Shown: positions 1-64,000 of the stretch, one piece after another
Position numbering within the stretch: position 1 is the first letter of the stretch
How the letters are laid out: every line of letters begins with the position of its first letter
Source of the DNA: Georgenia sp. EYE_87
GTDB taxonomy: Bacteria; Actinomycetota; Actinomycetes; Actinomycetales; Actinomycetaceae
DNA: 64,000 bases
NCBI RefSeq assembly: GCF_023148685.1
Contig: NZ_JAHXNL010000004.1
Coordinates: forward strand, 10,594 to 74,593
Reading direction: 5' to 3'
The notes under the pieces: model-generated
What the model was told of the DNA's origin: nothing
The model's database searches: none
The model's input: the letters and a program-made list of their open reading frames with translations, nothing else
Position numbers and translations under genes: made by a program

Positions 1-189
1 GGTGCTCGTGGGGGGTCGGCGCCCGGGCGTTTGTGGGGGGGGGGGGCCCCCGGGGGGCCCCCCCCCCACCACCCCGCGGCCGCGTGCCGCACCCCACCCT
101 GCGGCCGCGTGCCGCACGCCCCGACGGCGGCCCTGCAGGCCGTCGCCCCAGACGGCGGCCCGTGCCGTCCCGAACAACGGAGTCCGAGC
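1..189. other. Upstream region with G/C homopolymers and a 17-base direct repeat
   Basis: No gene is evident. Bases 35-67 are blocks of pure G and pure C (12 G, 5 C, 6 G, 10 C). The 17-mer beginning gcggccgcgtgcc occurs at 76-92 and again at 101-117, each copy holding a GCGGCCGC site. Open frames run through here into the permease gene, but the composition does not look coding. The substrate-binding protein gene expected for the importer would lie further upstream. Homopolymers this long are prone to sequencing error, so their exact length is doubtful. Confidence 0.6.
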
Positions 190-1146
190 GTGAGCGCACT
201 CCTGCGGCTGACCGGCCGACGCCTGCTCCAGCTGCCCGTCATGATCCTGGGGATCAGCCTGCTGGTCTTCGTGGTGATGTCCTTCTCGAGGATCGACCCC
301 GCCATCAACGCCCTAGGCGAGGGTGCCTCCGTCGAGGCGCGTGAGGCCTTCCGGGCCGCGAACGGCCTCGACGACCCTCTGCTGCTGCGCTACTGGAACT
401 TCCTCGTCGGGCTCGTCCAGCTCGACCTCGGAACGTTCAGCGCCCGCCAGACCCCGGTGGTCGACGAGGTGGCGCGGGCGTTCCCGATCACCCTTCAGCT
501 GACCTTCCTCGGCCTGATCATCGCCGTCGTCGGCGCTCTCGTCCTCGGCATCCTGGCCGCGCTCTACCGCGACCGGTGGCCGGACAAGGCGATCCGCATC
601 ATTTCCGTCGGCTCCCTCGCCACGCCGTCCTTCTGGCTCGCAGTGCTCCTCATCCAGGCCTTCACGCTCGGGCTCGGGCTGCTGCCGGCCTCCGGCCCGC
701 TGCCCGCGTTCTCCGAGGACCCGGGCGCCTACCTCGCCCGCATGGCCCTGCCCGCCTTCGCGCTCGGCGTGCCGGTCGTCGGTCAGCTCACCCGCGTGAT
801 CCGCACCGCGGTCGTCGAGGAGCTCGACAAGGACTACGTGCGCACCGCGCTCGGCGCCGGCATCCCGCGGTCGGTCGTCGTGGGACGCAACGTGCTGCGC
901 AACGCGCTGATCACGCCGATCACGGTCCTGGGCCTGCGGGTCGGCTACCTCATGGGCGGCGCCGTCGTCATCGAGATCATCTTCGCCCTCCCGGGCATGG
1001 GCACCCTCATCCTCAACGGCGTGACCAACAACGAGCCCAACCTCGTCCAGGGCGTGACGCTCACGGTGGCCATGGCCTTCGTCGTCATCAACATCGTGGT
1101 CGACCTGCTGTACGTGCTGGTCAACCCCCGCATCAGGACGGTCTGA
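190..1146 (+). CDS. ABC transporter permease, dipeptide/oligopeptide (DppB) type
   Basis: This is an inner-membrane permease of the DppB/OppB family, 318 residues, the usual length. It has an N-terminal membrane segment (about residues 15-35), five more hydrophobic segments, and the cytoplasmic EAA-type loop (RTALGAGIPRSVVV, about residues 217-230) that docks on the ATPases. I chose the GTG at 190 because the protein then begins with the normal short N-terminus, with a GGAG-like site just upstream; the open frame reaches back to base 31. The next gene starts one base after the stop. With nanA, nanK and nanE downstream in one run, the likely substrate is a sialic acid, as in the actinobacterial Dpp-like sialic acid importers. 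The substrate is inferred from neighbours; the family is clear. Confidence 0.93.
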   Translation: MSALLRLTGRRLLQLPVMILGISLLVFVVMSFSRIDPAINALGEGASVEAREAFRAANGLDDPLLLRYWNFLVGLVQLDLGTFSARQTPVVDEVARAFPITLQLTFLGLIIAVVGALVLGILAALYRDRWPDKAIRIISVGSLATPSFWLAVLLIQAFTLGLGLLPASGPLPAFSEDPGAYLARMALPAFALGVPVVGQLTRVIRTAVVEELDKDYVRTALGAGIPRSVVVGRNVLRNALITPITVLGLRVGYLMGGAVVIEIIFALPGMGTLILNGVTNNEPNLVQGVTLTVAMAFVVINIVVDLLYVLVNPRIRTV

Positions 1147-1147
1147 C

Positions 1148-3142
1148 ATGCGACGCAAGCTCACCGAACGTCTCTCCGCCCCGGGCCTGCGCCTGCGGGC
1201 CCTCCCCGCCGGCTCGAAGGTGGCGCTGGCCTTCGTCGTCCTCGTGGCGCTCGTGGCGGTCCTCGCGCCGCTGGTCACCGCCCACGGACCGCTGGCCTCC
1301 GGCGCGCCGGTGCAGCCGCCCAGCGGCGAGCACTGGTTCGGCACCGACCGCCAGGGCCGCGACATCTTCTCCCGCGTCGCCTACGGCGCCCGCTACTCCC
1401 TCGTCATCGGGCTCGGGGCGACGGCGATCGCCCTCGCCGTCGCCGCCGTCCTCGGCTCCGTCGCGGCGACGGCCAAGAAGTGGGTCTCCGAGACGCTCAT
1501 GCGGGTGCTGGACGTCGTCATGTCCTTCCCCGGCATCGCGCTGGCCGCCGTCTTCGTCACGGTCTTCGGCCGCTCGCTGCCCGTCCTGGTTCTCACCATC
1601 GCGTTCCTGTACGTCCCTCAGCTGACCCGGGTGGTCCGCGCGAACGTGCTGGACCAGTACGGGGAGGACTACGTCGCCGCCTCGAAGGTGATGGGCGCGC
1701 GCACCTCCTGGGTCCTCGTCAAGCACGTCGCCCGCAACTGCATCGCCCCCGTGATGGTCTTCGCGACCGTCCTGGTGGCCGACGCGATCGTCTTCGAGGC
1801 GTCGCTGTCCTTCATCCAGGCCGGCGTGCCCGACCCGGAGCCGTCGTGGGGCAACGTCATCGCCGCCGGGCGCGACCTGGTCATGGCCGGCTACTGGTGG
1901 GCGACGTTCTTCCCCGGCCTGGCCATCATGCTGACCGTGCTGTGCCTGAACATCCTCTCCGAGGGCATGACCGACGCGATGGTCGCCCCCAGGGGCAAGA
2001 AGATCGTGGAGACCCCCGCCGAGGCCGCCCTCGCGGCCGCCGCCGGCGAAGAGGTCGCCGTCGCCGGGGAGCCCGCGGTCGAGGCCGCCACGGCCGAGGT
2101 GCCGCTCGAGGAGCGGCTCGCGGAGCTGCGCGCCGTGGAGGCCGCCCGCACGGACCGCCTCCAGTACACCGGCGACGCGGAGCCGCTGCTCGAGGTGGAG
2201 GACCTGTGCATCCGCTTCCCCGAGCGCCACGGCGACGTGGACGTCGTCGACCACGTGTCCTTCTCGGTCCGCCCGGGCGAGACCATGGCGCTCGTGGGGG
2301 AGTCCGGCTGCGGCAAGTCGATCACCTCGCTCGCGATCATGGGGCTGCTCGACCGCAGCGCCGAGATCGGCGGCCAGATCCGCTACCGCGGCACGAACCT
2401 GCTCGACCTCTCGCCGCGGCAGCGCGCCGGGCTGCGCGGGCGGGACCTGGCGATGATCTACCAGGACGCGCTGTCCTCGCTGAACCCCTCGATGCTGATC
2501 TCCGCGCAGATGAAGCAGCTGACCCGCCGGGGCGGGACGCGGACCGCCGAGGAGCTCCTCGAGCTGGTGGGACTCGACCCGGCCCGCACGCTCAAGAGCT
2601 ACCCGCACGAGCTCTCCGGCGGCCAGCGCCAGCGCGTCCTCATCGCCATGGCCCTGACCCGCGACCCGAAGCTGGTCATCGCCGACGAACCGACCACCGC
2701 GCTGGACGTCACGGTGCAGAAGCAGGTGATCGACCTCCTCAACGACCTGCGCGAGAAGCTGGGCTTCGCGATGGTGTTCGTCAGCCACGACCTGGCGCTC
2801 GTGGCCAAGGTGGCTCACCGGGTCACGGTCATGTACGCCGGCCAGGTGGTCGAGCAGGCGCCGACGAGCGAGCTGCTGACGAACCCTCGGCACGAGTACA
2901 CGCGCGGCCTCCTCGGCTCGGTGCTCTCGATCGAGTCCGGCGCCGACCGCCTCCACCAGGTGGCCGGGACGGTGCCCTCGCCGCGCGAGTTCCCCGCGGG
3001 CGACCGGTTCGCGCCGCGGTCCTCGCGGCCCGACGTCGGCCTGGACGAGCGGCCCGTGATGCGGGAGCTCCCCGGGCGCGACCACCGCTACGCCGCCCAC
3101 GCCAGCGACCCCGAGCTCGTCGTCCCCGGAGGTGTCCGATGA
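1148..3142 (+). CDS. Fused ABC permease (DppC) and ATP-binding protein (DppD)
   Basis: A 664-residue fusion of two normally separate subunits. Residues 1 to about 285 are a DppC-type permease, with an N-terminal membrane segment, the 'FGTDRQGRDIFSRV' motif typical of the family, and an EAA loop (about 170-190). An alanine/glutamate-rich linker (about 290-345) leads to a DppD-type ATPase with Walker A GESGCGKS at 384-391, signature LSGGQRQR from 489, and Walker B VIADEPTTALD about 20 residues later. The C-terminal oligopeptide-transporter extension is present. Its stop overlaps the next ATPase start by 4 bases (ATGA), so the two ATPases are probably made in matched amounts. Such fusions occur in other Actinobacteria. 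Sialic acid as cargo is inferred from context. Confidence 0.93.
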   Translation: MRRKLTERLSAPGLRLRALPAGSKVALAFVVLVALVAVLAPLVTAHGPLASGAPVQPPSGEHWFGTDRQGRDIFSRVAYGARYSLVIGLGATAIALAVAAVLGSVAATAKKWVSETLMRVLDVVMSFPGIALAAVFVTVFGRSLPVLVLTIAFLYVPQLTRVVRANVLDQYGEDYVAASKVMGARTSWVLVKHVARNCIAPVMVFATVLVADAIVFEASLSFIQAGVPDPEPSWGNVIAAGRDLVMAGYWWATFFPGLAIMLTVLCLNILSEGMTDAMVAPRGKKIVETPAEAALAAAAGEEVAVAGEPAVEAATAEVPLEERLAELRAVEAARTDRLQYTGDAEPLLEVEDLCIRFPERHGDVDVVDHVSFSVRPGETMALVGESGCGKSITSLAIMGLLDRSAEIGGQIRYRGTNLLDLSPRQRAGLRGRDLAMIYQDALSSLNPSMLISAQMKQLTRRGGTRTAEELLELVGLDPARTLKSYPHELSGGQRQRVLIAMALTRDPKLVIADEPTTALDVTVQKQVIDLLNDLREKLGFAMVFVSHDLALVAKVAHRVTVMYAGQVVEQAPTSELLTNPRHEYTRGLLGSVLSIESGADRLHQVAGTVPSPREFPAGDRFAPRSSRPDVGLDERPVMRELPGRDHRYAAHASDPELVVPGGVR

Positions 3143-3978
3143 CCGCCACGCAGGCTGCCCCGCCCCGTCCCCGGGACGGCGACGTCCCGATCGTCGCGGT
3201 CCGCGACGTGCACGTGGTCTACAAGAGCCGACTCGGCGGGATGTTCTCCGCACAGCGGGTCCGCGCCGTCGACGGTGTCTCGTTCGAGGTCCGCCGCGGC
3301 GAGACGCTCGGCATCGTCGGGGAGTCCGGGTGCGGGAAGTCCACCACCGCCCGCGTGCTCACCGGCCTCGAGGAGCCCACCTCCGGCCAGGTGTTCTTCC
3401 GGGGCGAGCCGGCCACCCGGCGGACCGCCGCGGACCGGAAGCGGTTCGGCCGGGTCGTCTCGGTCGTCTTCCAGGACCCGGCGACCGCGCTGAACGCCCG
3501 CATGCTGGTCCGCGACACCCTGCGCGACCCGCTCGACGTCCACCGCGTGGGGACGCCCGCCCAGCGTGCGGCGCGCGTGAAGGACCTCGTGGCGATGGTG
3601 GGCCTGCCGACCTCGGCGCTGGACGCCCGGCCGAGCCAGCTCTCCGGCGGCCAGCGCCAGCGCGTGGCCATCGCCCGCGCCCTTGCGCTCGCCCCGGAGA
3701 TCATCGTGGCCGACGAGCCCACCTCCGCGCTCGACGTCTCCGTGCGCGCGCAGATCCTCAACCTGCTCATGGACCTCAAGAACCAGCTCGGCCTGTCCAT
3801 GGTGTTCATCTCCCACGACATCCAGACCGTGCGCTACATCTCCGACCGGATCGTCGTGATGAACGCCGGACGCATCGTCGAGGAGGGGACCCCGGCGCAG
3901 ATCTTCGAGCAGGCGCAGGACCCCTACACCCGCACGCTCATGGGGGCCGCGCCCTCGCTGCTCCACCCGGCCCGCTGA
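3139..3978 (+). CDS. ABC transporter ATP-binding protein (DppF/OppF type)
   Basis: The second ATPase of the importer, 279 residues. Walker A GESGCGKS is at residues 61-68, signature [14 protein letters not shown] lies around 170, and Walker B with the catalytic glutamate ([12 protein letters not shown]) around 192-203, followed by the switch histidine in FISHDIQ. The ATG at 3139 overlaps the stop of the fused permease-ATPase (ATGA). A longer in-frame extension upstream is only an open reading frame inside the previous gene. It pairs with the ATPase half of the fusion to drive import. A 55-base gap then leads to the catabolic genes, with no clear terminator, so they are probably co-transcribed. 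Confidence 0.93.
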
Positions 3979-4033
3979 CCGCGGCGCCCCGACCCTGTCC
4001 GAGCCGTCCGGCTCACCGAGAAATGGAGTCATC

Positions 4034-4984
4034 GTGACCGTCGCCCGCCTGCGTGGCATCGTCCCGCCCGTCGTCACCCCGTTCACCGCCGAGGGCGACG
4101 TCGACGTGCCCTCCCTCGAGCGCGTCACCGAGCACCTGCTCGCCTCGGGCGTGCACGGCGTGTTCGTCCTGGGCTCGACCGGCGAGGTCGCCTACCTCAC
4201 CGACGACCAGCGCGACCTGGTGGTACGCACGGTCGTCGGGACCGTCGCCGGCCGCGTCCCCGTCCTCGCTGGCGCCATCGACCTGACCTCGGCCCGCGTG
4301 GTCGAGCAGGTGCGCCGGTCGGTCGCGGCTGGCGTGGACGCCGTCGTCGCCACCGCCCCCGTCTACGCGATCAACGACGCCGCCGAGATCGAGGACCACT
4401 TCCGCGCCGTCGCGGCCGCCTCCGAGGTGCCGGTGTTCGCCTACGACATCCCGGTGCGGGTGAAGGTCAAGCTCGGCGCCGACCTGCTCGTGCGGCTGGG
4501 CATCGAGGGCGTCCTCGCCGGCGTGAAGGACTCCTCGGGCGACGACGTCGGCTTCCGCCGGCTCGTCGCGGCGAACGCGGCGGCGGGCTCGCCGCTGACC
4601 CTCTTCACGGGCCACGAGGTGGTCGTCGACGGCATGCTGCTCCTCGGCGCCGACGGCGTGGTTCCCGGCCTGGCGAACGTCGACGCCGCCGGCTACGCCC
4701 GCCTGTGGGACCGCGCCGAGGCCGGCGACTGGGCCGGCGCCCGCGCCGAGCAGGACCGCCTCGCCGGGCTCTTCGAGATCGTCTTCCAGGCGGCGGGCCG
4801 CTCCGGCGACGCCGCCGGCGTGGGCGCCTTCAAGGTCGCGATGCAGCGTCAGGGCCTCATCGACACCGCCACCATGGCGTTCCCGGTGCGCGCCCTGGAC
4901 GGCGCGGTCGCCGGGCGCATCGAGGAGATCACCCGGGCGGCGGGGCTCCTCGCGGCGCCGGAGGCGTCCCTCTCCGCGCGGTGA
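4034..4984 (+). CDS. nanA: N-acetylneuraminate lyase-like protein (DapA/NanA family)
   Basis: A class I aldolase of the dihydrodipicolinate synthase/N-acetylneuraminate lyase family, 316 residues. The Schiff-base lysine is K165 (AGVKDSSGD) and the catalytic tyrosine is Y137 (FAYDIP); the substrate-carboxylate loop reads LGSTGEV where the family consensus is G-x-T/S-G-E. The GTG at 4034 follows a GGAG site (AAATGGAGTCATC). Sequence alone cannot separate lyase from synthase in this family. The assignment to sialic acid cleavage (to N-acetylmannosamine and pyruvate) rests on the following nanK- and nanE-like genes, overlapping or nearly so, and the importer before it. A true dapA would be expected elsewhere, usually near dapB. 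Confidence 0.82.
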   Translation: MTVARLRGIVPPVVTPFTAEGDVDVPSLERVTEHLLASGVHGVFVLGSTGEVAYLTDDQRDLVVRTVVGTVAGRVPVLAGAIDLTSARVVEQVRRSVAAGVDAVVATAPVYAINDAAEIEDHFRAVAAASEVPVFAYDIPVRVKVKLGADLLVRLGIEGVLAGVKDSSGDDVGFRRLVAANAAAGSPLTLFTGHEVVVDGMLLLGADGVVPGLANVDAAGYARLWDRAEAGDWAGARAEQDRLAGLFEIVFQAAGRSGDAAGVGAFKVAMQRQGLIDTATMAFPVRALDGAVAGRIEEITRAAGLLAAPEASLSAR

Positions 4985-5985
4985 GCCGGATGACCGGCAC
5001 GCCCCCGCTCGACGACGCCGTGGTGATCGGCGTCGACCTGGGCGGCACGAAGACGGCCGCCGCCGCGGTGTCCCGCGACGGCGCCGTCGGGCCCCTCCGC
5101 ACGGTGCCGACCCCCGCCCGGGCCGGCCCCGGCCCGATCCTCGACGCCGTGGCCGGCCTCGTCCGCGAGGTCGCCGCCGGCGCGGGCGGACCGGTGCTCG
5201 GCCTCGGGGTCGGCACCGCCGGCGTCGTCGACGTGTTTACCGGCACGATCGTCTCCGCCACCGACGCGATCGCCGGCTGGACCGGCACGGACGTCGCGGG
5301 CGGGCTGCGGGACCGGCTCGCCGACCTGGCGCTCGGCGGCGTCCACGTCGAGAACGACGTCGACGCCCACGCCGCCGGGGAGGCCTGGCGCGGCGCGGCC
5401 GCGGGCCTGCCGAGCGTCCTCATGGTCGCCGTCGGGACCGGCGTGGGGGGCGCCGTCGTCCTGGACGGCCGGCCCCTGCGCGGCGCCCACCACGTGGCCG
5501 GGGAGATCGGGCACCTGCCCACCCCGGGGGCCGAGGGCCTGCGGTGCACGTGCGGGCGGCCCGGGCACCTCGAGGCGCTCGGCGCCGGACCCGCGCTGCA
5601 TCGCCACTACCTCGCCCTGGGCGGGGACGCCGCCAGCCCGGACACCCGCGACGTCGTCGCCCGGGCCGACGCCGGCGAGGAGACGGCCGTCCGCGCGGTG
5701 CGCGAGTCGGCCGCCGCCGTGGGCCGGGCCACCGCGGCCGTCGTCACGGTGCTCGACCCCGCCGCCGTCGTGGTCGGCGGCGGCATGGCCGGCGCCGGAC
5801 GACTGTGGTGGGAGGCGATGGAATCGACCCTGCGCGGCGAGCTCATCGCCCCGCTGGCCGGGCTGCCGGTGCTGCCGGCCGCCCTCGGCGGGTCGGCCGC
5901 CGTGGTCGGAGCGGCCCGCGGCGCCTGGGACCTGCTGCCGAGAACGTCCCCGGCCGGCGCGCCGGGAGAGGAAGGAAACCCGTGA
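4981..5985 (+). CDS. nanK: ROK-family sugar kinase, likely N-acetylmannosamine kinase
   Basis: A 334-residue ROK kinase. The N-terminal phosphate loop is GVDLGGTKTAAA (about residues 16-27), the catalytic region has VENDVDAHAAGEAW, and the zinc-binding signature begins CTCGRPGHLE at residues 189-198. Most ROK kinases have a third cysteine where this protein has H196. The GTG at 4981 overlaps the nanA stop (GTGA); an ATG at 4990 is an alternative start. The likely reaction is N-acetylmannosamine to its 6-phosphate, the product that NanE takes up next. It overlaps nanE by 4 bases as well. It could be a glucokinase of broad specificity, but the position between nanA and nanE argues for NanK. Confidence 0.85.
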   Translation: MSRMTGTPPLDDAVVIGVDLGGTKTAAAAVSRDGAVGPLRTVPTPARAGPGPILDAVAGLVREVAAGAGGPVLGLGVGTAGVVDVFTGTIVSATDAIAGWTGTDVAGGLRDRLADLALGGVHVENDVDAHAAGEAWRGAAAGLPSVLMVAVGTGVGGAVVLDGRPLRGAHHVAGEIGHLPTPGAEGLRCTCGRPGHLEALGAGPALHRHYLALGGDAASPDTRDVVARADAGEETAVRAVRESAAAVGRATAAVVTVLDPAAVVVGGGMAGAGRLWWEAMESTLRGELIAPLAGLPVLPAALGGSAAVVGAARGAWDLLPRTSPAGAPGEEGNP

Positions 5986-6662
5986 ACCCCCTGATCGAGT
6001 CCCTGCGCGGCCGGCTGGTCGTCTCCTGCCAGGCCTACCCGGGCGAGCCGATGCGCGACCCGCGCACCATGGCCCAGGTCGCGGCCGCCGTCGTCGAGGG
6101 TGGGGCCGCCGCCGTGCGCGCCCAGGGCGTCGAGGACGTCCGCCAGGTCGTCGCCGCCGTCGACGTGCCCGTCATCGGGCTGTGGAAGGACGGCGACGAC
6201 GGGGTCTACATCACCCCCACCCTGGACCACGCCGTGGCGGTGGCCGAGGCCGGCGCGCAGATCGTCGCGCTCGACGGCACCCGGCGGCCGCGCCCCGACG
6301 GGCGCACCCTCGCCGAGACGGTCGGCGCGCTCCGCGAGCGCTCCGACGTCCTCGTGATGGCCGACTGCGGGTCCCTCGCGGACGCGCTGGAGGCCGAACG
6401 GGCCGGCGTCGACATCCTGGGCACCACCCTGGCCGGGTACAGCGGCGAGCGGCCCCGCACCGACGGGCCGGACTACGACCTGGTGGACGAGATGGTCACC
6501 GCCTGCCGCCTGCCCGTCATGGTCGAGGGCCGCGTGCACAGCCCGGCGCAGGCCGCCGAGGCGCTCGGCCGCGGGGCCTTCGCCGTCTGCGTCGGCACCG
6601 CGATCACCCACCCCACCACGATCACGGGATGGTTCGCCGAGGCGGTCGCCGGCGCGCGTTGA
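5982..6662 (+). CDS. nanE: N-acetylmannosamine-6-phosphate 2-epimerase
   Basis: A 226-residue TIM-barrel epimerase of the NanE family, full length. It has the family's N-terminal GRLVVSCQAYPGEPM, the active-site lysine in GLWKDGDDGVYITP (about residues 65-78), the ALDGTRRPRPDG segment and the phosphate-binding C-terminal GTAITHPTTIT. It converts N-acetylmannosamine-6-phosphate to N-acetylglucosamine-6-phosphate in the cytoplasm. The GTG start at 5982 overlaps the nanK stop (GTGA) and has a strong upstream site (GAGGAAGG). It is the last gene of the operon; a convergent aldo/keto reductase begins 12 bases later. The deacetylase NagA is not in the window, whereas NagB is at 8386. Confidence 0.93.
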   Translation: MNPLIESLRGRLVVSCQAYPGEPMRDPRTMAQVAAAVVEGGAAAVRAQGVEDVRQVVAAVDVPVIGLWKDGDDGVYITPTLDHAVAVAEAGAQIVALDGTRRPRPDGRTLAETVGALRERSDVLVMADCGSLADALEAERAGVDILGTTLAGYSGERPRTDGPDYDLVDEMVTACRLPVMVEGRVHSPAQAAEALGRGAFAVCVGTAITHPTTITGWFAEAVAGAR

Positions 6663-6674
6663 GCCGCCCGCCGC

Positions 6675-7670
6675 CTACCAGCGGTGGTGCACCTCGGCGC
6701 GGATCCGCTCGTCGTAGAGCGCGGCGACAGCCTCGAGCAGCTCCTCGGACAGCGGCTCGAGGTCGGCGGCCGCCGCGTTGGCGCGCGCCTGCTCGGCGCT
6801 GCGGGCCCCCGGGATGACGGTCGTGACGCCCTCCTGCTGGATCACCCAGCGCAGGGCCACCTGGGCCGGCGTGGCGCCCTCGGGGCCCAGCTCGGCGACG
6901 AGGCGGGAGAACTCCTGGGCGGCCGCCACCCCGGTGGCGAAGTCGACGCCGGAGAAGGTCTCGCCGATGTCGAACTGCTCGCCGTTGCGGTTGTAGGTGC
7001 GGTGGTCCGTCTCCGCGAACGTCGTCCCGGCCGTGTACCGCCCCGAGAGCAGGCCCGAGGCGAGCGGGACGCGGGCGATGATGCCGACGCCCTCCTCGAC
7101 GGCGCGGGGGAGCACCTCCTCGAGGGGCTTGCGGCGGAAGGCGTTGAGGATGATCTGGACGCTGACGGGGTGGAGCGCGTCGATGGCCGCGAGCGCCTGG
7201 TCGGACGTCTCCACGCTGACGCCGTACGCGGCGATCCGCTCCTCGGCGACCAGCGTCTCGAGCGCCTCGAACACCGCCGGCGAGGTCAGGACCTCGGAGG
7301 GCGGGCAGTGCAGCTGCACCAGGTCGAGGCGGTCGACGCCCAGGTTGGTGCGCGACCGGTCGGTCCACCCGCGGAACGCGGCCAGGTTGTAGGACTCCGG
7401 CACCTGCTCCGCGCGCCTGCCCATCTTGGTGGCGACCGTGAGCTCGACGCCCGGGTTCTCGCGGAGGAACGCCCCGATCAGGCGTTCGCTGCGCCCGTCG
7501 CCGTAGACGTCGGCGGTGTCCAGGAACGTCACGCCGGAGTCGACCGCCGCCGCCAGCACGCCGCGGGCCTGCTCCTCGTCGATCTCGCCCCACTCGGTCC
7601 CCAGCTGCCACGTGCCCAGGCCGACCACCGAGACCTCACGTCCCGACCCGCCCAGCGTGCGCTCCTCCAT
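6675..7670 (-). CDS. Aldo/keto reductase
   Basis: A 331-residue NADPH-dependent aldo/keto reductase of the YghZ/oxidoreductase type. The catalytic tetrad is visible: D and Y in FLDTADVYGDGRSER (about residues 49-63), K in TVATKMGRR, and H in VQLHCPP. The C-terminal cofactor-binding segment TTVIPGARSAEQARAN is intact. The ATG at 7670 is preceded on the minus strand by AGGAGG at proper spacing; the much longer open frame upstream is not coding. It converges on nanE and diverges from the HU gene. The natural substrate cannot be told from sequence. Confidence 0.92.
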   Translation of the reverse strand: MEERTLGGSGREVSVVGLGTWQLGTEWGEIDEEQARGVLAAAVDSGVTFLDTADVYGDGRSERLIGAFLRENPGVELTVATKMGRRAEQVPESYNLAAFRGWTDRSRTNLGVDRLDLVQLHCPPSEVLTSPAVFEALETLVAEERIAAYGVSVETSDQALAAIDALHPVSVQIILNAFRRKPLEEVLPRAVEEGVGIIARVPLASGLLSGRYTAGTTFAETDHRTYNRNGEQFDIGETFSGVDFATGVAAAQEFSRLVAELGPEGATPAQVALRWVIQQEGVTTVIPGARSAEQARANAAAADLEPLSEELLEAVAALYDERIRAEVHHRW

Positions 7671-7836
7671 ACCGTCCTCCTGACGTGTTCGCGTGCGTCC
7701 CATCCTGCCGTGGCCGGACGGTTCCCGCCCCGGCAGCCGGTGTGACGGATGTGACTGCAGTGACGGGCGCAGCCGCCTCCGGCACCCCGGGAACCGCGAA
7801 GACACGCGGAAAAACGGCGCGTTAGATGCGACAACG

Positions 7837-7863
7837 GCGCCGACGTGTGCGTAGTGTCGGCGC
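7837..7863. promoter_or_regulatory. Inverted repeat ahead of the HU gene
   Basis: GCGCCGAC at 7837-7844 and its exact complement GTCGGCGC at 7856-7863 are separated by 11 bases. It lies about 50 bases upstream of the HU start in the 241-base divergent promoter region shared with the aldo/keto reductase. It could be an operator or a 5' leader hairpin; nothing decides between these. Confidence 0.4.
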
Positions 7864-7911
7864 AGCGGCACCAGCAACGGGTGCCCGAACCCGAACGATG
7901 AGAGGGATTTC

Positions 7912-8193
7912 ATGTCCGTCAACCGCACCGAGCTCGTCGCCGCCGTCGCCGAGCGTTCCTCGCTGACCAAGACCCAGGCCGACGCCGCGCTGTCCGCGCT
8001 GCAGGAGGTCCTCGTGGACTCGCTCGGCAAGGGCGAGGCCGTCAAGGTCACCGGCCTGCTGAGCGTCGAGCGCGTCGAGCGCGCCGCCCGCACGGGCCGC
8101 AACCCCCGCACCGGCGAGGAGATCCAGATCCCCGCCGGCTACGGCGTCAAGATCTCCGCCGGCTCGGCTCTGAAGAAGGCCGTCGCCAAGTGA
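7912..8193 (+). CDS. hup: HU-family DNA-binding protein
   Basis: A 93-residue nucleoid protein. It has the HU fold pattern: helical N-terminus (VNRTELVAAVAERSSLTKTQ), dimer core, and the arm with NPRTGEEIQIPAG (about residues 64-76), ending AGSALKKAVAK. It lacks the long lysine/alanine-rich tail of mycobacterial HupB, so it is the short form. It bends and compacts DNA non-specifically. The ATG at 7912 follows a GAGAGGG site. A strong hairpin terminator follows at 8214, so it is a single-gene unit. Confidence 0.96.
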   Translation: MSVNRTELVAAVAERSSLTKTQADAALSALQEVLVDSLGKGEAVKVTGLLSVERVERAARTGRNPRTGEEIQIPAGYGVKISAGSALKKAVAK

Positions 8194-8213
8194 CCCTGCG
8201 CTGAGACGCGCCG

Positions 8214-8249
8214 GGAGCGGGCAGGACCGAGGACGGTCCTGCCCGCTCC
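8214..8249 (+). terminator. Strong hairpin after the HU gene
   Basis: A perfect 15-base-pair stem (GGAGCGGGCAGGACC at 8214-8228 against 8235-8249) closes a 6-base loop 20 bases after the HU stop. It has no long T-run, as is common for actinobacterial terminators. Confidence 0.85.
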
Positions 8250-8385
8250 TGCATGTCCTGACGCCGTGCGACCGGCCGACCTGACGACCCACGGGCGCCG
8301 GAGACGTCTGATGTCTCGTCGGCCGGGCGGTAGGGTGGCGGTGCCGGAGACCGTCCGGTACCGCTCGAGGGGAATGGGGTAGCCC

Positions 8386-9171
8386 GTGCAGGTCGTCATC
8401 CAGCCGGACGCGGAGGCCATCGCCACGCTCGTCGCCGACGAGATCGAGCGGCTGCTCAGGGAACGGCCCGAGACCGTGCTCGGCCTCGCGACCGGGTCCA
8501 GCCCGCTGGCCATCTACGACGAGCTCGTGCGCCGGCACGAGGCCGGCCGCATCTCGTTCGCGCGGTCCCGGGCCTTCATGCTCGACGAGTACGTCGGCCT
8601 CCCGGACGACCACCCCGAGCGCTACCGCAACGTCATCGAGCGGGAGATCGCGGGCCGCGTCGACTTCGCCCCGGGCGCCGTGCAGGGGCCCGACGGCAAC
8701 GCCGAGGACATCCCCGCGGCGTGCGCGCAGTACGAGGCCGCTATCGCCGGCGCGGGCGGCGTGGACCTGCAGATCCTCGGGATCGGCAGCGACGGCCACA
8801 TCGCGTTCAACGAGCCGGGCTCGTCCCTCGCGTCCCGCACCCGCATCAAGACCCTGACCTCCCAAACGCGCCGGGACAACGCCCGGTTCTTCGACGGCGA
8901 CGTGGACGCGGTGCCGCACCACTGCCTCACCCAGGGGCTGGCCACCATCATGTCGGCGCGCCACCTCGTCCTGGTCGCCACCGGCGCCGGGAAGGCCGAG
9001 GCCGTCCACCACCTCGTCGAGGGCCCCGTCAGCGCCATGTGGCCCGCCACGGTCATGCAGCACCACCCGCGCGCCACGGTCCTCCTCGATGCGGCCGCGG
9101 CGTCCCGGCTCCAGCTCGGGGACTACTACCGCGAGGTGTTCGCCAACAAGCCCGCGTGGCAGGGGCTGTGA
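8386..9171 (+). CDS. nagB: Glucosamine-6-phosphate deaminase
   Basis: A 261-residue NagB: it isomerises and deaminates glucosamine-6-phosphate to fructose-6-phosphate and ammonia. The substrate loop GLATGSSP (about 31-38), the MLDEYVGLP segment (about 65-73) and the catalytic GIGSDGHIAFNEPGSS (about 130-145) match the family closely. A GTG start at 8386 follows a GAGGGG site. It sits apart from the nan operon, separated by the reductase and HU genes, with its own upstream gap of about 135 bases. It supplies the last step of sialic acid and N-acetylglucosamine use. The NagA deacetylase is not in view. Confidence 0.95.
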   Translation: MQVVIQPDAEAIATLVADEIERLLRERPETVLGLATGSSPLAIYDELVRRHEAGRISFARSRAFMLDEYVGLPDDHPERYRNVIEREIAGRVDFAPGAVQGPDGNAEDIPAACAQYEAAIAGAGGVDLQILGIGSDGHIAFNEPGSSLASRTRIKTLTSQTRRDNARFFDGDVDAVPHHCLTQGLATIMSARHLVLVATGAGKAEAVHHLVEGPVSAMWPATVMQHHPRATVLLDAAAASRLQLGDYYREVFANKPAWQGL

Positions 9172-9220
9172 CGGCGCGCACGCCCCGTCCCCACCACGGC
9201 CGCGTGCTTAGACTGTCCGC

Positions 9221-9586
9221 ATGAGCTCGACGACCCCCTCCTCACCGTCCGGCCCGCAGCAGCCCGCAGCGCCGTCCTCCCCGGCCGGCGGCACCGGGGT
9301 CCTCGAGCGCGAGGAGCTCCGCGAGCAGGTCTCGCCCGGGGACGACGAGCGGTACGCGCACTACGTGCGCAAGGACAAGATCACCGCCTCCGCCGTCTCC
9401 GGCCAGCCCGTCATCGCGCTGTGCGGGAAGGTGTGGACCCCCGGGCGCGACCCGCGGAAGTACCCCGTGTGCCCCACCTGCAAGGCCATCTACGAGGGCA
9501 TGAGCGACGGCGCCGACTCCGGTTCCGGCAAGGGCCGCGGCTGGCCGTTCGGCCGCAAGGGCGGCGCCTCGGGAAGCGGGGAGTGA
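9221..9586 (+). CDS. DUF3039 family protein
   Basis: A 121-residue protein of unknown function found widely in Actinobacteria (recognised as DUF3039). The first 40 residues are low-complexity (serine, proline, glutamine). The conserved core (about 45-95) begins DDERYAHYVRKDKI and contains three cysteines, one in ALCGKVW and two in CPTCK, which look like a partial zinc ribbon. A glycine/lysine-rich tail follows. Its stop overlaps the following helicase gene by 4 bases (GTGA), so the two are co-translated. That pairing suggests a link to nucleic-acid metabolism, but the role is unknown. Confidence 0.85.
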   Translation: MSSTTPSSPSGPQQPAAPSSPAGGTGVLEREELREQVSPGDDERYAHYVRKDKITASAVSGQPVIALCGKVWTPGRDPRKYPVCPTCKAIYEGMSDGADSGSGKGRGWPFGRKGGASGSGE

Positions 9587-11415
9587 CCGCCCCGCACCTG
9601 CGCAGGTCGACGCCGACCCACCCAGCCGGACCCGCCGCCGTCTCCACGGCCGCGGCCGAGCAGCTGTCGCCCGCCTACCCGGCGCGCGCAGCCTGGGGGA
9701 CCGCGTCGCGCCTGCGCGCGTGGCAGGCGGAGGCGCTCCAGCTCTACCTGGAGAGGCAGCCGCAGGACTTCCTCGCCGTCGCCACGCCGGGCGCCGGAAA
9801 GACCACCTTCGCCCTGCGCATCGCGACCGAGCTGCTCGCCTCCGGGACCGTCCGGCGTATCACGGTGGTGTGCCCCACGGAGCACCTCAAGACGCAGTGG
9901 GCCGATGCCGCCGCCCGCGTGGGCGTGCAGCTCGACCCCAACTTCAAGAACGCCCAGGGCCGGCACGGGGCGAGCTTCGACGGCGTGGCCCTGACGTACG
10001 CGCAGGTCGCGGCGAACGCGGCGCTGCACCGGGCGCGCACCTCGGCCGAGCCGACGCTCGTGATCCTCGACGAGGTCCACCACGGCGGCGACGCGCTGAG
10101 CTGGGGTGACGCCGTGCGCGAGGCCTTCGAGCCCGCGCGGCGGCGGCTGGCGCTGACGGGGACGCCGTTCCGCTCCGACACCGCCGCCATCCCCTTCGTC
10201 GAGTACGCGCGGGACAAGGACGGGATCCGGCGCTCGAAGGCCGACTACTCCTACAACTACGGCGACGCGCTGCGCGACGGCGTGGTGCGCCCGGTCATCT
10301 TCCTGAGCTACTCGGGGCAGATGCGTTGGCGCACCAAGGCCGGGGACGAGGTCTCGGCCACCCTCGGCGAGCCGCTCACCAAGGACATGACCGCCCAGGC
10401 CTGGCGCACGGCGCTCGACCCGAAGGGCGAGTGGATCCCGGCGGTCCTGCAGGCCGCCGACCAGCGGCTGACCGAGGTACGGCGCAGCGTCCCCGACGCC
10501 GGCGGCCTCGTCATCGCGACCGACCAGACGGCGGCCCGCGCCTACGCCAGGACGCTCCACAGCATCACCGGTGAGAAGGCCGTGACCGTCCTGTCCGACG
10601 ACGACGGCGCCAACCAGCGCATCGAGGACTTCGCCGCCGGCGACCAGCGCTGGATGGTCGCCGTGCGCATGGTGTCCGAGGGTGTCGACGTGCCCCGGCT
10701 CGCGGTCGGCGTGTACGCCACGGCCACCTCGACCCCGCTGTTCTTCGCCCAGGCCGTGGGACGCTTCGTGCGCGCCCGGCGCCGCGGCGAGACCGCCTCC
10801 GTGTTCCTGCCCTCCGTGCAGCACCTGCTGGGGCTGGCGAACGAGCTGGAGATCGAGCGCGACCACGCGCTGGACCGGGTGCTCACCGCGGAGGAGAAGG
10901 GCGCCTTCTTCAACCCGGAGGACGCCCTCGTCGCGGCGGCCAACAAGACCGAGCAGGCCAGCGACGGCCTGCTCCCGGGGTTCGAGGCCCTCGAGGCCCA
11001 GGCCACCTTCGACAAGGTCCTCTTCGACGGCGGCGAGTTCGGCACCGGCGCGGAGGTCGGGTCGGTCGAGGAGCAGGAGTTCCTCGGCATCCCCGGCCTG
11101 CTCGAGCCCGAGCAGGTCACCTCGCTCCTGCGGGCCCGCCAGGCGGAGCAGGTCAGGACGCAGAAGCGCCAGGCCACGGCGGACGCCGCCCGGCGCACGA
11201 ACGCCGGGGTGGACGACCACCGTCGTCGCCAGGCGGCCCGCAAGGAGCTGTCGACCCTGGTCTCGGCCTGGTCGCGGCGGTCCGGCAAGCCGCACGGCGT
11301 CGTGCACACGGAGCTGCGCAGCCGCTGCGGGGGCCCGGAGGTCGCCCTGGCGCGCACGGAGGAGATCGAGGCGCGCATCGCGATGCTGCGCGAGTGGTTC
11401 GTCGGACGCGGCTGA
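9583..11415 (+). CDS. DEAD/DEAH-box superfamily 2 helicase
   Basis: A 610-residue ATP-dependent nucleic-acid helicase. Walker A is VATPGAGKTTFALR (about residues 65-78), the DExH box is LVILDEVHHGGD (about 160-171), motif III is LTGTPFRS, and the C-terminal RecA-like domain carries VRMVSEGVDVPRL and QAVGRFVRARR (motifs V and VI). The GTG at 9583 overlaps the DUF3039 stop. About 35 residues precede the first helicase element. The C-terminal 120 residues are charged and helical with no recognised domain. Related actinobacterial helicases are usually annotated only as DEAD/DEAH helicases; the substrate is unknown. Confidence 0.93.
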   Translation: MTAPHLRRSTPTHPAGPAAVSTAAAEQLSPAYPARAAWGTASRLRAWQAEALQLYLERQPQDFLAVATPGAGKTTFALRIATELLASGTVRRITVVCPTEHLKTQWADAAARVGVQLDPNFKNAQGRHGASFDGVALTYAQVAANAALHRARTSAEPTLVILDEVHHGGDALSWGDAVREAFEPARRRLALTGTPFRSDTAAIPFVEYARDKDGIRRSKADYSYNYGDALRDGVVRPVIFLSYSGQMRWRTKAGDEVSATLGEPLTKDMTAQAWRTALDPKGEWIPAVLQAADQRLTEVRRSVPDAGGLVIATDQTAARAYARTLHSITGEKAVTVLSDDDGANQRIEDFAAGDQRWMVAVRMVSEGVDVPRLAVGVYATATSTPLFFAQAVGRFVRARRRGETASVFLPSVQHLLGLANELEIERDHALDRVLTAEEKGAFFNPEDALVAAANKTEQASDGLLPGFEALEAQATFDKVLFDGGEFGTGAEVGSVEEQEFLGIPGLLEPEQVTSLLRARQAEQVRTQKRQATADAARRTNAGVDDHRRRQAARKELSTLVSAWSRRSGKPHGVVHTELRSRCGGPEVALARTEEIEARIAMLREWFVGRG

Positions 11416-11524
11416 AATCGCGTCAGAATCGTTTCAGGATGCGGTCAGTCCCGAGTGCTGGGACGCTTGTCGCATCGTGCAGGCGGGACTTCCGGTCCTG
11501 CCCCTCAAGTAGAAAGGGCGTGCC

Positions 11525-11680
11525 GTGAACATCTGGCTCATCCTCATCATCGTCGGCGTCGTCATGCTCATCCTGGGCGTGGCCGTCGAGGCCGCGCAGG
11601 TTCTCCTCTGGATCGGCATCGCCGTGCTCGTGATCTCGCTGATCATGTCCTTCGTGTCGCGGGGCAGGAACAGGGTCTGA
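11525..11680 (+). CDS. Small hydrophobic membrane protein
   Basis: A 51-residue protein beginning MNIWLILIIVGVVMLILGV. It has two adjacent membrane segments (about residues 3-20 and 26-44) and a short arginine-rich tail (SRGRNR). The GTG start at 11525 lies 8 bases after a GAAAGG site. Small two-segment membrane proteins of this kind are common in Actinobacteria and have no known function. A hairpin terminator follows at 11719. Confidence 0.72.
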   Translation: MNIWLILIIVGVVMLILGVAVEAAQVLLWIGIAVLVISLIMSFVSRGRNRV

Positions 11681-11718
11681 CCCACCTGCCGGCGGCGCTG
11701 CCCGCCGGTCAGCACGAT

Positions 11719-11744
11719 GAGGCCGCCCCGCTCGGGGCGGCCTC
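11719..11744. terminator. Hairpin between the small membrane protein and pncB
   Basis: An 11-base-pair perfect stem (GAGGCCGCCCC against GGGGCGGCCTC) with a GCTC loop. It follows the small membrane protein by 38 bases and lies 107 bases beyond the pncB stop on the other strand, so it may serve both directions. Confidence 0.8.
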
Positions 11745-11851
11745 TCCGTGTCTACGGGGTCGATGTCTACGGGCGTCAACGTGTGTGCGGGCGCCGACGT
11801 GTTGGGGGCGTCGACGGGGCGCCACGACGGTGGGCCGTGCTCCGGCCGACG

Positions 11852-13228
11852 TCAGATGATCGCGGCGGGGTCGCGGTCGTCCGCGGGGAAGATGTCCACG
11901 TGCCGGGTCGGGATCGCGGGCTCGCCCTCGCTGAGGCGCCACCCCGCGTAGGGCAGCTCGGCGCGGGAGGCGAGGTGCCGCTGGGCGGCTGCGGCGAGCG
12001 TGCCGTCGTCGCAGTGCTCGGCGACGGTCTCGCCCTCCCGGACCAGCTCCACCTGCAGCGGCCGCGCCCCGGCCCGCTCGAGCTCGGCCAGCCCGTCCTC
12101 GAACCTCTCGCAGGAGACGACGAGCTCCTCGGCGGCGCGGCCGTCGTCGTCCAGCACGCGGCCGGCCACCTTCAGCCCGCCCACCGAGGCCTTGGACTTC
12201 GAGGCCTTGGCCACCTCGTGCATCCGGCCGTCCGCACCCTCGCGGGCCACGAGCTTGTAGACCAGCTCCGCCGTCGGGTGCCCGGAGCCCGTCACGAGCT
12301 TGGTCCCCACGCCGTAGGAGTCCACCGGGGCTGCGTTGAGGGCGGCGATGGCGTACTCGTCAAGGTCGGAGGTCACGGTGATCCTCGTCGTCGTCGCGCC
12401 GAGCTCGTCCAGCTGCTTGCGCACGGTGAATGCCTGGGCCACCAGGTCGCCCGAGTCGAGGCGCACGGCGCCGAGCTCGCCCCCCGCCGCCCGCGCCGCC
12501 GCGACTGCGCGCTCCACGCCCCGCGTGACGTCGTACGTGTCGACCAGCAGCGTCGTGCCGGGGCCCATCGTGGCGACCTGCGCGGCGAACGCGGCCTCCT
12601 CGTCGTCGTGGACGAGGGTGAAGGAGTGGGCCGCGGTGCCGATGGCCCGGATCCCGTAGGAGCGTCCGGCCTCGAGGACGGACGTGCCCACGAACCCGCC
12701 GACGACGGCCGCCCGGGCCGCGGCCACGGCGGCTCCCTCGTGGGTTCGGCGGGCGCCCATCTCGAGGCAGGGCCGGCCGTGGGCGGCCATCGTCATGCGC
12801 GAGGCGGCGGCGGCGACGGCGCTGTCGTGGTTGAGGATGGAGAGGATGACGGTCTCGAGGACGACGGCGTCCGCGAAGGTGCCCTCGACCGTCATGATCG
12901 GCGAGCCGGGGAAGAAGCACTCACCCTCCGCGTAGCCCCGGACGGTGCCGCGGAAGCGGTAGTCGCGCAGGAGGTCGAGCGTCTCCTGCCCGACGATCCC
13001 GGCCTCGGCGAGGTAGTCGATCTCCTCGGGCCCGAACCGGAAGGCCCGCACGGCGTCCAGGACGCGTGCGGTGCCGGCCACCACGCCGTAACGGCGCCCG
13101 GCGGGCAGCCGCCGGGTGAAGACCTCGAAGACGCTGCGCCGGCCGGCGGCGCCGGAACGCACGGCGCCCTCGATCATGGTGAGCTCGTACATGTCCGTCA
13201 GCAGTGCCGTGCTGCCCAGGGTCCGCAT
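11852..13228 (-). CDS. pncB: Nicotinate phosphoribosyltransferase
   Basis: A 458-residue NAPRTase: it joins nicotinate to PRPP with ATP hydrolysis, feeding NAD salvage. Visible family segments are the N-terminal LLTDMYELTMIEG (about 9-21), the FEVFTRRLPAGRRYG segment, GTSVLEAG and the catalytic-histidine region GTAAHSFTLVHDDE. Length matches the family. The ATG at 13228 is the first start in the frame. It diverges from clpS with an 88-base intergenic region, the same arrangement as in many other Actinobacteria. Confidence 0.95.
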   Translation of the reverse strand: MRTLGSTALLTDMYELTMIEGAVRSGAAGRRSVFEVFTRRLPAGRRYGVVAGTARVLDAVRAFRFGPEEIDYLAEAGIVGQETLDLLRDYRFRGTVRGYAEGECFFPGSPIMTVEGTFADAVVLETVILSILNHDSAVAAAASRMTMAAHGRPCLEMGARRTHEGAAVAAARAAVVGGFVGTSVLEAGRSYGIRAIGTAAHSFTLVHDDEEAAFAAQVATMGPGTTLLVDTYDVTRGVERAVAAARAAGGELGAVRLDSGDLVAQAFTVRKQLDELGATTTRITVTSDLDEYAIAALNAAPVDSYGVGTKLVTGSGHPTAELVYKLVAREGADGRMHEVAKASKSKASVGGLKVAGRVLDDDGRAAEELVVSCERFEDGLAELERAGARPLQVELVREGETVAEHCDDGTLAAAAQRHLASRAELPYAGWRLSEGEPAIPTRHVDIFPADDRDPAAII

Positions 13229-13316
13229 GGGGTCACGTTAGCGGCCGGGCCCTCGCGTCGCCCCGGCTGGCCGACGGGCGGCGAGCGGAGCCCCGGCCAC
13301 CTCGTAGTCTGGAGAG

Positions 13317-13625
13317 GTGAGTGTCACCCACCTGGCCGCCGCCCCCGCCGAGCAGGAGTCGACGGCCCAGGAGAGCCAGGTGGTGCCCGACCGCGTCTGG
13401 CGCACCGTGGTGTGGGACGACCCGGTGAACCTCATGAGCTACGTCACCTATGTGTTCCAGTCGTACTTCGGCTACGACGAGCCGACCGCGAGCCGGCTCA
13501 TGATGCAGGTCCACACCCGTGGGCGCGCCGTCGTCTCCACCGGGCACCGCGAGCAGATGGAGGTCGACGTGCAGGCCATGCACGGGTTCGGGCTGTGGGC
13601 GACCCTCGAGCAGGAGGGTGAGTAG
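13317..13625 (+). CDS. clpS: ATP-dependent Clp protease adaptor ClpS
   Basis: A 102-residue N-end-rule adaptor that delivers substrates to ClpAP/ClpCP. After a disordered 24-residue N-terminus, the core reads [20 protein letters not shown] (about 29-48), the canonical ClpS start with the substrate-pocket aspartate and asparagine; the histidine region [12 protein letters not shown] and the C-terminal GLWATLE are also present. GTG start at 13317. It is followed at once by DUF2017, as in most Actinobacteria. Confidence 0.95.
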
Positions 13626-13626
13626 C

Positions 13627-14382
13627 TTGCACGCCTTCCTGCCCGTCCCCGGCGGGTACGCCTCCCGCCTGGACGACGTCGAGCGCACGATCATCGCCCG
13701 CCTCGTCCGCGACACCGCCGAACTGCTCGGGACGCGGTTCGAAGGCGCGGGCGAGACCCCCGCGCCGCGCCACACCGCCGGCGAGGACCCCTCGCCGCGC
13801 CACACCGCCGGCGAGGACCCCTCGCCGTGCCACGCCACCGGCGAGGCCCCCGCGCCGCGCCACACCGCCGGCGAGGACCCCTCGCCGCGCCACGCCGCCG
13901 GCGACGACGCCGTGCTCGCGGCCCTCGACTTCGAGCCGGCGTCCGACCGCGCCCCGGACGCGCCGTCGGACCCTGCCCTGGCGCGCCTGCTGCCGCCGAT
14001 GAGCCACGACGACCCGGCCCTCTCGGCCGAGCTCCGCGCGCTGACGGAGGGCTCCCTGCGGGCCGGGAAGGTCTCCCGGCTCGAGGCGGTCTGGCGCGAG
14101 CTGGCCGAACCGGCCGTCCGGCCCGACGCCGTCGTGGTCCACGCCGGCCAGGAGGGCAGGTGGCTCGCCGCCCTCACCGACGTCCGGCTCGTCCTCGCGA
14201 GCCGGCTCGGGATCTCCGACGAGGCAGACGCGGAGGCGGTGTACGACCGGGCGCACGGGGAGGGGGCGGCGGAGGACGAGCGCGACGAGGTCACCGACGC
14301 CCTCGCCACGATGTACGCCGCGCTGACGTGGTGGCAGGAGTCACTGCTGGAGGCTATGTCCCGGACAAGGCGCGGCCGTTAG
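13627..14382 (+). CDS. DUF2017 domain protein with an internal decapeptide repeat
   Basis: A 251-residue actinobacterial protein of unknown function (DUF2017; Rv1332-like by position). The conserved parts are the N-terminal [21 protein letters not shown] region and a helical C-terminal half ending in [11 protein letters not shown]. Between them, residues about 42-94 are a repetitive insert rich in H, T, A, G, E, D, P and S. The TTG start at 13627 is preferred because AGGAGG lies 9 bases upstream; a GTG at 13618 is in frame but too close to that site. Its neighbours clpS and murI are the usual ones. Confidence 0.85.
13750..13908 (+). repeat. 30-base tandem repeat inside the DUF2017 gene
   Basis: Four full 30-base units start at 13771, 13801, 13831 and 13861, with partial units on both sides. 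Each encodes the decapeptide [10 protein letters not shown] or a close variant ([10 protein letters not shown] in the third). The period is a multiple of three, so copy-number change would keep the frame. Confidence 0.9.
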
Positions 14383-14393
14383 GCTCCAAAACC

Positions 14394-15218
14394 GTGGACG
14401 ACGCACCCATCGGCATCTTCGACTCGGGCGTGGGCGGTCTGACCGTGGCACGCGCGGTGATCGACCAGCTGCCGGGGGAGTCCGTCCTGTACCTGGGCGA
14501 CACGGCCAACACCCCGTACGGGCCCAAGCCCATCGCGCAGGTGCGCGCGCTGGCGCTCGAGGTCATGGACCGCCTGGTGGTCTCGGGCGTCAAGATGCTC
14601 GTCATCGCCTGCAACTCCGCCTCCGCGGCCGTGCTGCGCGACGCCCGCGAGCGCTACTCGATCGACGCCGGCGTGCCCGTGGTCGAGGTCATCCAGCCGG
14701 CCGTGCGGCGCGCGGTGGCCGCCACGCGCACCGGCCGGGTGGGCGTCATCGGCACCCGCGCGACGATCGACTCGGGCGCCTACCGAGACGCGTTCGCCGC
14801 CGCCCCGCAGCTGCAGCTGACGATGGCCGCGGCCCCCCGGTTCGTCGAGTTCGTGGAGCGGGGCGTGACGTCCGGCCCCGAGGTGCTCGCCGCCGCCAAG
14901 GAGTACCTCGCGCCGGTGAGGGCCGCCGGGGTCGACACCCTCGTGCTGGGCTGCACGCACTACCCGCTCCTGACCGGCGTCATCTCCTACGTCATGGGCG
15001 AGGGCGTCACGCTGGTCTCCTCCGCCGAGGAGACCGCCAAGGACGTGTACCGCACCCTCGTGGCCCACGACCTGCTGCGCGACCCGACGACGCCGCCGCC
15101 CCCGCACCGCTTCCTCGCCACCGGTGAGCCGGGGTCGTTCGCCCGGCTGGCCCGCCGCTTCCTCGGGCCCGAGGTCACCGAGGTCCACGCGGCCGACGAG
15201 CTGGCGGGTACCCGATGA
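14394..15218 (+). CDS. murI: Glutamate racemase
   Basis: A 274-residue racemase giving D-glutamate for peptidoglycan. The two catalytic cysteines are C73 (IACNSASA) and C187 (LGCTHYPLL), and the N-terminal [12 protein letters not shown] (about 7-18) and GDTANTPYG are canonical. GTG start at 14394, 11 bases after the DUF2017 stop. It overlaps the next gene by 4 bases (ATGA). Confidence 0.96.
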
Positions 15219-16015
15219 GGCTGACCGTCATCGGCTGCTCGGGGTCCATGTCGGGGCCGGCGTCGGCCGCCTCGTGCTACCTCGTCCAGGCCGACGGGAC
15301 CGACGACTCCGGCCGGCCCCGCACCTGGTCCCTCCTCATGGACCTCGGCTCCGGCGCCATGGGTGCCCTGCTCAACCACGTCGACCCCGCCGAGGTCGAC
15401 CTCCTCGCGCTGTCCCACCTCCACGCCGACCACATGGTCGACATGATCGGCATGCAGGTCTACCGCCGCTGGCACCCCGTCGGCGGTCTCGCCCCGCTGC
15501 CCGTGCTGGCCCCGGCCGGCGCCCTCGACCGCGTGCGCGGCGTCGGCGGTGACGACGAGAGCGAGACCTACGCCGGGGAGTTCACCTTCGCCGAGCACCG
15601 CCCCGGCGCCCCGGTGCGGGTGGGGCCGCTCACGGTCGAGTCCTTCCCCGTCAACCACCCGGTGCCCGCCTACGGCCTCCGCGTCACGGGGCCGAGCTCG
15701 CGGCCGGGCGGCCCGCAGCGCGTGACCCTGGCCTACACGGGCGACACCGACCTGTGCGACCAGCTGCTCCACCTCGCCGCGGACGTGGACCTGCTGCTCA
15801 GCGAGGCCGCGTTCCAGGAGGGGCGCGACACGGTGCGCGGCGTGCACCTGACGGGCCGGCGGGCGGGCCAGCTCGCCGCCTCCGCGAACGTCCGCCGCCT
15901 CGTGCTGACCCACCTCCAGCCCTGGACGGACCCCGAGGTGGTCCGCGACGAGGCCCACGAGGCGTTCCGCGGTCCGGTCGACGTGGCCGCGCCGGGCACC
16001 CGCTGGGTGCTCTGA
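15215..16015 (+). CDS. Metallo-beta-lactamase-fold hydrolase (Rv1339-like, possible cyclic-nucleotide phosphodiesterase)
   Basis: A 266-residue MBL-fold protein. The metal motif is [11 protein letters not shown] (about residues 67-77), further ligands are in [19 protein letters not shown] and the final VLTHLQPW. By position between murI and rph it matches mycobacterial Rv1339, reported as an atypical class II cAMP phosphodiesterase. That activity is transferred by similarity and synteny, not shown here. The ATG at 15215 overlaps the murI stop. A hairpin follows at 16037. Confidence 0.85.
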
Positions 16016-16036
16016 GCCGCCCGTCCCGGCCGCGTC

Positions 16037-16062
16037 CGGGGCGTCTCACCGCAGACGCCCCG
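16037..16062 (+). terminator. Hairpin after the Rv1339-like gene
   Basis: A 10-base-pair stem (CGGGGCGTCT at 16037-16046 against 16053-16062) with a 6-base loop, 22 bases after the stop and about 39 bases before the ppc start. It probably ends the clpS-murI unit. Confidence 0.75.
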
Positions 16063-16100
16063 CGGACGAGAGCTGCGCCGTCGTCGGTAGCCTGGTCGGC

Positions 16101-18800
16101 ATGAGCGACGCTCCCCGACGTGACCCCCTGCCCGTCGACCGGCACTCCCGCGGCGCCGCCAAGCACGAGATCCCGGACGCGATGCGCCAGGACGTGCGGC
16201 TGCTCGGCGGCCTGCTGGGCCAGGTGCTCCGCGAGTACGGCAGCGCGGGCCTGTTCGAGGACGTCGAGGCGCTGCGCGAGCTCGCCATCGCCGCGCTCGA
16301 GGACCCGGGCAACGACGCGCTGAGCCGGGCCGAAGAGCTCGTGGACTCCTTCTCGGCGGAGCGTGCCGAGGAGGTGGCCCGGGCCTTCACCTGCTACTTC
16401 CACCTCACGAACCTCGCCGAGGAGCAGCAGCGCGTCCGCATGCTGCGGTCCCGCGACGGGGAGGTGCCGCTGGCGGAGCAGCGCGCCTCCGACTCCGTGG
16501 CCGCGGCGTTCACGCACCTGGCCGAGGAGGTCGGTCAGGAGGAGGCCGAGCGGCGGCTGTCCGGGCTCGAGTTCCACCCGGTCCTCACGGCGCACCCCAC
16601 GGAGGCGCGGCGCAACGCGGTCGCGGCGTCGGTGCGGCGCCTCGGGATCCTGCTCGACCAGCGGGACGACCCCCGGCTGGGACCGGGGGCGCTGGAGGAG
16701 AACCGGCGCGAGCTGCTCGAGGAGGTCGACAGCATGTGGCGCACCGCCCAGCTGCGCCCCTCCAACCCCTCGCCCCTGGACGAGGTCCGCACCTCCCTGG
16801 CGGTCTTCGACTCCTCGCTCGTCGACGTCTTCGTCGCCTCCTACCGCCGCCTCGACGATTGGATGCAGGGCGAGGAGCGGGGGCTGCGCGCGCCGAAGGC
16901 GCCGGCATTCGTGCGCCTGGGCACCTGGATCGGCGGGGACCGCGACGGCAACCCGAACGTCACGGCCTCCGTCACCCGCCAGGCGGCGGCGCAGTCCGCG
17001 GAGCGCATCCTCACGGCGCTGGAGGCGGCCGCCCGCCGCGTCGGCCTGGCCCTCACGCTCGACGACCGGTTCGCGGCCCCCAGCGCCGCCCTGACCGCGC
17101 TCTGGGGCCGTCAGCGCATGCTCAACCAGGAGCTCACCGACCAGATCGCCGCGCACTCTCCGGGGGAGAGCCACCGGCGCGTGCTCCTGTTCGTCACCGA
17201 GCGCATCGTGGCCACCCGCCGGCGCAACGCCGACCTCGCCTACCCGGACGCCGCCGCACTGCGGGCCGATCTCGCCGTGGTGCAGGAGTCGCTCGTGGCG
17301 GCCGGCGCCGCCCGCGCCGCGTACGGCGACCTGCAGGACCTGATCTGGCTGGTGGAGACCTTCGGCTTCCACCTGTCCGAGATGGAGGTCCGTCAGCACT
17401 CCAAGGTCCACCTGCAGACGCTCGCGTGGCTGGACGACCCGGCCTCCGTGCCGGCCCCGGCCGTGCCGCCGGAGGAGGTGCTCGAGACGTTCCGCGCGAT
17501 CGCCTCGGTGCAGAAGCGCCACGGCGTCGACGCGTGCCGCCGCTACATCATCTCCTTCACCCAGTCCGCGCAGAACGTCGCGGACGTCTACTCCCTCGCC
17601 GAGCGCGCGCTCGGGTCCGCGGACGCCGCCCCGGTGCTCGACGTCATCCCCCTGTTCGAGACCTTCGACGACCTGCAGGCGGCGCCCCGCATCCTCGACC
17701 AGATGATCCGCCTGGCGCCCGTGCAGCGCCGGCTGGAGCAGACCGGCCGGCGCCTGGAGGTCATGCTCGGCTACTCCGACTCGGCCAAGGACGTCGGCCC
17801 CGTCTCGGCGACCCTCGCCCTGTACGAGGCCCAGGCCCGCATTGCCGCCTGGGCCCGGGAGAACGACATCGTCCTGACCCAGTTCCACGGCCGCGGCGGG
17901 GCGCTCGGCCGCGGCGGCGGCCCCGCCAACCGCGCCATCCTCGCCCAGCCGCCGCACTCGGTGGACCTGCGCTTCAAGGTCACCGAGCAGGGCGAGGTCA
18001 TCTCCGCCCGGTACGGCAACCCGGCGATCGCGGTGCGCCACATCGAGCAGGTGGCCGCGGCCACCCTCATGGCGTCGGCGCCCTCGACCGAGCGCCGCAA
18101 CGCCCAGGCCGCCGAGCGGTACGCCGACCTCGCCGCCCGGCTCGACGCCGTCTCCCGGGAGCGCTTCTTCGGCCTGATCAGGGCCGACGGCTTCGCCCCG
18201 TGGTTCGCGGAGGTCACCCCGCAGGAGGAGATCGGCCTGCTCGCCATCGGCTCGCGGCCCGCCCGGCGCGGGCTCAGCGTGGAGTCGCTGGAGGACCTGC
18301 GGGCCATCCCGTGGAACTTCGCGTGGACGCAGGCGCGGATCAACCTCACGGGCTGGTTCGGGCTCGGGTCCGCGCTGGACGCGGTCGGCGACCTCGAGCT
18401 CCTCCGCCGCGCCTACGGCGAGTGGCCCCTGTTCGCGGCGATGATCGACAACGTCGAGATGTCCCTGGCGAAGACCGACCGGCGGATCGCCGTGCGCTAC
18501 CTCGACCTCGGCGACCGGCCCGACCTCGCGGAGATGGTGGTCGAGGAGCTGGACCTCACGACCCGGTGGGTGCTCGACGTCACCGGCCACGGTCGCCTGC
18601 TCGAGGGCCACCGGGTGCTCGGCCGCGCCGTGCAGTTGCGCAACCCTTACGTCGACGCGCTGTCCCTGCTCCAGCTCCGGGCGTTGCGCACCCTGCGCGA
18701 CAGCTCCCGCGAGCTCGACGAGCGGGACGTCGCCGACCAGCAGCGGCTGCTGCTGCTCACCCTCAAGGGTGTCGCGGCCGGCCTGCAGAACACGGGCTGA
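16101..18800 (+). CDS. ppc: Phosphoenolpyruvate carboxylase
   Basis: An 899-residue PEP carboxylase that fixes bicarbonate onto PEP to make oxaloacetate. The catalytic histidine is H165 in LTAHPTEARRN; the active-site loop VMLGYSDSAKDVG (about 554-566), the glycine-rich FHGRGGALGRGGGP (about 594-607) and the C-terminal LKGVAAGLQNTG all match. The final residues QNTG are the conserved end of the enzyme. ATG at 16101. It stands alone between two hairpins. Confidence 0.97.
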   Translation: MSDAPRRDPLPVDRHSRGAAKHEIPDAMRQDVRLLGGLLGQVLREYGSAGLFEDVEALRELAIAALEDPGNDALSRAEELVDSFSAERAEEVARAFTCYFHLTNLAEEQQRVRMLRSRDGEVPLAEQRASDSVAAAFTHLAEEVGQEEAERRLSGLEFHPVLTAHPTEARRNAVAASVRRLGILLDQRDDPRLGPGALEENRRELLEEVDSMWRTAQLRPSNPSPLDEVRTSLAVFDSSLVDVFVASYRRLDDWMQGEERGLRAPKAPAFVRLGTWIGGDRDGNPNVTASVTRQAAAQSAERILTALEAAARRVGLALTLDDRFAAPSAALTALWGRQRMLNQELTDQIAAHSPGESHRRVLLFVTERIVATRRRNADLAYPDAAALRADLAVVQESLVAAGAARAAYGDLQDLIWLVETFGFHLSEMEVRQHSKVHLQTLAWLDDPASVPAPAVPPEEVLETFRAIASVQKRHGVDACRRYIISFTQSAQNVADVYSLAERALGSADAAPVLDVIPLFETFDDLQAAPRILDQMIRLAPVQRRLEQTGRRLEVMLGYSDSAKDVGPVSATLALYEAQARIAAWARENDIVLTQFHGRGGALGRGGGPANRAILAQPPHSVDLRFKVTEQGEVISARYGNPAIAVRHIEQVAAATLMASAPSTERRNAQAAERYADLAARLDAVSRERFFGLIRADGFAPWFAEVTPQEEIGLLAIGSRPARRGLSVESLEDLRAIPWNFAWTQARINLTGWFGLGSALDAVGDLELLRRAYGEWPLFAAMIDNVEMSLAKTDRRIAVRYLDLGDRPDLAEMVVEELDLTTRWVLDVTGHGRLLEGHRVLGRAVQLRNPYVDALSLLQLRALRTLRDSSRELDERDVADQQRLLLLTLKGVAAGLQNTG

Positions 18801-18821
18801 CCGGACCTCCCGCGCCCGCGC

Positions 18822-18841
18822 CCCGTGGTGCACGCCACGGG
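18822..18841 (+). terminator. Hairpin between ppc and rph
   Basis: A 7-base-pair GC stem (CCCGTGG/CCACGGG) with a 6-base loop, 22 bases after the ppc stop. It is short and lacks a T-run, so it is a moderate candidate. Confidence 0.55.
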
Positions 18842-18884
18842 CCGCGGGCCAGGCCGTGCCCCGCCGGACGGTAATCTCGAGGTC

Positions 18885-19658
18885 ATGACTTCTCCGGACC
18901 TGTCCACGTCCCTGCGCGCCGACGGTCGCCGCCCCGACGAGCTGCGCGAGGTCCGCATCACCCGCGGCTGGCTCGACGCCGCCGAGGGCAGCGTGCTCGT
19001 GGAGTTCGGCCGCACCCGCGTGCTGTGCGCGGCGTCGTTCACCGAGGGCGTGCCGCGCTGGCGCCAGGGCTCCGGCGAGGGCTGGGTCACAGCCGAGTAC
19101 GCGATGCTGCCCCGCGCCACGAACACTCGCAGCCAGCGCGAGTCGGTCAAGGGCCGCGTCGGGGGCCGCACGCACGAGATCTCCCGGCTCGTCGGCCGGT
19201 CCCTGCGGGCGATCATCGACGTGGCCGCGCTCGGGGAGAACACCATCGTCCTGGACTGCGACGTCCTCCAGGCCGACGGCGGGACCCGGACCGCGGCCAT
19301 CACCGGCGCCTACGTGGCCCTCGCCGACGCCGTCGCCTGGGGCACCGAGGCCGGTCACATCCGGCCCTCCCGCAACAAGCCCGTCCTCACCGACTCCGTG
19401 GCGGCCGTGTCCGTCGGCATCATCGAGGGGCGTCCCGTCCTCGACCTGCCCTACGTCGAGGACGTGCGCGCGGAGACGGACATGAACGTCGTCGTCACCG
19501 GCTCGGGCGACTTCGTCGAGGTGCAGGGGACCGCCGAGGGGGTGCCGTTCAAGCGTGCCGAGCTCGACGCGATGCTCGACCTCGCCGTCGCCGGCACCGC
19601 CCGGCTGCGCGACCTCCAGGTCGAGGCGCTCGCCCGGCCGCTGGAGCGCCGCCCGTGA
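18885..19658 (+). CDS. rph: Ribonuclease PH
   Basis: A 257-residue phosphorolytic 3'-5' exoribonuclease that trims tRNA 3' ends. Family segments include [14 protein letters not shown] (about 9-22), [14 protein letters not shown], the phosphate-binding arginines around [20 protein letters not shown], and [18 protein letters not shown]. The ATG at 18885 was chosen over the longer open frame because GAGGT lies just ahead and the N-terminus then fits the family. It overlaps rdgB by 4 bases. Confidence 0.96.
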
Positions 19659-20317
19659 GGCGCGGCGCACCCGCGGGCCAGACGGACGGCGGTGCGCGGC
19701 TCGTCCTCGCGACGCACAACCGGCACAAGGTCCGGGAGCTGCGCGAGATCCTGGCTCCGCTGCTGCCGGGCCTCCGCCCGGGCGACGTCGTCGGGGCGGG
19801 CGACGTGGGCGCGGAGCCGCCGGTCGAGGACGGCGTCACCTTCGCGGAGAACGCGCTCCTCAAGGCCCGCGCCCTCGCCGCGGCGACGGGCCTGCCCGCC
19901 GTCGCCGACGACTCCGGCCTGTGCGTGGACGTGCTCGGCGGCGCCCCCGGGGTCTTCTCGGCCCGGTGGGCCGGCCGGCACGGCGACGACCGCGCTAACC
20001 TCGAGCTGCTGCTCGCCCAGCTGGCCGAGGTCCCCGAGGAGCACCGTGGGGCCCACTTCGCCTGCGCGGCGGCCCTGGTCACCCCGTCGGGTCTCGAGGT
20101 GGTCGAGGACGGCCGGATGCCCGGCGTCCTGCTGACCGCCCCCCGCGGAGACGGCGGGTTCGGCTACGACCCCATCCTCCGGCCGGCGGGGGAGAGCCGC
20201 TCCGCGGCGGAGCTGACGCCGGAGGAGAAGAACGCCATCAGCCACCGCGGCCAGGCGTTCCGGGCGCTCGCGCCGCACATCGCCGCCGCGCTGCGCCGGG
20301 GCGCCAGCTGGGGCTGA
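19655..20317 (+). CDS. rdgB: Non-canonical purine NTP pyrophosphatase (RdgB/HAM1)
   Basis: A 220-residue house-cleaning enzyme that hydrolyses ITP, dITP and XTP to monophosphates. The substrate motif [16 protein letters not shown] (about 18-33) and the metal/active-site [20 protein letters not shown] (about 88-107) are exact; the C-terminal FGYDPILRP and [10 protein letters not shown] follow. GTG start at 19655 overlaps rph (GTGA). The rph-rdgB pair is conserved across Actinobacteria. Confidence 0.96.
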
Positions 20318-20374
20318 GCCGCCGCACGGGACGACGGTCCCTCGGAGACCGCCGGGCCGGCTGGTGGACTGGGA

Positions 20375-20400
20375 GACGGGCACCGAGGACGGTGCCCGTC
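20375..20400 (+). terminator. Hairpin after rdgB
   Basis: An 11-base-pair perfect stem (GACGGGCACCG/CGGTGCCCGTC) with an AGGA loop, 57 bases after the rdgB stop and 47 before the alcohol dehydrogenase start. Confidence 0.8.
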
Positions 20401-20447
20401 ACCCGCGGCCGACGCGACCCGTCGCCGCCGGAGCGAGAAGGTGAACC

Positions 20448-21515
20448 ATGACCCAGACCCTGCCGCCCACCCCCGCGGCCGACGTCGCCACCACCATGCG
20501 GGCCGCCGTCGTCGAGGAGCTCGGCGCACCGCTGACGATCGAGACCCGTGCCGTCCCCGAGCCCGGCCCCTTCCAGGCCCTCGTGAAGGTCGAGTACACC
20601 GGTGTGTGCCACACCGACCTGCACGCCGCGCACGGCGACTGGCCGGTCAAGCCGTCGCCGCCGTTCGTCCCCGGCCACGAGGGCGCCGGGACCGTCGTCG
20701 CCGTCGGCTCCGCCGTGACCCGCGTGCGGGTCGGCGACCGCGTCGGCAACGCCTGGCTCGCCAGCGCCTGCGGCGAGTGCGAGTACTGCGAGACCGGCTG
20801 GGAGACGCTGTGCGAGTCGCAGCAGAACAGCGGGTACTCCGTCGACGGCTCGTTCGGCGAGTACATGCTCGTGGACTCGCGCTACTGCCCGGTCGTCCCC
20901 GACGGCGTCGACCTCGCCGCGGCCGCCCCGATCCTGTGCGCCGGCGTCACCGTGTACAAGGGCCTGAAGATGACGGACACCAGGCCCGGCGAGTGGGTGC
21001 TGATCTCCGGCATCGGAGGGCTCGGGCACATCGCGGTCCAGTACGCCGTCGCGATGGGCCTGCGGGTCGCCGCGGTGGACGTCGACGACGCCAAGCTCGA
21101 GCTGGCCCGCCGCCACGGCGCGGAGGTCACGGTCAACGCCCGCACCGCCGAGGACCCCGCCGCGGCGATCAAGGAGCGCACCGGAGGCGTGCACGGCGCG
21201 CTGGTCACCGCGGTCAACGCGCACGCCTTCCCGCAGGCCGTCGGCGCCCTCCGGCGCGGTGGCACGGTCGCCCTCGTGGGGCTCCCGCCCGAGCAGTTCC
21301 CGCTGGACATCTTCACCACGGTGCTCCTCGGGCTCACGGTCCGCGGCTCCATCGTCGGGACGCGCAAGGACATGAGCGAGGCGCTCGACTTCTTCGCGCG
21401 CGGCAAGATCGCTCCCACCTACACGGTGCGGCCGCTGGCAGAGATCAACGACATCCTCACGGAGATGGAGGAGGGCCGCATCGAGGGCCGGGTGGTGGTG
21501 GACGTCCGGGCCTGA
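20448..21515 (+). CDS. adhP: Zinc-dependent alcohol dehydrogenase (AdhP type)
   Basis: A 355-residue medium-chain dehydrogenase. Catalytic zinc ligands lie in GVCHTDLHAAHGDW and PGHEGAG; the structural zinc site is the four-cysteine loop ACGECEYCETGWETLCE (about 98-114). The NAD-binding motif is GIGGLGHIAVQYA (about 190-202). ATG at 20448 follows GAGAAGG. AdhP enzymes oxidise ethanol and other primary alcohols or run in reverse. It lies alone between two strong hairpins. Confidence 0.93.
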   Translation: MTQTLPPTPAADVATTMRAAVVEELGAPLTIETRAVPEPGPFQALVKVEYTGVCHTDLHAAHGDWPVKPSPPFVPGHEGAGTVVAVGSAVTRVRVGDRVGNAWLASACGECEYCETGWETLCESQQNSGYSVDGSFGEYMLVDSRYCPVVPDGVDLAAAAPILCAGVTVYKGLKMTDTRPGEWVLISGIGGLGHIAVQYAVAMGLRVAAVDVDDAKLELARRHGAEVTVNARTAEDPAAAIKERTGGVHGALVTAVNAHAFPQAVGALRRGGTVALVGLPPEQFPLDIFTTVLLGLTVRGSIVGTRKDMSEALDFFARGKIAPTYTVRPLAEINDILTEMEEGRIEGRVVVDVRA

Positions 21516-21568
21516 CGCACGAGCGGCGCACCGTCGCGGCGCCCCGGTCAGCGCGCCGCGGCGGACGA

Positions 21569-21602
21569 CGGCGGCCCGCCGGCTTCCGCCGGCGGGCCGC
21601 CG
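21569..21602. terminator. Very strong hairpin between adhP and the DUF3054 gene
   Basis: A perfect 15-base-pair stem (CGGCGGCCCGCCGGC and its complement) with a TTCC tetraloop, 53 bases after adhP and 27 bases beyond the convergent DUF3054 stop. It is likely to act in both directions. Confidence 0.88.
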
Positions 21603-21629
21603 AGCGCGGGCCGGGGGAGTCAGCGCCGG

Positions 21630-22034
21630 TCACAGGTAACGCGCCTGCCGCTCGTGGCGGCGCTCCTTGATCTCCAGGACGCCGCGCCAGCCCAGGATCA
21701 GCACCGCCAGCACCCCGGCGGTCACGAACGGGAAGGCCCCGGACACCCCGCCGCCGGTGACCGCCCGCAGGCCCAGGCCGACCACGGTGGTCACCGCCCA
21801 CACGATGACGCCGGTGGGCCAGAGGATCAGCGGCAGCGAGCGCACGCCCGGCAGCGCCCAGGCGATGGCCAGGCCGAGGACGAACGGCCACGCGGTCAGC
21901 ACGAACTCGCCGGCGGGGGATCCGTGCATGACCATGCCGACGATCGTGAACACGACCACGCAGGCGAGGTCGAGGCCGAACCACCTGAGCGGGTTCGTCG
22001 CCCCGGGGACGATCGGTTCCGGTGCGGTGTCCAT
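21630..22034 (-). CDS. DUF3054 family membrane protein
   Basis: A 134-residue integral membrane protein with four hydrophobic segments (about 22-38, 45-62, 67-90, 98-117) and a basic C-terminal tail (EIKERRHERQARYL). The WPTGVIVWAVT segment is typical of DUF3054, an actinobacterial family of unknown function. Its ATG at 22034 shares one base with the stop of the upstream NUDIX-like gene (TGATG), so the two are translationally coupled. Confidence 0.82.
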   Translation of the reverse strand: MDTAPEPIVPGATNPLRWFGLDLACVVVFTIVGMVMHGSPAGEFVLTAWPFVLGLAIAWALPGVRSLPLILWPTGVIVWAVTTVVGLGLRAVTGGGVSGAFPFVTAGVLAVLILGWRGVLEIKERRHERQARYL

Positions 22035-22570
22035 CAGCGCAACCTCCCCAGGTGGGCGAGCGCCTGCTTGAGCAGGATCGCATGCCCCTCGATCATGTCG
22101 TTGAGGATCTCGGGCGTGACGGCCTCCGCCGGGGTCAGCCAGGTCAGCTCGAGGGTGTCGTTGGCGGGCTGGCAGTCGCCGACCACGGGGACGACGTACG
22201 CGAGCGAGACGGCGTGCTGGCGTGGGTCGTGGAACGGGCCGCCCGGGGTGGGGAAGTACTCGCCGACGGCGTAGGGCACCAGCGACTGCGGCAGCCGAGG
22301 CAGCGCCATCGGTCCGAGGTCCTTGTCCAGGTGCCGCGCGAGGGCCTCCCGGATGGTCTCGTGGAAGAGCACCCGCCCGGAGACGAGCGCCCGGGAGATC
22401 GTCCCCTCCGACGTCGCCCGCAGCAGCAGGCCGACCGACTCGACCTCGCCGTGGCCGTCCAGGCGCGCCGGCAGGGCGTCGATGTAGAGGATGGGCACCT
22501 TTCGGCGCACCTGGTCCAGGTCCTCGGGGGAGAGCCAGGGGCCGAGGTCACCGCTCGCTATGTCGCTCAC
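22034..22570 (-). CDS. NUDIX-like protein with a degenerate Nudix box (DUF4916-like)
   Basis: A 178-residue protein resembling the actinobacterial NUDIX family DUF4916. The region GRVLFHETIREALARHL (about 65-81) aligns with the Nudix box, but the catalytic REUxEE core reads RHLDKD, so normal pyrophosphatase chemistry may be lost. The C-terminal LELTWLTPAEAV is typical of the fold. GTG start at 22570. It is the first of a two-gene unit with DUF3054. The role is unknown. Confidence 0.78.
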   Translation of the reverse strand: MSDIASGDLGPWLSPEDLDQVRRKVPILYIDALPARLDGHGEVESVGLLLRATSEGTISRALVSGRVLFHETIREALARHLDKDLGPMALPRLPQSLVPYAVGEYFPTPGGPFHDPRQHAVSLAYVVPVVGDCQPANDTLELTWLTPAEAVTPEILNDMIEGHAILLKQALAHLGRLR

Positions 22571-22751
22571 CCTCTGTTTCTATCGCGCCCGGCGGCCCGG
22601 CGCGACAAGGCTGGCCGGGCGGCCCGGGCTGGAGCGTTTCCGGCTTCGTCGTCGGAGACGTCGCGGCCCGGGCCGATGTGGGCGCCCGAACACCCCCGGG
22701 ACGCCCGCGTGCGTGTGCACCATGGGGTGTCAAATTTCCGAGGAGGTAGCC

Positions 22752-23648
22752 ATGTCGGACGAGGAGCGCTTCCCGGACGGCGCGGTCGTGGCCGGCGTCG
22801 ACGGGTCGGAGAAGGATCTGCGGGTCGTGGACTGGGCCGCGGCGGAGGCGGGGCGCCGGGGCACCGGGCTCCACCTCCTCTACGCCGTCCCGATGTACAC
22901 GGGCCCGTCCTACTACGACGTCATGCCGCCCAAGGAGCTGCTGGACGCCGGGAGACGGATCACGCGTGCCGGGGTCGACCACCTGCGGGCGGCGCACCCC
23001 GAGCTGGCGGTGACGTCGGAGGTGCTCCGGGCAGACCCGGCCTCGGCGCTGGTCCAGGCGTCCGAGCGTGCTGCGTTGGTCGTCGTCGGGGCGCGGGGGC
23101 TGGGCCGCATCGCGGGCCGTGTCCTCGGGTCCGTCTCGCAGAAGGTGGCCGCTCACGCGCACAGTCCCGTGGTGACGGTGCGTGACCTGGCGGCTGTCCC
23201 GGACGGGCCAGTCGTCGTCGGGGTGGACCCGGACCACATCGCGCCGGAGGTCATGCGCTTCGCCTTCGCGGAGGCCCAGCAGCGTGGTGTCGGGCTGCGC
23301 GTCGTTCACGCGGGTGCCCGCGCCCAGCTGCGGCCCGAGCTCCAGGATCCCCGCATCGACGTGCTGCTCGACGGTGTCGCCGAGAACCGCGCGACCGAGG
23401 TGCAGCGGGTCGCGGACGAGTGGTCCGAGCGCTATCCCGATGTGCCGGTCGACGTGCGGATCGTGCGTCGCCACCCCGTCGAGGCCCTGGCGGAGGCGGC
23501 GGCCGGCGCGAGCCTGCTGGTCGTGGGGAGCCGGACGCGTGGCGGCCTCGCGAACGTCCGCCTCGGCTCGGTCAGCCGCGGGGTGCTGCACGAGGCGCCC
23601 GTCGTGGCGGTCGTCGGGGTCGGTCACGAGCCGGCCAAGGGCACCTGA
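22752..23648 (+). CDS. Universal stress protein, two tandem UspA domains
   Basis: A 298-residue protein with two Usp domains (about 1-145 and 150-295). Both end in the ATP-binding pattern: VVGARGLGRIAGRVLGSVS in the first and VVGSRTRGGLANVRLGSVS in the second. The N-terminus GVDGSEKDLRVVDWAA is typical. ATG at 22752 with AGGAGG six bases upstream. Tandem ATP-binding Usp proteins in Actinobacteria often respond to hypoxia or redox stress; no such operator is obvious here. Confidence 0.93.
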   Translation: MSDEERFPDGAVVAGVDGSEKDLRVVDWAAAEAGRRGTGLHLLYAVPMYTGPSYYDVMPPKELLDAGRRITRAGVDHLRAAHPELAVTSEVLRADPASALVQASERAALVVVGARGLGRIAGRVLGSVSQKVAAHAHSPVVTVRDLAAVPDGPVVVGVDPDHIAPEVMRFAFAEAQQRGVGLRVVHAGARAQLRPELQDPRIDVLLDGVAENRATEVQRVADEWSERYPDVPVDVRIVRRHPVEALAEAAAGASLLVVGSRTRGGLANVRLGSVSRGVLHEAPVVAVVGVGHEPAKGT

Positions 23649-23683
23649 GTCACGGGACGAGCGAGCAGCGACTGCGAGTCGAG

Positions 23684-23765
23684 TGCGCGAGAGGGGACTC
23701 GAACCCCTACGCCCGAAGGCACCAGGACCTAAACCTGGCGCGGCTGCCAGTTACGCCACTCGCGC
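23684..23765 (-). tRNA. tRNA-Leu (anticodon UAG)
   Basis: Read on the minus strand, the gene runs from the 7-base acceptor GCGCGAG (23765-23759) to CTCGCGC (23691-23685) plus discriminator A at 23684. The anticodon arm is CCAGG-TTTAGGT-CCTGG, giving anticodon TAG for CUA codons. A class II variable arm (TGCCTTCGGGCGT) and the T-arm AGGGGTTCGAGTCCCCT are clear. CCA is not encoded. Confidence 0.95.
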
Positions 23766-23789
23766 TCGCGGGCCAGCCTATCGGGCCGG

Positions 23790-24266
23790 TCAGGCGACCC
23801 CGAGCAGGGTGCGCAGCCGCGCCACGTGGCCGGTGGCCCTCACGTTGTACTGGGCGAGCTCGACCGTCCCGTCCTTGCGGACCACCACGGTCGACCGGAT
23901 GACGCCGACGTACGTCTTCCCGTAGTTCTTCTTCTCGCCCCAGGCACCGTAGGCCTCGAGCACCCGGTGCTCGGCGTCGGAGGCGAGCGGGAAGGTCAGT
24001 CCCTCGGCCTCGGCGAACCGGGCCAGCTTCCCGACGCCGTCGGGAGAGACGCCGACGACGGCGTACCCGGCCCCCTGGAGGGAGGCCAGGGAGTCGCGGA
24101 AGTCGCACGCCTCCTTGGTGCACCCGGGCGTCCCCGCCGCCGGGTAGAAGTAGACGACCACGCCCTTCTCCGCGTCGGCCCGCAGCGCGGAGAGCGAGAC
24201 CTCGCCGCCGTCGGCGGTGGGGAGGGTGAAGTCGGGGGCGATGTCGGCGGGTTCGAGACGAGGCAT
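23790..24266 (-). CDS. bcp: Thioredoxin-dependent peroxiredoxin (Bcp/PrxQ)
   Basis: A 158-residue peroxiredoxin. The peroxidatic and resolving cysteines are five apart in GTPGCTKEACDF (about 45-56), the 2-Cys Bcp pattern. The N-terminal APDFTLPTADGGEVSL and FPLASDAEHRVLEAYGAWGEK are standard. It reduces peroxides with thioredoxin in the cytoplasm. ATG at 24266. Confidence 0.95.
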   Translation of the reverse strand: MPRLEPADIAPDFTLPTADGGEVSLSALRADAEKGVVVYFYPAAGTPGCTKEACDFRDSLASLQGAGYAVVGVSPDGVGKLARFAEAEGLTFPLASDAEHRVLEAYGAWGEKKNYGKTYVGVIRSTVVVRKDGTVELAQYNVRATGHVARLRTLLGVA

Positions 24267-24340
24267 GTCACTTCCTGGGCAGGGCGGGCTGGCGGCGCCA
24301 TCCTCTCAGACGGCGGCCGCCGCTCCCGCCACGCCCGGCC

Positions 24341-24793
24341 TCAGCGCACGTCGCGGCAGCGCCAGGCGGCGTAGACGCTCTCGGCCTCGAGGAGAGCGCC
24401 CTGGCCGACCAGGCCGACCGGACGGGCGGGCGCGACGAGCGGCTCCCCGTCCGCGCCGCGGCCGACGACGGGCCCCGCCAGCAGCCAGGCACGCGAACGC
24501 TCGGAGAGCAGGTAGGAGTGGCTGACGAGCTGACGGGCCACCCAGACGTTGTCGCCGGCCGGCCACCACGGCTCGGGGCGCAGCGGCCAGCACGCGAGCC
24601 CGGGCAGGGGATATCCGCTCTCCTGATGGCGGCTGCCGCTGCGGACGTCCGCCGGTCCGTGGCTGACGCGGAGGAACAGCTCGCCCTCGCGCTGCTGCGC
24701 CTGGACGATCTCCCGGACGGTCTCCAGCATGGGCAGGTCCGGCGTCGACCTGTCGTCGTTCTTCGGAATCTCGATCACATCGGCGTACGACAT
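24341..24793 (-). CDS. DUF6098-like hypothetical protein
   Basis: A 150-residue soluble protein starting MSYADVIEIPKNDD; an upstream in-frame ATG at 24829 is less likely. Conserved-looking features are FLRVSHGPADV, the proline/tryptophan block PLPGLACWPLRPEPWW, WVARQLVSHSYL and WLLAGPVVGRGADGEPLV. From memory these match DUF6098, an actinobacterial family of unknown function. No motif indicates chemistry. A GTTACG-CGTAAC palindrome lies 93 bases upstream of the start. Confidence 0.7.
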   Translation of the reverse strand: MSYADVIEIPKNDDRSTPDLPMLETVREIVQAQQREGELFLRVSHGPADVRSGSRHQESGYPLPGLACWPLRPEPWWPAGDNVWVARQLVSHSYLLSERSRAWLLAGPVVGRGADGEPLVAPARPVGLVGQGALLEAESVYAAWRCRDVR

Positions 24794-24885
24794 TGTTCGC
24801 TCCAGTAGTCGGTGCTCGCACAGGTGCAAGCACTCGCCGCCAGGGTCCGGAGCGGCAGGTCCCGCCGGATGTTCTGGGGCGGGCT

Positions 24886-24901
24886 GTTACGAAACCGTAA
24901 C
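24886..24901. promoter_or_regulatory. Palindrome GTTACG-AAAC-CGTAAC
   Basis: A 6-base inverted repeat with a 4-base spacer in the 138-base region upstream of the DUF6098-like gene. It is a plausible operator, with no regulator identified. Confidence 0.4.
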
Positions 24902-24931
24902 TCGTCCGCCAAAAAGGTGGCAACCGGTCCG

Positions 24932-25630
24932 TTAGAGCCGCAGGCCCATCCGGACGATCGCCTCGGAGACGTCCCGGACCTTGACGCTGTGGCTGCGCGC
25001 GTGGGAGCGGATCCGCTCGAAGGCGCTCTCCACCGACTCGCCGCGGGACTCGGCGACGACGCCCTTGGCCTGCTCGATGACGATCCTGGACTCCAGGGCC
25101 TGGGTGAGCTGGTCGTTGAGCTCCTGCTGCTGGTGGTGCGACGAGGCGTTGATCAGGTAGGCCGTGGCCATGTCCCCGAGCAGCGCCGCGGCGGCCAGGT
25201 CCTGCTCCGGCCACTCGCGCTGCCCGGCGTACATGGACAGCGCGCCGTACGTGTTGCCCGCCAGCGCCAGGGGCAGGGCGGCGACGGCGAACGTGCCGGA
25301 CTCCCGGGCGACGACGGCGAGGGCCGGCCACCGCTCCTCCAGCTCTGCCGGACCCGAGACGACGACGGCCGCGCTGCTGCGCACGGCGTCGACGGACGGG
25401 CCCACCTGGTGCTCCTCCTGGAACTTCTCGAGCAGGGTGAGGTGCGGAGGGACGACCGTTGCCGCGCGGACCTTGCCGTCCTCGGCCAGCGAGACACCCG
25501 CGGCGGTCAGGTGCAGCACCTCCTTGACGCGCACGGCCAGCGCCTCGAGCACCGCGTCGACGTCGTAGGGCCGGATCAGGGCCCGGACGAAGTCGGAGAG
25601 GGTCTGGACGAACAGGTCGTGGTCGTACAA
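24932..25630 (-). CDS. GAF and ANTAR domain RNA-binding regulator
   Basis: A 232-residue protein with an N-terminal GAF sensor domain (about 20-155) and a C-terminal ANTAR domain (about 165-228). The ANTAR part has RIVIEQAKGVVAESRGESVESAFERIRSHAR, including the conserved alanines and aromatic position used for binding paired RNA hairpins to cause antitermination. A TTG start at 25630 has GAGGAGGAG just upstream. ANTAR proteins without a partner kinase are common in Actinobacteria; the ligand and RNA targets are unknown. Confidence 0.9.
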   Translation of the reverse strand: MYDHDLFVQTLSDFVRALIRPYDVDAVLEALAVRVKEVLHLTAAGVSLAEDGKVRAATVVPPHLTLLEKFQEEHQVGPSVDAVRSSAAVVVSGPAELEERWPALAVVARESGTFAVAALPLALAGNTYGALSMYAGQREWPEQDLAAAALLGDMATAYLINASSHHQQQELNDQLTQALESRIVIEQAKGVVAESRGESVESAFERIRSHARSHSVKVRDVSEAIVRMGLRL

Positions 25631-25708
25631 GGTCTCCTCCTCCTCGCCGCGGGCTCCGGGATCTGCCGAGGCTAGTTCGGGCGGACGACGGCGGCATCCG
25701 GGCGGCTC

Positions 25709-26338
25709 TCACGCGTCGTCGCGGCCGTCGCCGGCGGGGAACGGTGCCAGCCCCCAGTGACCGAGCTCGACCGCCGCCAGCCTCGCGGTGGTCACGGGGT
25801 CTCCGGCCCGCCAGGCCGCGGCGGGTGCCGGCCCGACGGCCGCGAGGACGTCGGGCGGACGCGACGCGAGCGCACGCAGCGCGAGGAGGTCGGCCCCGCC
25901 GGGCCCCGCCCCCAGGCGCCGTACGGCGCCGGCCCTCACCGCGTACCGCACGCGCAGGGCCAGCCACGGGAGGAGGACCACCCCGGCGAGCAGGAGCGCG
26001 AGGAGGACGGCGACCAGGACCGCGAGGGTCTCGACCAGGGCCGCGCCGTCCACCCCGGCCTCCTGCAGGCGGGCCCCCGAGGCCGCGACGTCGTCGAACG
26101 GCTGCCGGAGTCGCTCGCCCAGGAGGGGAAGCTCGCCGGCGCCGCGTCCGGCGTCGCCCATGCCGTCCTCGATGGCGCCGCCCACCTCGGCGACGCGGCG
26201 CAGCGGGGCCGCGCCCGCCGCGAGGAACGCGTGGACGGACCGGCCCAGCACCGCGCACCCCACCAACCAGGCGGCCACGAGGACGTCGCCGGCCACCTGG
26301 CGCGCGCGGCGGGAGGGCAGGTCGGCGTAGAACGTCAT
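25709..26338 (-). CDS. Two-segment membrane protein of unknown function
   Basis: A 209-residue protein with membrane segments at about 17-37 and 103-130 and a long extracytoplasmic or cytoplasmic loop rich in glycine and alanine between them. The C-terminal 70 residues are soluble, with alanine- and proline-rich stretches. No family was recognised. The ATG at 26338 is followed by a basic N-terminus. It diverges from the haloperoxidase gene across a 250-base gap. Confidence 0.72.
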   Translation of the reverse strand: MTFYADLPSRRARQVAGDVLVAAWLVGCAVLGRSVHAFLAAGAAPLRRVAEVGGAIEDGMGDAGRGAGELPLLGERLRQPFDDVAASGARLQEAGVDGAALVETLAVLVAVLLALLLAGVVLLPWLALRVRYAVRAGAVRRLGAGPGGADLLALRALASRPPDVLAAVGPAPAAAWRAGDPVTTARLAAVELGHWGLAPFPAGDGRDDA

Positions 26339-26588
26339 ACGGGGGTTCTACCCGGGCGGTACCGGCGGCGCACCCCTGCCGGAGGTGGCGGGGCTGCAGG
26401 GTGCCCCCGCACGGCCCCCTCCGGGCGTCACGCGGCACGGCGGCAGGGTGCGTGGGCGAGGGTGTTGTGCGCGAGCGTGCGGCGGCGCACCATGACCGGG
26501 TCAGGGCTTGTCCTCCAGCATGCCCGCGCCGCCCTGCCGACACGGGCACCCTCCAGCTCAGGCCACGTCTTCGAGCAAGGGTCTTCCC

Positions 26589-27872
26589 ATGAACGGACCT
26601 CGGCGGCTCCTGGCCGCCCTGCTCGTCGCGGTCACCGGCGCCGCGGCGTCGAGCGTCCTCGGCGCACCGAGCCAGGCGCACGGCTCCCGCGGGGACCGCG
26701 ACCCCGCCGTCGTCGAGCGGTGGAGCGCCATCGCGACCCGCACGGTGGTCGCGGAGAACTCGGTGCGACCGCCGGTCTCCGCCCTGTACACCGCGTTCGC
26801 GTCGCTGGCCGTGCACGACGCCGTCGTCGCGGTCGAGGGAGGGTTCGAGCCGTACGCCGACCGACCGCGCGCCCGGCGTGGCTCCTCGTCCGAGGCCGCC
26901 GCCGCGACCGCGGCGTACGAGGTGCTCCGTCACTACTTCCCGTCCTCGGCGGATGCGCTGAAGAAGGACTACGACGCCGAGCTGGCCGGCGTCGACGAGG
27001 GGCTGGCCGGCGGCGTGCGGGTGGGCCGGGCAGCCGCGGCCACGCTGGTGGAGCTGCGGGCGGACGACGGCCGCGGCGACACGACGGTCACGGTGCCGAC
27101 GGGTGACGAGCCAGGTGAGTGGGTGGCCACGACCCCGGGCGTGGGCATGTACGCGCCGTGGCTCGGCCACGTGGATCCCCTGGTGATCGACGACGTCGAC
27201 CGGTTCGAGCTGGCCGGGCCGCCCGCGCTGCGTTCTCGGCAGTACGCGCGCGAGCTCGAGGAGGTCAGGACGTACGGCGCCAGGGACGGCTCCGCGCGGA
27301 CGCCGGCCCAGACCGGCACGGCGATGTTCTGGACCGTGAACCCCATCGCCCAGCTCCAGCGGGCGACGGGCGACCTCGCGGCCCGCCGCGAGCTCGACAT
27401 CGCCGAGACCGCCCGCGCCTTCGCGATCCTGGACAGCTCCGTGGCGGACGCGCTCATCGTGGCCTGGCGGGAGAAGCTCGAGCACCCCTTCTGGCGGCCC
27501 GAGACAGCGATCCCCCGGGCCGACACCGACGGGAACCGGCGGACGACGGCGGACCCGGACTGGACGCCGCTGACGGCTAGCCCGCCCTACCCCGAGTACC
27601 CGAGCGGGCACGCCACCGTCGTCGGGGCCTCGACGGAGGCCCTCGCCGAGGTGTTCGGTCGGCGCCGTCTCGTGGTGAACGTGCCGTCGTTCGTGGAGAC
27701 GACGCCCGCGCGGCGTTACGAGAGCCTCCGCGAGCTCGACGAGGAGGCGATGGACGCCCGTATCTGGCAGGGCATCCACTTCCGCACGGCCATGGAGGAC
27801 GCGAACGAGCTCGGCCACGAGGTGGGCGACTGGGTGGCCGACCACCGCTTCGGGCCAACCCGCCGGCACTAG
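26589..27872 (+). CDS. Secreted vanadium-dependent haloperoxidase/PAP2-family protein
   Basis: A 427-residue exported protein with a Sec-type signal peptide (RRLLAALLVAVTGAAASSVL; cleavage likely after SQA near residue 35). The vanadate/phosphate-binding set of the VPO/PAP2 fold is visible: lysine and arginine in AWREKLEHPFWRPE (about 296-309), YPSGHATVVG (about 336-345) with the catalytic histidine, and the final GIHFRTAMEDA (about 394-404). Halide use cannot be told from sequence; bacterial members act as halide oxidisers or as acid phosphatases. ATG at 26589. A strong hairpin follows. Confidence 0.87.
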   Translation: MNGPRRLLAALLVAVTGAAASSVLGAPSQAHGSRGDRDPAVVERWSAIATRTVVAENSVRPPVSALYTAFASLAVHDAVVAVEGGFEPYADRPRARRGSSSEAAAATAAYEVLRHYFPSSADALKKDYDAELAGVDEGLAGGVRVGRAAAATLVELRADDGRGDTTVTVPTGDEPGEWVATTPGVGMYAPWLGHVDPLVIDDVDRFELAGPPALRSRQYARELEEVRTYGARDGSARTPAQTGTAMFWTVNPIAQLQRATGDLAARRELDIAETARAFAILDSSVADALIVAWREKLEHPFWRPETAIPRADTDGNRRTTADPDWTPLTASPPYPEYPSGHATVVGASTEALAEVFGRRRLVVNVPSFVETTPARRYESLRELDEEAMDARIWQGIHFRTAMEDANELGHEVGDWVADHRFGPTRRH

Positions 27873-27909
27873 GCGACGGTCCCGCGGCCCGGCTGCCGGG
27901 CCTGTACGA

Positions 27910-27948
27910 CGAAGGTCCCCGCCCCGCGGAGCGGGACGAGGACCTTCG
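27910..27948. terminator. Hairpin between the haloperoxidase gene and the tRNA fragment
   Basis: Outer stem CGAAGGTCC (27910-27918) pairs with GGACCTTCG (27940-27948), and an inner CCCGC/GCGGG stem closes a GGA loop. It is probably the original terminator of the tRNA gene on the minus strand, also usable by the haloperoxidase gene. Confidence 0.7.
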
Positions 27949-27952
27949 GAAG

Positions 27953-27987
27953 TACACCGCCTGGGACTTGAACCCAGAACCCACTGA
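27953..27987 (-). other. 3' fragment of a tRNA gene, putative attachment site
   Basis: On the minus strand the sequence gives the end of an anticodon stem, a variable loop, a complete T-arm (CTGGGTTCAAGTCCCAG, 27977-27961) and the 3' acceptor strand GCGGTGT with discriminator A at 27953. Nothing resembling the D-arm or 5' acceptor is found further along, so the gene is cut. The cut falls toward the integrase gene. This is what remains at one junction when an element integrates into a tRNA 3' end. The tRNA identity is uncertain; the T-arm and the preceding bases resemble tRNA-Lys sequences used by other actinobacterial elements. Confidence 0.7.
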
Positions 27988-28167
27988 ATACACGCAGCCG
28001 CAGGTCACAAGCCCGGGCGACGACGATATCGACGGCCCTTCGCACCCGCCGTTCCGGCCCCACCTCCGCATCGTCGCCTGACGGGGAGATCCACAAACGG
28101 CACCGAGCGCTCACGCCCATACCGCCTTCGCAGCCAGCAGTTCTACACAGCCACACCGACCTCTCGA

Positions 28168-28204
28168 ATGCCGCCCGCCTGTGGAAGCAGGCGGGCGACG
28201 GCAT
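28168..28204. other. Hairpin upstream of the integrase
   Basis: GCCCGCCTG (28173-28181) pairs with CAGGCGGGC (28188-28196), extended by ATGCC/GGCAT with a 3-base bulge. It lies within the 281 bases between the tRNA fragment and the integrase. It could be part of the recombination region or a terminator. No gene is evident between 27,988 and 28,268. Confidence 0.5.
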
Positions 28205-28268
28205 GTCCGTCGGGTCACGCTCGTGGCGGTTCATGTCGTTTGGTGCTTGATCGTGAGGTGGATGCGAG

Positions 28269-29165
28269 ATGCGAGAACACTCGGACGGGAGCGGCGTCGC
28301 GACGCCGGTGATCGGGAGCTACCTGCTGCCGGAGCACTGGCGAGCGCCGATCACCGGCTGGCTGCGGTGGCTGAAGTCCGACGGCCGGCCCAACGACTCC
28401 GTGGCCGTGCGCAGGACGCAGATCACCCGGCTCGCCCGTGAGCGGACCGACCGGGACCCGTGGAGCCTGACCACCCAGGACCTCGCGGAGTGGCTCGCGG
28501 AGCACCCCGCCTGGACGCCGTCGTACCGACGTGCCGTGCGCGCCGCCGTCCGAGGTTTCTACGCCTGGGCCCGCGCGGTCGGAATGGTCGACCATGACCC
28601 AGCCAGCCTCCTGCCCCGTTCGCGGCCTGGTCACTACCAGCCGCGCCCCATCCCCGACGACGTGGTCGAGCGGGCGATGAGCACCGCGACCCCTCGGGTC
28701 AAGTTGATGCTCGAGCTCGCCCGCGACTGCGGCCTGCGCCGGGCCGAGATCGCCGCTGTTCACACCAGCGACGTCGAGCGACACCACGGCATCGATTTCC
28801 TGCGGGTCAACGGCAAGGGCCGGCGTGAGCGGCTCGTGCCCATCTCGACGAGCCTGGCCGAGCGCATCCGGGAGCGACCGACGGGCTGGCTCTTCCCGTC
28901 ACCCCACCGCGCGAGCCACCTGTGCACCGACCGGGTCGGCAAACTCATCACCGCGGCACTGCCGCGACCGTGGACGCCGCACTCTCTCCGACACGGATAC
29001 GCGACGGCCGCTTACGCGGTCGAGAACGACCTCGTCGCCGTCCGCGACCTCCTCGGACACTCATCGGTCTCCACGACACAGATCTACGTCCTGGCCCCCG
29101 CCGGCGCCGTCCTGCGAGCAGGCTCTGGCGCGCGGCTTCACTCTGCGAGAGGCAGTGCAGCGTGA
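28269..29165 (+). CDS. Tyrosine recombinase/integrase
   Basis: A 298-residue phage-type integrase with an N-terminal SAM-like core-binding domain (about 20-115) and a catalytic domain (about 130-285). The active site is complete: R157 (GLRRAEI), lysine in NGKGRRERLVP, H238 and R241 (HSLRH), H264 (LLGHSSVS) and the nucleophile Y273 (QIYVL). It is preceded by the tRNA fragment, the expected att arrangement, and reads away from it. It overlaps the next small gene by 4 bases. It probably mobilised the island that follows. Confidence 0.94.
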   Translation: MREHSDGSGVATPVIGSYLLPEHWRAPITGWLRWLKSDGRPNDSVAVRRTQITRLARERTDRDPWSLTTQDLAEWLAEHPAWTPSYRRAVRAAVRGFYAWARAVGMVDHDPASLLPRSRPGHYQPRPIPDDVVERAMSTATPRVKLMLELARDCGLRRAEIAAVHTSDVERHHGIDFLRVNGKGRRERLVPISTSLAERIRERPTGWLFPSPHRASHLCTDRVGKLITAALPRPWTPHSLRHGYATAAYAVENDLVAVRDLLGHSSVSTTQIYVLAPAGAVLRAGSGARLHSARGSAA

Positions 29166-29407
29166 TTCCTCAGCGTCGCGACGGCGGCGAACTCGAAGAC
29201 CGCGAGGCAGAACGGGCGCTCGTCCTTCCGCTATTTCGCTTCTACACACTCGCCGAGGCCGCAGGGCTTCTTGGCATCAGCAAGGCACGGGCATATGGCC
29301 TCGTCCATAGCGGGACACTTCCGGCCGAACAGGTCGGGCCACACAGGCAGTGGTGTGTGGACGCCGGAGACCTCATCGCTCTACTTAGGTCTACCCCCAA
29401 GCGTTAA
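29162..29407 (+). CDS. Excisionase-like helix-turn-helix protein
   Basis: An 81-residue protein with a MerR/excisionase-type winged helix (FYTLAEAAGLLGISKARAYGLV, about 28-48, then HSGTLPAEQVG and RQWCVDAGDLIALL). The GTG at 29162 overlaps the integrase stop (GTGA). This coupling fits a recombination directionality factor, though a simple regulator of the integrase is possible. Bases 29,408-29,574 beyond it hold no gene. Confidence 0.8.
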   Translation: MIPQRRDGGELEDREAERALVLPLFRFYTLAEAAGLLGISKARAYGLVHSGTLPAEQVGPHRQWCVDAGDLIALLRSTPKR

Positions 29408-29574
29408 GCACAGTACGGCTAGAAGATGAGCAGGTGAAGAAGCGAGAAGCACTAGCTCGGAGGCGGAGGAGCGGTTCAAGGTCTCGGCCTCACCGCGACG
29501 CCTAGATTGGCCGAGAAGAGTTACCTATTCATATCGAAACCCGCTCGCACGCTCGTGTGAGAGTCGAGCATCAC

Positions 29575-32500
29575 TCACCCGGCAAGCGCGTCGGAGATGA
29601 GACAAGTCAAGAGAGATGACCCGTAGGTGAGGAGTGCGGTCCCGTCCGTGGCGTGGTCAGCAACCTCGCGGTCGAACGTCACACGGTGCTGCTGCCCCTC
29701 AACAGTGAGCGTGTACACGTCTGTAGCCTCGGCCGGTTTGAAGTGGTTTGCTGTCAGGGGATTACTCATCAGACGTTCTCGCAGAACGTTCAGTGTGACC
29801 TCACCCTCCAGGATCGGCGGTGGGACCATCTCGGCCGGGCCGCCCAGGTCGGTGTTCTGCACCGGGGCAGATTGGACCTCTGCGGCCTGGGTGAGGACCT
29901 TCTGCACGCTCTTGCCCAGGTCCTTGTCGTCGATCATCGCGTGCTCTTGGATGATGTTTTCCACCTCCGCCAGGACGGGTTGGGCGTTGCCGACGATGTC
30001 GGTGAAGTCGCCGTAATCCTCCTTGATGCCCTCGTAGACGCGCTGCTCGACGGTGCCTGCGTAGAAGTAGTTCGTTATCTCGATGTTCTGGTAGGAGGAG
30101 CCGATACGGTCCACGCGGCCGATCCGTTGCTCGACGCGCATCAGGTTCCACGGCATGTCGTAGTTGATGAGACGGCCGCTGGTCTGCAGGTTGAGGCCTT
30201 CGCTCATCGAGTCTGTGCCCAGCAGAACGGTGAGCTTCCCAGTGCGGAACAGCTCCTTGATCTCGGTCTTCGTCGCCGGGTCCCACCCTCCGGTGTCAGA
30301 GTTGTAGACCTCGCCGCCGCGGCCGGAGTAGCAGCCCACGCGGTTCAGGCCGGCTGCGACCACGCGTGCGCGCACGTAGTCAAGAGTGTCGGTGTACTGA
30401 GTGAACACCACGACCGAGTCGTAGGTATGCAACGCCTCCTGCAGGTGGGAGGTCAGTCTGGAGGCTTTTGTGTCCTCGCCGGTGATCTTGCCCAGCTCGT
30501 GCAGGAACGAGCGGAGTTCCGTGATTTCGTCCTGGAGGAGGGCGGTGGAGATCTCGAACTCCTCAGGATCGAAGAGCTCGTCCTCGACGTCGTACTGGTC
30601 GTCCTCGGTAAGCAGGTCCGCCAGGGACTTGCCCTCTTCCAACACCTCCAGCCGTTTGTTCAAGGACCGTCGAATCGCCTCGAACGATGAGGTCAAGCGC
30701 CGTCGATAGATCGTCATGATGAAGCCGAGGGTCTGCTTCTTGTCGGTCTTGTAGGCGTTGTAGTGACGCCGGATGTAGGTCTCGATGCGGTCGTACAGCT
30801 CTTGCTCGTCGTCGCCGAGCTCAATGAAGTCGTCCGTGACGTGCCGGTACGGGACTGTCACCTCTGGTGGAAGGATCCCGGCGGCTTGGTAAGCGCGCAT
30901 CGTCTCCCTGGTGTTGCGGAAGACTCGATCCTTCATTGGTGTATGGCGGCGCAACCACTGATCGATCAGGTCCACCTCGGTATCGGTGAGGTTGTCGACC
31001 GTCTCTGGGGGCATCGACTTGTTGTGGAGGTCGGTGACCTTCCTGGAGCTCGCAAACCCGAGCTCGGTTAGCGCGCGTGCCTCCAAGGTCTCGTCGCGAC
31101 TGGCTTGGGGGTCGGTGAAGTAGTCGCGCAGCATGTGGCACAGGAACGGCCAGGACCGTTCTTTCGGCGGGCGGCGCAGGTTGTTGAAGTAGGAGATGAA
31201 CTCGGTGGCGCCCTGCCCCCACAGGCCTGGCAGGTCGAGCAGCTCGATCAGGTCCCAAGCCTCGTGAGCGTTCATCTGCATAGGAGTCGCCGACGCCAGG
31301 TACAAAGCCTTCCACGACGCCTCGTGGTGCATGGACTGCAATAGCTGGAGCAGCGAGTTCGGAGTGTCCGTCGCCTTGGACCCTCGCCGGCGGGCATGGT
31401 GTGACTCGTCCACCAGAACCACGTCCCACGGCCCAGCGGCGAGGATCTCCTTGCGGCGGGACTTACGGCGGGCGAGGTGGGAGGAGGCCAGGACTATCGG
31501 GAACGCCGACCACGGGTTCCCGCCGTCCCAGTCGACCTGCTCATTGTTGCGGTCGAAGAAGGTGCCTTTGTCGTAGCGGGAGACGTCCAGGCCGATCTTC
31601 TCGGACAGCTCCTCCTGCCACTGGCGCATCACCGTGGCCGGGACGAGCAGGAGCACCCTCTTTGCTGCCCCGGACAGGAACAGTTCGCGAAGGACCAGGC
31701 CAGCCTCGATGGTCTTACCTAGACCCACCTCGTCCGCGAACAGGTACCCGCGTGGGTACGTCTCCACGACCCGTTCGACAAGGCGTGACTGGTGGGGAAG
31801 AGGTGTGGCAGGGGCGGTCCCCACCGCGGTCCACTGCGATCGAGCTGGGGCGTCCCGCAGCGCGATCAGGTCCTCGCGCGCAGCGACGAGATCCGGCTCC
31901 GGCTCAGGTGCAAGGAACTTCCAGATCGGATCCGCCACCGGCGGGGTGTAGTCCGGTGGGCACAGCTTCAGCAGCCGGTCGTCCACGTCCGCCAGGTTCA
32001 TAACCGCCCACCCAGAGTCCGGGTGACCATTCCAGTGTTTGTCGAACCGGGCTTCGATCCCTACGCCCTGCTCGGACCACACTTCCGCCAGCCAGGACTT
32101 AGCCACTGTGAACGTCTCGTGGTTGTACAGCCATCCGGACGCGGACTCGTTCTCCGACCCGATGAACGCCACCTTGTCACCGGCGGTGTCGGTCAAGATT
32201 CCGTACTTGGAGTGGAAGTACCCACGAGCCTGGGCCGGCTCCAACGGGTTGCCCTCCGTGTCGATCGGAATGCCGACCTTAATCTGGAGGAGGCCCTCGC
32301 GGACCATCCAACCCAGTGCCTGCAGGTACTGATCGCCAACCGGGTCACCGGTGGTGGTGATGTCGGCCGCCTGGGCGGCGTCCCGGATCGCCTCGTTCCG
32401 AGCCTTGGCCCCCGCACGGACCGCGGCGACATCGGTTGGAGAGAGCTGTGTCCCGACGATCAACCGCATCCCGCCGTCATGGTCGACCGCGTTGTGCAGG

Positions 32501-32721
32501 AACGGGACCATGCCCCGGGCGGTTACCTGCAAGACAGAGGAGGAGTAGTAGCCGGCCATCCGGTCGTACCGGAAGGACGCTGCCAGTGCGGGTATGTAGA
32601 ACCCGGTAAGCGACTTGTCCCCAGTGGAGTACGTGCCTGCCATGGGCAAGTCCCGCAGCCGCCCCAACCGCTCGATGAGGGCGGGGCGGCTCGCGGTTTC
32701 GGCTCTGTGCTTGCCGGTCAC
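29575..32721 (-). CDS. PLD-SNF2 fusion helicase of an Hma-like defence operon
   Basis: A 1048-residue protein. The N-terminal part (about 25-260) is a phospholipase D-like domain: HSKYG near 167 and FIGSENESASG give the HxK...N(E) pattern of one PLD half-site. Next comes an SNF2/superfamily 2 motor: Walker A DEVGLGKTIEAG (about 328-339), DESHH near 435, LASATPMQMN, then a C-terminal RecA domain with LLGTDSMSEGLNLQ and RIGRVDRIG. PLD-helicase fusions of this kind act in DNA restriction. The GTG at 32721 starts 4 bases after the methylase stop. It is the last gene of a four-gene minus-strand operon. Confidence 0.9.
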   Translation of the reverse strand: MTGKHRAETASRPALIERLGRLRDLPMAGTYSTGDKSLTGFYIPALAASFRYDRMAGYYSSSVLQVTARGMVPFLHNAVDHDGGMRLIVGTQLSPTDVAAVRAGAKARNEAIRDAAQAADITTTGDPVGDQYLQALGWMVREGLLQIKVGIPIDTEGNPLEPAQARGYFHSKYGILTDTAGDKVAFIGSENESASGWLYNHETFTVAKSWLAEVWSEQGVGIEARFDKHWNGHPDSGWAVMNLADVDDRLLKLCPPDYTPPVADPIWKFLAPEPEPDLVAAREDLIALRDAPARSQWTAVGTAPATPLPHQSRLVERVVETYPRGYLFADEVGLGKTIEAGLVLRELFLSGAAKRVLLLVPATVMRQWQEELSEKIGLDVSRYDKGTFFDRNNEQVDWDGGNPWSAFPIVLASSHLARRKSRRKEILAAGPWDVVLVDESHHARRRGSKATDTPNSLLQLLQSMHHEASWKALYLASATPMQMNAHEAWDLIELLDLPGLWGQGATEFISYFNNLRRPPKERSWPFLCHMLRDYFTDPQASRDETLEARALTELGFASSRKVTDLHNKSMPPETVDNLTDTEVDLIDQWLRRHTPMKDRVFRNTRETMRAYQAAGILPPEVTVPYRHVTDDFIELGDDEQELYDRIETYIRRHYNAYKTDKKQTLGFIMTIYRRRLTSSFEAIRRSLNKRLEVLEEGKSLADLLTEDDQYDVEDELFDPEEFEISTALLQDEITELRSFLHELGKITGEDTKASRLTSHLQEALHTYDSVVVFTQYTDTLDYVRARVVAAGLNRVGCYSGRGGEVYNSDTGGWDPATKTEIKELFRTGKLTVLLGTDSMSEGLNLQTSGRLINYDMPWNLMRVEQRIGRVDRIGSSYQNIEITNYFYAGTVEQRVYEGIKEDYGDFTDIVGNAQPVLAEVENIIQEHAMIDDKDLGKSVQKVLTQAAEVQSAPVQNTDLGGPAEMVPPPILEGEVTLNVLRERLMSNPLTANHFKPAEATDVYTLTVEGQQHRVTFDREVADHATDGTALLTYGSSLLTCLISDALAG

Positions 32722-32725
32722 CGGC

Positions 32726-35638
32726 TCACAGGCCTTCCAGCTCCAACGAGAGTTCCTCGAACTTCGCGGTGACCTCTTCCACCTCGGCTGGCAAGGTCAC
32801 GCCAGGCAGGTAGGCGGTCACCAGGGTGTCGAGCAGACCCGCCTCCGGCACCACCCACTCACCCTTGACCCTCGTGCGCGGGATCGCGTTGACCAAGCCC
32901 TGTACGGTCGCCAAAAACCGGGCGTCCTCGACCAGGCGGTGACGGTCCAGGAGCGCCTTGGCGGCGTGCGTGCCGTCCATCTCGGCCACATACAGAACCG
33001 TGTCGACCGCGTCGATCATCGAGGTGAAGGACTCCGCGTCGGGCCGCACCCCAGGAAGTGTGGCGTCGCCACCCCGCCGAACGCGAGCCGTCGGTGCCAG
33101 GAGCGTGACTGTGCCGGTCTTCTTGGTTAGGACCTTCGCCCGTTCCAGGTCCTCCACGCTCTTACCTCCGGTCGCCAGGGCAAGCAGTCGGGCGGTGTCG
33201 TACGGGAACTCCCTCGCGGCAAAGATGTCCCAAGCGATCAGCACGAAGTCGGTCAGATCGTCGATCTGTGCGGTCTTGCCGACCAGGCGCTGACGGCGCA
33301 GCCGGACGACCTCCGCACGAGCGAGGTCCAAGGCCTCCTCCGGGCGTAGGAGGCGCTCTCGGCCGTTCTCATCCGGGGTGGAGGACATGACGGGCCAGTG
33401 CTGGGAGATCACCGACAGGGTCGGCCCGTAGGTGGACAGCAGCAGGTCCACCCCCGCAATGCCGTCGTGCTGGAACCGGGTGACAGCCTCGCGGGCAGCC
33501 TCACGAATTTCCAGCTCGATGTCGTCCAGGAACACCGGCGAGGTGTCCGGGCGGGCGGGTTGCTTGCGGCAAACCAGCATGATCGTGGACGCCGCGGAGT
33601 TCATGTTCGCCTGATGCAGGGACGTCTCGGACTCGGTGTTCACGGGCCATGAGGTCTCGATAGTGAACCCGGCCTCAAGCAGGCCCATACCCAGCGTGTC
33701 CCAGGCCTCGGCGCGCTTGTGAGTGAACATCACCGACAGAACACCGTCATCGCGCAGCACCCTGCGCGCTTCGGTGAAGATGGCGGTCATCTTCGCCTCG
33801 TAGTCCAGATCCGCAAGCTCCTTCTTCCGCTTCCCCATCGCGGCGAATCGAGCGTGGTTGGCGACGGCCTCGTTCTCCTTGTCGGTGAGATCGTCGTGGA
33901 AGAACCCAGGGATGAGCCGGCCCAGGGTTCGCTTCTCCCAGACGTAGAAGTAGTCCGCGAGCTCGGCGTACATGACGTTGTCGTAGTACGGCGGGTCCAT
34001 ACAGATGTGCGCGAACGCTGCGTCAGGTACCCCGGTGAGATCGCCTGCGCCGCCCTGGGTGACAGTGACGTCCCGGTGAAGCGGCTCGGAAGACGCGATT
34101 GTCGGCGCACCAGTGGCATCCACCAACTTTGCGATGCCGCCGTAAGCGTCGACGAGCTGGTCAAGGCACCACCGGTACAACGCCGTGGCACCCTCAAACT
34201 CCGCGAACGTCCACTTGAACGCGAAGTCATGACGCTCGAACACGCTTCGCATGACCTGCTTAGAGACGTGCCAAGAGGCGAGGCGTGAGTTGTAGTTCAG
34301 TGCCTTTCCCTGCATCAGAGCGAGCTCTACCAAGATGGCCTCAGCGTCATCCCCCGCAGCTGCCCGAACTTCGGGGACTAGTCGTGCGAACTCCTCACCG
34401 AAGGTCCCATGCACGAGCGCCTGGCGGGGAGTAAAGAAGTCGGCCCAGTGCGTCATTCCATAGTTGCGGGGGCGCTCGTCGTTGCCCTCGGGGTACTCCT
34501 CGACCGGGAGGACGCCGTCGGCTTCCCACTCGGCGCGCGCAGCTTCGAACGCCTCCTGGGCCTTTGCAAGTGCCGCCAGGTCGGTTTCGTTGGGAGCGCG
34601 GAAGGCTCGCTTGCCGTCATGCGTGCGTATAGCGACGGCGTACAGCACCTGCCTCATGCGCCCGGCTTGCGCCTCGTCCTTGATGTACCCAGCGTCGATT
34701 GGCAGGTAGTCGTACGGGCTGACCGCTGCGCCGCGCATGACGTAACCCGTCGAAGCATCAGCGGCATCGACTTCGCGACCGGTTACGACCGTGAACCTAG
34801 GTTCGCGGAGCTCGACACCACCAAGACTGGTGACGACCTCCACGGCTGCTTCCTGCCCCTTGGTCTTGCGGAGCCACTTGTCCTTAATGAGGGGCACGAG
34901 ACGCCGAGTGCGGGGGCATTCCACGGCATTGGCGAAGAGGTAGGTCGCGACCTGCTCGTTCTTACCGCTCGGGAAGTACTCGATCAGTCGGTCACGAATA
35001 CGTGCGACGAGGATCTCGCCCCACTTCTTCAGGTCAGCCACCAGGGCGGCGCCGTGGAGGGCGGGTGCCTCGACGCCCGCCTTGAGGACGGACGCCGCGA
35101 CGGAGTTCAGGTCGTTGGCGAAGGTGGGAATGCCTAGCCGTGCCGAGGTGAACGGGATGCTGCCACCACCGGCAGTCACGTCAGCGACCGTGGGGAGCTC
35201 GCCCCAGGTGTGACGCAGGACGGCGTGGAGGAGATCCACATTCGCCCTATCCGGGCTGTTCCGAAAAGCCTGCCTGTAGGTGTACGGGTTCGGGATGCGT
35301 ACACCCGAGGCCACAGCTGCGTCATAGGCGGTTCGTGCGGTGATGGGGTCACCCCAGATGCCCACGAGGTGAAGGAGCCACCGTCGGTAGGCCGACTCGG
35401 TACGCAGTTCTGCTGCATCGGGGAAGGCGTCAGCGAGATCCTGGGACCATGCCGGCAGGAGGCCACCGAGGACGACTGCGGCGGAGGCGACGAGAGGGCG
35501 GCGTGCCCACCAGATGTGCAGGAAGTTCAGCGGGGGGAGCGCCGACGCGGCGCCACGTTCGCGGCGGGACTCGATGCCGAGTTCCTGGACGGGGAGCCAG
35601 TCCTCGATGAGGACGCGGGGCTGCTGGTTCTCAGTCAT
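32726..35638 (-). CDS. DUF1156 adenine-specific DNA methyltransferase
   Basis: A 970-residue methylase. The N-terminal DUF1156 signature is clear (LPPLNFLHIWWARRPLVAS, about 33-51), then VTAGGGSIPFTSARLG and a catalytic motif IV DPPYYDN near residue 547 (CMDPPYYDNVMYAELADYFY), typical of amino-group methylases. Later parts carry FTHKRAEAWDTL and TSWPVNTE. It probably marks host DNA as self or is needed for restriction in the operon. ATG at 35638. Length is in the usual range for this large family. It lies between the small protein gene and the helicase. Confidence 0.92.
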   Translation of the reverse strand: MTENQQPRVLIEDWLPVQELGIESRRERGAASALPPLNFLHIWWARRPLVASAAVVLGGLLPAWSQDLADAFPDAAELRTESAYRRWLLHLVGIWGDPITARTAYDAAVASGVRIPNPYTYRQAFRNSPDRANVDLLHAVLRHTWGELPTVADVTAGGGSIPFTSARLGIPTFANDLNSVAASVLKAGVEAPALHGAALVADLKKWGEILVARIRDRLIEYFPSGKNEQVATYLFANAVECPRTRRLVPLIKDKWLRKTKGQEAAVEVVTSLGGVELREPRFTVVTGREVDAADASTGYVMRGAAVSPYDYLPIDAGYIKDEAQAGRMRQVLYAVAIRTHDGKRAFRAPNETDLAALAKAQEAFEAARAEWEADGVLPVEEYPEGNDERPRNYGMTHWADFFTPRQALVHGTFGEEFARLVPEVRAAAGDDAEAILVELALMQGKALNYNSRLASWHVSKQVMRSVFERHDFAFKWTFAEFEGATALYRWCLDQLVDAYGGIAKLVDATGAPTIASSEPLHRDVTVTQGGAGDLTGVPDAAFAHICMDPPYYDNVMYAELADYFYVWEKRTLGRLIPGFFHDDLTDKENEAVANHARFAAMGKRKKELADLDYEAKMTAIFTEARRVLRDDGVLSVMFTHKRAEAWDTLGMGLLEAGFTIETSWPVNTESETSLHQANMNSAASTIMLVCRKQPARPDTSPVFLDDIELEIREAAREAVTRFQHDGIAGVDLLLSTYGPTLSVISQHWPVMSSTPDENGRERLLRPEEALDLARAEVVRLRRQRLVGKTAQIDDLTDFVLIAWDIFAAREFPYDTARLLALATGGKSVEDLERAKVLTKKTGTVTLLAPTARVRRGGDATLPGVRPDAESFTSMIDAVDTVLYVAEMDGTHAAKALLDRHRLVEDARFLATVQGLVNAIPRTRVKGEWVVPEAGLLDTLVTAYLPGVTLPAEVEEVTAKFEELSLELEGL

Positions 35639-35650
35639 GGGAGGGTCCTG

Positions 35651-36094
35651 TCAGTCATCTGCGAGGAGGACGCGGAGCGCCTTGCGGGCGCGGCCACCCC
35701 CTGGGCCAAAGCACTTGGCGTACCAGTAGTAAGTTTCTTCGACGCTCATGGCGTTCACGCCGGCGACGACTGCGCGGATGCGTTCGTGCTTGGTGATGGG
35801 CTGGGTCGCCATGAGTGTCAGGGTCAAGCGCACCCCGGCGGCTTCGTTCAGCCGGATGGGTCTCTTGCGGTTGAACGCCAGGGCAGTGGTGGAGTGCCCG
35901 GAGGTGCGCACCGCAGTTAGGACGGCGTCGACGACGCGGCCGGTCTGGGCGGCGGTGGTGGTGAGGACCTTGGTGGCGAGGGTGTGTCCGTTGTCCCCGT
36001 AGGTCTCCTCGATGACAAGGCCGTAGGTGTCGCCGCGGCCGGGTGTCAGGGTGAGCCGGAATGCGCGGGCCGTGTCTGTCTTGGTTGCGGTCAC
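35651..36094 (-). CDS. Small protein in the Hma-like operon
   Basis: A 147-residue protein without a recognised domain. It has beta-rich sequence in the first 90 residues (FRLTLTPGRGDTYGLVIEE, VRLTLTLMATQPI) and a conserved-looking helical C-terminus (MSVEETYYWYAKCFGPGGG, then RKALRVLLADD). The GTG at 36094 overlaps the DUF499 stop (GTGA) and its stop lies 12 bases before the methylase start, so it is a coupled member of the operon. It could be a specificity or structural subunit; this is inference from position only. Confidence 0.8.
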   Translation of the reverse strand: MTATKTDTARAFRLTLTPGRGDTYGLVIEETYGDNGHTLATKVLTTTAAQTGRVVDAVLTAVRTSGHSTTALAFNRKRPIRLNEAAGVRLTLTLMATQPITKHERIRAVVAGVNAMSVEETYYWYAKCFGPGGGRARKALRVLLADD

Positions 36095-39000
36095 TTGGTC
36101 ACGTCCGCGGTGATGTCGACGTGCTGGATGCCGAGGTCCTTGATGACCTTGTGCAGCTGGGACCAGGCTCCGTTGGCGACGTCCACAGACGGCGTGAACA
36201 CGACCTGGAGTGTCAGAGACCCGTCGACGACCTTGGCGGCCTTCAGTGCCTTGCCGACCTGGTTGTAGATCGACTGGAACTTGGAGCGTTCGGCGGCGCC
36301 CTTGAGTATCGCGCCACCGGTCAGGCCGTCGTACTCGGCGGCCAGGTCGACGGTGACGGTGATCTGGTGCTTCGGGAGCATCCCGAGGGCGACGACGGCA
36401 AGGTCGATGTCGCCCATGCCGCGGATGTTGTCGGCACTGACTCTGATCGTGGCCTTTGAGATGGTCTGGATCGTGAAGTCTGTGATCTGGTCGGTAATCT
36501 GCTGGATCGCGATCCCGCCGGCGCCGGCAGCGTTGAACGTCTTGCCGGTGACGATCCTCTTGGGGATGACGACACCATGCTTGTCAGCCACAGCTCGGGG
36601 CATCACGTGCAGGGCGTCTAGACCCTTGTCCCGGATGCTTGACGGGGTCAGGGCATGCACGTCGCCGGCTGTCGGGTCCTGGTCGGTGACGACGATGGTC
36701 TCGTACTGCCCGGCTTGGACGGCGCTGGCGAGGACGTCGAGGACCTCTGTCTTCGCCGGTTCTCCACCGGTCTTGGCCTCGAGAGCGGTGCGGATGCTTG
36801 CCCCTGTCGTCACCGACTGGGGCAAGACCATGTTCAGGTCCGCGATGGTGGGTTTGCGGACCAGCAGGTTGCGCGTGGTGGCCTCACCGGTAGTCATGAG
36901 CTCGACGTCGGGGCGGAACTCAACCTTCAGTCCCTGCATGGTGGTGCCGGTGTGAACCTTGCCGGTGGAGGCGTCGTAGTACACCCAGCCGTCATTGCGG
37001 ATCCCGTTAGTGATGGCTTCCCGGACCAGGTTGGCGTCCCGGACCATCGGGGAGCCGTGGTCCATCCAGAACCAGTCCAGCATCGCTTGGGTAGTCACCG
37101 ATTCCTGCCCGGCCGGCCACGTCTTGGACTTCAGGAACGAGGACGTCATGGGGTTCGTGCGGATCTTGTTCTCGTCCTCCAGGAGGGTCAGAACAGCGCG
37201 CGTCGCGGTCTTGGTGTCCCCTTGCTGCTGCGGCGGGAGCTCGTGGTGTCGCAGGAAACCGGTGGCCTTGTCCCCGACGGGATAGTAGACGTGCTTGTAG
37301 CAGCGGGTAATTGCCACCCTGGCTTCCAGGGCGGCGGACTTCTGGAAGGCGGTGATCTTCTTGTGAATCTCCGGCCCGAACTGCGCCATCCGCGCACTGT
37401 CGGCCGCGAGCGTGTCCGCGGCGATCGTGCCCCGGATCCTGTCTTTGAGCGCGTCCACCTGGTTCTCATCAGCGACAGCGAACACGACCGCATTCTTGAA
37501 CCGGCGCAGCGACCCCGACGACCCGGTGCTCGCCAGGATCTCCTGGAGGAGGCCGGGCGGGGTGTCTGCGATCTTGGCGTTGACGGTCACCTGGTCGTGG
37601 TGCATGACCGCCAGGCGCAGGTTGGCCTGGTCGGAAACACTGGCGGGACCGGTGGGAAACAACACGGTGGTAGCACCGCCGTCGTTGGAGAACGCCGTGG
37701 TGATGTGGTCGTCCAGGACGGCGGCGACCTGGGTGTTCTGAACGTTGCGCTTCTCTGTTTCAATGATGGCGTTGACATTCGGTTCGACGTTGAAACGGAA
37801 TCGGGACCCGTCGTAGGACAGGTGCCAGAACACCTTTTCGGCCTCGACCAGGGCCTTCTCGAAGACCGCGGGATCCTCGCCAGGCCGTATCGTCCCCAGG
37901 AGCCAGTCGTTTCGGGAGGCGCCGGCGCCGGCCTTCATCTCCAGCGAGTGGGTGAAGACGGTCTGGGCGACGCGGCTGGTGTACGGCGGCCGGCTGGGGA
38001 ACAGCTTGGCGTCCAGGGCGGCGGCGTGGGAGGTCGGACCGGCGAAGTCGGCGGTGGCAACGTTCTCAAACTCGCCCCTACCCAGACCTTCGGTCAGGTG
38101 GGACAGAACGGGCTGGTCGGAGTAGTCAATGTCTCCGACGTTGATCACAGCGGTGGTGTCGCCGTCGAGGTAGGCGTGGTGGACGAGCGCAGCGAGGAGT
38201 TTCAGGGCACCTCGGGCGCGCTGGAACTGGGGGATGTCACCGAGGCGCTTGTCGAGGACGCGGACGAGCTCGGGGTGCAGCGGGTAGTACTTCTCGACCT
38301 GTTCGGCGTACTGGGCCGGGTGTTCGGCACCACCGGCGAGATCCTCGGTCGTCGACAGATTCTCGTACAGGTTCTTGTACGCGTCGGCGGCTGCCCTGGC
38401 GGCCGCTGGGTCGATGGACTTGAACAGCCGCCTCTTGAGAATCTCCCCGATCTCAGAGTCATCAGCGGGACGGATGACCGCCGAAGGCGAGATCGATCGG
38501 GCAAGAACGTCCTTGGCTTCCGTAAGGGCGGTGCTGGTGGCCTCGGTGGCCTCGTCGAGCAGCTCGGTAAGCTCGTCTGTCTCCTTGCCAAATGCATTCG
38601 CGCTGGCCGCGAGGGTGATGATCACACAGAGCCTGTTGGCAGAATCGGAGGCGACCTCGAACAGGTTCTTGAAGAACACTGGGACCGCTTGGGCACTGCG
38701 GCGCACATCCTCGTCTCCGGACGAGGTCAGCTGGCGCAGATACTGGGCTATCTCATCAATGATGACGATGGTCGGTTTGCCGCCGAACGCCTGAGCGATC
38801 GTGTGGGTGCCAGGAGCAGAGCGCGAGATGTCGTTAGCGCGCATCGCCTCGTACGCGTCGTCACCGATCTGGGCGGCCATCTCACCCCACAGGGTGAAGG
38901 TGCGGTGACCACTTGTCGGGACGCCAGCGACGGGATCTAGGGCGTCGCCCACGAGCGCGGCGACCTGGACAGGACCGTCAGGCAGCACCGAGGTATCCAT

Positions 39001-39345
39001 GAAGGCGTCGAGGTCTTCCGGACGGGCGCCGGTGGCAAGGTGGTAAATCGCGACCAGGTCGTGCGTCTTGCCGCCGCCGAACGATGTGGTCGGGCGAAGA
39101 ACACCATGTTCCCCCGCGGTGCCCTTGGCCCCCGTGACACGACCGAAGGCCCGAGTGAGCAGAGCGTTGAGACCGCCCGTGGGGTAGGTGATCGCGAAAA
39201 ATTCGTCCGGCTGCCCGTAGACCGGGTAGTTCGCGGCGTCCCGGACGACCTTGTCAAGCTGGGCGGCGAAGTGATTGCCGTCCAAGCCGCCTTCGAGGAT
39301 GTCGGCACGTGCTTCGCAGGTCACGCGCAGCGGCACGAGGCTCAT
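36091..39345 (-). CDS. DUF499 AAA+ ATPase of an Hma-like defence operon
   Basis: A 1084-residue ATPase and the first gene of the operon. Walker A is TTSFGGGKTHDLVAIYHL (about 87-104), and Walker B is TIVIIDEIAQYL near 192-203, followed by the sensor-like ITLAASANAFG. This is the DUF499 pattern; large P-loop ATPases of this group accompany DUF1156 methylases and helicases in restriction-type phage defence. The C-terminal 150 residues (IRVSADNIRGMGDIDLAVVA) may form a separate beta domain. ATG at 39345. Its promoter should lie in 39,346-39,556, where no gene was seen. Confidence 0.92.
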   Translation of the reverse strand: MSLVPLRVTCEARADILEGGLDGNHFAAQLDKVVRDAANYPVYGQPDEFFAITYPTGGLNALLTRAFGRVTGAKGTAGEHGVLRPTTSFGGGKTHDLVAIYHLATGARPEDLDAFMDTSVLPDGPVQVAALVGDALDPVAGVPTSGHRTFTLWGEMAAQIGDDAYEAMRANDISRSAPGTHTIAQAFGGKPTIVIIDEIAQYLRQLTSSGDEDVRRSAQAVPVFFKNLFEVASDSANRLCVIITLAASANAFGKETDELTELLDEATEATSTALTEAKDVLARSISPSAVIRPADDSEIGEILKRRLFKSIDPAAARAAADAYKNLYENLSTTEDLAGGAEHPAQYAEQVEKYYPLHPELVRVLDKRLGDIPQFQRARGALKLLAALVHHAYLDGDTTAVINVGDIDYSDQPVLSHLTEGLGRGEFENVATADFAGPTSHAAALDAKLFPSRPPYTSRVAQTVFTHSLEMKAGAGASRNDWLLGTIRPGEDPAVFEKALVEAEKVFWHLSYDGSRFRFNVEPNVNAIIETEKRNVQNTQVAAVLDDHITTAFSNDGGATTVLFPTGPASVSDQANLRLAVMHHDQVTVNAKIADTPPGLLQEILASTGSSGSLRRFKNAVVFAVADENQVDALKDRIRGTIAADTLAADSARMAQFGPEIHKKITAFQKSAALEARVAITRCYKHVYYPVGDKATGFLRHHELPPQQQGDTKTATRAVLTLLEDENKIRTNPMTSSFLKSKTWPAGQESVTTQAMLDWFWMDHGSPMVRDANLVREAITNGIRNDGWVYYDASTGKVHTGTTMQGLKVEFRPDVELMTTGEATTRNLLVRKPTIADLNMVLPQSVTTGASIRTALEAKTGGEPAKTEVLDVLASAVQAGQYETIVVTDQDPTAGDVHALTPSSIRDKGLDALHVMPRAVADKHGVVIPKRIVTGKTFNAAGAGGIAIQQITDQITDFTIQTISKATIRVSADNIRGMGDIDLAVVALGMLPKHQITVTVDLAAEYDGLTGGAILKGAAERSKFQSIYNQVGKALKAAKVVDGSLTLQVVFTPSVDVANGAWSQLHKVIKDLGIQHVDITADVTK

Positions 39346-39556
39346 CGGGACTCCAGAAGCGTCCGCGGGTCCCCGCCTGGCCGTGTGCGCTGTGGCTTTC
39401 GATCCACTGTTCCTCCATGTGACGAAACCTCACGGGGAGACTATCGGGCGGAGGGAGTGGCTAGGGCCACGTTTCGGTCGTAGTTTGCTGCTTATAGGCG
39501 CGGGTGCACACAGTTCGATCTCGGGAGCCTTACCACGATGCTGAGTGTGGGTGGGC

Positions 39557-39587
39557 GAGGAGCGCCCCGAGACTCGGGGCGCTCCTC
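39557..39587. terminator. Perfect 15-base inverted repeat after the 50-residue peptide gene
   Basis: GAGGAGCGCCCCGAG (39557-39571) and CTCGGGGCGCTCCTC (39573-39587) are exact complements around one base; the true loop would be 3-5 bases. It lies 26 bases downstream of the minus-strand peptide gene at 39614-39766 and also upstream of the DUF499 operon, which it may insulate. Confidence 0.8.
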
Positions 39588-39613
39588 CGAGCTCGACGGT
39601 CGCGGCTCGACAG

Positions 39614-39766
39614 TTATCGGGCGGTGTTTGGAGCACCTCCGAACCCGAAGTGCCTGAGGAGTTCGGCAGCCTGGCGCACAGCTTCATTGAGTGCTGCGAG
39701 GAGGATAGCTCGGACTGACTGCCTGACGGGCGGACTGTTGAAGATACGTGCGAAGAACTGCCTCAT
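39614..39766 (-). CDS. 50-residue amphipathic peptide gene
   Basis: The frame encodes 50 residues beginning MRQFFARIFNSPPVRQ and ending GFGGAPNTAR. Residues about 15-40 (VRQSVRAILLAALNEAVRQAAELL in two halves) would form one long amphipathic helix with arginines spaced along one face. It ends 26 bases before a strong terminator and diverges from an XRE regulator gene, with 122 bases between starts. That arrangement is typical of a regulated small gene, such as a toxin or signalling peptide. The upstream site (GAGAGCGAGAG) is only moderate. No homologue is recognised, so this is a prediction. Confidence 0.55.
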   Translation of the reverse strand: MRQFFARIFNSPPVRQSVRAILLAALNEAVRQAAELLRHFGFGGAPNTAR

Positions 39767-39812
39767 TGCACTCTCGCTCTCTCATCGTCGTTCAAGTGGT
39801 ATCTGTTTGGTC

Positions 39813-39823
39813 CCCCTAAGGGG
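39813..39823. promoter_or_regulatory. CCCCT-A-AGGGG palindrome in the XRE/peptide divergent region
   Basis: CCCCT at 39813-39817 and AGGGG at 39819-39823 flank one base, midway between the divergent starts of the peptide gene (39766) and XRE gene (39889). It is a candidate operator for the XRE protein. GGTAACC at 39827-39833, just beyond it, is a second short symmetrical sequence. Confidence 0.45.
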
Positions 39824-39888
39824 TCAGGTAACCAGCCGTGCGCGAAAGTGTCAAGACCATACACACCCCGACCAGGTACCGTTGCCCC

Positions 39889-40470
39889 ATGGACCGGGAG
39901 GAGACGCTGCGGGAGCAGAGAGCCCTCGGTGAGGTCATCAAGCAACTTCGAAGCATGAGCCCGAGCCGGAGGCAAGAAGCCTTACCCCAGGAGCGGATGA
40001 CCAGGCAGGAGTTTGCGGAACTGGTCGGCGTGAGCCCGGTGATGATCGCCAAGATTGAGCAGGGGGCGAAACCGCCTCCCGCCCGCAGGTTGACTGCCAT
40101 CGCAGCGGCGCTCGGTGTGGACCCGTTCGACCTGTCTGATCGAGGCGCTATGTGGGCGCGCATCCGGGGCACGAGTCTCGCCTCTCAGGCTGCGCTACGA
40201 CGGATCGCGACGGGGCGCATGCCCACGCCTAACCCGCTCAGGCACGTCTTCGACCTTGCGGTCGGTGATGGGCGAGATTTCGTCCTCATAGCGGAAGCGA
40301 AGCAGCTAAACATAGACAGGTACCTATCGACACTGCGCGAGCAAATCCAGCAGCGCGTGGCGCGGGCGGACCTCGGCGAACTAGAGGCAATCGCAGCTTC
40401 CCTGGGTGTTCCCACGGTTGCCGATCACACACGGGCAGAAGGCATCCATCCTGTCGATGACATGCCGTGA
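39889..40470 (+). CDS. XRE-family helix-turn-helix regulator
   Basis: A 193-residue DNA-binding protein. The Cro/CI-type helix-turn-helix lies at about 38-68 (MTRQEFAELVGVSPVMIAKI, then EQGAKPPPARRLTAIAAALG). The C-terminal 120 residues have no recognised domain but include FVLIAEAKQLNIDRYLSTL. The ATG at 39889 has no clear ribosome site, so the mRNA may be leaderless; a GTG at 39838 is an alternative start. It diverges from the 50-residue peptide gene and probably controls it, and perhaps the flanking defence operons. Confidence 0.88.
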   Translation: MDREETLREQRALGEVIKQLRSMSPSRRQEALPQERMTRQEFAELVGVSPVMIAKIEQGAKPPPARRLTAIAAALGVDPFDLSDRGAMWARIRGTSLASQAALRRIATGRMPTPNPLRHVFDLAVGDGRDFVLIAEAKQLNIDRYLSTLREQIQQRVARADLGELEAIAASLGVPTVADHTRAEGIHPVDDMP

Positions 40471-40863
40471 GACTCGTCCAGTAATGGGTTGGACTGGCGA
40501 ATGGTGAGATGCCGACCAAGATCGCCGAGGCACTTGCGGGTCACCAGGGCCAGCATCCACGGCCAGCTCAAGTGTGCGCTGCACGGCCGAATAACGCCGG
40601 AGTCTCAGCTTCATGGTGACAGCCCTGAGGGCACACGCTTCATCATCGAGCATGATGCACCGGACTCCGTCGACACCTTTACCAGACGGTTGCAGTCAAC
40701 GCTGACGTTCCGCTTTTCGCCGGCCGATTTCAGGCGCCTGCGGATCAGACTCCATACACAGGGACGAACAGTGCGGCGCCAACGTCGTCGGTTAGCGGCT
40801 CGAAGCAATCCACGGAGACGACGTCGCGCACGGCCTGTGGCCATACCTCAGGAGAGGGAGCGA

Positions 40864-41010
40864 ATGAGCTGCCACCAGGTGGAAGTAGTCAACGAGGACA
40901 GCATCCGGAAGATTCGCCAGCTCTTCCCCGCCGCCCTTGGGGATCGGAGTTCGCAGGCTCGTCTCGATGTGTCGGCAGTAGAAGCAATGATGAGCCCATG
41001 GACGCTCTGA
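40864..41010 (+). CDS. Possible 48-residue protein ahead of a membrane protein gene
   Basis: The frame begins MSCHQVEVVNEDSIRKIRQL at an ATG with a good site (AGGAGAGGGAGCGA) and ends 13 bases inside the next gene, which would couple the two. The sequence is mixed-charge with no motif. The preceding 40,471-40,863 has open frames on both strands but nothing coding-like or recognisable. Confidence 0.35.
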   Translation: MSCHQVEVVNEDSIRKIRQLFPAALGDRSSQARLDVSAVEAMMSPWTL

Positions 41011-41555
41011 TGACATCATCGGCGGGAACGGTGGCCCTTGCACTGGTGACCGCGTGGGTCGGCTACCTACTCGGGGGCAAGCAGGAGCGCGAGAAGGAGA
41101 AACGTTCGCGCAACGTGCTGGCTGCTGGCGAGCTGACGGAACCGCTCCGAGAGCTTCAGCGCCTCCTCCGGAGGCTTGGCCGTGACGATGTTGATAAGGC
41201 CGAGGTGGTTTCCGCGTTCATCGACTGGTCGTCTGCCTACGACAACCACGCGCACCGACTCCCGGCCAAATGGCGCCACCTCTCGCGGAGCATCCGGGAC
41301 GCCGCCGGAACCGTGTTTGGTGGCGTGTCACTAGTTCACATCCGCCCGAACCTCGCCCACCTGGAGCTCGGGGAGCCGGATGGCATGTGGCAGGACTACG
41401 CTGACGAGTACCTCGAATACGCGGCATCGTGCCTCCTGAAATGGGGCGACTCGAGCAAATCCGCGCCCACAGACTTGATGACCTATGAGGCCTGGCTCGT
41501 TTCCACAGGCCGCAGGGAGCCGTACGGGCACAACCGACACGAACCGGACGTCTGA
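40998..41555 (+). CDS. Membrane-anchored hypothetical protein
   Basis: A 185-residue protein with one N-terminal membrane segment (about 9-27, SSAGTVALALVTAWVGYLLG) followed by a charged helix (KQEREKEKRSRNVLAAGE) and a cytoplasmic domain of about 150 residues (LTEPLRELQRLLRRLGRDDV and later DYADEYLEYAASCLLKWG). Such short-anchor plus helical-domain proteins are frequent in defence islands and integrative elements. No family was recognised. ATG at 40998. Confidence 0.68.
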   Translation: MDALMTSSAGTVALALVTAWVGYLLGGKQEREKEKRSRNVLAAGELTEPLRELQRLLRRLGRDDVDKAEVVSAFIDWSSAYDNHAHRLPAKWRHLSRSIRDAAGTVFGGVSLVHIRPNLAHLELGEPDGMWQDYADEYLEYAASCLLKWGDSSKSAPTDLMTYEAWLVSTGRREPYGHNRHEPDV

Positions 41556-41892
41556 GCCGCAACCGCATGAACGACGGGTCGGTGCGGGCTGAGCAGTGCG
41601 GACCGAGGCCCACCTGGCCGGCGTTCCGTAATCCGATCGGCTTACGGGCCAGCCCTGCCACGTGGGCAAGTGAGGTCGCCATGCACCTCGACAGACCTAC
41701 CGCGCGCTGGGTGGTTCCTACAAGCCCGCCTTGAGCGCTCCGAAGAGCAACAACGTTTCGGCGGCAGTGAGGACGAAGTTTGCGGCCACGCCCCGGCCGT
41801 GAGCCCGGCGGTCTTGACGTGAAATGTGGAAGGAATCCACACACCGGCAAATGAGCCGATGGGGGCCCAGCCGGCGAACATGGCGACGGCCC
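41556..41892. other. 337-base gap downstream of the Qat locus
   Basis: Open frames are present on both strands but none has family resemblance or a convincing start. No clear hairpin terminator for the convergent genes was found by eye. Confidence 0.5.
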
Positions 41893-42621
41893 TTAGAGCG
41901 ACAGCAACGCACTCTCGTTTGCCCGGACCACCTGCGCAGCGTGCTGGCGGGTGCTTCCCCAGAGGTCAGCGAGACCATCGATTGCGTCCGTCACGTCCCA
42001 GGGCCGTAGCGGTCGGCGATTCTTCTGCGCGAACGGTCCGTCGGTCTCCACGACCAACCTGTCGGTGGGGATCTCAGAGACCAACGAACGACCTCGCGCC
42101 CCGGTGAGCATCGCTGGACCGACGCTGAACCAACATCCTCGTTCTGCCGCTCGGCGAACCTCAGCCTTGGTACCGGAGAACCAGTGCAAGACGACCTTAT
42201 CCAACCCGGGATAACGGTCCAAGCAGCCGAGAACCTGCGACGCCGCGAGACGGCTGTGCACCGATAGGACCTTGCCTCCCGCCTGCTCACAGGAGCGCAA
42301 GACGTGATCGAACACCTGGATCTGCGAATCCCAACTGCTGAGGTGCCGTGGCGAACCATCCAATCCCACCTCACCCACAAACCGGGTCTCCGGCAGCAGA
42401 CGATCGAACAGGTGCAGCTCTCGGTACCGCGCGCCGGCGAGCTCAGGGTGGAGACCCAGCGCGGTCCGAATCAGCGGTCGTCCCTTGGCCAGACGCGTGG
42501 TGCCCGCCCATGCGGCCGGTGTAGTTGTCACCGACAAGACCCCCACTCCACGCCGCTCGAGCTCGTCTGCGACGGCCACGGGATTGGGGTAAAGGTCGAG
42601 ATGGCAGTGGAAGTCGATCAC
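41893..42621 (-). CDS. qatD: QatD: TatD-family metal-dependent nuclease
   Basis: A 242-residue TatD hydrolase, the fourth gene of the Qat locus. The metal-binding DFHCHLD (about 3-9) starts the barrel, with the glutamate in FVGEVGLDGS, histidines in LSVHSRLAAS and LHWFSGTKAE, and aspartate in VVETDGPFA. GTG start at 42621 overlaps qatC by 4 bases (GTGA). In the Qat anti-phage system TatD-like QatD is the presumed nuclease effector or processing enzyme. A housekeeping TatD is not excluded by sequence, but the operon decides. Confidence 0.93.
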   Translation of the reverse strand: MIDFHCHLDLYPNPVAVADELERRGVGVLSVTTTPAAWAGTTRLAKGRPLIRTALGLHPELAGARYRELHLFDRLLPETRFVGEVGLDGSPRHLSSWDSQIQVFDHVLRSCEQAGGKVLSVHSRLAASQVLGCLDRYPGLDKVVLHWFSGTKAEVRRAAERGCWFSVGPAMLTGARGRSLVSEIPTDRLVVETDGPFAQKNRRPLRPWDVTDAIDGLADLWGSTRQHAAQVVRANESALLSL

Positions 42622-43889
42622 GCCACACCGTAGTGGTTTAGCAGACCGCCGAGCTCGTCGAGTGCGCGCTCGAGCATCGCTCTCAGGGCCTCGGTGTTCT
42701 GGATGTGCGGGGAGATTAGGGCGTTGCCGATCCACCGGTCCAGACCGTGGTCCTGAACCTGGATCCGCGCCCTGGCGATCGCGTGCAGATCCTCTAGGGC
42801 GGCACCACTGTAGGCGCCCAAGTCGTGATACCTGTAGGACGTCGTGTCCCGGAACCCCGCCGCGAGGAACGCCGCACGCCGCACGCTGCACGGCACGCAC
42901 CGCCCGCAGTGCTCGAGCCCGTAACGCTGGTACCGTCCGCAGCTCGTCGACTCGATCGCGAGCTCGGCCAGCAGCTCCTGGTCGGCGCAGTCCAGGATCA
43001 TCTGGCCCTTGGTCTTCTCCGCATATGGGTTCCGTAGCTCCACCCTGAGTCCGAGGGCGTCCAAGATCCCCTGGAGCTCCCCCAGGTAGTGCGGGTGAGC
43101 AGTGCGTGTGCTCAGGCTGCCGATCCGCGCCGCAGTCAGGGCCGGGTTGATCGCGATGAACCCGTTCTCGCAGATGTAGACGGGCACGACCTCTCCGTCC
43201 GCGTACCGCTGGGTGGTAGTCGCCGCGAGCACGGCAAAAGCCAGGAAGAGCAGCGACCGCGCCCGCTGGGACTTCTCGCTGGCCGCCCAAGGGGTGCTGA
43301 CGTTGTGGTTAACCCGGAGGTGGTCGACCGCGGAGACCTTCTTCGCGAACTGAACCTGGTTGGCCTGGTCGCCGCGCACCGTGTGGCTGACGGCGAAGAT
43401 GTTGGATCCGGACCTGTGGAGGTCGATTACGCCGACGAGGCTGTCGAGACCACCCGACAGGAGCACCGCCGCGTCCGCTGTGGACACGCGAGTCTTCTTC
43501 GGCGCCGAGGGCAGGTCGGCACCGCCGACGAACGTGACGGACCAACGATCCGTGGTTAGGAACGCCAGCGTTGACGCGGTCTGCGCACTGAGACCGTCCC
43601 ACTGCGACGGGTCGCTGACCGCCACTTCCAGCTCGATCTCGCGGGTCCACCCGTCGACGCTCGTGTCCCGGCGGACTGTGAGGTCCGCCGCGACGGCGCT
43701 CAGCGCGAGGGAAACAAGGTCCCACGCAACTGGCGACGGCGCGAGGCCCATGCGTCGAACCGCTGCGGCCGCCGCCGCACCGGCCGACACGCCATCAGCG
43801 GGAGCCGGCTTGCCGTAGAGCACGACCGGTGTCACCTCCGATGCGGTCGCCACGCCAACGGAAGCCTTCGGACCACAGACGAATTTCAC
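42618..43889 (-). CDS. qatC: QatC: QueC-like ATP-dependent ligase
   Basis: A 423-residue protein related to 7-cyano-7-deazaguanine synthase. The PP-loop SGGLDS is at residues 145-150, and a zinc site of four cysteines lies at 317, 328, 331 and 334 (CGRYQRYGLEHCGRCVPC). It is longer than QueC (about 230 residues), with an extra N-terminal domain of about 135 residues. QueC-like proteins in defence loci are thought to modify a protein or nucleic acid with a deazaguanine-type chemistry. No queD, queE or queF is nearby, which argues against queuosine synthesis. GTG at 43889 overlaps qatB (GTGA). Confidence 0.93.
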   Translation of the reverse strand: MKFVCGPKASVGVATASEVTPVVLYGKPAPADGVSAGAAAAAAVRRMGLAPSPVAWDLVSLALSAVAADLTVRRDTSVDGWTREIELEVAVSDPSQWDGLSAQTASTLAFLTTDRWSVTFVGGADLPSAPKKTRVSTADAAVLLSGGLDSLVGVIDLHRSGSNIFAVSHTVRGDQANQVQFAKKVSAVDHLRVNHNVSTPWAASEKSQRARSLLFLAFAVLAATTTQRYADGEVVPVYICENGFIAINPALTAARIGSLSTRTAHPHYLGELQGILDALGLRVELRNPYAEKTKGQMILDCADQELLAELAIESTSCGRYQRYGLEHCGRCVPCSVRRAAFLAAGFRDTTSYRYHDLGAYSGAALEDLHAIARARIQVQDHGLDRWIGNALISPHIQNTEALRAMLERALDELGGLLNHYGVA

Positions 43890-44692
43890 TCCAGGTACCC
43901 CTCGAACACCTTGAACGCCTCCCTCAGCGCGCCTTGCGTGAGTCGTGCCAGGTCCGGGCTGGCGGGCGTGCTACCCGAGGCCCAGAGTTTGTCGAACTCG
44001 GCGGCGACGGTCGCGGCGATGTACTCCCGCACCTCGGCGAACCGAGCCGACGCGGCCGATGGCGACGACGCATGCTCGTCCAGCTTCTTCCCGAGGTCGA
44101 GGCAGAACCGGTTGTAGACGTCCAGCCCGACGAACCGCTCGAGGACGTACTGCCGTTGGGCGTCGTCGAGGTCGAGCAGGTCGGCCTCGGGGTACCGCTC
44201 CAGGACGTCCGAAAGTGCGTCGCGGACCGCTCGCCGTGATGACTCGGCGTCCTGTGTGCCGTCGACCGGTCTGATCACCTCGACTATGGCGTCCAGTACG
44301 GACTGGGCGTTCTTCCCTCCGGCGATGGCGGCGTCGCGGGCTGCCACCAGGTCCGGTTGCGCGCCTGGCTGCAGCACCGCGCCCAGCCGGGCAGCGGTGC
44401 GCGAGGTCCCGTTCAACCTCCGGGCCATCGTGGCCCCACCGCCGTACCCGCTGCGGACGTAGTGCCCAAGGGCACGATGCATCTGCTCGTCGCTGCCGGT
44501 GCGCGCGTACCGCCCGATGTTGGTGCGCGCGTCACGGAAGCGTGCCGGGGCGGCGACAGGGATCGTGGCGTCGGGCGGAGGCTCGTCGGGGGACGGCTCA
44601 CCCTTCGGGGGCTCCGGGGGGATGTCCTCGACCCACGGCGGGACGAGGGCGACGGATGCCGACGGTCCGCTGCTACTTTGCGAGGTTCCCAC
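43886..44692 (-). CDS. qatB: QatB: Qat system protein of unknown function
   Basis: A 268-residue protein. The first 50 residues are disordered and rich in proline, serine and glutamate; the remainder is helical (RFRDARTNIGRYARTGSDEQ, then HYVRSGYGGGATMARRL). The glycine-rich YVRSGYGGGA and the C-terminal EAFKVFEGYLE are conserved-looking. It was identified mainly by position between a KAP ATPase and a QueC-like protein, which defines QatB. Its start lies 20 bases inside qatA and its stop overlaps qatC by 4 bases. Confidence 0.85.
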   Translation of the reverse strand: MGTSQSSSGPSASVALVPPWVEDIPPEPPKGEPSPDEPPPDATIPVAAPARFRDARTNIGRYARTGSDEQMHRALGHYVRSGYGGGATMARRLNGTSRTAARLGAVLQPGAQPDLVAARDAAIAGGKNAQSVLDAIVEVIRPVDGTQDAESSRRAVRDALSDVLERYPEADLLDLDDAQRQYVLERFVGLDVYNRFCLDLGKKLDEHASSPSAASARFAEVREYIAATVAAEFDKLWASGSTPASPDLARLTQGALREAFKVFEGYLE

Positions 44693-46571
44693 TTCTGCTC
44701 CGCTCGGTTATGGCGGCCTTGATAGGTGCCCTGACGTCGTCGGCCTCTTTCCACGTCTCAAACACCGTCGACGACCACTCCTGGTCGGCGATCTTGGGCA
44801 CCACGCTGGGGTTGATCTGCGTGTGCGGCCGCTCGATCAGGAACCGGGCGAGCTTCTGACCCCATGCCGGGTCGATCCTCGCCATCGTCAGGCAGGCGTC
44901 GAGAATCGCCGGGCTGCCCCAGGACTGGATCGGTCGAGCGAGCGCGAGCAGGCGATCGAGTATGAACCCCTGTTCCACGCTGGGCAGTGCGGCCAGGCGG
45001 TCCTTCAGCCGCGCGGACTCGCGCGGGTGCTCGCTGAGCGCGGCAAGCAGCTCCACACCAGCTGCGGAGAGCTTGTCCGAGCCAGTGACGAGCGGTGCCT
45101 GCTCACGGCCGACGTAGAGTGCACCGCGCAGGTCGATGCCCGCCAGCTCCGGCTCTAGCCCCAGCCAGTCGCGAACGAACTCCGTGTCCCATCCCTTGGG
45201 GAGCTCGGGGTCTGCGCCAGCGGCCACCGCCGCCTCCCACGGTCCGAGGAAAACCGGGTGGCCGTCAGCGTCCTCATTGACCTTCGTCGCAAGCTCGATG
45301 AACTGAGCTGGCTCGACCACCCGTTCAAACAGTAGGAGCTTGGCCAGCACCGCCTCGTCCACGTCGACACCCTGGGCCCGCGCGATTGACATCCGGATCG
45401 ACAGCGCGTTCAAGAAACGCTTGATGAGCCGCGGGTTGCCGACGATATGGGTGGCACCCGTCATCAGCGGTGCCAGACGCTGCGCCGTCTCAAGCCTCGT
45501 CAGAAGAGCCGGCGGTAGCGAGTTGTCGACCTGGGTCACGAACGCGTAGTCGACGCGCACACCCTTCCAGGACTCCCGCAGGCCCTTTGCGATCGCTGTT
45601 CGCAGCACGTCCTTCCGGGCGGTGTCGAGTTCCATACTGTTGTCAATGAACAGCATCATCATGTAGGCGCGCACCTCTTGAATCCCGAGGGCCGGGACCT
45701 TGATGGGCACCTGGATGAGCTTGTCGAAATAGTTCGTCACGAGCTCGTCGTCGTCGAGGCCACCGAAGTGCTTCTTGACGGCCCGCTTGATCATCTCGTC
45801 GTCAGCCGCGATGACGAAAGCGGTGTTTTGCAGGAACAGCAGTAGACGAATAGCTTCAAGCGTCGAGATCGCCGTCTCGGGCAGGCAACGGTCCAGGTCG
45901 TCAATCAACACCACAAGCGTGACCCCGATAGCCTCGAGCGTCTCCTCGAAGCTCTCGCGAAGCGCCTGGATCTCCTTTGGAGGAGATGCGGTCAGCGCCG
46001 GCTTGAGCAGCCCCGTACTAGCGGCGGCAACGGCGCCCCCGACGCTCTCGATCTGCTCCCCGTCTACCGTGCCTGCTCGTACATCGTTGACTAGGTCCGC
46101 GATGTCGCCGCCGAGACCCACCGGCGGAATCCCCAGGGCAGCGGCCGCAGCCGGCAGGGCGACGAGCTTCGCCAACCGCAGCCACCGAACCCGCCGGATG
46201 AAGTCCTTCACCTTGTCGGTTCCGGACTCCCGGTCCTTAGCGACGGCCTCTAGCTTGGCGGCGATCACGTCGAGCAGCGCCGCGCGGGCGTCGTCGTACC
46301 CCTGGTACAACCAGGCGTTGAACTCGACGAACACGAACTCCGTCGGATCTCCGGCGGCTCGCTTCTCGACGAGCGCCGCCCGGGTCAACTGGATCATCGA
46401 CGACTTACCCACGCCCCAGGCACCTGAGACCCCGACTGAGATCGGCCGCCCCTGCGCCTGGAGGATGAACTCCGCGACGGTGTCGGCGACTCCCTGGAAG
46501 TTGAGGAGATCGCGATCGGTCTCATTGTCGGACCACACGTTTACGTGTACCTCTGTTCTTGTCTGTGCCAT
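44673..46571 (-). CDS. qatA: QatA: KAP-family P-loop NTPase
   Basis: A 632-residue KAP NTPase and the first gene of the locus. Walker A GAWGVGKS is at residues 50-57, and Walker B with acidic residues is VTLVVLIDDLDRCLPE (about 212-227), preceded by the membrane-proximal insert typical of KAP proteins (about 125-190, including ALPAAAAALGIPPVGLGG). The ATG at 46571 was chosen over the open frame reaching 46685, because the upstream 38 residues are basic and unlike the family and a GGAAAGAG site precedes it. It powers or senses infection in Qat defence; the trigger is unknown. Confidence 0.92.
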   Translation of the reverse strand: MAQTRTEVHVNVWSDNETDRDLLNFQGVADTVAEFILQAQGRPISVGVSGAWGVGKSSMIQLTRAALVEKRAAGDPTEFVFVEFNAWLYQGYDDARAALLDVIAAKLEAVAKDRESGTDKVKDFIRRVRWLRLAKLVALPAAAAALGIPPVGLGGDIADLVNDVRAGTVDGEQIESVGGAVAAASTGLLKPALTASPPKEIQALRESFEETLEAIGVTLVVLIDDLDRCLPETAISTLEAIRLLLFLQNTAFVIAADDEMIKRAVKKHFGGLDDDELVTNYFDKLIQVPIKVPALGIQEVRAYMMMLFIDNSMELDTARKDVLRTAIAKGLRESWKGVRVDYAFVTQVDNSLPPALLTRLETAQRLAPLMTGATHIVGNPRLIKRFLNALSIRMSIARAQGVDVDEAVLAKLLLFERVVEPAQFIELATKVNEDADGHPVFLGPWEAAVAAGADPELPKGWDTEFVRDWLGLEPELAGIDLRGALYVGREQAPLVTGSDKLSAAGVELLAALSEHPRESARLKDRLAALPSVEQGFILDRLLALARPIQSWGSPAILDACLTMARIDPAWGQKLARFLIERPHTQINPSVVPKIADQEWSSTVFETWKEADDVRAPIKAAITERSRSGNLAK

Positions 46572-47388
46572 GGACGTGCTCTTTCCGAGAATAGAGCAGT
46601 TTCGGAGCGCGTCAGGCGTTAACCGGGCAGACCAGATCCGCCGCGGGCGGGTCAATGGAGCACGCCACCCGATCCAACGTGCCATTACCGGCGTACCGGC
46701 GGCGACGCCGCCACAATGTCTGTCACGGCGCGCGTGGCAGGTCCCGCCGCGGGATTCTCGTCTGTACCGGACTGCGATGCGCTCGACACCTTGCTACCGT
46801 CGCTGTTACCGCGGTTCTGGCCCATCACCGAACTGCCGCCTAGTTCTCGCTGCATTTCGTTTCCAGACTCCCCCACGGCTACACACCACGTGATGGCCCA
46901 AAGAGGCGAAATCACGCCTATGCACAACCTGAGCAGCACTGGTACGGACCTACACCACGAGCTCCATGAAGCGCCCAGGTTCGGTGCCGCATTCCGGTCG
47001 GGACGGTGAGAGGCGTCGCTTCGCTGGCGTCGTATCGTCCCGCTGGCCGAACCGTGGACGGCGCGGTAACCCGCGCTGAGCGCTGGCGTCCCGGAAGGGA
47101 ATCCTCCTGCGAAGGATCGCATGGCGCTGCGAGGGAACTCGGATCGCCGGCACTTCATGCCGCAGGGGATTGGCCTATCGGGACGTCCGGAGATACCGAG
47201 ACGCCCAAAATCGTGTACCTGCATGGAGTCGGTGGGCTATCGCTACGAGCGATGGAGCACTCGCATACACTTCGCGAGGGACGAATTGGACCACTAGAAC
47301 TCCTCTGAATCGGTGGGCCAAACCTGGCCAAGACTGGACAGACCAGCCCTGGCGGCCCGGAGAGTGCTCCACGAGAGGATAACTGGTT
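46572..47388. other. 817-base gap upstream of qatA
   Basis: This should contain the qatA promoter. One weak candidate gene lies on the minus strand at 46685-46855: 56 residues beginning MQRELGGSSVMGQNRG, with GGAG ten bases upstream of its ATG; its frame extends upstream through a hydrophobic stretch (RLCIGVISPLWAITWCVAV). It is hydrophilic and unordered, so may be chance. The remainder shows no recognisable coding sequence. Confidence 0.35.
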
Positions 47389-48429
47389 ATGACGGCAGAG
47401 GAGCCAGACAAGTTCGACTACGCCCCGATCGTGATAGAGGTTCTCCGTGAAGCCGGTGGGCTGATCAGCGGGGACGAACTCTATGACAGGGTCATGCGTC
47501 ACCCCGAAGTTCCCTCCGACGAGCGCGACAACTACTGGGCGCCCCTACCCGGCTTCGAACGATCCTCGCGTGCAGCAACCCAATTGGGGATCATGTCGGA
47601 TATTGAGACCCGCATGGCCGACGAGCGTGACCGTGGGGACGAGCCAACAATCGCGAATACGCTGGACGGTTACTGGCTTCTCGAACTCGGACCCCTGCCA
47701 CTCGCGGAGGAACAGCGAAAAAGCGATCATGCCGACGAGCTTGCTCGCTGGCGAGATCAAGAGGCGCGGCGCGCTTGGCCGGCATACGATCCCTATCCAA
47801 AGCCGAGCTTGGCCAGCGAGAAAGGACTGCGAGAGGTCGCGGAGCAGCTCGTGGCGCGCAGAAGCATGTTGACTGGGCAGAGAATGGTCTCAGCTGGGCC
47901 ACCGTCCCTTGCGAAGAAGCTGGCGAAGGGATTCGAAGAGGACGGCTTGCTAGATGAAGCCCGCCGTAGGGGCGAGGAGCGTGCACGGCGTATCGGTGTA
48001 CTTATGGCGTGGTATGGGGATGCCGTTCGACGCACTGACGGCGCGGACCCGCAAGATCTCTTCATGCTCGCGGGCCTCGACTTCATCCGTGATCCCGAAC
48101 GGACCCCTGCGCCAACGCGACAGCCGCAACCGACGGAAACACCGGCTCCGGCCACGGAGACCCATTCGATGGGTACACCGAAAGCCACGCAGTCGAGCGG
48201 CGGGTGCTACGTCGCAACAAGCGTGTACGGCCACTATGACGCGCCCGAAGTCCGCGTGTTGCGGCAGTGGCGCGATGACGTTCTGTCTCGAAGCCGCCCG
48301 GGCAGAATCTTCATCAGGTTCTACTACGCCGCCAGCCCGTGGCTTGTACGTTCGGTAGGGAATCGGCGATGGTTCAGCGCCCCCTCGCGTTGGGCGCTCG
48401 ACCGACTCGTTCGGCGCCTGGATTCCTAG
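47389..48429 (+). CDS. CFI-box C-terminal domain protein
   Basis: A 346-residue protein. The N-terminal 100 residues (YAPIVIEVLREAGGLISGDE) look like the winged-helix fold of Mrr N-terminal domains. A charged helical middle follows, then a proline/threonine linker (about 245-265). The C-terminal 80 residues match the CFI-box C-terminal domain: GGCYVATSVYGHYDAPEVRV then LRQWRDDVL and FIRFYYAASPWLV. The domain's role is not known, but it recurs at the ends of otherwise unrelated bacterial proteins. ATG at 47389 with GAGAGGA upstream. Confidence 0.78.
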   Translation: MTAEEPDKFDYAPIVIEVLREAGGLISGDELYDRVMRHPEVPSDERDNYWAPLPGFERSSRAATQLGIMSDIETRMADERDRGDEPTIANTLDGYWLLELGPLPLAEEQRKSDHADELARWRDQEARRAWPAYDPYPKPSLASEKGLREVAEQLVARRSMLTGQRMVSAGPPSLAKKLAKGFEEDGLLDEARRRGEERARRIGVLMAWYGDAVRRTDGADPQDLFMLAGLDFIRDPERTPAPTRQPQPTETPAPATETHSMGTPKATQSSGGCYVATSVYGHYDAPEVRVLRQWRDDVLSRSRPGRIFIRFYYAASPWLVRSVGNRRWFSAPSRWALDRLVRRLDS

Positions 48430-48774
48430 CGCCCGCGTGAAAGACCGAGGAAGGCAGCCGAGAAGCTAGATCGACACAACCCACGAGGGGTCGGTAGCGA
48501 TCAGATCAGATGTCGCCCTGCTCTGCGAAATGCGAACATCCTCATTTGCCGCTGGTCGGCACGGGCGGTATGGCGTTCCGGCCATGCCGCGCCGATCTCG
48601 CTTGGCTGCCCAAACCGTCTGTGGTCCATCATGCGTAACGGCGGTCCGCCTTCCCGAGCGAAACCTACGCGGAGGCAACTCGCGAAGTCCGCGGCGGACG
48701 TGCCGATTCATGGTGTGCATCAAGCCGGCCGGCGGACAGTAACCCGTGCCGTTTAGTTCGCTCGACGGCGGTGT
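48430..48774. other. 345-base gap
   Basis: No gene, clear hairpin or repeat was seen between the CFI-box gene and the convergent hypothetical gene. A short minus-strand open frame at 48466-48723 is basic and unlike a protein. Confidence 0.4.
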
Positions 48775-49341
48775 CTATAGTCCACGGTCCGGCCGGGCAA
48801 TCCTCTCAAGACGAGTAGCCCGGGCACCTATCCCAGACCCGACGACCGTCGCGCGATAGACGGGCGCTCCATCTGGGTGCGCCAACGTTACTTCGACCGA
48901 CCCCTCGGATGTGGCGACGGTGACGAGTTCCAACTGCGTTGCGTCCAAGTCATACCGAACCGCGAGTCGCTGGCGTACGTGCTGTTCAGCCTCGGCTTCG
49001 CTCATGACGCCATCCCCGCCCCGGTGAGTGACCAGACGCTCCACGACGGCCTTGATCGCGTCAGCGAGGTAGGCGGTGGCAATGCCAACGACGATCGCCT
49101 CGCCGACCCCCGAGGCGCCCCAATCGAACTCCGTGCGGCGACGTTCTATAACCACGCAATCATGCACGCCGCCGGCTGCCAATGCCTTCCGGATCTCTCC
49201 GACGATCGCGGGAACGCTCGGGTACTGACGGGGGTCAATCTCGATCTCTATGTCGAGACCCTCGAGACGCGTTACTGGGTCGAGCAACCCGTAGAACGAT
49301 ATGTCGACGTTGTCGAAGTACGCGTCTGCGGAGTCAGTCAT
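48775..49341 (-). CDS. Hypothetical protein with a possible membrane-associated helix
   Basis: A 188-residue protein. The first 70 residues (DNVDISFYGLLDPVTRLEGL) are beta-rich; a hydrophobic helix (VGEAIVVGIATAYLADAIKAVVERLV, in two parts about 86-112) divides it from a basic helix (VMSEAEAEQHVRQRLAVRY) and a beta C-terminus. No family was recognised. The start is uncertain: ATGs at 49341 (used), 49353 and 49416 are all in frame. Its place among single defence-type genes suggests an effector-like protein; that is inference. Confidence 0.6.
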   Translation of the reverse strand: MTDSADAYFDNVDISFYGLLDPVTRLEGLDIEIEIDPRQYPSVPAIVGEIRKALAAGGVHDCVVIERRRTEFDWGASGVGEAIVVGIATAYLADAIKAVVERLVTHRGGDGVMSEAEAEQHVRQRLAVRYDLDATQLELVTVATSEGSVEVTLAHPDGAPVYRATVVGSGIGARATRLERIARPDRGL

Positions 49342-49602
49342 ATCCAAATACATACAGCGCGGGACGTCGTTGGCCGAGAAGACTCGCCCGTGACGGCATA
49401 GCCCTCTTGTTTCCACGCGGGAGACGCCTCCCCGGCACGGGCCCGGCCCGCAACTGCAGGCCCGCCAGGTTCCGGCTCCCGCTCATGCCGCGATCCGCGC
49501 GCTTGTCCCGTCTGAGGATCGTTTTGTGACACCACATGCCGAGCCTGTCATGCTCGGATCACGAGGAGACACTCACCGGCGAGCACTGTAGGAGGAAGCT
49601 GG

Positions 49603-50631
49603 ATGGCTGGAGCGCCCTACGTCTCCCACGTCAAACTCTTCGAGAATGCCCACTCGGCCATGCTCTCGGCCATCGAGCTCTTCAACAAGCCTCGCATCGA
49701 GTATCGCAACGAGATCACCGTCATTCTCGTCACGACCGCCTGGGAGTTGGCTCTGAAAGGCCTCCTGCGCCACCACAGGGTTCGGATCTTCAAGAAGAAG
49801 GAACGCGGTCGACCATACGAGTCCATCGGGCTTGATCAGTGTCTAGCGGTCGTGCGCAACCGCAAGCTGTGGCCCGCACCCCTGGACGGTGCCGCCACCA
49901 CCGTGAACATCCAGGCCCTGCAGGAGTTCCGAAACCGAGCAATCCACCTTTACAACGCCGACGGTCTCGGCACGGTGATCTACTCCTACCTTCAGCAATC
50001 CGTGCTCAACTTCCGGGACTTCCTCGTAGCTGTCAACGGTAGAGACCTCGCGGAGTCGATCACTTGGGACCTTCTGCCGCTAGCCGCCACCACGCCCAGC
50101 GAGGCGGTCCAGTTCATGCGGGTCGATCCCGCCGCCAGAGCAGTTCCCGCGATCAACGAGTTCTTAGCGGAGCTGCGCCGAGGTATCGAGTCAGTAGAGG
50201 ACACGGGCGGGGACACGGGCCGGATCTACACCTACTACGACGTTGCCCTGCACTCGAAGAAGCAGGCAAGCGCAGCCGACCTGTCCGTAGCGGTTGACCA
50301 GGACGCGGACGGCAAGGTCCTGCGGCGCACCTACGACCCCAACGACGGGCACCCACTTAACGCCACCACGCTCCTCCAGAAAGTGAACGCGAAGCGCAAG
50401 GAGAAGCGTGTCCTGACCACACACGATCGAGACGCAGCCGTATGGCACAGCGGCATGCGGGAGAACTCGAGGTACGCCTGGAAGCACTCGACCGCACTGA
50501 GCCATGTGTACTCCCACGACGCCGTCGCGTTCCTGGCCTCCAAGCCTGACACCTACTTCGACGAGGCACGCAAGGCATACAAGGAGCACCTTGCTCGAAG
50601 GCGATCCGCTGCGAGGCGCGCGTCGTCCTGA
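49603..50631 (+). CDS. DUF3644 family, HEPN-like protein
   Basis: A 342-residue protein of the DUF3644 family. The N-terminal KLFENAHSAMLSAIELFNKP (about 10-29) and ITVILVTTAWELALKGLL (about 38-55) are the family's hallmark. It carries R110-N-R-A-I-H115, an R-x4-H pattern like the catalytic motif of HEPN ribonucleases, in QEFRNRAIHLYN. DUF3644 proteins are common in mobile elements. RNase activity is inferred from the motif only. The ATG at 49603 follows a GTAGGAGG site. It is a single-gene unit. Confidence 0.85.
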   Translation: MAGAPYVSHVKLFENAHSAMLSAIELFNKPRIEYRNEITVILVTTAWELALKGLLRHHRVRIFKKKERGRPYESIGLDQCLAVVRNRKLWPAPLDGAATTVNIQALQEFRNRAIHLYNADGLGTVIYSYLQQSVLNFRDFLVAVNGRDLAESITWDLLPLAATTPSEAVQFMRVDPAARAVPAINEFLAELRRGIESVEDTGGDTGRIYTYYDVALHSKKQASAADLSVAVDQDADGKVLRRTYDPNDGHPLNATTLLQKVNAKRKEKRVLTTHDRDAAVWHSGMRENSRYAWKHSTALSHVYSHDAVAFLASKPDTYFDEARKAYKEHLARRRSAARRASS

Positions 50632-50857
50632 CGGCCGGTAAGGCTGAAGGTTCCTGATTTCTTCTCAACACGTCGTTCGAGGGCTGTCCGCAAACGAACG
50701 TTTCCGATGTGACCGCCCGAACTTGATTCGTCGTCGTCGGGGCACGATGTCTGCGTCAGTCAGGTGCACCGATCGAGCCGGCGTGGTCCTGCGTGCCATC
50801 ACCATCTGGGGGGAAGGCATTACGCGGGCCGCGCTGACGGTGTCGGCGTCATCGGCG

Positions 50858-51592
50858 TCATGGCTCCCGGGTCGTGGTCTCACTGCCGGTGCCGAGGCCG
50901 ACGAAGGTCGCGGTCTTGCCCTCGAGGGTGATCACGATGTCGACCTCACCCGCGAGCTCGCTGCGTCGCTCGGTAAGACCGAGAGCGTCGAGTGGGGCGC
51001 CGACTATCTCCACCGAAGGCTCGGAGCACTGCTCGGGGTCGGAGTCCTCGACCGAGTCGCACAGGAAGGGGACGTCGTCCTCGGTGACCAGGACTGCCTG
51101 TACACGCGCCTGCTCGCCCGGTTCGACGCTGGCGAGGGCCTCTCTGATGGAGGTCGGCTCCAGCACGGCGGAGCTGCTGGAGGTGGGCTCGTCAGCGGCC
51201 GACGCGTCCTCGACGAAGTCCACCACCCTCTCTTCGACAAACTTAACGACCACGTCAACGTTTCCCTCGAGGGCTCCAGTGTCGCCCTGCTCCACCAGGT
51301 CCAACTCGTCCAGCGGGACGCCCTGCACGACGAGGGAGTCCAGTTCTCCGCAGTACGACGGGATCGAGTCCCCGGCTGGCCGGTCGCACAGCCGTGCCTC
51401 ATCGCGCCAGAAGAACAAGAACGACTGGATCCTTACGACGTCACCCGGTTCGGCGTCTTTCAGCGCTTCATCAACGGTTCGTGCCCCTTGGCCGTCAGTC
51501 CGGGGGCGCTCGGCCGTTGAGCTTGAGCATCCCGCCACCAGGAGGAACGCCGCCACTGACGCGACGGCTGTTGCCGCGCGGAACCGACTCAT
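50858..51592 (-). CDS. Lipoprotein with two tandem copies of one domain
   Basis: A 244-residue exported lipoprotein. The signal peptide ends in the lipobox LVAGC (cysteine near residue 22). The mature part is two copies of a domain of about 90 residues: copy 1 has VDEALKDAEPGDVVRIQSFLF and GVPLDELDLVEQG, copy 2 IREALASVEPGEQARVQAVLV and GAPLDALGLTERR; each has a cysteine pair and ends in a VDVVVKF or VDIVITL strand. Function unknown. The ATG at 51592 fits the signal peptide better than the upstream start. Confidence 0.8.
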   Translation of the reverse strand: MSRFRAATAVASVAAFLLVAGCSSSTAERPRTDGQGARTVDEALKDAEPGDVVRIQSFLFFWRDEARLCDRPAGDSIPSYCGELDSLVVQGVPLDELDLVEQGDTGALEGNVDVVVKFVEERVVDFVEDASAADEPTSSSSAVLEPTSIREALASVEPGEQARVQAVLVTEDDVPFLCDSVEDSDPEQCSEPSVEIVGAPLDALGLTERRSELAGEVDIVITLEGKTATFVGLGTGSETTTREP

Positions 51593-51792
51593 AAGTGGCG
51601 CCCCATTGCAGATCACGACCCACTTCCTACCGCGACTGTACCGTGCACCTCGCGCACGGAGAGCCCGATGAGTCGACCGCCCGCCGCCACCACTCCGCCA
51701 GCACCGCTACGGCCATCGAACGCGCAGAGAGGGAGAACGCACCCGGGCTAGGGACACGCACCCGACCCAGATTCCAGCAGCCAGCCAATTAA

Positions 51793-51812
51793 GGGACACG
51801 CCCTAGGGCGTG
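51793..51812. repeat. Two IS5-type ends head to head around CTAG
   Basis: GACACGCCCT-AGGGCGTGTC is a perfect 20-base palindrome centred on CTAG. To its right, GGCGTGTCTCCTAAA looks like the left inverted repeat of the IS remnant; to its left the complement reads GGCGTGTCCCTTAATTGG, a related but not identical end. CTAG fits the 4-base YTAR target of the IS5 group. Confidence 0.6.
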
Positions 51813-51841
51813 TCTCCTAAACGGGTCGCGTACGGCTTGGA

Positions 51842-52021
51842 ATGCTCGGGTTCGTGTCGCGTACCGCTGTTCTCAGTGATGCAGAGTGGGCGTTAATCGA
51901 GCCGCTGATGCCGTCCACGCGGGGAAGGCGTGGTAGGCCCTTCCGGAACCACCGGATGGTGGTCGAGGGCATCATCTACCGCTACCGAACAGGGATCCCT
52001 CAGCGGAACATGCGCCGCTAG
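51842..52021 (+). pseudogene. IS5-family transposase, N-terminal fragment
   Basis: A 59-residue remnant with the DUF4096-type N-terminus of IS5 transposases: LSDAEWALIEPLMP, GRRGRPFRNHRMVVEGIIYR and RTGIPQRN, where intact enzymes continue W-R-D-L-P. The frame then ends in TAG, and no DDE catalytic region follows in any frame. The remaining bases to 52,212 do not resemble the transposase. The element is dead. Confidence 0.8.
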
Positions 52022-52212
52022 ACGGCATGAGTGGGCGCCGGTGCGGCGCGACCGCAGCAATTTGGACTATGCCAGATGCGGTCGTTCCGTGGAGTGCGCC
52101 CAGGGGATGCCTGCTTCCTTGGAGGGAACCCCATCCACCACGTCCCCGCACCGGCGAGAAGGCCCGCGGCCAGCCACCACTTCGATCTCGTTCGAGTTCC
52201 GGGTCTAGCACG

Positions 52213-52620
52213 CTACGCGTGCGGATCCTTAGTGCGTGTGGCGTCGGGGTGTTCCGGCGCCGGCCGTCGGAGATCGATGTCGCCTGGTGAGGGTGGCCGC
52301 GATTGGTCCCACACGCGAGCGAAGGCGTCGGCGAGCTGTGGCCAGACGAGACGCTCGCCGTCGTGGACAGAGTGGATCTGATCTGCGAGCGGAGGCTGTA
52401 CAACGATGTCATGGGGGATGACGCGGCCCGCCTCGTCGCGGCGCCCCAGTGGATCGGGGAAGCGCAGTGCCACGTCCGTGCCGACGCGCCGGCACAGTGC
52501 CCTTTCGCCTTCAGCGCCCCCGAATGCGCGTTCGTAAACGGGAAGAGGGTCGGGGTAACCCCCGTCGAGGAGGAACCGAAACCCCCAGGAGCGTCCGCGC
52601 GTAGCCCAGACGACTCTCAC
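52213..52620 (-). CDS. 135-residue partner of the TRAFAC-like GTPase
   Basis: A 135-residue soluble protein with a conserved look: VVWATRGRSWGFRFLLDGG (about 3-21), then DVALRFPDPLGRRDEAGRVI (about 49-68) and ERLVWPQLADAFARVWD (about 89-105), and a disordered proline-rich tail. The GTG at 52620 overlaps the GTPase stop by 4 bases (GTGA), so they are co-translated. From memory similar proteins occur beside GTPases in Streptomyces; no function is recorded. Two-gene pairs of this form are likely regulator-effector systems, but this is inference. Confidence 0.75.
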   Translation of the reverse strand: MRVVWATRGRSWGFRFLLDGGYPDPLPVYERAFGGAEGERALCRRVGTDVALRFPDPLGRRDEAGRVIPHDIVVQPPLADQIHSVHDGERLVWPQLADAFARVWDQSRPPSPGDIDLRRPAPEHPDATRTKDPHA

Positions 52621-53786
52621 TTGAGGCTCTTGACGAGGAGGTTATCCCGTACCCCCTGGTCCAGGTCTAGCTTGAACTGCGTCAATGTCGCCCTGAGGTT
52701 GTCGCCAGTTACTCGTGCCTCAGCGTTGATGTTCCTGATCTGCGTCTCGCTAAGCTTGAGCAACGCGGCCAACGTTGGCCGCCCGATCCTGGCCAGAAGA
52801 GGGCCGACCTTCGGAACTTTCTTCAAGAACTCGTCGATGCCCTTCGCGCGCATGATTAGGGCAGCGAAGACGTCGGCGTTGTCCGCAAGCTTGTCTAGCC
52901 ACCTGACGGGGATCTCGAACCGCTCGGCCCACCGGGCGAGTCTCTCCAGCGGAAGAAGACACGCCACGGGCAGAAGGAGGCCGAGGCCCACCCGCTCGGT
53001 CACTTCGATCCTGCCCGGCTCGAACTTCGCCGACGAGAGCAGCATGAAGTCCTCGCCGATCGATAGCGCTTGGGGAATCTGCACCATCCCCGTGAGCACG
53101 TCCTGCAGTGAAGCGAGCTCGCCCGCAGCCTTCTCGATGACGAGGTCTTGGAACCCGTGGACGTCGAACTCTGGGTGAAGGTCGGCTTTCGAAAGGGCCA
53201 TGATCCAGATGCGGGGGAAACGCACCAGCGGCTCGCCGTCGTCGAGGAGCTCGGTCTTGAGTCGCAGGAGGCCGTCCCTGAGGCCCCAGATGAGCGACTT
53301 GAAGTACTTCTCTTCTTCACCCGCGTGGTCGCGGAGTTTCTGTCCGTCGACAAGAACGAGCGCGACGTCCGAACGAAGGAGCAGTCGGAACGTGTCGACG
53401 CGGCGACGCGCCTCCTCTTCGCTGCTTGGTTCTTCCTCGAACCACTCGCCGGGATAGTCGTGCCAGACAAGCCGCAGCGCGTCGAAGAGCCTCCCGTTGG
53501 CGGTCTTGTCGTCGCCTTGGTTCTTCATCTTGAGCGTGAAGCGGTAGGGCGTCGCCGCGAAGCGGGTGGTCTCGGGCACCCGCGCGTTGTTCTTCATGCC
53601 CAGGTAGTTCTGGCGGAGGCGGTTACCCTGGCCGGTGTCGTCGGAGATGACGTGAAACAGGCTCTCCTTCAGGAACGCCTGCTCCTGCGCCGCACCGTAG
53701 AACGAGGAGACCAGCACGGTCTTCCCGCTGCCACTCCCGCCGAACACCGCGATGTGCTGTTCCCGGACCCTGATTATTGCTGACAC
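52617..53786 (-). CDS. TRAFAC-like GTPase
   Basis: A 389-residue P-loop protein with GTPase features. G1 is GGSGSGKT (residues 16-23), G3 is D-x-P-G in WHDYPGEWF, and G4 is probably LSKADL (SKAD in place of NKxD). The C-terminal half is helical and has a hydrophobic stretch (VGLGLLLPVACLL) that could touch membrane. The GTG at 53786 was chosen because IIRVREQHIAVFGG then starts close to the P-loop; the open frame reaches 53885. It is coupled to the 135-residue partner and diverges from a membrane-anchored coiled-coil gene. Confidence 0.82.
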   Translation of the reverse strand: MSAIIRVREQHIAVFGGSGSGKTVLVSSFYGAAQEQAFLKESLFHVISDDTGQGNRLRQNYLGMKNNARVPETTRFAATPYRFTLKMKNQGDDKTANGRLFDALRLVWHDYPGEWFEEEPSSEEEARRRVDTFRLLLRSDVALVLVDGQKLRDHAGEEEKYFKSLIWGLRDGLLRLKTELLDDGEPLVRFPRIWIMALSKADLHPEFDVHGFQDLVIEKAAGELASLQDVLTGMVQIPQALSIGEDFMLLSSAKFEPGRIEVTERVGLGLLLPVACLLPLERLARWAERFEIPVRWLDKLADNADVFAALIMRAKGIDEFLKKVPKVGPLLARIGRPTLAALLKLSETQIRNINAEARVTGDNLRATLTQFKLDLDQGVRDNLLVKSLK

Positions 53787-53983
53787 GCGGTGACAGTAGC
53801 AGTCAAGAATCGGCCACGTTCCTGCTTGCGGATCCTCCGCCGGACGGCGGTGTTCTGTTGGGTGCGGCGTCGAGTGCAGCAGCAATAGGTCTCATGCTCC
53901 TCCTGGACCTGCTGAGTGGCCCAGACTCCTCCTTTCACGCTCACGAGCGAGGCGATGTCGGTGGGTCGTGGGAGGTTTATTGC

Positions 53984-54748
53984 ATGCTGGCTATCTCGAT
54001 CATTGCTCTCGTCATCTCTGGGTCCGCGTTGCCCTTCACCGTCTGGGCCGCGCGAGCTGCCGCCAAGCAGGCGGAGGCTGCTCGAGTCCAGGCGAGGGCC
54101 GCGGAAAGCCAGACAGCGCTCCAACGGGAACAGGTCGCGGCCGCGCGAGAACAGACCGAGCTTCAGCGGCAACTCGCCCAAGAGTCGTCGCAGCCCTACG
54201 TGTGGGCGGATATCCAGCCGGACATGCAGCAGGGCACGGTCCTGCACGTCGTCGTCGGCAACAGTGGCCCGACGATGGCGGAGCACATCAGGGTGACATT
54301 CGATCCCCCACTACCTGCCGCCCCGCAACAGTCCGACAGAGTCGACCATGTGCAAAAGATTCTCGCCAGCGGCCTTCGGTCACTCGCACCCGGACGCATT
54401 CTTCGCTGGACGCTTGGAGCGGGCTACGAACTCTTAGCCAGTGAGGATTCTAAAGTGCGGACGGTACGCGTCGATGCCAGCGGACCCCACGGAGCGGTCC
54501 CTGCCACGGAGATCGAGATCGACATCTCGCAGTGGCGTCAGGCGCGCGACGCGCCAGACGGCTCACTCCATCACGTACGTGGGGCCATCAAGGACCTGAC
54601 CAAGGTCGTCGGCAGCGTCGACAGGACACTCAAGCAGGCGGCGCTGCGATCCCAGGCCTCAGAGCAGCCCGAGTCGATTGAACTCGATGAGTTCGACGCC
54701 CCCTTCACGCGACGTCGTCAGATCGTTTCGCAGCAGGACGCGGACTAG
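53984..54748 (+). CDS. Membrane-anchored coiled-coil protein
   Basis: A 254-residue protein: one N-terminal membrane segment (about 2-22, LAISIIALVISGSALPFTVW), a coiled coil (about 25-68; QAEAARVQARAAESQTALQR then AAREQTELQRQLAQES), a beta-rich domain (YVWADIQPDMQQGTVLHVVV, about 72-155) and a charged tail. This anchor/coil/beta layout is frequent among actinobacterial proteins of unknown role. The ATG at 53984 has GGGAGG eight bases upstream; the open frame starting at 53777 is less likely. It diverges from the GTPase gene, with 197 bases between. Confidence 0.72.
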   Translation: MLAISIIALVISGSALPFTVWAARAAAKQAEAARVQARAAESQTALQREQVAAAREQTELQRQLAQESSQPYVWADIQPDMQQGTVLHVVVGNSGPTMAEHIRVTFDPPLPAAPQQSDRVDHVQKILASGLRSLAPGRILRWTLGAGYELLASEDSKVRTVRVDASGPHGAVPATEIEIDISQWRQARDAPDGSLHHVRGAIKDLTKVVGSVDRTLKQAALRSQASEQPESIELDEFDAPFTRRRQIVSQQDAD

Positions 54749-55071
54749 GCGCTCGTCAGTGCCACTGGAAGCCTTCGTTAGCAGGAGGAAGGCACCAATA
54801 TCGATAACCAAGCGGAGTTTGCCGCCCGAAATGGCAGGGAAGTCGGCGAGGAGGAAGCCGTGAAGTTGAGCGGCCATGATCCTGGCACTCAGGTTTGCGC
54901 GGCGCTCGTGATGATCGTCGACACGAGGTACTACTCATGCCGAATCCCGCCGCCGAGCGCGGTGGGGGATCCTGATTGGAGAGACGAAGTCCGTGTATCC
55001 GCACACGTCCGTCGCAACGGAAAGGGCGTGCAGTGCGCTTTCTCGAATGCCGTCCTGGGACAAGATGGGGC
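54749..55071. other. 323-base gap
   Basis: Only short open frames without family resemblance were seen. A minus-strand frame at 54659-54877 overlaps the end of the coiled-coil gene and looks like a shadow. Confidence 0.4.
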
Positions 55072-55674
55072 ATGACCAGTGACGCGGTGATCGCCGAAGC
55101 GCTCGAATCGTTGGCCGGCATGAGGCTTGCACACAGGGACGCGGTCCAGCTCGTACCGAAGCACCCCGGGCTCTATGCGTTCTATGGCGACGACCGCACG
55201 TGGTCGGACCTCGGACTGAGTCGCGCCCATGACGGCCAGCCTCTGTACGTCGGCAAGGCGGAGAGAAGTCTGAACGGCCGTGATGTTGGCACTCACTTTG
55301 CTGCTGGCAAGACTGGCTCGTCGACCGTCCGACGCAGTCTTGCGGCCCTGCTCGTAGACGAGCTCCGTCTGGTTGCCGTGCCGCGCAACCTGGCCAAGCT
55401 TGACGGTAGCGCCAACTTCGGACTCGACGAGGCAAGCGAGGTGCGCTTAAGCGGCTGGATGCAGCAGCGGTTGTCGTTGACCACCTGGAGCAAGCCTGAG
55501 GACGCTGTCCTTGACGAAATCGAGACTGCAGTTGTGCGCCGACTACGTCCCCCGCTGAATCTCGACAAGGTCGGGGAGCCCAGGCAGCGACTTCGGGAGG
55601 CCAGGAAGCGCATGGCAGACATCGCGAGGGCTGGGCAACCGAGCGATGACCGCGGGGCTGACCCAACGATGTGA
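55072..55674 (+). CDS. GIY-YIG nuclease-fold protein
   Basis: A 200-residue protein with the GIY-YIG fold: GLYAFYGD at 33-40, PLYVGKAERSLNGRDVGTH from 58 (YVG at 59-61, conserved arginine near 70), and the C-terminal EIETAVVRRLRPPLNL with catalytic-type glutamate and the PPLN motif common in this family. The spacing between the two halves (about 23 residues) is longer than the usual 10-13. It could be a stand-alone endonuclease in the island. ATG at 55072. No adjacent gene in the same direction is coupled to it. Confidence 0.83.
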   Translation: MTSDAVIAEALESLAGMRLAHRDAVQLVPKHPGLYAFYGDDRTWSDLGLSRAHDGQPLYVGKAERSLNGRDVGTHFAAGKTGSSTVRRSLAALLVDELRLVAVPRNLAKLDGSANFGLDEASEVRLSGWMQQRLSLTTWSKPEDAVLDEIETAVVRRLRPPLNLDKVGEPRQRLREARKRMADIARAGQPSDDRGADPTM

Positions 55675-55830
55675 CTGAGGCGCGCAGGCGGGATATGGAG
55701 AAGCCGTCCCGGAGAACGATCGCCCGACGGTGCCTCGCCCTGTCAACGCACGGATACCCACAGCAGCGGCCTTCGAGCGATGCTGCCCTTCCAGTGCTCG
55801 ATCCGTAGGACCCTCGGGCCCAACGGTCAT

Positions 55831-56604
55831 TCAGCCGCGCCGGACCTCGGATCGATCCACCCACCGTGCGAGAAGGCTGAGAGCGGCCAGCGCCTCAAGG
55901 GCCTCGACCTCCATCATTCCGGTATGGCCCGGTGCTTCATGAGCCAGTGGATTGCGGACGGCGCTGAAGAGGCCCTGGCCGTACTGGCTGATGCCGGCGT
56001 AGATGGCACGCACAGTCTTCTCGGCAGTGCCCTCGGGTAGCGGGAGCCGCAGTCGCGGGTTGTTCTCATCGGCCGCCTTCTGGCTGAAGAGCTGACCAAT
56101 CAGATCGCCTTCACCCAGATCGCGTCGACTAACCTTGCCTCGCAATCGGGTGTTGAGGCCCCTGGCGGCTGCGTCGACTGCGTCCTCGTATAAGCCAGCC
56201 GTCCAGGCTGGCTTGGCAGAGTCCCAGATCCAGGGGTGGAGACTCGCACCGTCGAGGGTCGGACCTCGGTCTGATAGGTGCTCGTCGAGCTCCCCCTGGG
56301 CCTCGAGCACGGCGATGCACCGCTGGGTAGCTTCCCAAATTGCGCGAAATCGATAGCGCTTGTCCTTGTCCTGCTTCTCGTGCCAGTCCGGGGTGTACTT
56401 GTCGAGGATCTTTTCGATCACAGCGCTTTGCTTGAGCACCTGGTCCTGCGGGGCGGTGGTCTTGTACGAGTGGAACCCAGCCGTGCCCGGCGGACTGGGC
56501 ACGAAGATGGGCTTGGCGTCGATCTCGAACTTCCGCAGGTGGTCGAGCGCCCACTCGATGTTCTTGTTCACGTACTCGAGGGTGGCATATCCGCACACGG
56601 TCAT
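55831..56604 (-). CDS. TIGR02391 (Ymh) family, HEPN-like protein
   Basis: A 257-residue protein. The C-terminal half matches the TIGR02391 family: LHPWIWDSAKPAWTAGLYED, AVDAAARGLNTRLRG, and finally R217-N-P-L-A-H222 in FSAVRNPLAHE, an R-x4-H pattern like HEPN RNases. The N-terminal 110 residues are helical (WALDHLRKFEIDAKPIFVPS). The ATG at 56604 is chosen because it overlaps the stop of an upstream small membrane frame (ATGA). It diverges from the OLD nuclease gene across the 56,605-57,014 interval. Confidence 0.82.
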   Translation of the reverse strand: MTVCGYATLEYVNKNIEWALDHLRKFEIDAKPIFVPSPPGTAGFHSYKTTAPQDQVLKQSAVIEKILDKYTPDWHEKQDKDKRYRFRAIWEATQRCIAVLEAQGELDEHLSDRGPTLDGASLHPWIWDSAKPAWTAGLYEDAVDAAARGLNTRLRGKVSRRDLGEGDLIGQLFSQKAADENNPRLRLPLPEGTAEKTVRAIYAGISQYGQGLFSAVRNPLAHEAPGHTGMMEVEALEALAALSLLARWVDRSEVRRG

Positions 56605-56798
56605 CGGCAAGCGGAAGACTCGAGTTGTGCGGCGTGGCGGGCCCCGGCCGCACGTCGAGCCTGCCGCACGACGAACGAGCGCCGGGATGGATGTACTGGA
56701 TCATGGACATGTCCCTGGACTTGCTTCTGGGCAATGCTCGCGCCTGTGCTGCGATCCGCGACGAGGAAAAGGTATAGAGCAAACACGATCAGTGGCAT
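56601..56798 (-). CDS. Possible 65-residue membrane protein upstream of the TIGR02391 gene
   Basis: The frame starts MPLIVFALYLFLVADRSTG and gives one N-terminal membrane segment followed by a basic, polar tail (HPSRRSFVVRQARRAAG). Its stop overlaps the TIGR02391 start by 4 bases, which would couple the two. There is no clear ribosome site and the frame is open further upstream (to 57533 inside the OLD gene), so it may be chance. The remainder of the 410-base divergent interval up to 57,014 shows nothing else. Confidence 0.35.
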   Translation of the reverse strand: MPLIVFALYLFLVADRSTGASIAQKQVQGHVHDPVHPSRRSFVVRQARRAAGARHAAQLESSACR

Positions 56799-57014
56799 GC
56801 GCGGGCGTGTTGCGGGACCCGCCGACGAACCGAATGCCGATCCTTCAAAGCCACGGCTCCGGACCCGCAGCGCGCGCGGGTACGCCAGGAACGAGTACAG
56901 GGGAACCCTCTCGGTCGAGCACAAGAACTGGCTCAGGCCCCACACGCCGTCCAATCCGCCAAGCGCCGGAAGACTGCGGGGAATGGCTAGGCGTTCGACA
57001 CTACCGCAATAGGG

Positions 57015-58595
57015 TTGAATGGTGACATGGCCGGGACCTTGACCCTCAGCACCTTGCAGCTCCGTACCGGAACGACAGTAGAACTGCCGCCCACCGGCGT
57101 TCTCTGCATTGTGGGCGGAAATAATGTGGGCAAGTCGCGCTTGCTCGCTGATATCGGGATGCATCTTACCTCGAGGGACGCCCGCAGCACGCTGGTGCTG
57201 GAGAACTTGGAGTACGCCTTCGATGAGGTACCTTCGGACGTTGAGGAATGGCTTCGAAGGCATGCGGTGGTGCACGGTCAACCTGGTGAGGTTCGCCAAT
57301 ACTCGCCCCCGGGCGGCGGCAGCCTCCACGACGCCGCGAACTATGAAATGTTCTTTCGCAATCTGAAAGACTTTTCCTATCTTCTCAGCCCAATGATGTT
57401 CAGAGCCATAGACGCATCCGACCGGGCACAGATCGCAACGTCGAGCATGCCAGTTGGCCAGAATGTTGCCCATCCGCTGATCGAGTTGTTTCGTGATGGC
57501 GATCTCGAAGAGCGACTCTCGGACATATGCCAACGGACGTTCGGGTTTCCGTTAACTCTCGACCGGGTAAATGGCGAGGTCCTGCTTCGCGTGGGCACTC
57601 CGAGCGTGCCGTCGCCGCCACTACAGCATCCCACCCGGGAGTACTCCGATTCCGTTCTCGACCTACCGGCATTACGGGATCAGGGCGACGGCGTTAAAAA
57701 CTACCTTGGCATGGTGCTGCACATGATGACAGGCACTGAATCTATTACAGTGCTTGATGAGCCGGAGGCCTTTCTCCACCCCGCGCAGGCGCGTGCACTA
57801 GGGCGTCATCTCGGAGAGGAAGTAGTAGCGAGGGAGCGACAGCTACTTACCGCGACTCACGACCGCGACTTCGTCTTAGGACTTCTCCAGACAGATTGCC
57901 CGGTCATGTTCCTCAGGCTGAACCGCACCGGTGGACTAAGCAGCGCTACAACCTTAGCCCCGGAGAACGTTAAGGCTATCTGGGACAGGCCCGTGCTCAG
58001 ATACTCGAATATCTTGCAGGGGTTGTTCCATCGCGTGGTGGTGGTCTGCGAAGGGGATGCCGACTGCAGATGGTATTCGGCTGTGCTTGATGTCATGGGC
58101 AGGAGTGCAGTGGTTCCGAGCGAGGAAGTGCTTTTCGTTCCCGCAGGCGGGAAGGGACAGGTCCGGAGCAGCCTCGAAGCATTGGGGTCACTCGACGTCA
58201 CATCGTTCGCGATACTTGACTTCGACGGGATTCTTGACCCCGACTACGTGGTTTCGTTGCTGCGCTCCTTGGGAGGTGATCACGAGGAAGGCGGAAGGCT
58301 AGCTCGTGCCATTTCTTCGCAACTCACCTCTTCAGAGCAGCGGAGGTGGGCAAAAGAGAGTGGTCTCGCAGGACTGCCGCCGGGGACGGTAACCGAGATG
58401 GCGCACAGGCTAATAGACGTTATGCGAGCAAGTGGTGTACTTATCGTACCGATCGGCGAGTTGGAGTCGTTCGACCGAACGATTGGTGGTCATGGTCCGA
58501 CTTGGGTCACGGCCGCATTGAGTGCAGAGAAACACCAAGAAAGCGCCGCCTCTAGCGATTTGCTCCGACCGGTTCTCTCTTGCCTGGAGGTTTAG
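57015..58595 (+). CDS. OLD-type ATPase-TOPRIM nuclease
   Basis: A 526-residue OLD-like protein. The ATPase part has Walker A VGGNNVGKSR (33-42) and Walker B ITVLDEPEAFLHP near 245, with D-loop histidine in LTATHDRDF. The TOPRIM part starts VVVVCEGDADCRWYSAVLD (about 342) and has AILDFDGILDP near 400, giving the E and DxD metal residues. OLD proteins act in phage exclusion and, with a UvrD-like helicase, in Gabija; no helicase is adjacent here. The ATG at 57015 or 57027 may be used. It stands alone on its strand and diverges from the TIGR02391 gene. Codon use is visibly less GC-biased than the core genes. Confidence 0.88.
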   Translation: MNGDMAGTLTLSTLQLRTGTTVELPPTGVLCIVGGNNVGKSRLLADIGMHLTSRDARSTLVLENLEYAFDEVPSDVEEWLRRHAVVHGQPGEVRQYSPPGGGSLHDAANYEMFFRNLKDFSYLLSPMMFRAIDASDRAQIATSSMPVGQNVAHPLIELFRDGDLEERLSDICQRTFGFPLTLDRVNGEVLLRVGTPSVPSPPLQHPTREYSDSVLDLPALRDQGDGVKNYLGMVLHMMTGTESITVLDEPEAFLHPAQARALGRHLGEEVVARERQLLTATHDRDFVLGLLQTDCPVMFLRLNRTGGLSSATTLAPENVKAIWDRPVLRYSNILQGLFHRVVVVCEGDADCRWYSAVLDVMGRSAVVPSEEVLFVPAGGKGQVRSSLEALGSLDVTSFAILDFDGILDPDYVVSLLRSLGGDHEEGGRLARAISSQLTSSEQRRWAKESGLAGLPPGTVTEMAHRLIDVMRASGVLIVPIGELESFDRTIGGHGPTWVTAALSAEKHQESAASSDLLRPVLSCLEV

Positions 58596-58619
58596 GTCCT
58601 TTCTAGCGACCGGCGGCCG

Positions 58620-58778
58620 ATGTCTCAACGTGCCTCTGTCGGCCCACTCCTCGTGTGGAGGGAGCAGGAAGAGGTTGACGCCATGAGCGTTGACCGTCCC
58701 GTAAGCCGAACCGCCACCGGGACTGAGTCCAGCATCGGGCCCGGCCTCTATATCTGCGTGGCGGGGATGGTCCCGTGA
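58620..58778 (+). CDS. Possible 52-residue protein upstream of the resolvase
   Basis: The frame runs from ATG at 58620 and ends GPGLYICVAGMVP, a well-formed, proline/glycine-rich tail. There is no strong ribosome site. It may be a small gene linked to the resolvase or chance; nothing resembling it was recognised. Confidence 0.28.
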   Translation: MSQRASVGPLLVWREQEEVDAMSVDRPVSRTATGTESSIGPGLYICVAGMVP

Positions 58779-58832
58779 GGCCCGCCCGCGAAAATGCCCG
58801 GTGAAGGGGCGCTATCCGGTGACACTGAAGGG

Positions 58833-59435
58833 ATGAGTGCGCTCAAGATCGGCTACGCCCGCGTCTCTACCAACGAACAAGACCTCACGGCCCAGCGCAA
58901 CGGGCTGGAAGTCCTCGGCGTGTCGGCCGATCGCATCTACGTAGACCATGGCCTGACCGGCACCACGCGCGCTCGTCCTGGTCTGCGCGAGGCCCTGGCT
59001 GCTTGCCGGTCCGGCAACACCCTCGTCGTGACCAAGCTCGATCGGCTTGCCCGCTCAGTCCCTGACGCGCGTGACATCATTGCCGAGCTGACCGCCGGCG
59101 GCGTCCACCTACAACTCGGCGGCTCCGTTCACGACCCCACCGATCCCGTCGGCCGGCTGCTGTTCAACGTGCTCGCCATGGTGGCCGAGTTCGAGGCCGA
59201 CCTAATCCGTGCCCGCACCCGCGAGGGGATGGCCGTCGCGAAGGCGAAGGGCCGGCTGCGAGGCAAGAAACCCAAGCTCACGCCTCGCCAGGAAGCACAC
59301 CTGGTTTCCTTGGCGCGTGCCGGCGAGCACACCACGCTCGAACTGGCTGAGCTTTTCAACGTCGGCCGCTCCACCGTCTACAGGGCCATCCAGCGAGCTG
59401 GCGGGCTTCATCTGACTGCGGTCACTGAGGGGTGA
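58833..59435 (+). CDS. Serine recombinase of the resolvase/invertase family
   Basis: A 200-residue Tn3-type resolvase or invertase. The N-terminal catalytic domain has the nucleophile serine in IGYARVSTNEQDL (about 6-18), the arginines around KLDRLARSVPDARD and the dimer helix (EFEADLIRARTREGMAVAKA). The C-terminal helix-turn-helix (about 150-195) reads TTLELAELFNVGRSTVYRA. It is full length. ATG at 58833. It could resolve or invert part of the island; no inverted crossover sites were identified next to it. Confidence 0.93.
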   Translation: MSALKIGYARVSTNEQDLTAQRNGLEVLGVSADRIYVDHGLTGTTRARPGLREALAACRSGNTLVVTKLDRLARSVPDARDIIAELTAGGVHLQLGGSVHDPTDPVGRLLFNVLAMVAEFEADLIRARTREGMAVAKAKGRLRGKKPKLTPRQEAHLVSLARAGEHTTLELAELFNVGRSTVYRAIQRAGGLHLTAVTEG

Positions 59436-59915
59436 CCCGAACAGGTTCTCGTCGGCGCAGACACCCGCGCGTACCGATCCGCTGCCCGACGTGTTGCGCC
59501 ATGCTCAGACCCTTGGACATACCTGTCGCAAACGCCCGGATGAGGGCTCGGTGCAACAGCGGAAACGCTGGGACTCAGGCCGTCGCATTCGGGTGCACCC
59601 CGACGCAACACCAGACAGTCTGTGACTTTCACGGAGTTTCGGAAGGTCGGTGAGCTGAGCGCACCGCGCCACAAGGCGCCTCTACGGCCGCCGGAGAGAC
59701 AGAGAACTCAACCCGCCGCAGGACCGTCGTCGATTTGTTGCGGGCACAGCATCGCAGATCCACAGGCTCACGTGGCCGGGGGAGATTCGACTGTGCGCTT
59801 CGCGACCAGGTGTGGGGTGAGCCCGTGTGCCTGGCCGCTGGCTCGTCTGTATGGATTTAGTTCGGCGGCAACCCGCTACAGGGTGGGGCTCGGCCCTTGC
59901 ACCACCCTCTCGCTG
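59436..59915. other. 480-base gap between the resolvase and iclR
   Basis: No gene was recognised in either direction. Short open frames exist but are basic or low-complexity. It may hold recombination sites for the resolvase, or remnants. Confidence 0.4.
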
Positions 59916-60629
59916 TCAGTCTGACGTGTTGAGGCGGATCTTCTCCGCGGCCCGCCAAGCCCTCTCTGCGACATGCCTGACCTCATGCATCTCCAGCGAC
60001 GGCTTTGGAAATATGACCGTCACACACGCTGCTTCATGCGACGATCCGAGGTCGAGAGGTACAGAAACCGCGGCGGTCTGGTAATCGACCACCTCATGAC
60101 TGTAGGCGTACCGGACCCTGCGAGCCTGGATGGCGTCGGCATCGCCTTCAGGCAAGTCGCGCTGCATGGAGCGCAAAATAGCTCCCGACGCTCCGAGGTT
60201 GATCGGATGCCGCAATCCTTCTCGGTAGCGAACGGCAACTCTTACATCCGCAGCCTCGGCCGACATGGCGCAGACGACTTCGTCCGCCTCTCGAACCCCC
60301 AAGAATGCCGTGGCTCCGGTCTCTTGCGCCAGATCTTGGAGGATTGGGAGTGCCGCCTCGCGAAGTTCCTTCAGCGCGCTCCGGGCGAGCGTAAGAAGGC
60401 GCAAGCTGATCGTGTACCTGCCGCTTGACTCGTGGGGGTCGAGGAGCTTGTGACGGCTCAGGGTTCGCAGTAGCCGATAGGTGACAGCACGGCTGACGCC
60501 GATCGATGAAGCAATCTGTTGAGCCGACAGCGGGCGACCAGCCTGGGCGAGCAACTCAATGATCTGGAGGCCGCGGCTGAGGGTAAGAGAAATTGAGGTG
60601 TCCGGCTTCGCCACTTCATGGTGATTCAC
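59916..60629 (-). CDS. IclR-family transcriptional regulator
   Basis: A 237-residue IclR protein. The N-terminal winged helix (about 12-75) has LSRGLQIIELLAQAGRPLSA and the recognition helix in IASSIGVSRAVTYRLLRTL; the C-terminal effector domain (about 85-235) includes ATAFLGVREADEVVCAMSAE and the HPINLGASG ligand-site loop. GTG start at 60629. It diverges from a catabolic operon with 294 bases between, which hold two direct repeats and an inverted repeat; it probably controls both itself and the operon. The effector is likely the substrate of the amidohydrolase pathway. Confidence 0.93.
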   Translation of the reverse strand: MNHHEVAKPDTSISLTLSRGLQIIELLAQAGRPLSAQQIASSIGVSRAVTYRLLRTLSRHKLLDPHESSGRYTISLRLLTLARSALKELREAALPILQDLAQETGATAFLGVREADEVVCAMSAEAADVRVAVRYREGLRHPINLGASGAILRSMQRDLPEGDADAIQARRVRYAYSHEVVDYQTAAVSVPLDLGSSHEAACVTVIFPKPSLEMHEVRHVAERAWRAAEKIRLNTSD

Positions 60630-60746
60630 CGTTTAGCCGGCCTCCCTAGTCTTCCAACTCGCCGCGCCAGGTGGTGTTGCCGACGTTCGCCAGCAGACCT
60701 TGAAGTCACAGGTCCTTCTCCCTCTTCCCCTCGAACGTGATCCTAG

Positions 60747-60789
60747 GATAGTGTTCTAACTATCGAACCGCTGTTACAACTATCGTAAC
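60747..60789. promoter_or_regulatory. Likely IclR operator: two 13-base direct repeats plus inverted repeats
   Basis: GTTCTAACTATCG at 60753-60765 and GTTACAACTATCG at 60773-60785 match at 11 of 13 positions and start 20 bases apart, about two turns. GATAGT/ACTATC (60747-60752 and 60759-60764) and GTTAC/GTAAC (60773-60777 and 60785-60789) are inverted repeats overlapping them. They lie 118 bases from the iclR start and 135 from the amidohydrolase start. Confidence 0.7.
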
Positions 60790-60923
60790 ACCTGCAGAGA
60801 GGCAGGACTCGATGAGTACCGACGTGCCGAAGAGATGGCCGCGCGGCTACCGCTGAGCGGTCCCAAAGCCCAAGGAGCCGACGTGACACGGCGTTGGTGA
60901 TTCCCCGACCGAGAGGATTTTGC

Positions 60924-61910
60924 ATGTCTGTCGTTGACATCCACACGCACATGGTGAACCAAGAGTGGCTCGACATGCTGTTGGAGCACAGCGCCGGGAA
61001 ATACACCGTAGGAGAGGTGCCAGGTGGCGACCAGGCTGTATACAAGGGCGGCACTGCCTTTATGACCCTCACTCCGGGAATGTTCGATTACGAAGGTCGA
61101 ATCCGCGCCATGGACGCCGCCGGCGTCGACGTCTCCGTGATCTCCCTGACCTGTCCAAATGTGTTCTGGGGTGGCCAGGAAATCAGCGAGAGGGCTGCCC
61201 GACTTGTCAACGACGACATGGCCCAAGCCCAGGGCGCCTATCCCGACCGGGTGCGCTACTTCGCCAGCATTCCCTGGCAATATCCAGAGCGTGCCGTGGC
61301 AGAACTGGAGCGCGCCTGCGGCCAGGGGGCGGTTGGTGTCATGGTTCTGGCCAATATCGATGGGGCGTCGTTGACGGACCCCCGATTCGCGCCGGTATGG
61401 GAGGAGATCAACCGCCGTGGGCTGCCGGTGCTGGTGCACCCCGCTTCACCCCCGGGCGTGGAGCAGATGGACATGGATCAGTTCCACCTGGTCTGGAGCG
61501 TCGGCTTTACCTTTGACACCACGTTGGCCTTGTCCCGGATGATCATGGACGGCTTTTTCGAGAAGTACACCAATCTCAAGATTATCGGTGGGCACGCCGG
61601 GGGCTACCTGCCGTTCGTGATGACGCGGCTGGACCAGGGGTTTCGGTCCTTTGAGTCCTGCCGCGAGAAGATTACGCGGCTGCCGAGCTCCTATCTGAAC
61701 CAGATCTACGTCGACAGCATTGTCTACGACACCCGCACGCTGAACGCGACCCTGGACATCATGGGGACCGACAACGTGCTTTACGGCACGGACTTCCCGC
61801 ACAGGAACGGGAAGATGGAGGAGATAACCGAGATTGTCGGGACCCTGCCGGAAAAGCAAAGCTCGAAGATCTTCGGAGCGAACGCCGAGCGCATTTTTAA
61901 CCTGGTCTGA
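60924..61910 (+). CDS. Amidohydrolase-family protein, ACMSD-like decarboxylase/hydrolase
   Basis: A 328-residue TIM-barrel amidohydrolase of the aminocarboxymuconate-semialdehyde decarboxylase group. Metal ligands: H7 and H9 (VDIHTHM), histidine in PVLVHPASPPG, histidine in IIGGHAGGYLPF and the aspartate in LYGTDFPH. This set is typical of decarboxylases and hydrolases that act on aromatic ring-cleavage or related compounds. The ATG at 60924 has GAGAGGA upstream; an ATG at 60894 is less likely. First gene of the IclR-controlled operon. The exact substrate is not determined. Confidence 0.88.
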   Translation: MSVVDIHTHMVNQEWLDMLLEHSAGKYTVGEVPGGDQAVYKGGTAFMTLTPGMFDYEGRIRAMDAAGVDVSVISLTCPNVFWGGQEISERAARLVNDDMAQAQGAYPDRVRYFASIPWQYPERAVAELERACGQGAVGVMVLANIDGASLTDPRFAPVWEEINRRGLPVLVHPASPPGVEQMDMDQFHLVWSVGFTFDTTLALSRMIMDGFFEKYTNLKIIGGHAGGYLPFVMTRLDQGFRSFESCREKITRLPSSYLNQIYVDSIVYDTRTLNATLDIMGTDNVLYGTDFPHRNGKMEEITEIVGTLPEKQSSKIFGANAERIFNLV

Positions 61911-61935
61911 GCGAGAGCCGAAGGGAGACCGAACG

Positions 61936-63444
61936 ATGTCGTTGACGCGAACCAGCACAGACATGCCTGTCGCCAACGTCCTCATCGGAGGTGTGGTCCT
62001 GCCAACGGAGTACATGCCGGTGCGCAACCCGGCCAGGACTGAGGAGGTTGTGGGCCACTGTGCCCTCGGCACCCCGGGTATGGTCCACGAGGCAATCCGA
62101 CACGCGGAGGCGGCAGCGGCTAACTGGCGCGAACTGGGCTACACCCAGCGCGCCCAGCTGTTGCGCGCGGCCTACCCGCGGTTGCAGGAAACCCTCGCCG
62201 ACCGGGCAAACCTGCTCACGCGGGAGCAGGGCAAGGTGCTTTGGGAGTCGGTCGCTGATGCCCGAGGGCCGGAGACCATCATCGAGTACTTCGCCGGACT
62301 CATTGACGACGGTTACGGGAGAGATGAGCGCACGGACGAGCGAGGCAGGGTGATCGTCCGACGCGTGCCGCGCGGCGTCACGGCGGTCATCGTCCCGTGG
62401 AACTACCCGATCTATCTGGCCTGCCAGCACCTGATTCCTGCGCTCATCACGGGCAACACTGTGGTGGTCAAGCCTTCCGAGTATGCCCCGCTGGCCCTGT
62501 CCCATACCCTTGCCATCCTCGCTGAAGCGCTCCCGAAAGGTGTGCTCAACGTGGTGCCCGGTGAAGGTCACGTCGCTGGCCGCGCGTTAATTGAGTCCGA
62601 TGGTGTGAAGAACGTGCTCTTCACCGGCAGTGTGCCGGTCGGCCAGGAAATTCTGCGGGCAAACGCCGAAACTGTGCGGGCCGCCTCTCTGGAGCTCGGC
62701 GGCAACGATCCCGCCCTCGTGCTTAGGGACGCCGTCTTCGACGAGAGCACGATGCACGAGATGGTGCGGGGAGTGTTCACGTGCGCCGGGCAGATCTGCT
62801 TCAACATCAAGCGGATCTACGTGCCACGCACCCGGATGGCGGAGTTTCTCGAGATGTTCATCGCGGCGGCCGACACAATCGCGGTCGGCGACGGGCTGGA
62901 CGCGCGCTCCACCATGGGGCCACTGAACAACGCCAACCAGGCAAGCCGGGTTCGCCGCCTGCTCGACGCCGCGCGGGAGGCCGGCGCCACCGTCCAGGCA
63001 GTCGGCAGCCAGCTCAACCCCGACAGCTGGGAACGCGGCTACTTCATGCTCCCGCACGTTGTCTCGGATATCGACCACGACCACCCCCTGGTGCAGACCG
63101 AGCAATTTGGCCCGGTCGTCCCAGTGCTCCCCTACGACTCCTTGGACGAAGGCATCGCCATGGCCAACGGCACCGAGTACGGCCTGGCGGCCTCGGTGTG
63201 GACGGCCGACCCGGAGGCCGGATTGCAGGTGGGGGAGCGGCTGGAAGCCGGCAGCGTCTTCATCAACACCCACCGCCTCGGCGCCTCGGACATGACAATG
63301 CCCTTCGGCGGGATGAAGAAGAGTGGCCTCGGCCGCACCCACACCACCATGATCCTGGACGAGTGCACCGAGGCCCAGGCACTGAGTTTCAGAAGCGATG
63401 TCTCGGCCTTTCCAGGGCCCGCCCTCGCGGAGCAGGCGCGATGA
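61936..63444 (+). CDS. Aldehyde dehydrogenase
   Basis: A 502-residue NAD(P)-dependent aldehyde dehydrogenase. Catalytic residues are N156 (IVPWNYPIY), E253 (SLELGGNDPA) and the nucleophile C283 (FTCAGQICFN); the C-terminal MPFGGMKKSGLGR is standard. It has no formyltetrahydrofolate or CoA fusion. It follows the amidohydrolase by 25 bases, with GAGCGAGAGCCGAAGGGAG upstream of its ATG, and overlaps the next gene by 4 bases. It probably oxidises the aldehyde made by the preceding or following enzyme. Confidence 0.94.
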   Translation: MSLTRTSTDMPVANVLIGGVVLPTEYMPVRNPARTEEVVGHCALGTPGMVHEAIRHAEAAAANWRELGYTQRAQLLRAAYPRLQETLADRANLLTREQGKVLWESVADARGPETIIEYFAGLIDDGYGRDERTDERGRVIVRRVPRGVTAVIVPWNYPIYLACQHLIPALITGNTVVVKPSEYAPLALSHTLAILAEALPKGVLNVVPGEGHVAGRALIESDGVKNVLFTGSVPVGQEILRANAETVRAASLELGGNDPALVLRDAVFDESTMHEMVRGVFTCAGQICFNIKRIYVPRTRMAEFLEMFIAAADTIAVGDGLDARSTMGPLNNANQASRVRRLLDAAREAGATVQAVGSQLNPDSWERGYFMLPHVVSDIDHDHPLVQTEQFGPVVPVLPYDSLDEGIAMANGTEYGLAASVWTADPEAGLQVGERLEAGSVFINTHRLGASDMTMPFGGMKKSGLGRTHTTMILDECTEAQALSFRSDVSAFPGPALAEQAR

Positions 63445-64000
63445 CGCCGGCACGACGGGCGGCCGATGTCCTGGTTGAGGTATTGCAGGACTGGGGCATT
63501 GATCGGCTCTTCATCTGCCCTGGCAGTACCGAGGCGGCGGCGCTGGAAGCCCTGTCGGAGGCCGGTATCGCGCTGTACCTGACGACACACGAGTCCGTGA
63601 CCGTGGCGATGGCCGACGGGTATAGCCGCGCCACCGGTCGCCCGTCGGTGGTGTACCTCCACGCCAACGTCGGGCTCACCAACGGGCTGGCCCACCTGTG
63701 GGCCGCCCGTTTGGCCCGCTCGCCCGTAATCGTGCTCAACGGTCTTAAGGCCGCAGGCGTCCAGTCACGCGAAGGTTTCACCACCGCCCCCCATGTCCGG
63801 TCCATGGTCCAGGACCATGTGAAGTGGGACTGGGAGACCCTCGAAGCGGACCTGGTCGGGGAAGACCTCAACCGGGCACTCGGCCGAGCGGTACAAGAGC
63901 CCGCTGGGCCCACATGGCTCGGACTGCGCCAGGAAGTGATGGAAGCCAAGACGCAGGCCAAGCCGCCCGCAGCCAAGCGGTACACCGGCGCGGCACGCAA
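63441..64000 (+). CDS. Thiamine-diphosphate-dependent enzyme, N-terminal part (cut by window end)
   Basis: At least 186 residues of a TPP enzyme of the acetolactate synthase/benzoylformate decarboxylase group. The N-terminal pyrimidine-binding domain has DRLFICPGSTEAAALEAL, the catalytic glutamate E51 (TTHESVTVAMADGYSRATG) and VYLHANVGLTNGLAHLWAA. The ATG at 63441 overlaps the aldehyde dehydrogenase stop (ATGA), so it is the third gene of the operon. An acyloin- or 2-ketoacid-cleaving enzyme next to an aldehyde dehydrogenase suggests a decarboxylation followed by oxidation of the aldehyde. It runs past base 64,000. Confidence 0.9.
   Translation, partial: MTPARRAADVLVEVLQDWGIDRLFICPGSTEAAALEALSEAGIALYLTTHESVTVAMADGYSRATGRPSVVYLHANVGLTNGLAHLWAARLARSPVIVLNGLKAAGVQSREGFTTAPHVRSMVQDHVKWDWETLEADLVGEDLNRALGRAVQEPAGPTWLGLRQEVMEAKTQAKPPAAKRYTGAAR

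Follow-up and report, generated by a model that had tools for sequence, protein, structure and literature searches.

A BREX-Related operon with a DUF7680 gene, a probable restriction-modification-like anti-phage system in Georgenia sp. EYE_87

In the genome of Georgenia sp. EYE_87, three large genes that resemble parts of anti-phage systems enclose a small one, raising the question of what this operon does and whether the small gene is one of its working parts. We analysed a 64,000-nucleotide stretch of contig NZ_JAHXNL010000004.1 (hereafter the window), in which a first-pass annotation had seen a defence candidate of the Hma (helicase-methylase-ATPase) type, and a likely defence operon is indeed supported. 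In our preferred reading, to which we assign a probability of roughly 0.7 with its proposed working included, the locus is a complete restriction-modification-like anti-phage operon, a BREX-Related subtype with a DUF7680 subunit. Judged from its sequence, it would most likely mark its own DNA and cut the DNA of invading phages.

The operon and its large proteins

A check of the open reading frames confirmed four coupled genes on the minus strand, in an operon spanning 29575-39345, with a divergent regulator gene upstream.

36091-39345, minus strand: DUF499 AAA+ ATPase, first gene (1084 a.a., ATG start; Pfam, PADLOC, motifs)
35651-36094, minus strand: DUF7680 small gene (147 a.a., GTG start; Pfam, profile comparison, predicted fold)
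32726-35638, minus strand: DUF1156 methyltransferase with a DPPY motif (970 a.a., ATG start; Pfam, PADLOC)
29575-32721, minus strand: HKD (PLD-like) domain fused to an SNF2 helicase (1048 a.a., GTG start; Pfam, PADLOC, NCBIfam)
39838-40470, plus strand: HTH_3 regulator, a possible control gene (Pfam)

The end of the ATPase gene and the start of the small gene have GTGA in common, and 12 bases separate the small gene from the methylase gene, so that both the 4-base overlap and the spacing noted in the first-pass annotation were confirmed; the gap between the methylase and helicase genes is 4 bases. All four frames are open and the motifs are present, which argues against the operon being a remnant, decayed or silent, carried by a mobile island. 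Such a remnant would fit the drop in GC content near 28 kb (about 0.75 to 0.64), the tyrosine recombinase adjoining the operon, and the count of sigma-70-like promoters in 29300-39900 (0, with 1.1 expected from a consensus poorly suited to this host), but we regard it as very improbable. Qat genes also adjoin the operon and were counted in favour of the preferred reading. Because the HTH gene, QatA and QatC had no relatives in the other loci compared, the HTH and Qat genes were treated as separate from the operon.

The ATPase matched DUF499 in Pfam (122 bits, cut-off 23) and contains the segments TTSFGGGKTH and VIIDE, which we take to be a P-loop and a Walker B motif, respectively; the P-loop was found in 88 of the 93 ATPases of DUF7680 loci. 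The methylase matched DUF1156 (54.8 bits, cut-off 24), and its DPPY motif belongs to the DPP[YFW] pattern present in 85/87 methylases of DUF7680 loci. The helicase matched SNF2-rel_dom (59.8 bits) and Helicase_C (58.8 bits), and fell under the cut-off of NCBIfam NF042964 (365 bits, cut-off 1100). PLDc_2 also scored under its Pfam cut-off (19.5 bits, cut-off 27), which counts against the preferred reading. Nevertheless, the PLD assignment, and with it the nuclease-like site proposed earlier for this protein, is backed by the segment HSKYGILTD...GSEN, an HKD-like motif, since this pattern occurs in 61/61 DUF7680-type helicases (those with a match above 100 bits and 450 a.a.) and in 0/27 helicases from loci without DUF7680 or DUF3780.

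DUF7680 and its partners

In profile searches of the four proteins against defence models, the three large proteins were matched, and the small one had no match in PADLOC or, above the cut-off, in NCBIfam. In Pfam it is DUF7680 (103.9 bits, cut-off 24), the single match in the host genome. A scan of genome contigs, which required the motif MSxEEx[YH]YW and may miss divergent or solo copies, placed the best 80 of 168 relatives in ten phyla, as judged from the titles of their records. Among the 100 DUF7680 loci compared, 90 contain the methylase and 97 the ATPase, always on the same strand and upstream of DUF7680; the three loci without the ATPase are viral contigs. The spacing between the two genes is at most 100 codons in 87/97 loci, and the 10/97 with more room before DUF7680 count against the preferred reading. 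In whole-genome searches with family models, 32/33 DUF7680 genes had a partner, ATPase or methylase, no more than 1.5 kb away, and the one without a close partner lies on a 3.7-kb contig. Among genomes sampled at class level around a Natronorubrum genome, 19/116 have DUF7680, as do 10/146 of those sampled at phylum level around a Nostoc genome. The small gene appears to be a regular member of the operons in one lineage of this kind; the "unlisted fourth subunit" proposed in the first-pass annotation thus belongs to the operon, and its family is already listed in Pfam.

Instead of serving the working complex as an adaptor or reader, DUF7680 could regulate or silence the nuclease. Its small size, the overlapping reading frames, and the PIN or VapC toxin genes near the cyanobacterial operons are consistent with this role. 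However, no regulator or toxin fold was matched at E <= 0.001, which is weak evidence, and the fusion of DUF7680 to an ASCH domain in 4/5 Chloroflexota loci points to a reader or platform, so that we consider a regulator rather unlikely. ASCH fusions are also reported for DUF3780 in the BREX paper (PMC12839542).

DUF3780 is the family to which DUF7680 may be linked by remote homology. Comparison of the two profiles with hhalign gave a score of 35.0 over 156 columns, against 16.9 for the best of 100 shuffles and 24.4 over 18 columns for the best of 34 unrelated pieces; the probability was 5% in an earlier run with fewer sequences and 62% with larger alignments. The predicted folds (pLDDT 91.7 for DUF7680), compared by order of elements without superposition, both run through three strands, a helix, a strand and four helices. 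Foldseek searches of DUF7680 against BFVD and PDB and of DUF3780 against BFVD returned nothing at E <= 0.001, including any match informative about a functional role. The profile score and the order of the predicted strands and helices suggest that the two families are remote homologues.

Relation to Hma and the BREX-Related systems

The Type-2 BREX-Related system consists of DUF499, DUF3780, DUF1156 and an HKD-helicase; in 83% of taxa the SNF2 helicase bears a fused HKD nuclease, and in 98% of taxa the core locus has a standalone DUF3780 (PMC12839542). The window operon resembles it in helicase architecture, including the HKD pattern, in the likely homology of the small genes, and in the order ATPase, small gene, methylase, HKD helicase, which recurs, at times with additional genes interspersed, in 7/8 annotated DUF3780 plasmid loci; the DUF3780 plasmid locus L165 is interrupted by transposases. 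Further features of the Type-2 system are a helicase without an N-terminal TUDOR domain and an RRM at the ATPase C-terminus; it reportedly corresponds to what Gao et al. 2020 called a "restriction-like" system. The window operon differs in that its small gene is DUF7680 by Pfam, and in that its type occupies separate methylase and helicase branches. With the PADLOC models of the DUF3780 system, the DUF3780 operon at locus L163 scored 1495/300/1433/1415 bits and the window operon 106/none/160/209 bits. In a methylase tree of 82 chosen rows, built by a quick search and showing long stems, 43/43 DUF7680 rows (starred support of 98) and 18/18 DUF3780 rows (starred support of 100) stand apart. Pfam family and methylase clade exclude membership in the DUF3780 type, and we retain only that the operon may work like it. 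Since DUF7680 takes the place of DUF3780 and the methylase clades are separate, the window operon is, by sequence, a new subtype of the DUF499-centred BREX-Related group.

The first-pass annotation had taken the large proteins for Hma. Hma is defined as three genes (PMC8565338), Type-1 BREX-Related systems have a C-terminal PD-(D/E)XK nuclease in 79% (PMC12839542), and HmaB is termed an m5C methyltransferase in the former paper and an N6 methyltransferase in the latter. The window ATPase, methylase and SNF2 helicase are homologous to HmaC (292 bits), HmaB (258 bits) and HmaA (188 bits), respectively, and for the first two the Hma models outscore those of the DUF3780 system (DUF499, 106 bits; DUF1156_MTase, 160 bits), which counts against the preferred reading and favours an ordinary Hma (Type-1 BREX-Related) operon with an acquired accessory gene. 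The methylase tree also leans that way, as its DUF7680 rows lie nearer Type-1 and its DUF3780 rows are set off by a very long stem. Weak agreement comes from part of the ATPase tree, where the DUF7680 rows are not one clade and three haloarchaeal ones lie beside Type-1 with a support of 34. For the helicase, however, four PADLOC models outscore HmaA (PLD_Helicase, 209 bits), and the tree joins DUF7680 with DUF3780 against Type-1 (starred support of 100; DUF7680 group, 92, unstarred).

Gene order also argues against an acquired accessory gene. Of the 29 class-sample DUF1156 operons in which both ATPase and methylase were found, the window included, 25 lack the small gene, and in all 25 the ATPase follows the methylase, an order observed in our sample rather than taken from the published definition; the ATPase comes first in the window and in the 3 class-sample operons with DUF7680. 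Because those 25 represent another subtype, the absence of the small gene from them, as surveyed at the suggestion of the first-pass annotation, does not speak against its being a subunit. DUF7680 is downstream of the ATPase in all 97 loci with both, and the Type-1 operons have neither small gene nor HKD pattern. We therefore judge an ordinary Hma operon to be improbable; membership in Hma as defined is ruled out by the presence of the small gene, the order of the genes and the architecture of the helicase, and the Type-2 (DUF3780) architecture fits instead.

Type-3 BREX and Type-3 BREX-Related systems have a related ATPase, methylase and helicase, the latter being defined by PglZ and mostly iSTAND (PMC12839542); PglZ is absent among the four operon genes. 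DrmD models of DISARM match the window helicase at up to 208 bits, and Drm models likewise match the DUF3780-system helicase. The other nine of the ten window proteins scanned gave no Drm match at E <= 0.1, leaving no DrmA, DrmB or DrmC partner among them, and DISARM was ruled out.

In the preferred reading of a BREX-Related restriction-like system, the DUF1156 methylase would mark its sites in host DNA, and the DUF499 ATPase with DUF7680 would form a platform for sensing and assembly, which recognizes DNA that is unmarked or foreign. Along that DNA the SNF2 motor of the helicase would move, and the HKD site would cut it. DUF7680 would act as an adaptor or reader linking the ATPase to the methylase and helicase, filling the place held by DUF3780 in Type-2 systems. 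We infer all of these biochemical steps, as well as the assembly of the proteins into one complex.

Small genes alone on viral contigs

DUF7680 is solo on 3 of 7 viral contigs, in two lineages, and DUF3780 on 9 of 30, plus Proteus phage Pm34; no DUF499 match was found in any of the 13 solo records, which may be fragments. The view that all viral DUF7680 copies are solo proved wrong, as an ATPase scan showed that four viral contigs besides the three solo ones have a DUF7680-like gene within operons. Of the 37 loci in that scan, 13 lack a partner, 12 of which are cut by the contig end, and solo small genes did not significantly exceed lone ATPases in frequency (Fisher p 0.06 or 0.19). The DUF3780 tree contains 5 changes between operon and solo states, 4 of them forced by starred branches, in a direction that the tree cannot tell. 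With the window protein and the L197 solo protein as queries, no DUF7680 was found in GenBank phages within the limits used.

Several solo records carry recognizable phage-type genes: terminase, portal, protease and capsid (L188), tape measure and DnaB (L193), DnaB (L196), tape measure (L197), and ParB/methyltransferase (L195). Proteins tried from L248 and L251 had general PHROG matches only and those from L240, L243 and L194 none, although the queries were chosen by ORF length and such absence tells little; the viral status of L240, L243, L248, L251 and L252 is that of the IMG/VR labelling.

The occurrence of the small gene by itself on viral contigs suggests that it may serve as a decoy in counter-defence, by analogy with AcrIB3, which jams a complex by replacing Cas5 (PMC13131331). 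We tentatively propose, as a possibility we do not favour over its alternatives, that DUF7680 and DUF3780 form one superfamily on which a branch of BREX-Related immunity depends, and that phages repeatedly captured the solo gene as a complex-jamming decoy.

Taken together, the small fourth gene now has a name and a partnership with the ATPase that extends across bacteria and archaea. The PADLOC copy used misses DUF7680, and its partners score far below the DUF3780 system. With DUF7680 tied to DUF3780, two lineages of the defence superfamily may rely on a single fold. Phages may use the lone small gene to fight back, and if the solo copies are decoys, they would be ready-made probes for the assembly of these little-studied systems.

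The four-gene operon and its genomic setting

All four open reading frames claimed by the first-pass annotation were confirmed in the window, and the operon is real and apparently complete. Pfam assigned them to DUF499, DUF7680, DUF1156 and the SNF2 helicases; the small gene is identified as DUF7680, a term without mention in the literature searched.

29575-32721, minus: SNF2 helicase
32726-35638, minus: DUF1156 methylase
35651-36094, minus: small gene, DUF7680
36091-39345, minus: DUF499 ATPase
28269-29165: tyrosine recombinase
41893-46685, minus: QatA to QatD defence genes (PADLOC: QatA 458 bits, QatB 104, QatC 310, QatD 290)
49603-50631 and 57015-58595: PDC-S19 defence candidate (303 bits; Pfam DUF3644) and OLD-like ATPase-TOPRIM protein

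The ATPase and the small gene meet in a GTGA overlap, followed by gaps of 12 and 4 bases. Across the 38 contigs of this genome, the small protein gave a single match, and DUF499 matched one gene only, as two pieces. The GC content is about 64% across the operon stretch, starting near 28 kb, and 72-76% before it. Near this fall lie the tyrosine recombinase and then an HTH_17 gene (28269-29407), possibly the left end of an integrated island; the PDC-S19 candidate and the OLD-like gene were counted as further island genes.

Association of DUF7680 with the operon, and comparison with Hma

The proposal that the small gene is part of the operon was borne out by 100 DUF7680 loci, comprising the best 80 of 168 from a GTDB contig scan for small-gene relatives, the window, and 11 plasmid, 5 genome and 3 viral loci, all scored using profiles made in this analysis. 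The DUF499 ATPase was present in 97, the remaining 3 being viral contigs, and it lay upstream on the same strand in all 97. It was within 100 codons of the DUF7680 domain in 87 of these; the other 10 comprised four ASCH fusions (L041, L047, L048, L055), two ATPases broken into two frames (L031, L046) and four real separations (L007, about 8.5 kb; L011, L077, L079). A methylase was matched in 90 of the 100 loci and a helicase in 70, and many loci without these matches are truncated by contig ends; L046 and L063 gave no methylase match despite about 10 kb of room.

Whole-genome searches with the Pfam model detected DUF7680 in 1 of 151 genomes of the same family, 3 of 396 of the same phylum, in 10 of 146 when the phylum of a Nostoc genome was sampled, and in 19 of 116 for the class of a Natronorubrum genome. 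Within 1.5-kb flanks of 33 whole-genome DUF7680 genes, including that of the window, we found the ATPase in 31 cases, the methylase in 27 and at least one of both in 32; the sole exception sits on a 3.7-kb contig. Divergent DUF7680-like genes occupy the same operon place in L169, L172, L277, L283, L290 and L305, with MGKEEAGYWLG, AAWWLG and similar replacing the scanned motif MSxEExYYW, and the family seems wider than that motif.

The operon had initially been likened to Hma (Type-1 BREX-Related), an identification that did not hold. The PADLOC authors define Hma as a three-gene operon and describe its methylase as m5C (PMC8565338); a BREX survey lists the same methylase as N6 (PMC12839542, section 29). 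The window operon has four genes, with the ATPase first. DUF1156 matches occurred in 32 of 394 genomes of the same class, from which 33 regions were fetched: 25 contained ATPase and methylase with neither small gene, the ATPase following the methylase in every case, whereas 3 carried DUF7680 with the ATPase first, like the window. Two had methylase and helicase with no ATPase, and three lacked any match. The PLD domain claimed for the helicase was a sub-threshold Pfam match, but the strict HKD-like pattern was found in 61/61 DUF7680-type helicases (match >100 bits and 450 a.a.). DUF3780-type helicases had it in 1/25, and a looser pattern in 25/25; neither pattern appeared in any of 27 helicases from loci without a small gene. 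Hma membership was thus rejected by the presence of DUF7680, the leading ATPase and the HKD pattern. The window helicase is hit over its N-terminal half (residues 22-447) by PADLOC models for PbeA (199 bits).

The DUF7680-methylase spacing exceeded 600 bases in 25 of 28 cyanobacterial loci versus 0 of 29 in Actinomycetota, and the methylase-helicase spacing did so in 16 of 17 versus 0 of 27. The split operons (L004, L005, L006 and the cyanobacterial loci among L050-L088) include, in fetched examples, inserted PIN/VapC genes, ThiF and a peptidase-ATPase pair. Defence genes are known to be embedded within Hma operons (PMC12988326), which makes these inserts candidates.

Resemblance to the DUF3780 system

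The window operon is a new subtype of the BREX-Related kind, the DUF499-centred systems described by Rakesh and Krishnan (PMC12839542). Their Type-2 has an HKD helicase in 83% and DUF3780 in 98% (PMC12839542). Of 8 plasmid records fetched for DUF3780 loci, 7 share the gene order of the window operon, some having further genes in between, and so do the viral contigs carrying DUF3780 operons; the small gene is DUF3780 there and DUF7680 here.

Trees were built by quick searches from chosen rows only. The methylase tree (82 rows) placed DUF3780 on one branch (starred support 100) and DUF7680 on another (starred 98), and the helicase tree (70 rows) joined the two against loci without a small gene (starred 100), with DUF3780 at starred 100 and DUF7680 at 92 after excluding L047, whose helicase match is the wrong ORF. 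In the ATPase tree (79 rows), DUF3780 was grouped (starred 100), and the DUF7680 rows were not one resolved group.

When profiles from 65 rows of DUF7680 (a few of them repeats) and 28 of DUF3780 were compared, the alignment spanned nearly their full length, with a score of 35.0 and a probability of 62%; the best of 100 column shuffles scored 16.9, the reversed alignment 14.9, and the best of 34 unrelated pieces 24.4 over 18 columns. AlphaFold2 models (pLDDT 91.7 for DUF7680, 83.8 for DUF3780), compared by element order rather than superposed, each run from three strands through a helical stretch and a single strand to four helices, an order that fits the published DUF3780 description (PMC12839542); the DUF3780 model has an extra C-terminal helix within its low-confidence end. 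In addition, DUF7680 carried an N-terminal ASCH match in 4 of 5 Chloroflexota loci (L041, L047, L048, L055; 24-29 bits, cut-off 21.2), and for DUF3780, fusions to ASCH and RAMA have been described (PMC12839542).

By analogy with the published Type-2 proposal (PMC12839542) and the protein families, the methyltransferase would mark self DNA, the BrxC-like ATPase would assemble a scanning complex, and the SNF2 motor with its HKD site would restrict DNA. DUF7680 may be an adaptor or reader, as its ASCH fusion and place beside the ATPase suggest.

Phage and viral copies of the small genes

A motif scan of IMG/VR found DUF7680 on 3 contigs, all without operon partners (solo) and two nearly identical; an ATPase scan added 4 contigs with a DUF7680-like gene inside operons (36-72 bits, profile made here). 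DUF3780 occurred on 30 contigs (near-copies kept), 9 of which had no matches to other operon genes in the fetched flanks; one of these, L252, lies at the end of its contig. In Proteus phage Pm34, DUF3780 is encoded by gp4, which sits among holin and endolysin genes. None of the 13 solo records (3 DUF7680, 9 DUF3780, Pm34), which may be fragments, had a DUF499 match.

Solo DUF3780 or DUF7680 genes on phage or viral contigs:
L188, 9989-10444
L193-L195
L196
L197
L198
L199, 11710-12225

In L193-L195, a gene of 102-147 a.a. and similar sequence lies directly upstream of the solo gene.

A tree of DUF3780 with 26 rows from operons and 9 solo rows requires 5 switches of the operon/solo label, of which starred branches force 4; Pm34 gp4 is surrounded there by copies from operons in Thiodictyon, Pseudomonas and viral contigs. 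ATPases served as the control: of 24 DUF3780-type ATPases found on viral contigs, 21 had partners, and the 3 lone ones were cut off or fragments; the excess of solo small genes over lone ATPases was not significant (p = 0.06 without contig-end cases, 0.19 with all). The repeated capture of the small gene suggests its use by phages. Cas-mimicking anti-CRISPRs are a described precedent for a decoy role (PMC13131331), and the vibriophage inhibitor OrbA is reported to target BREX through BrxC (PMC11580459). The phage copies of the small gene are the most novel lead among these findings.
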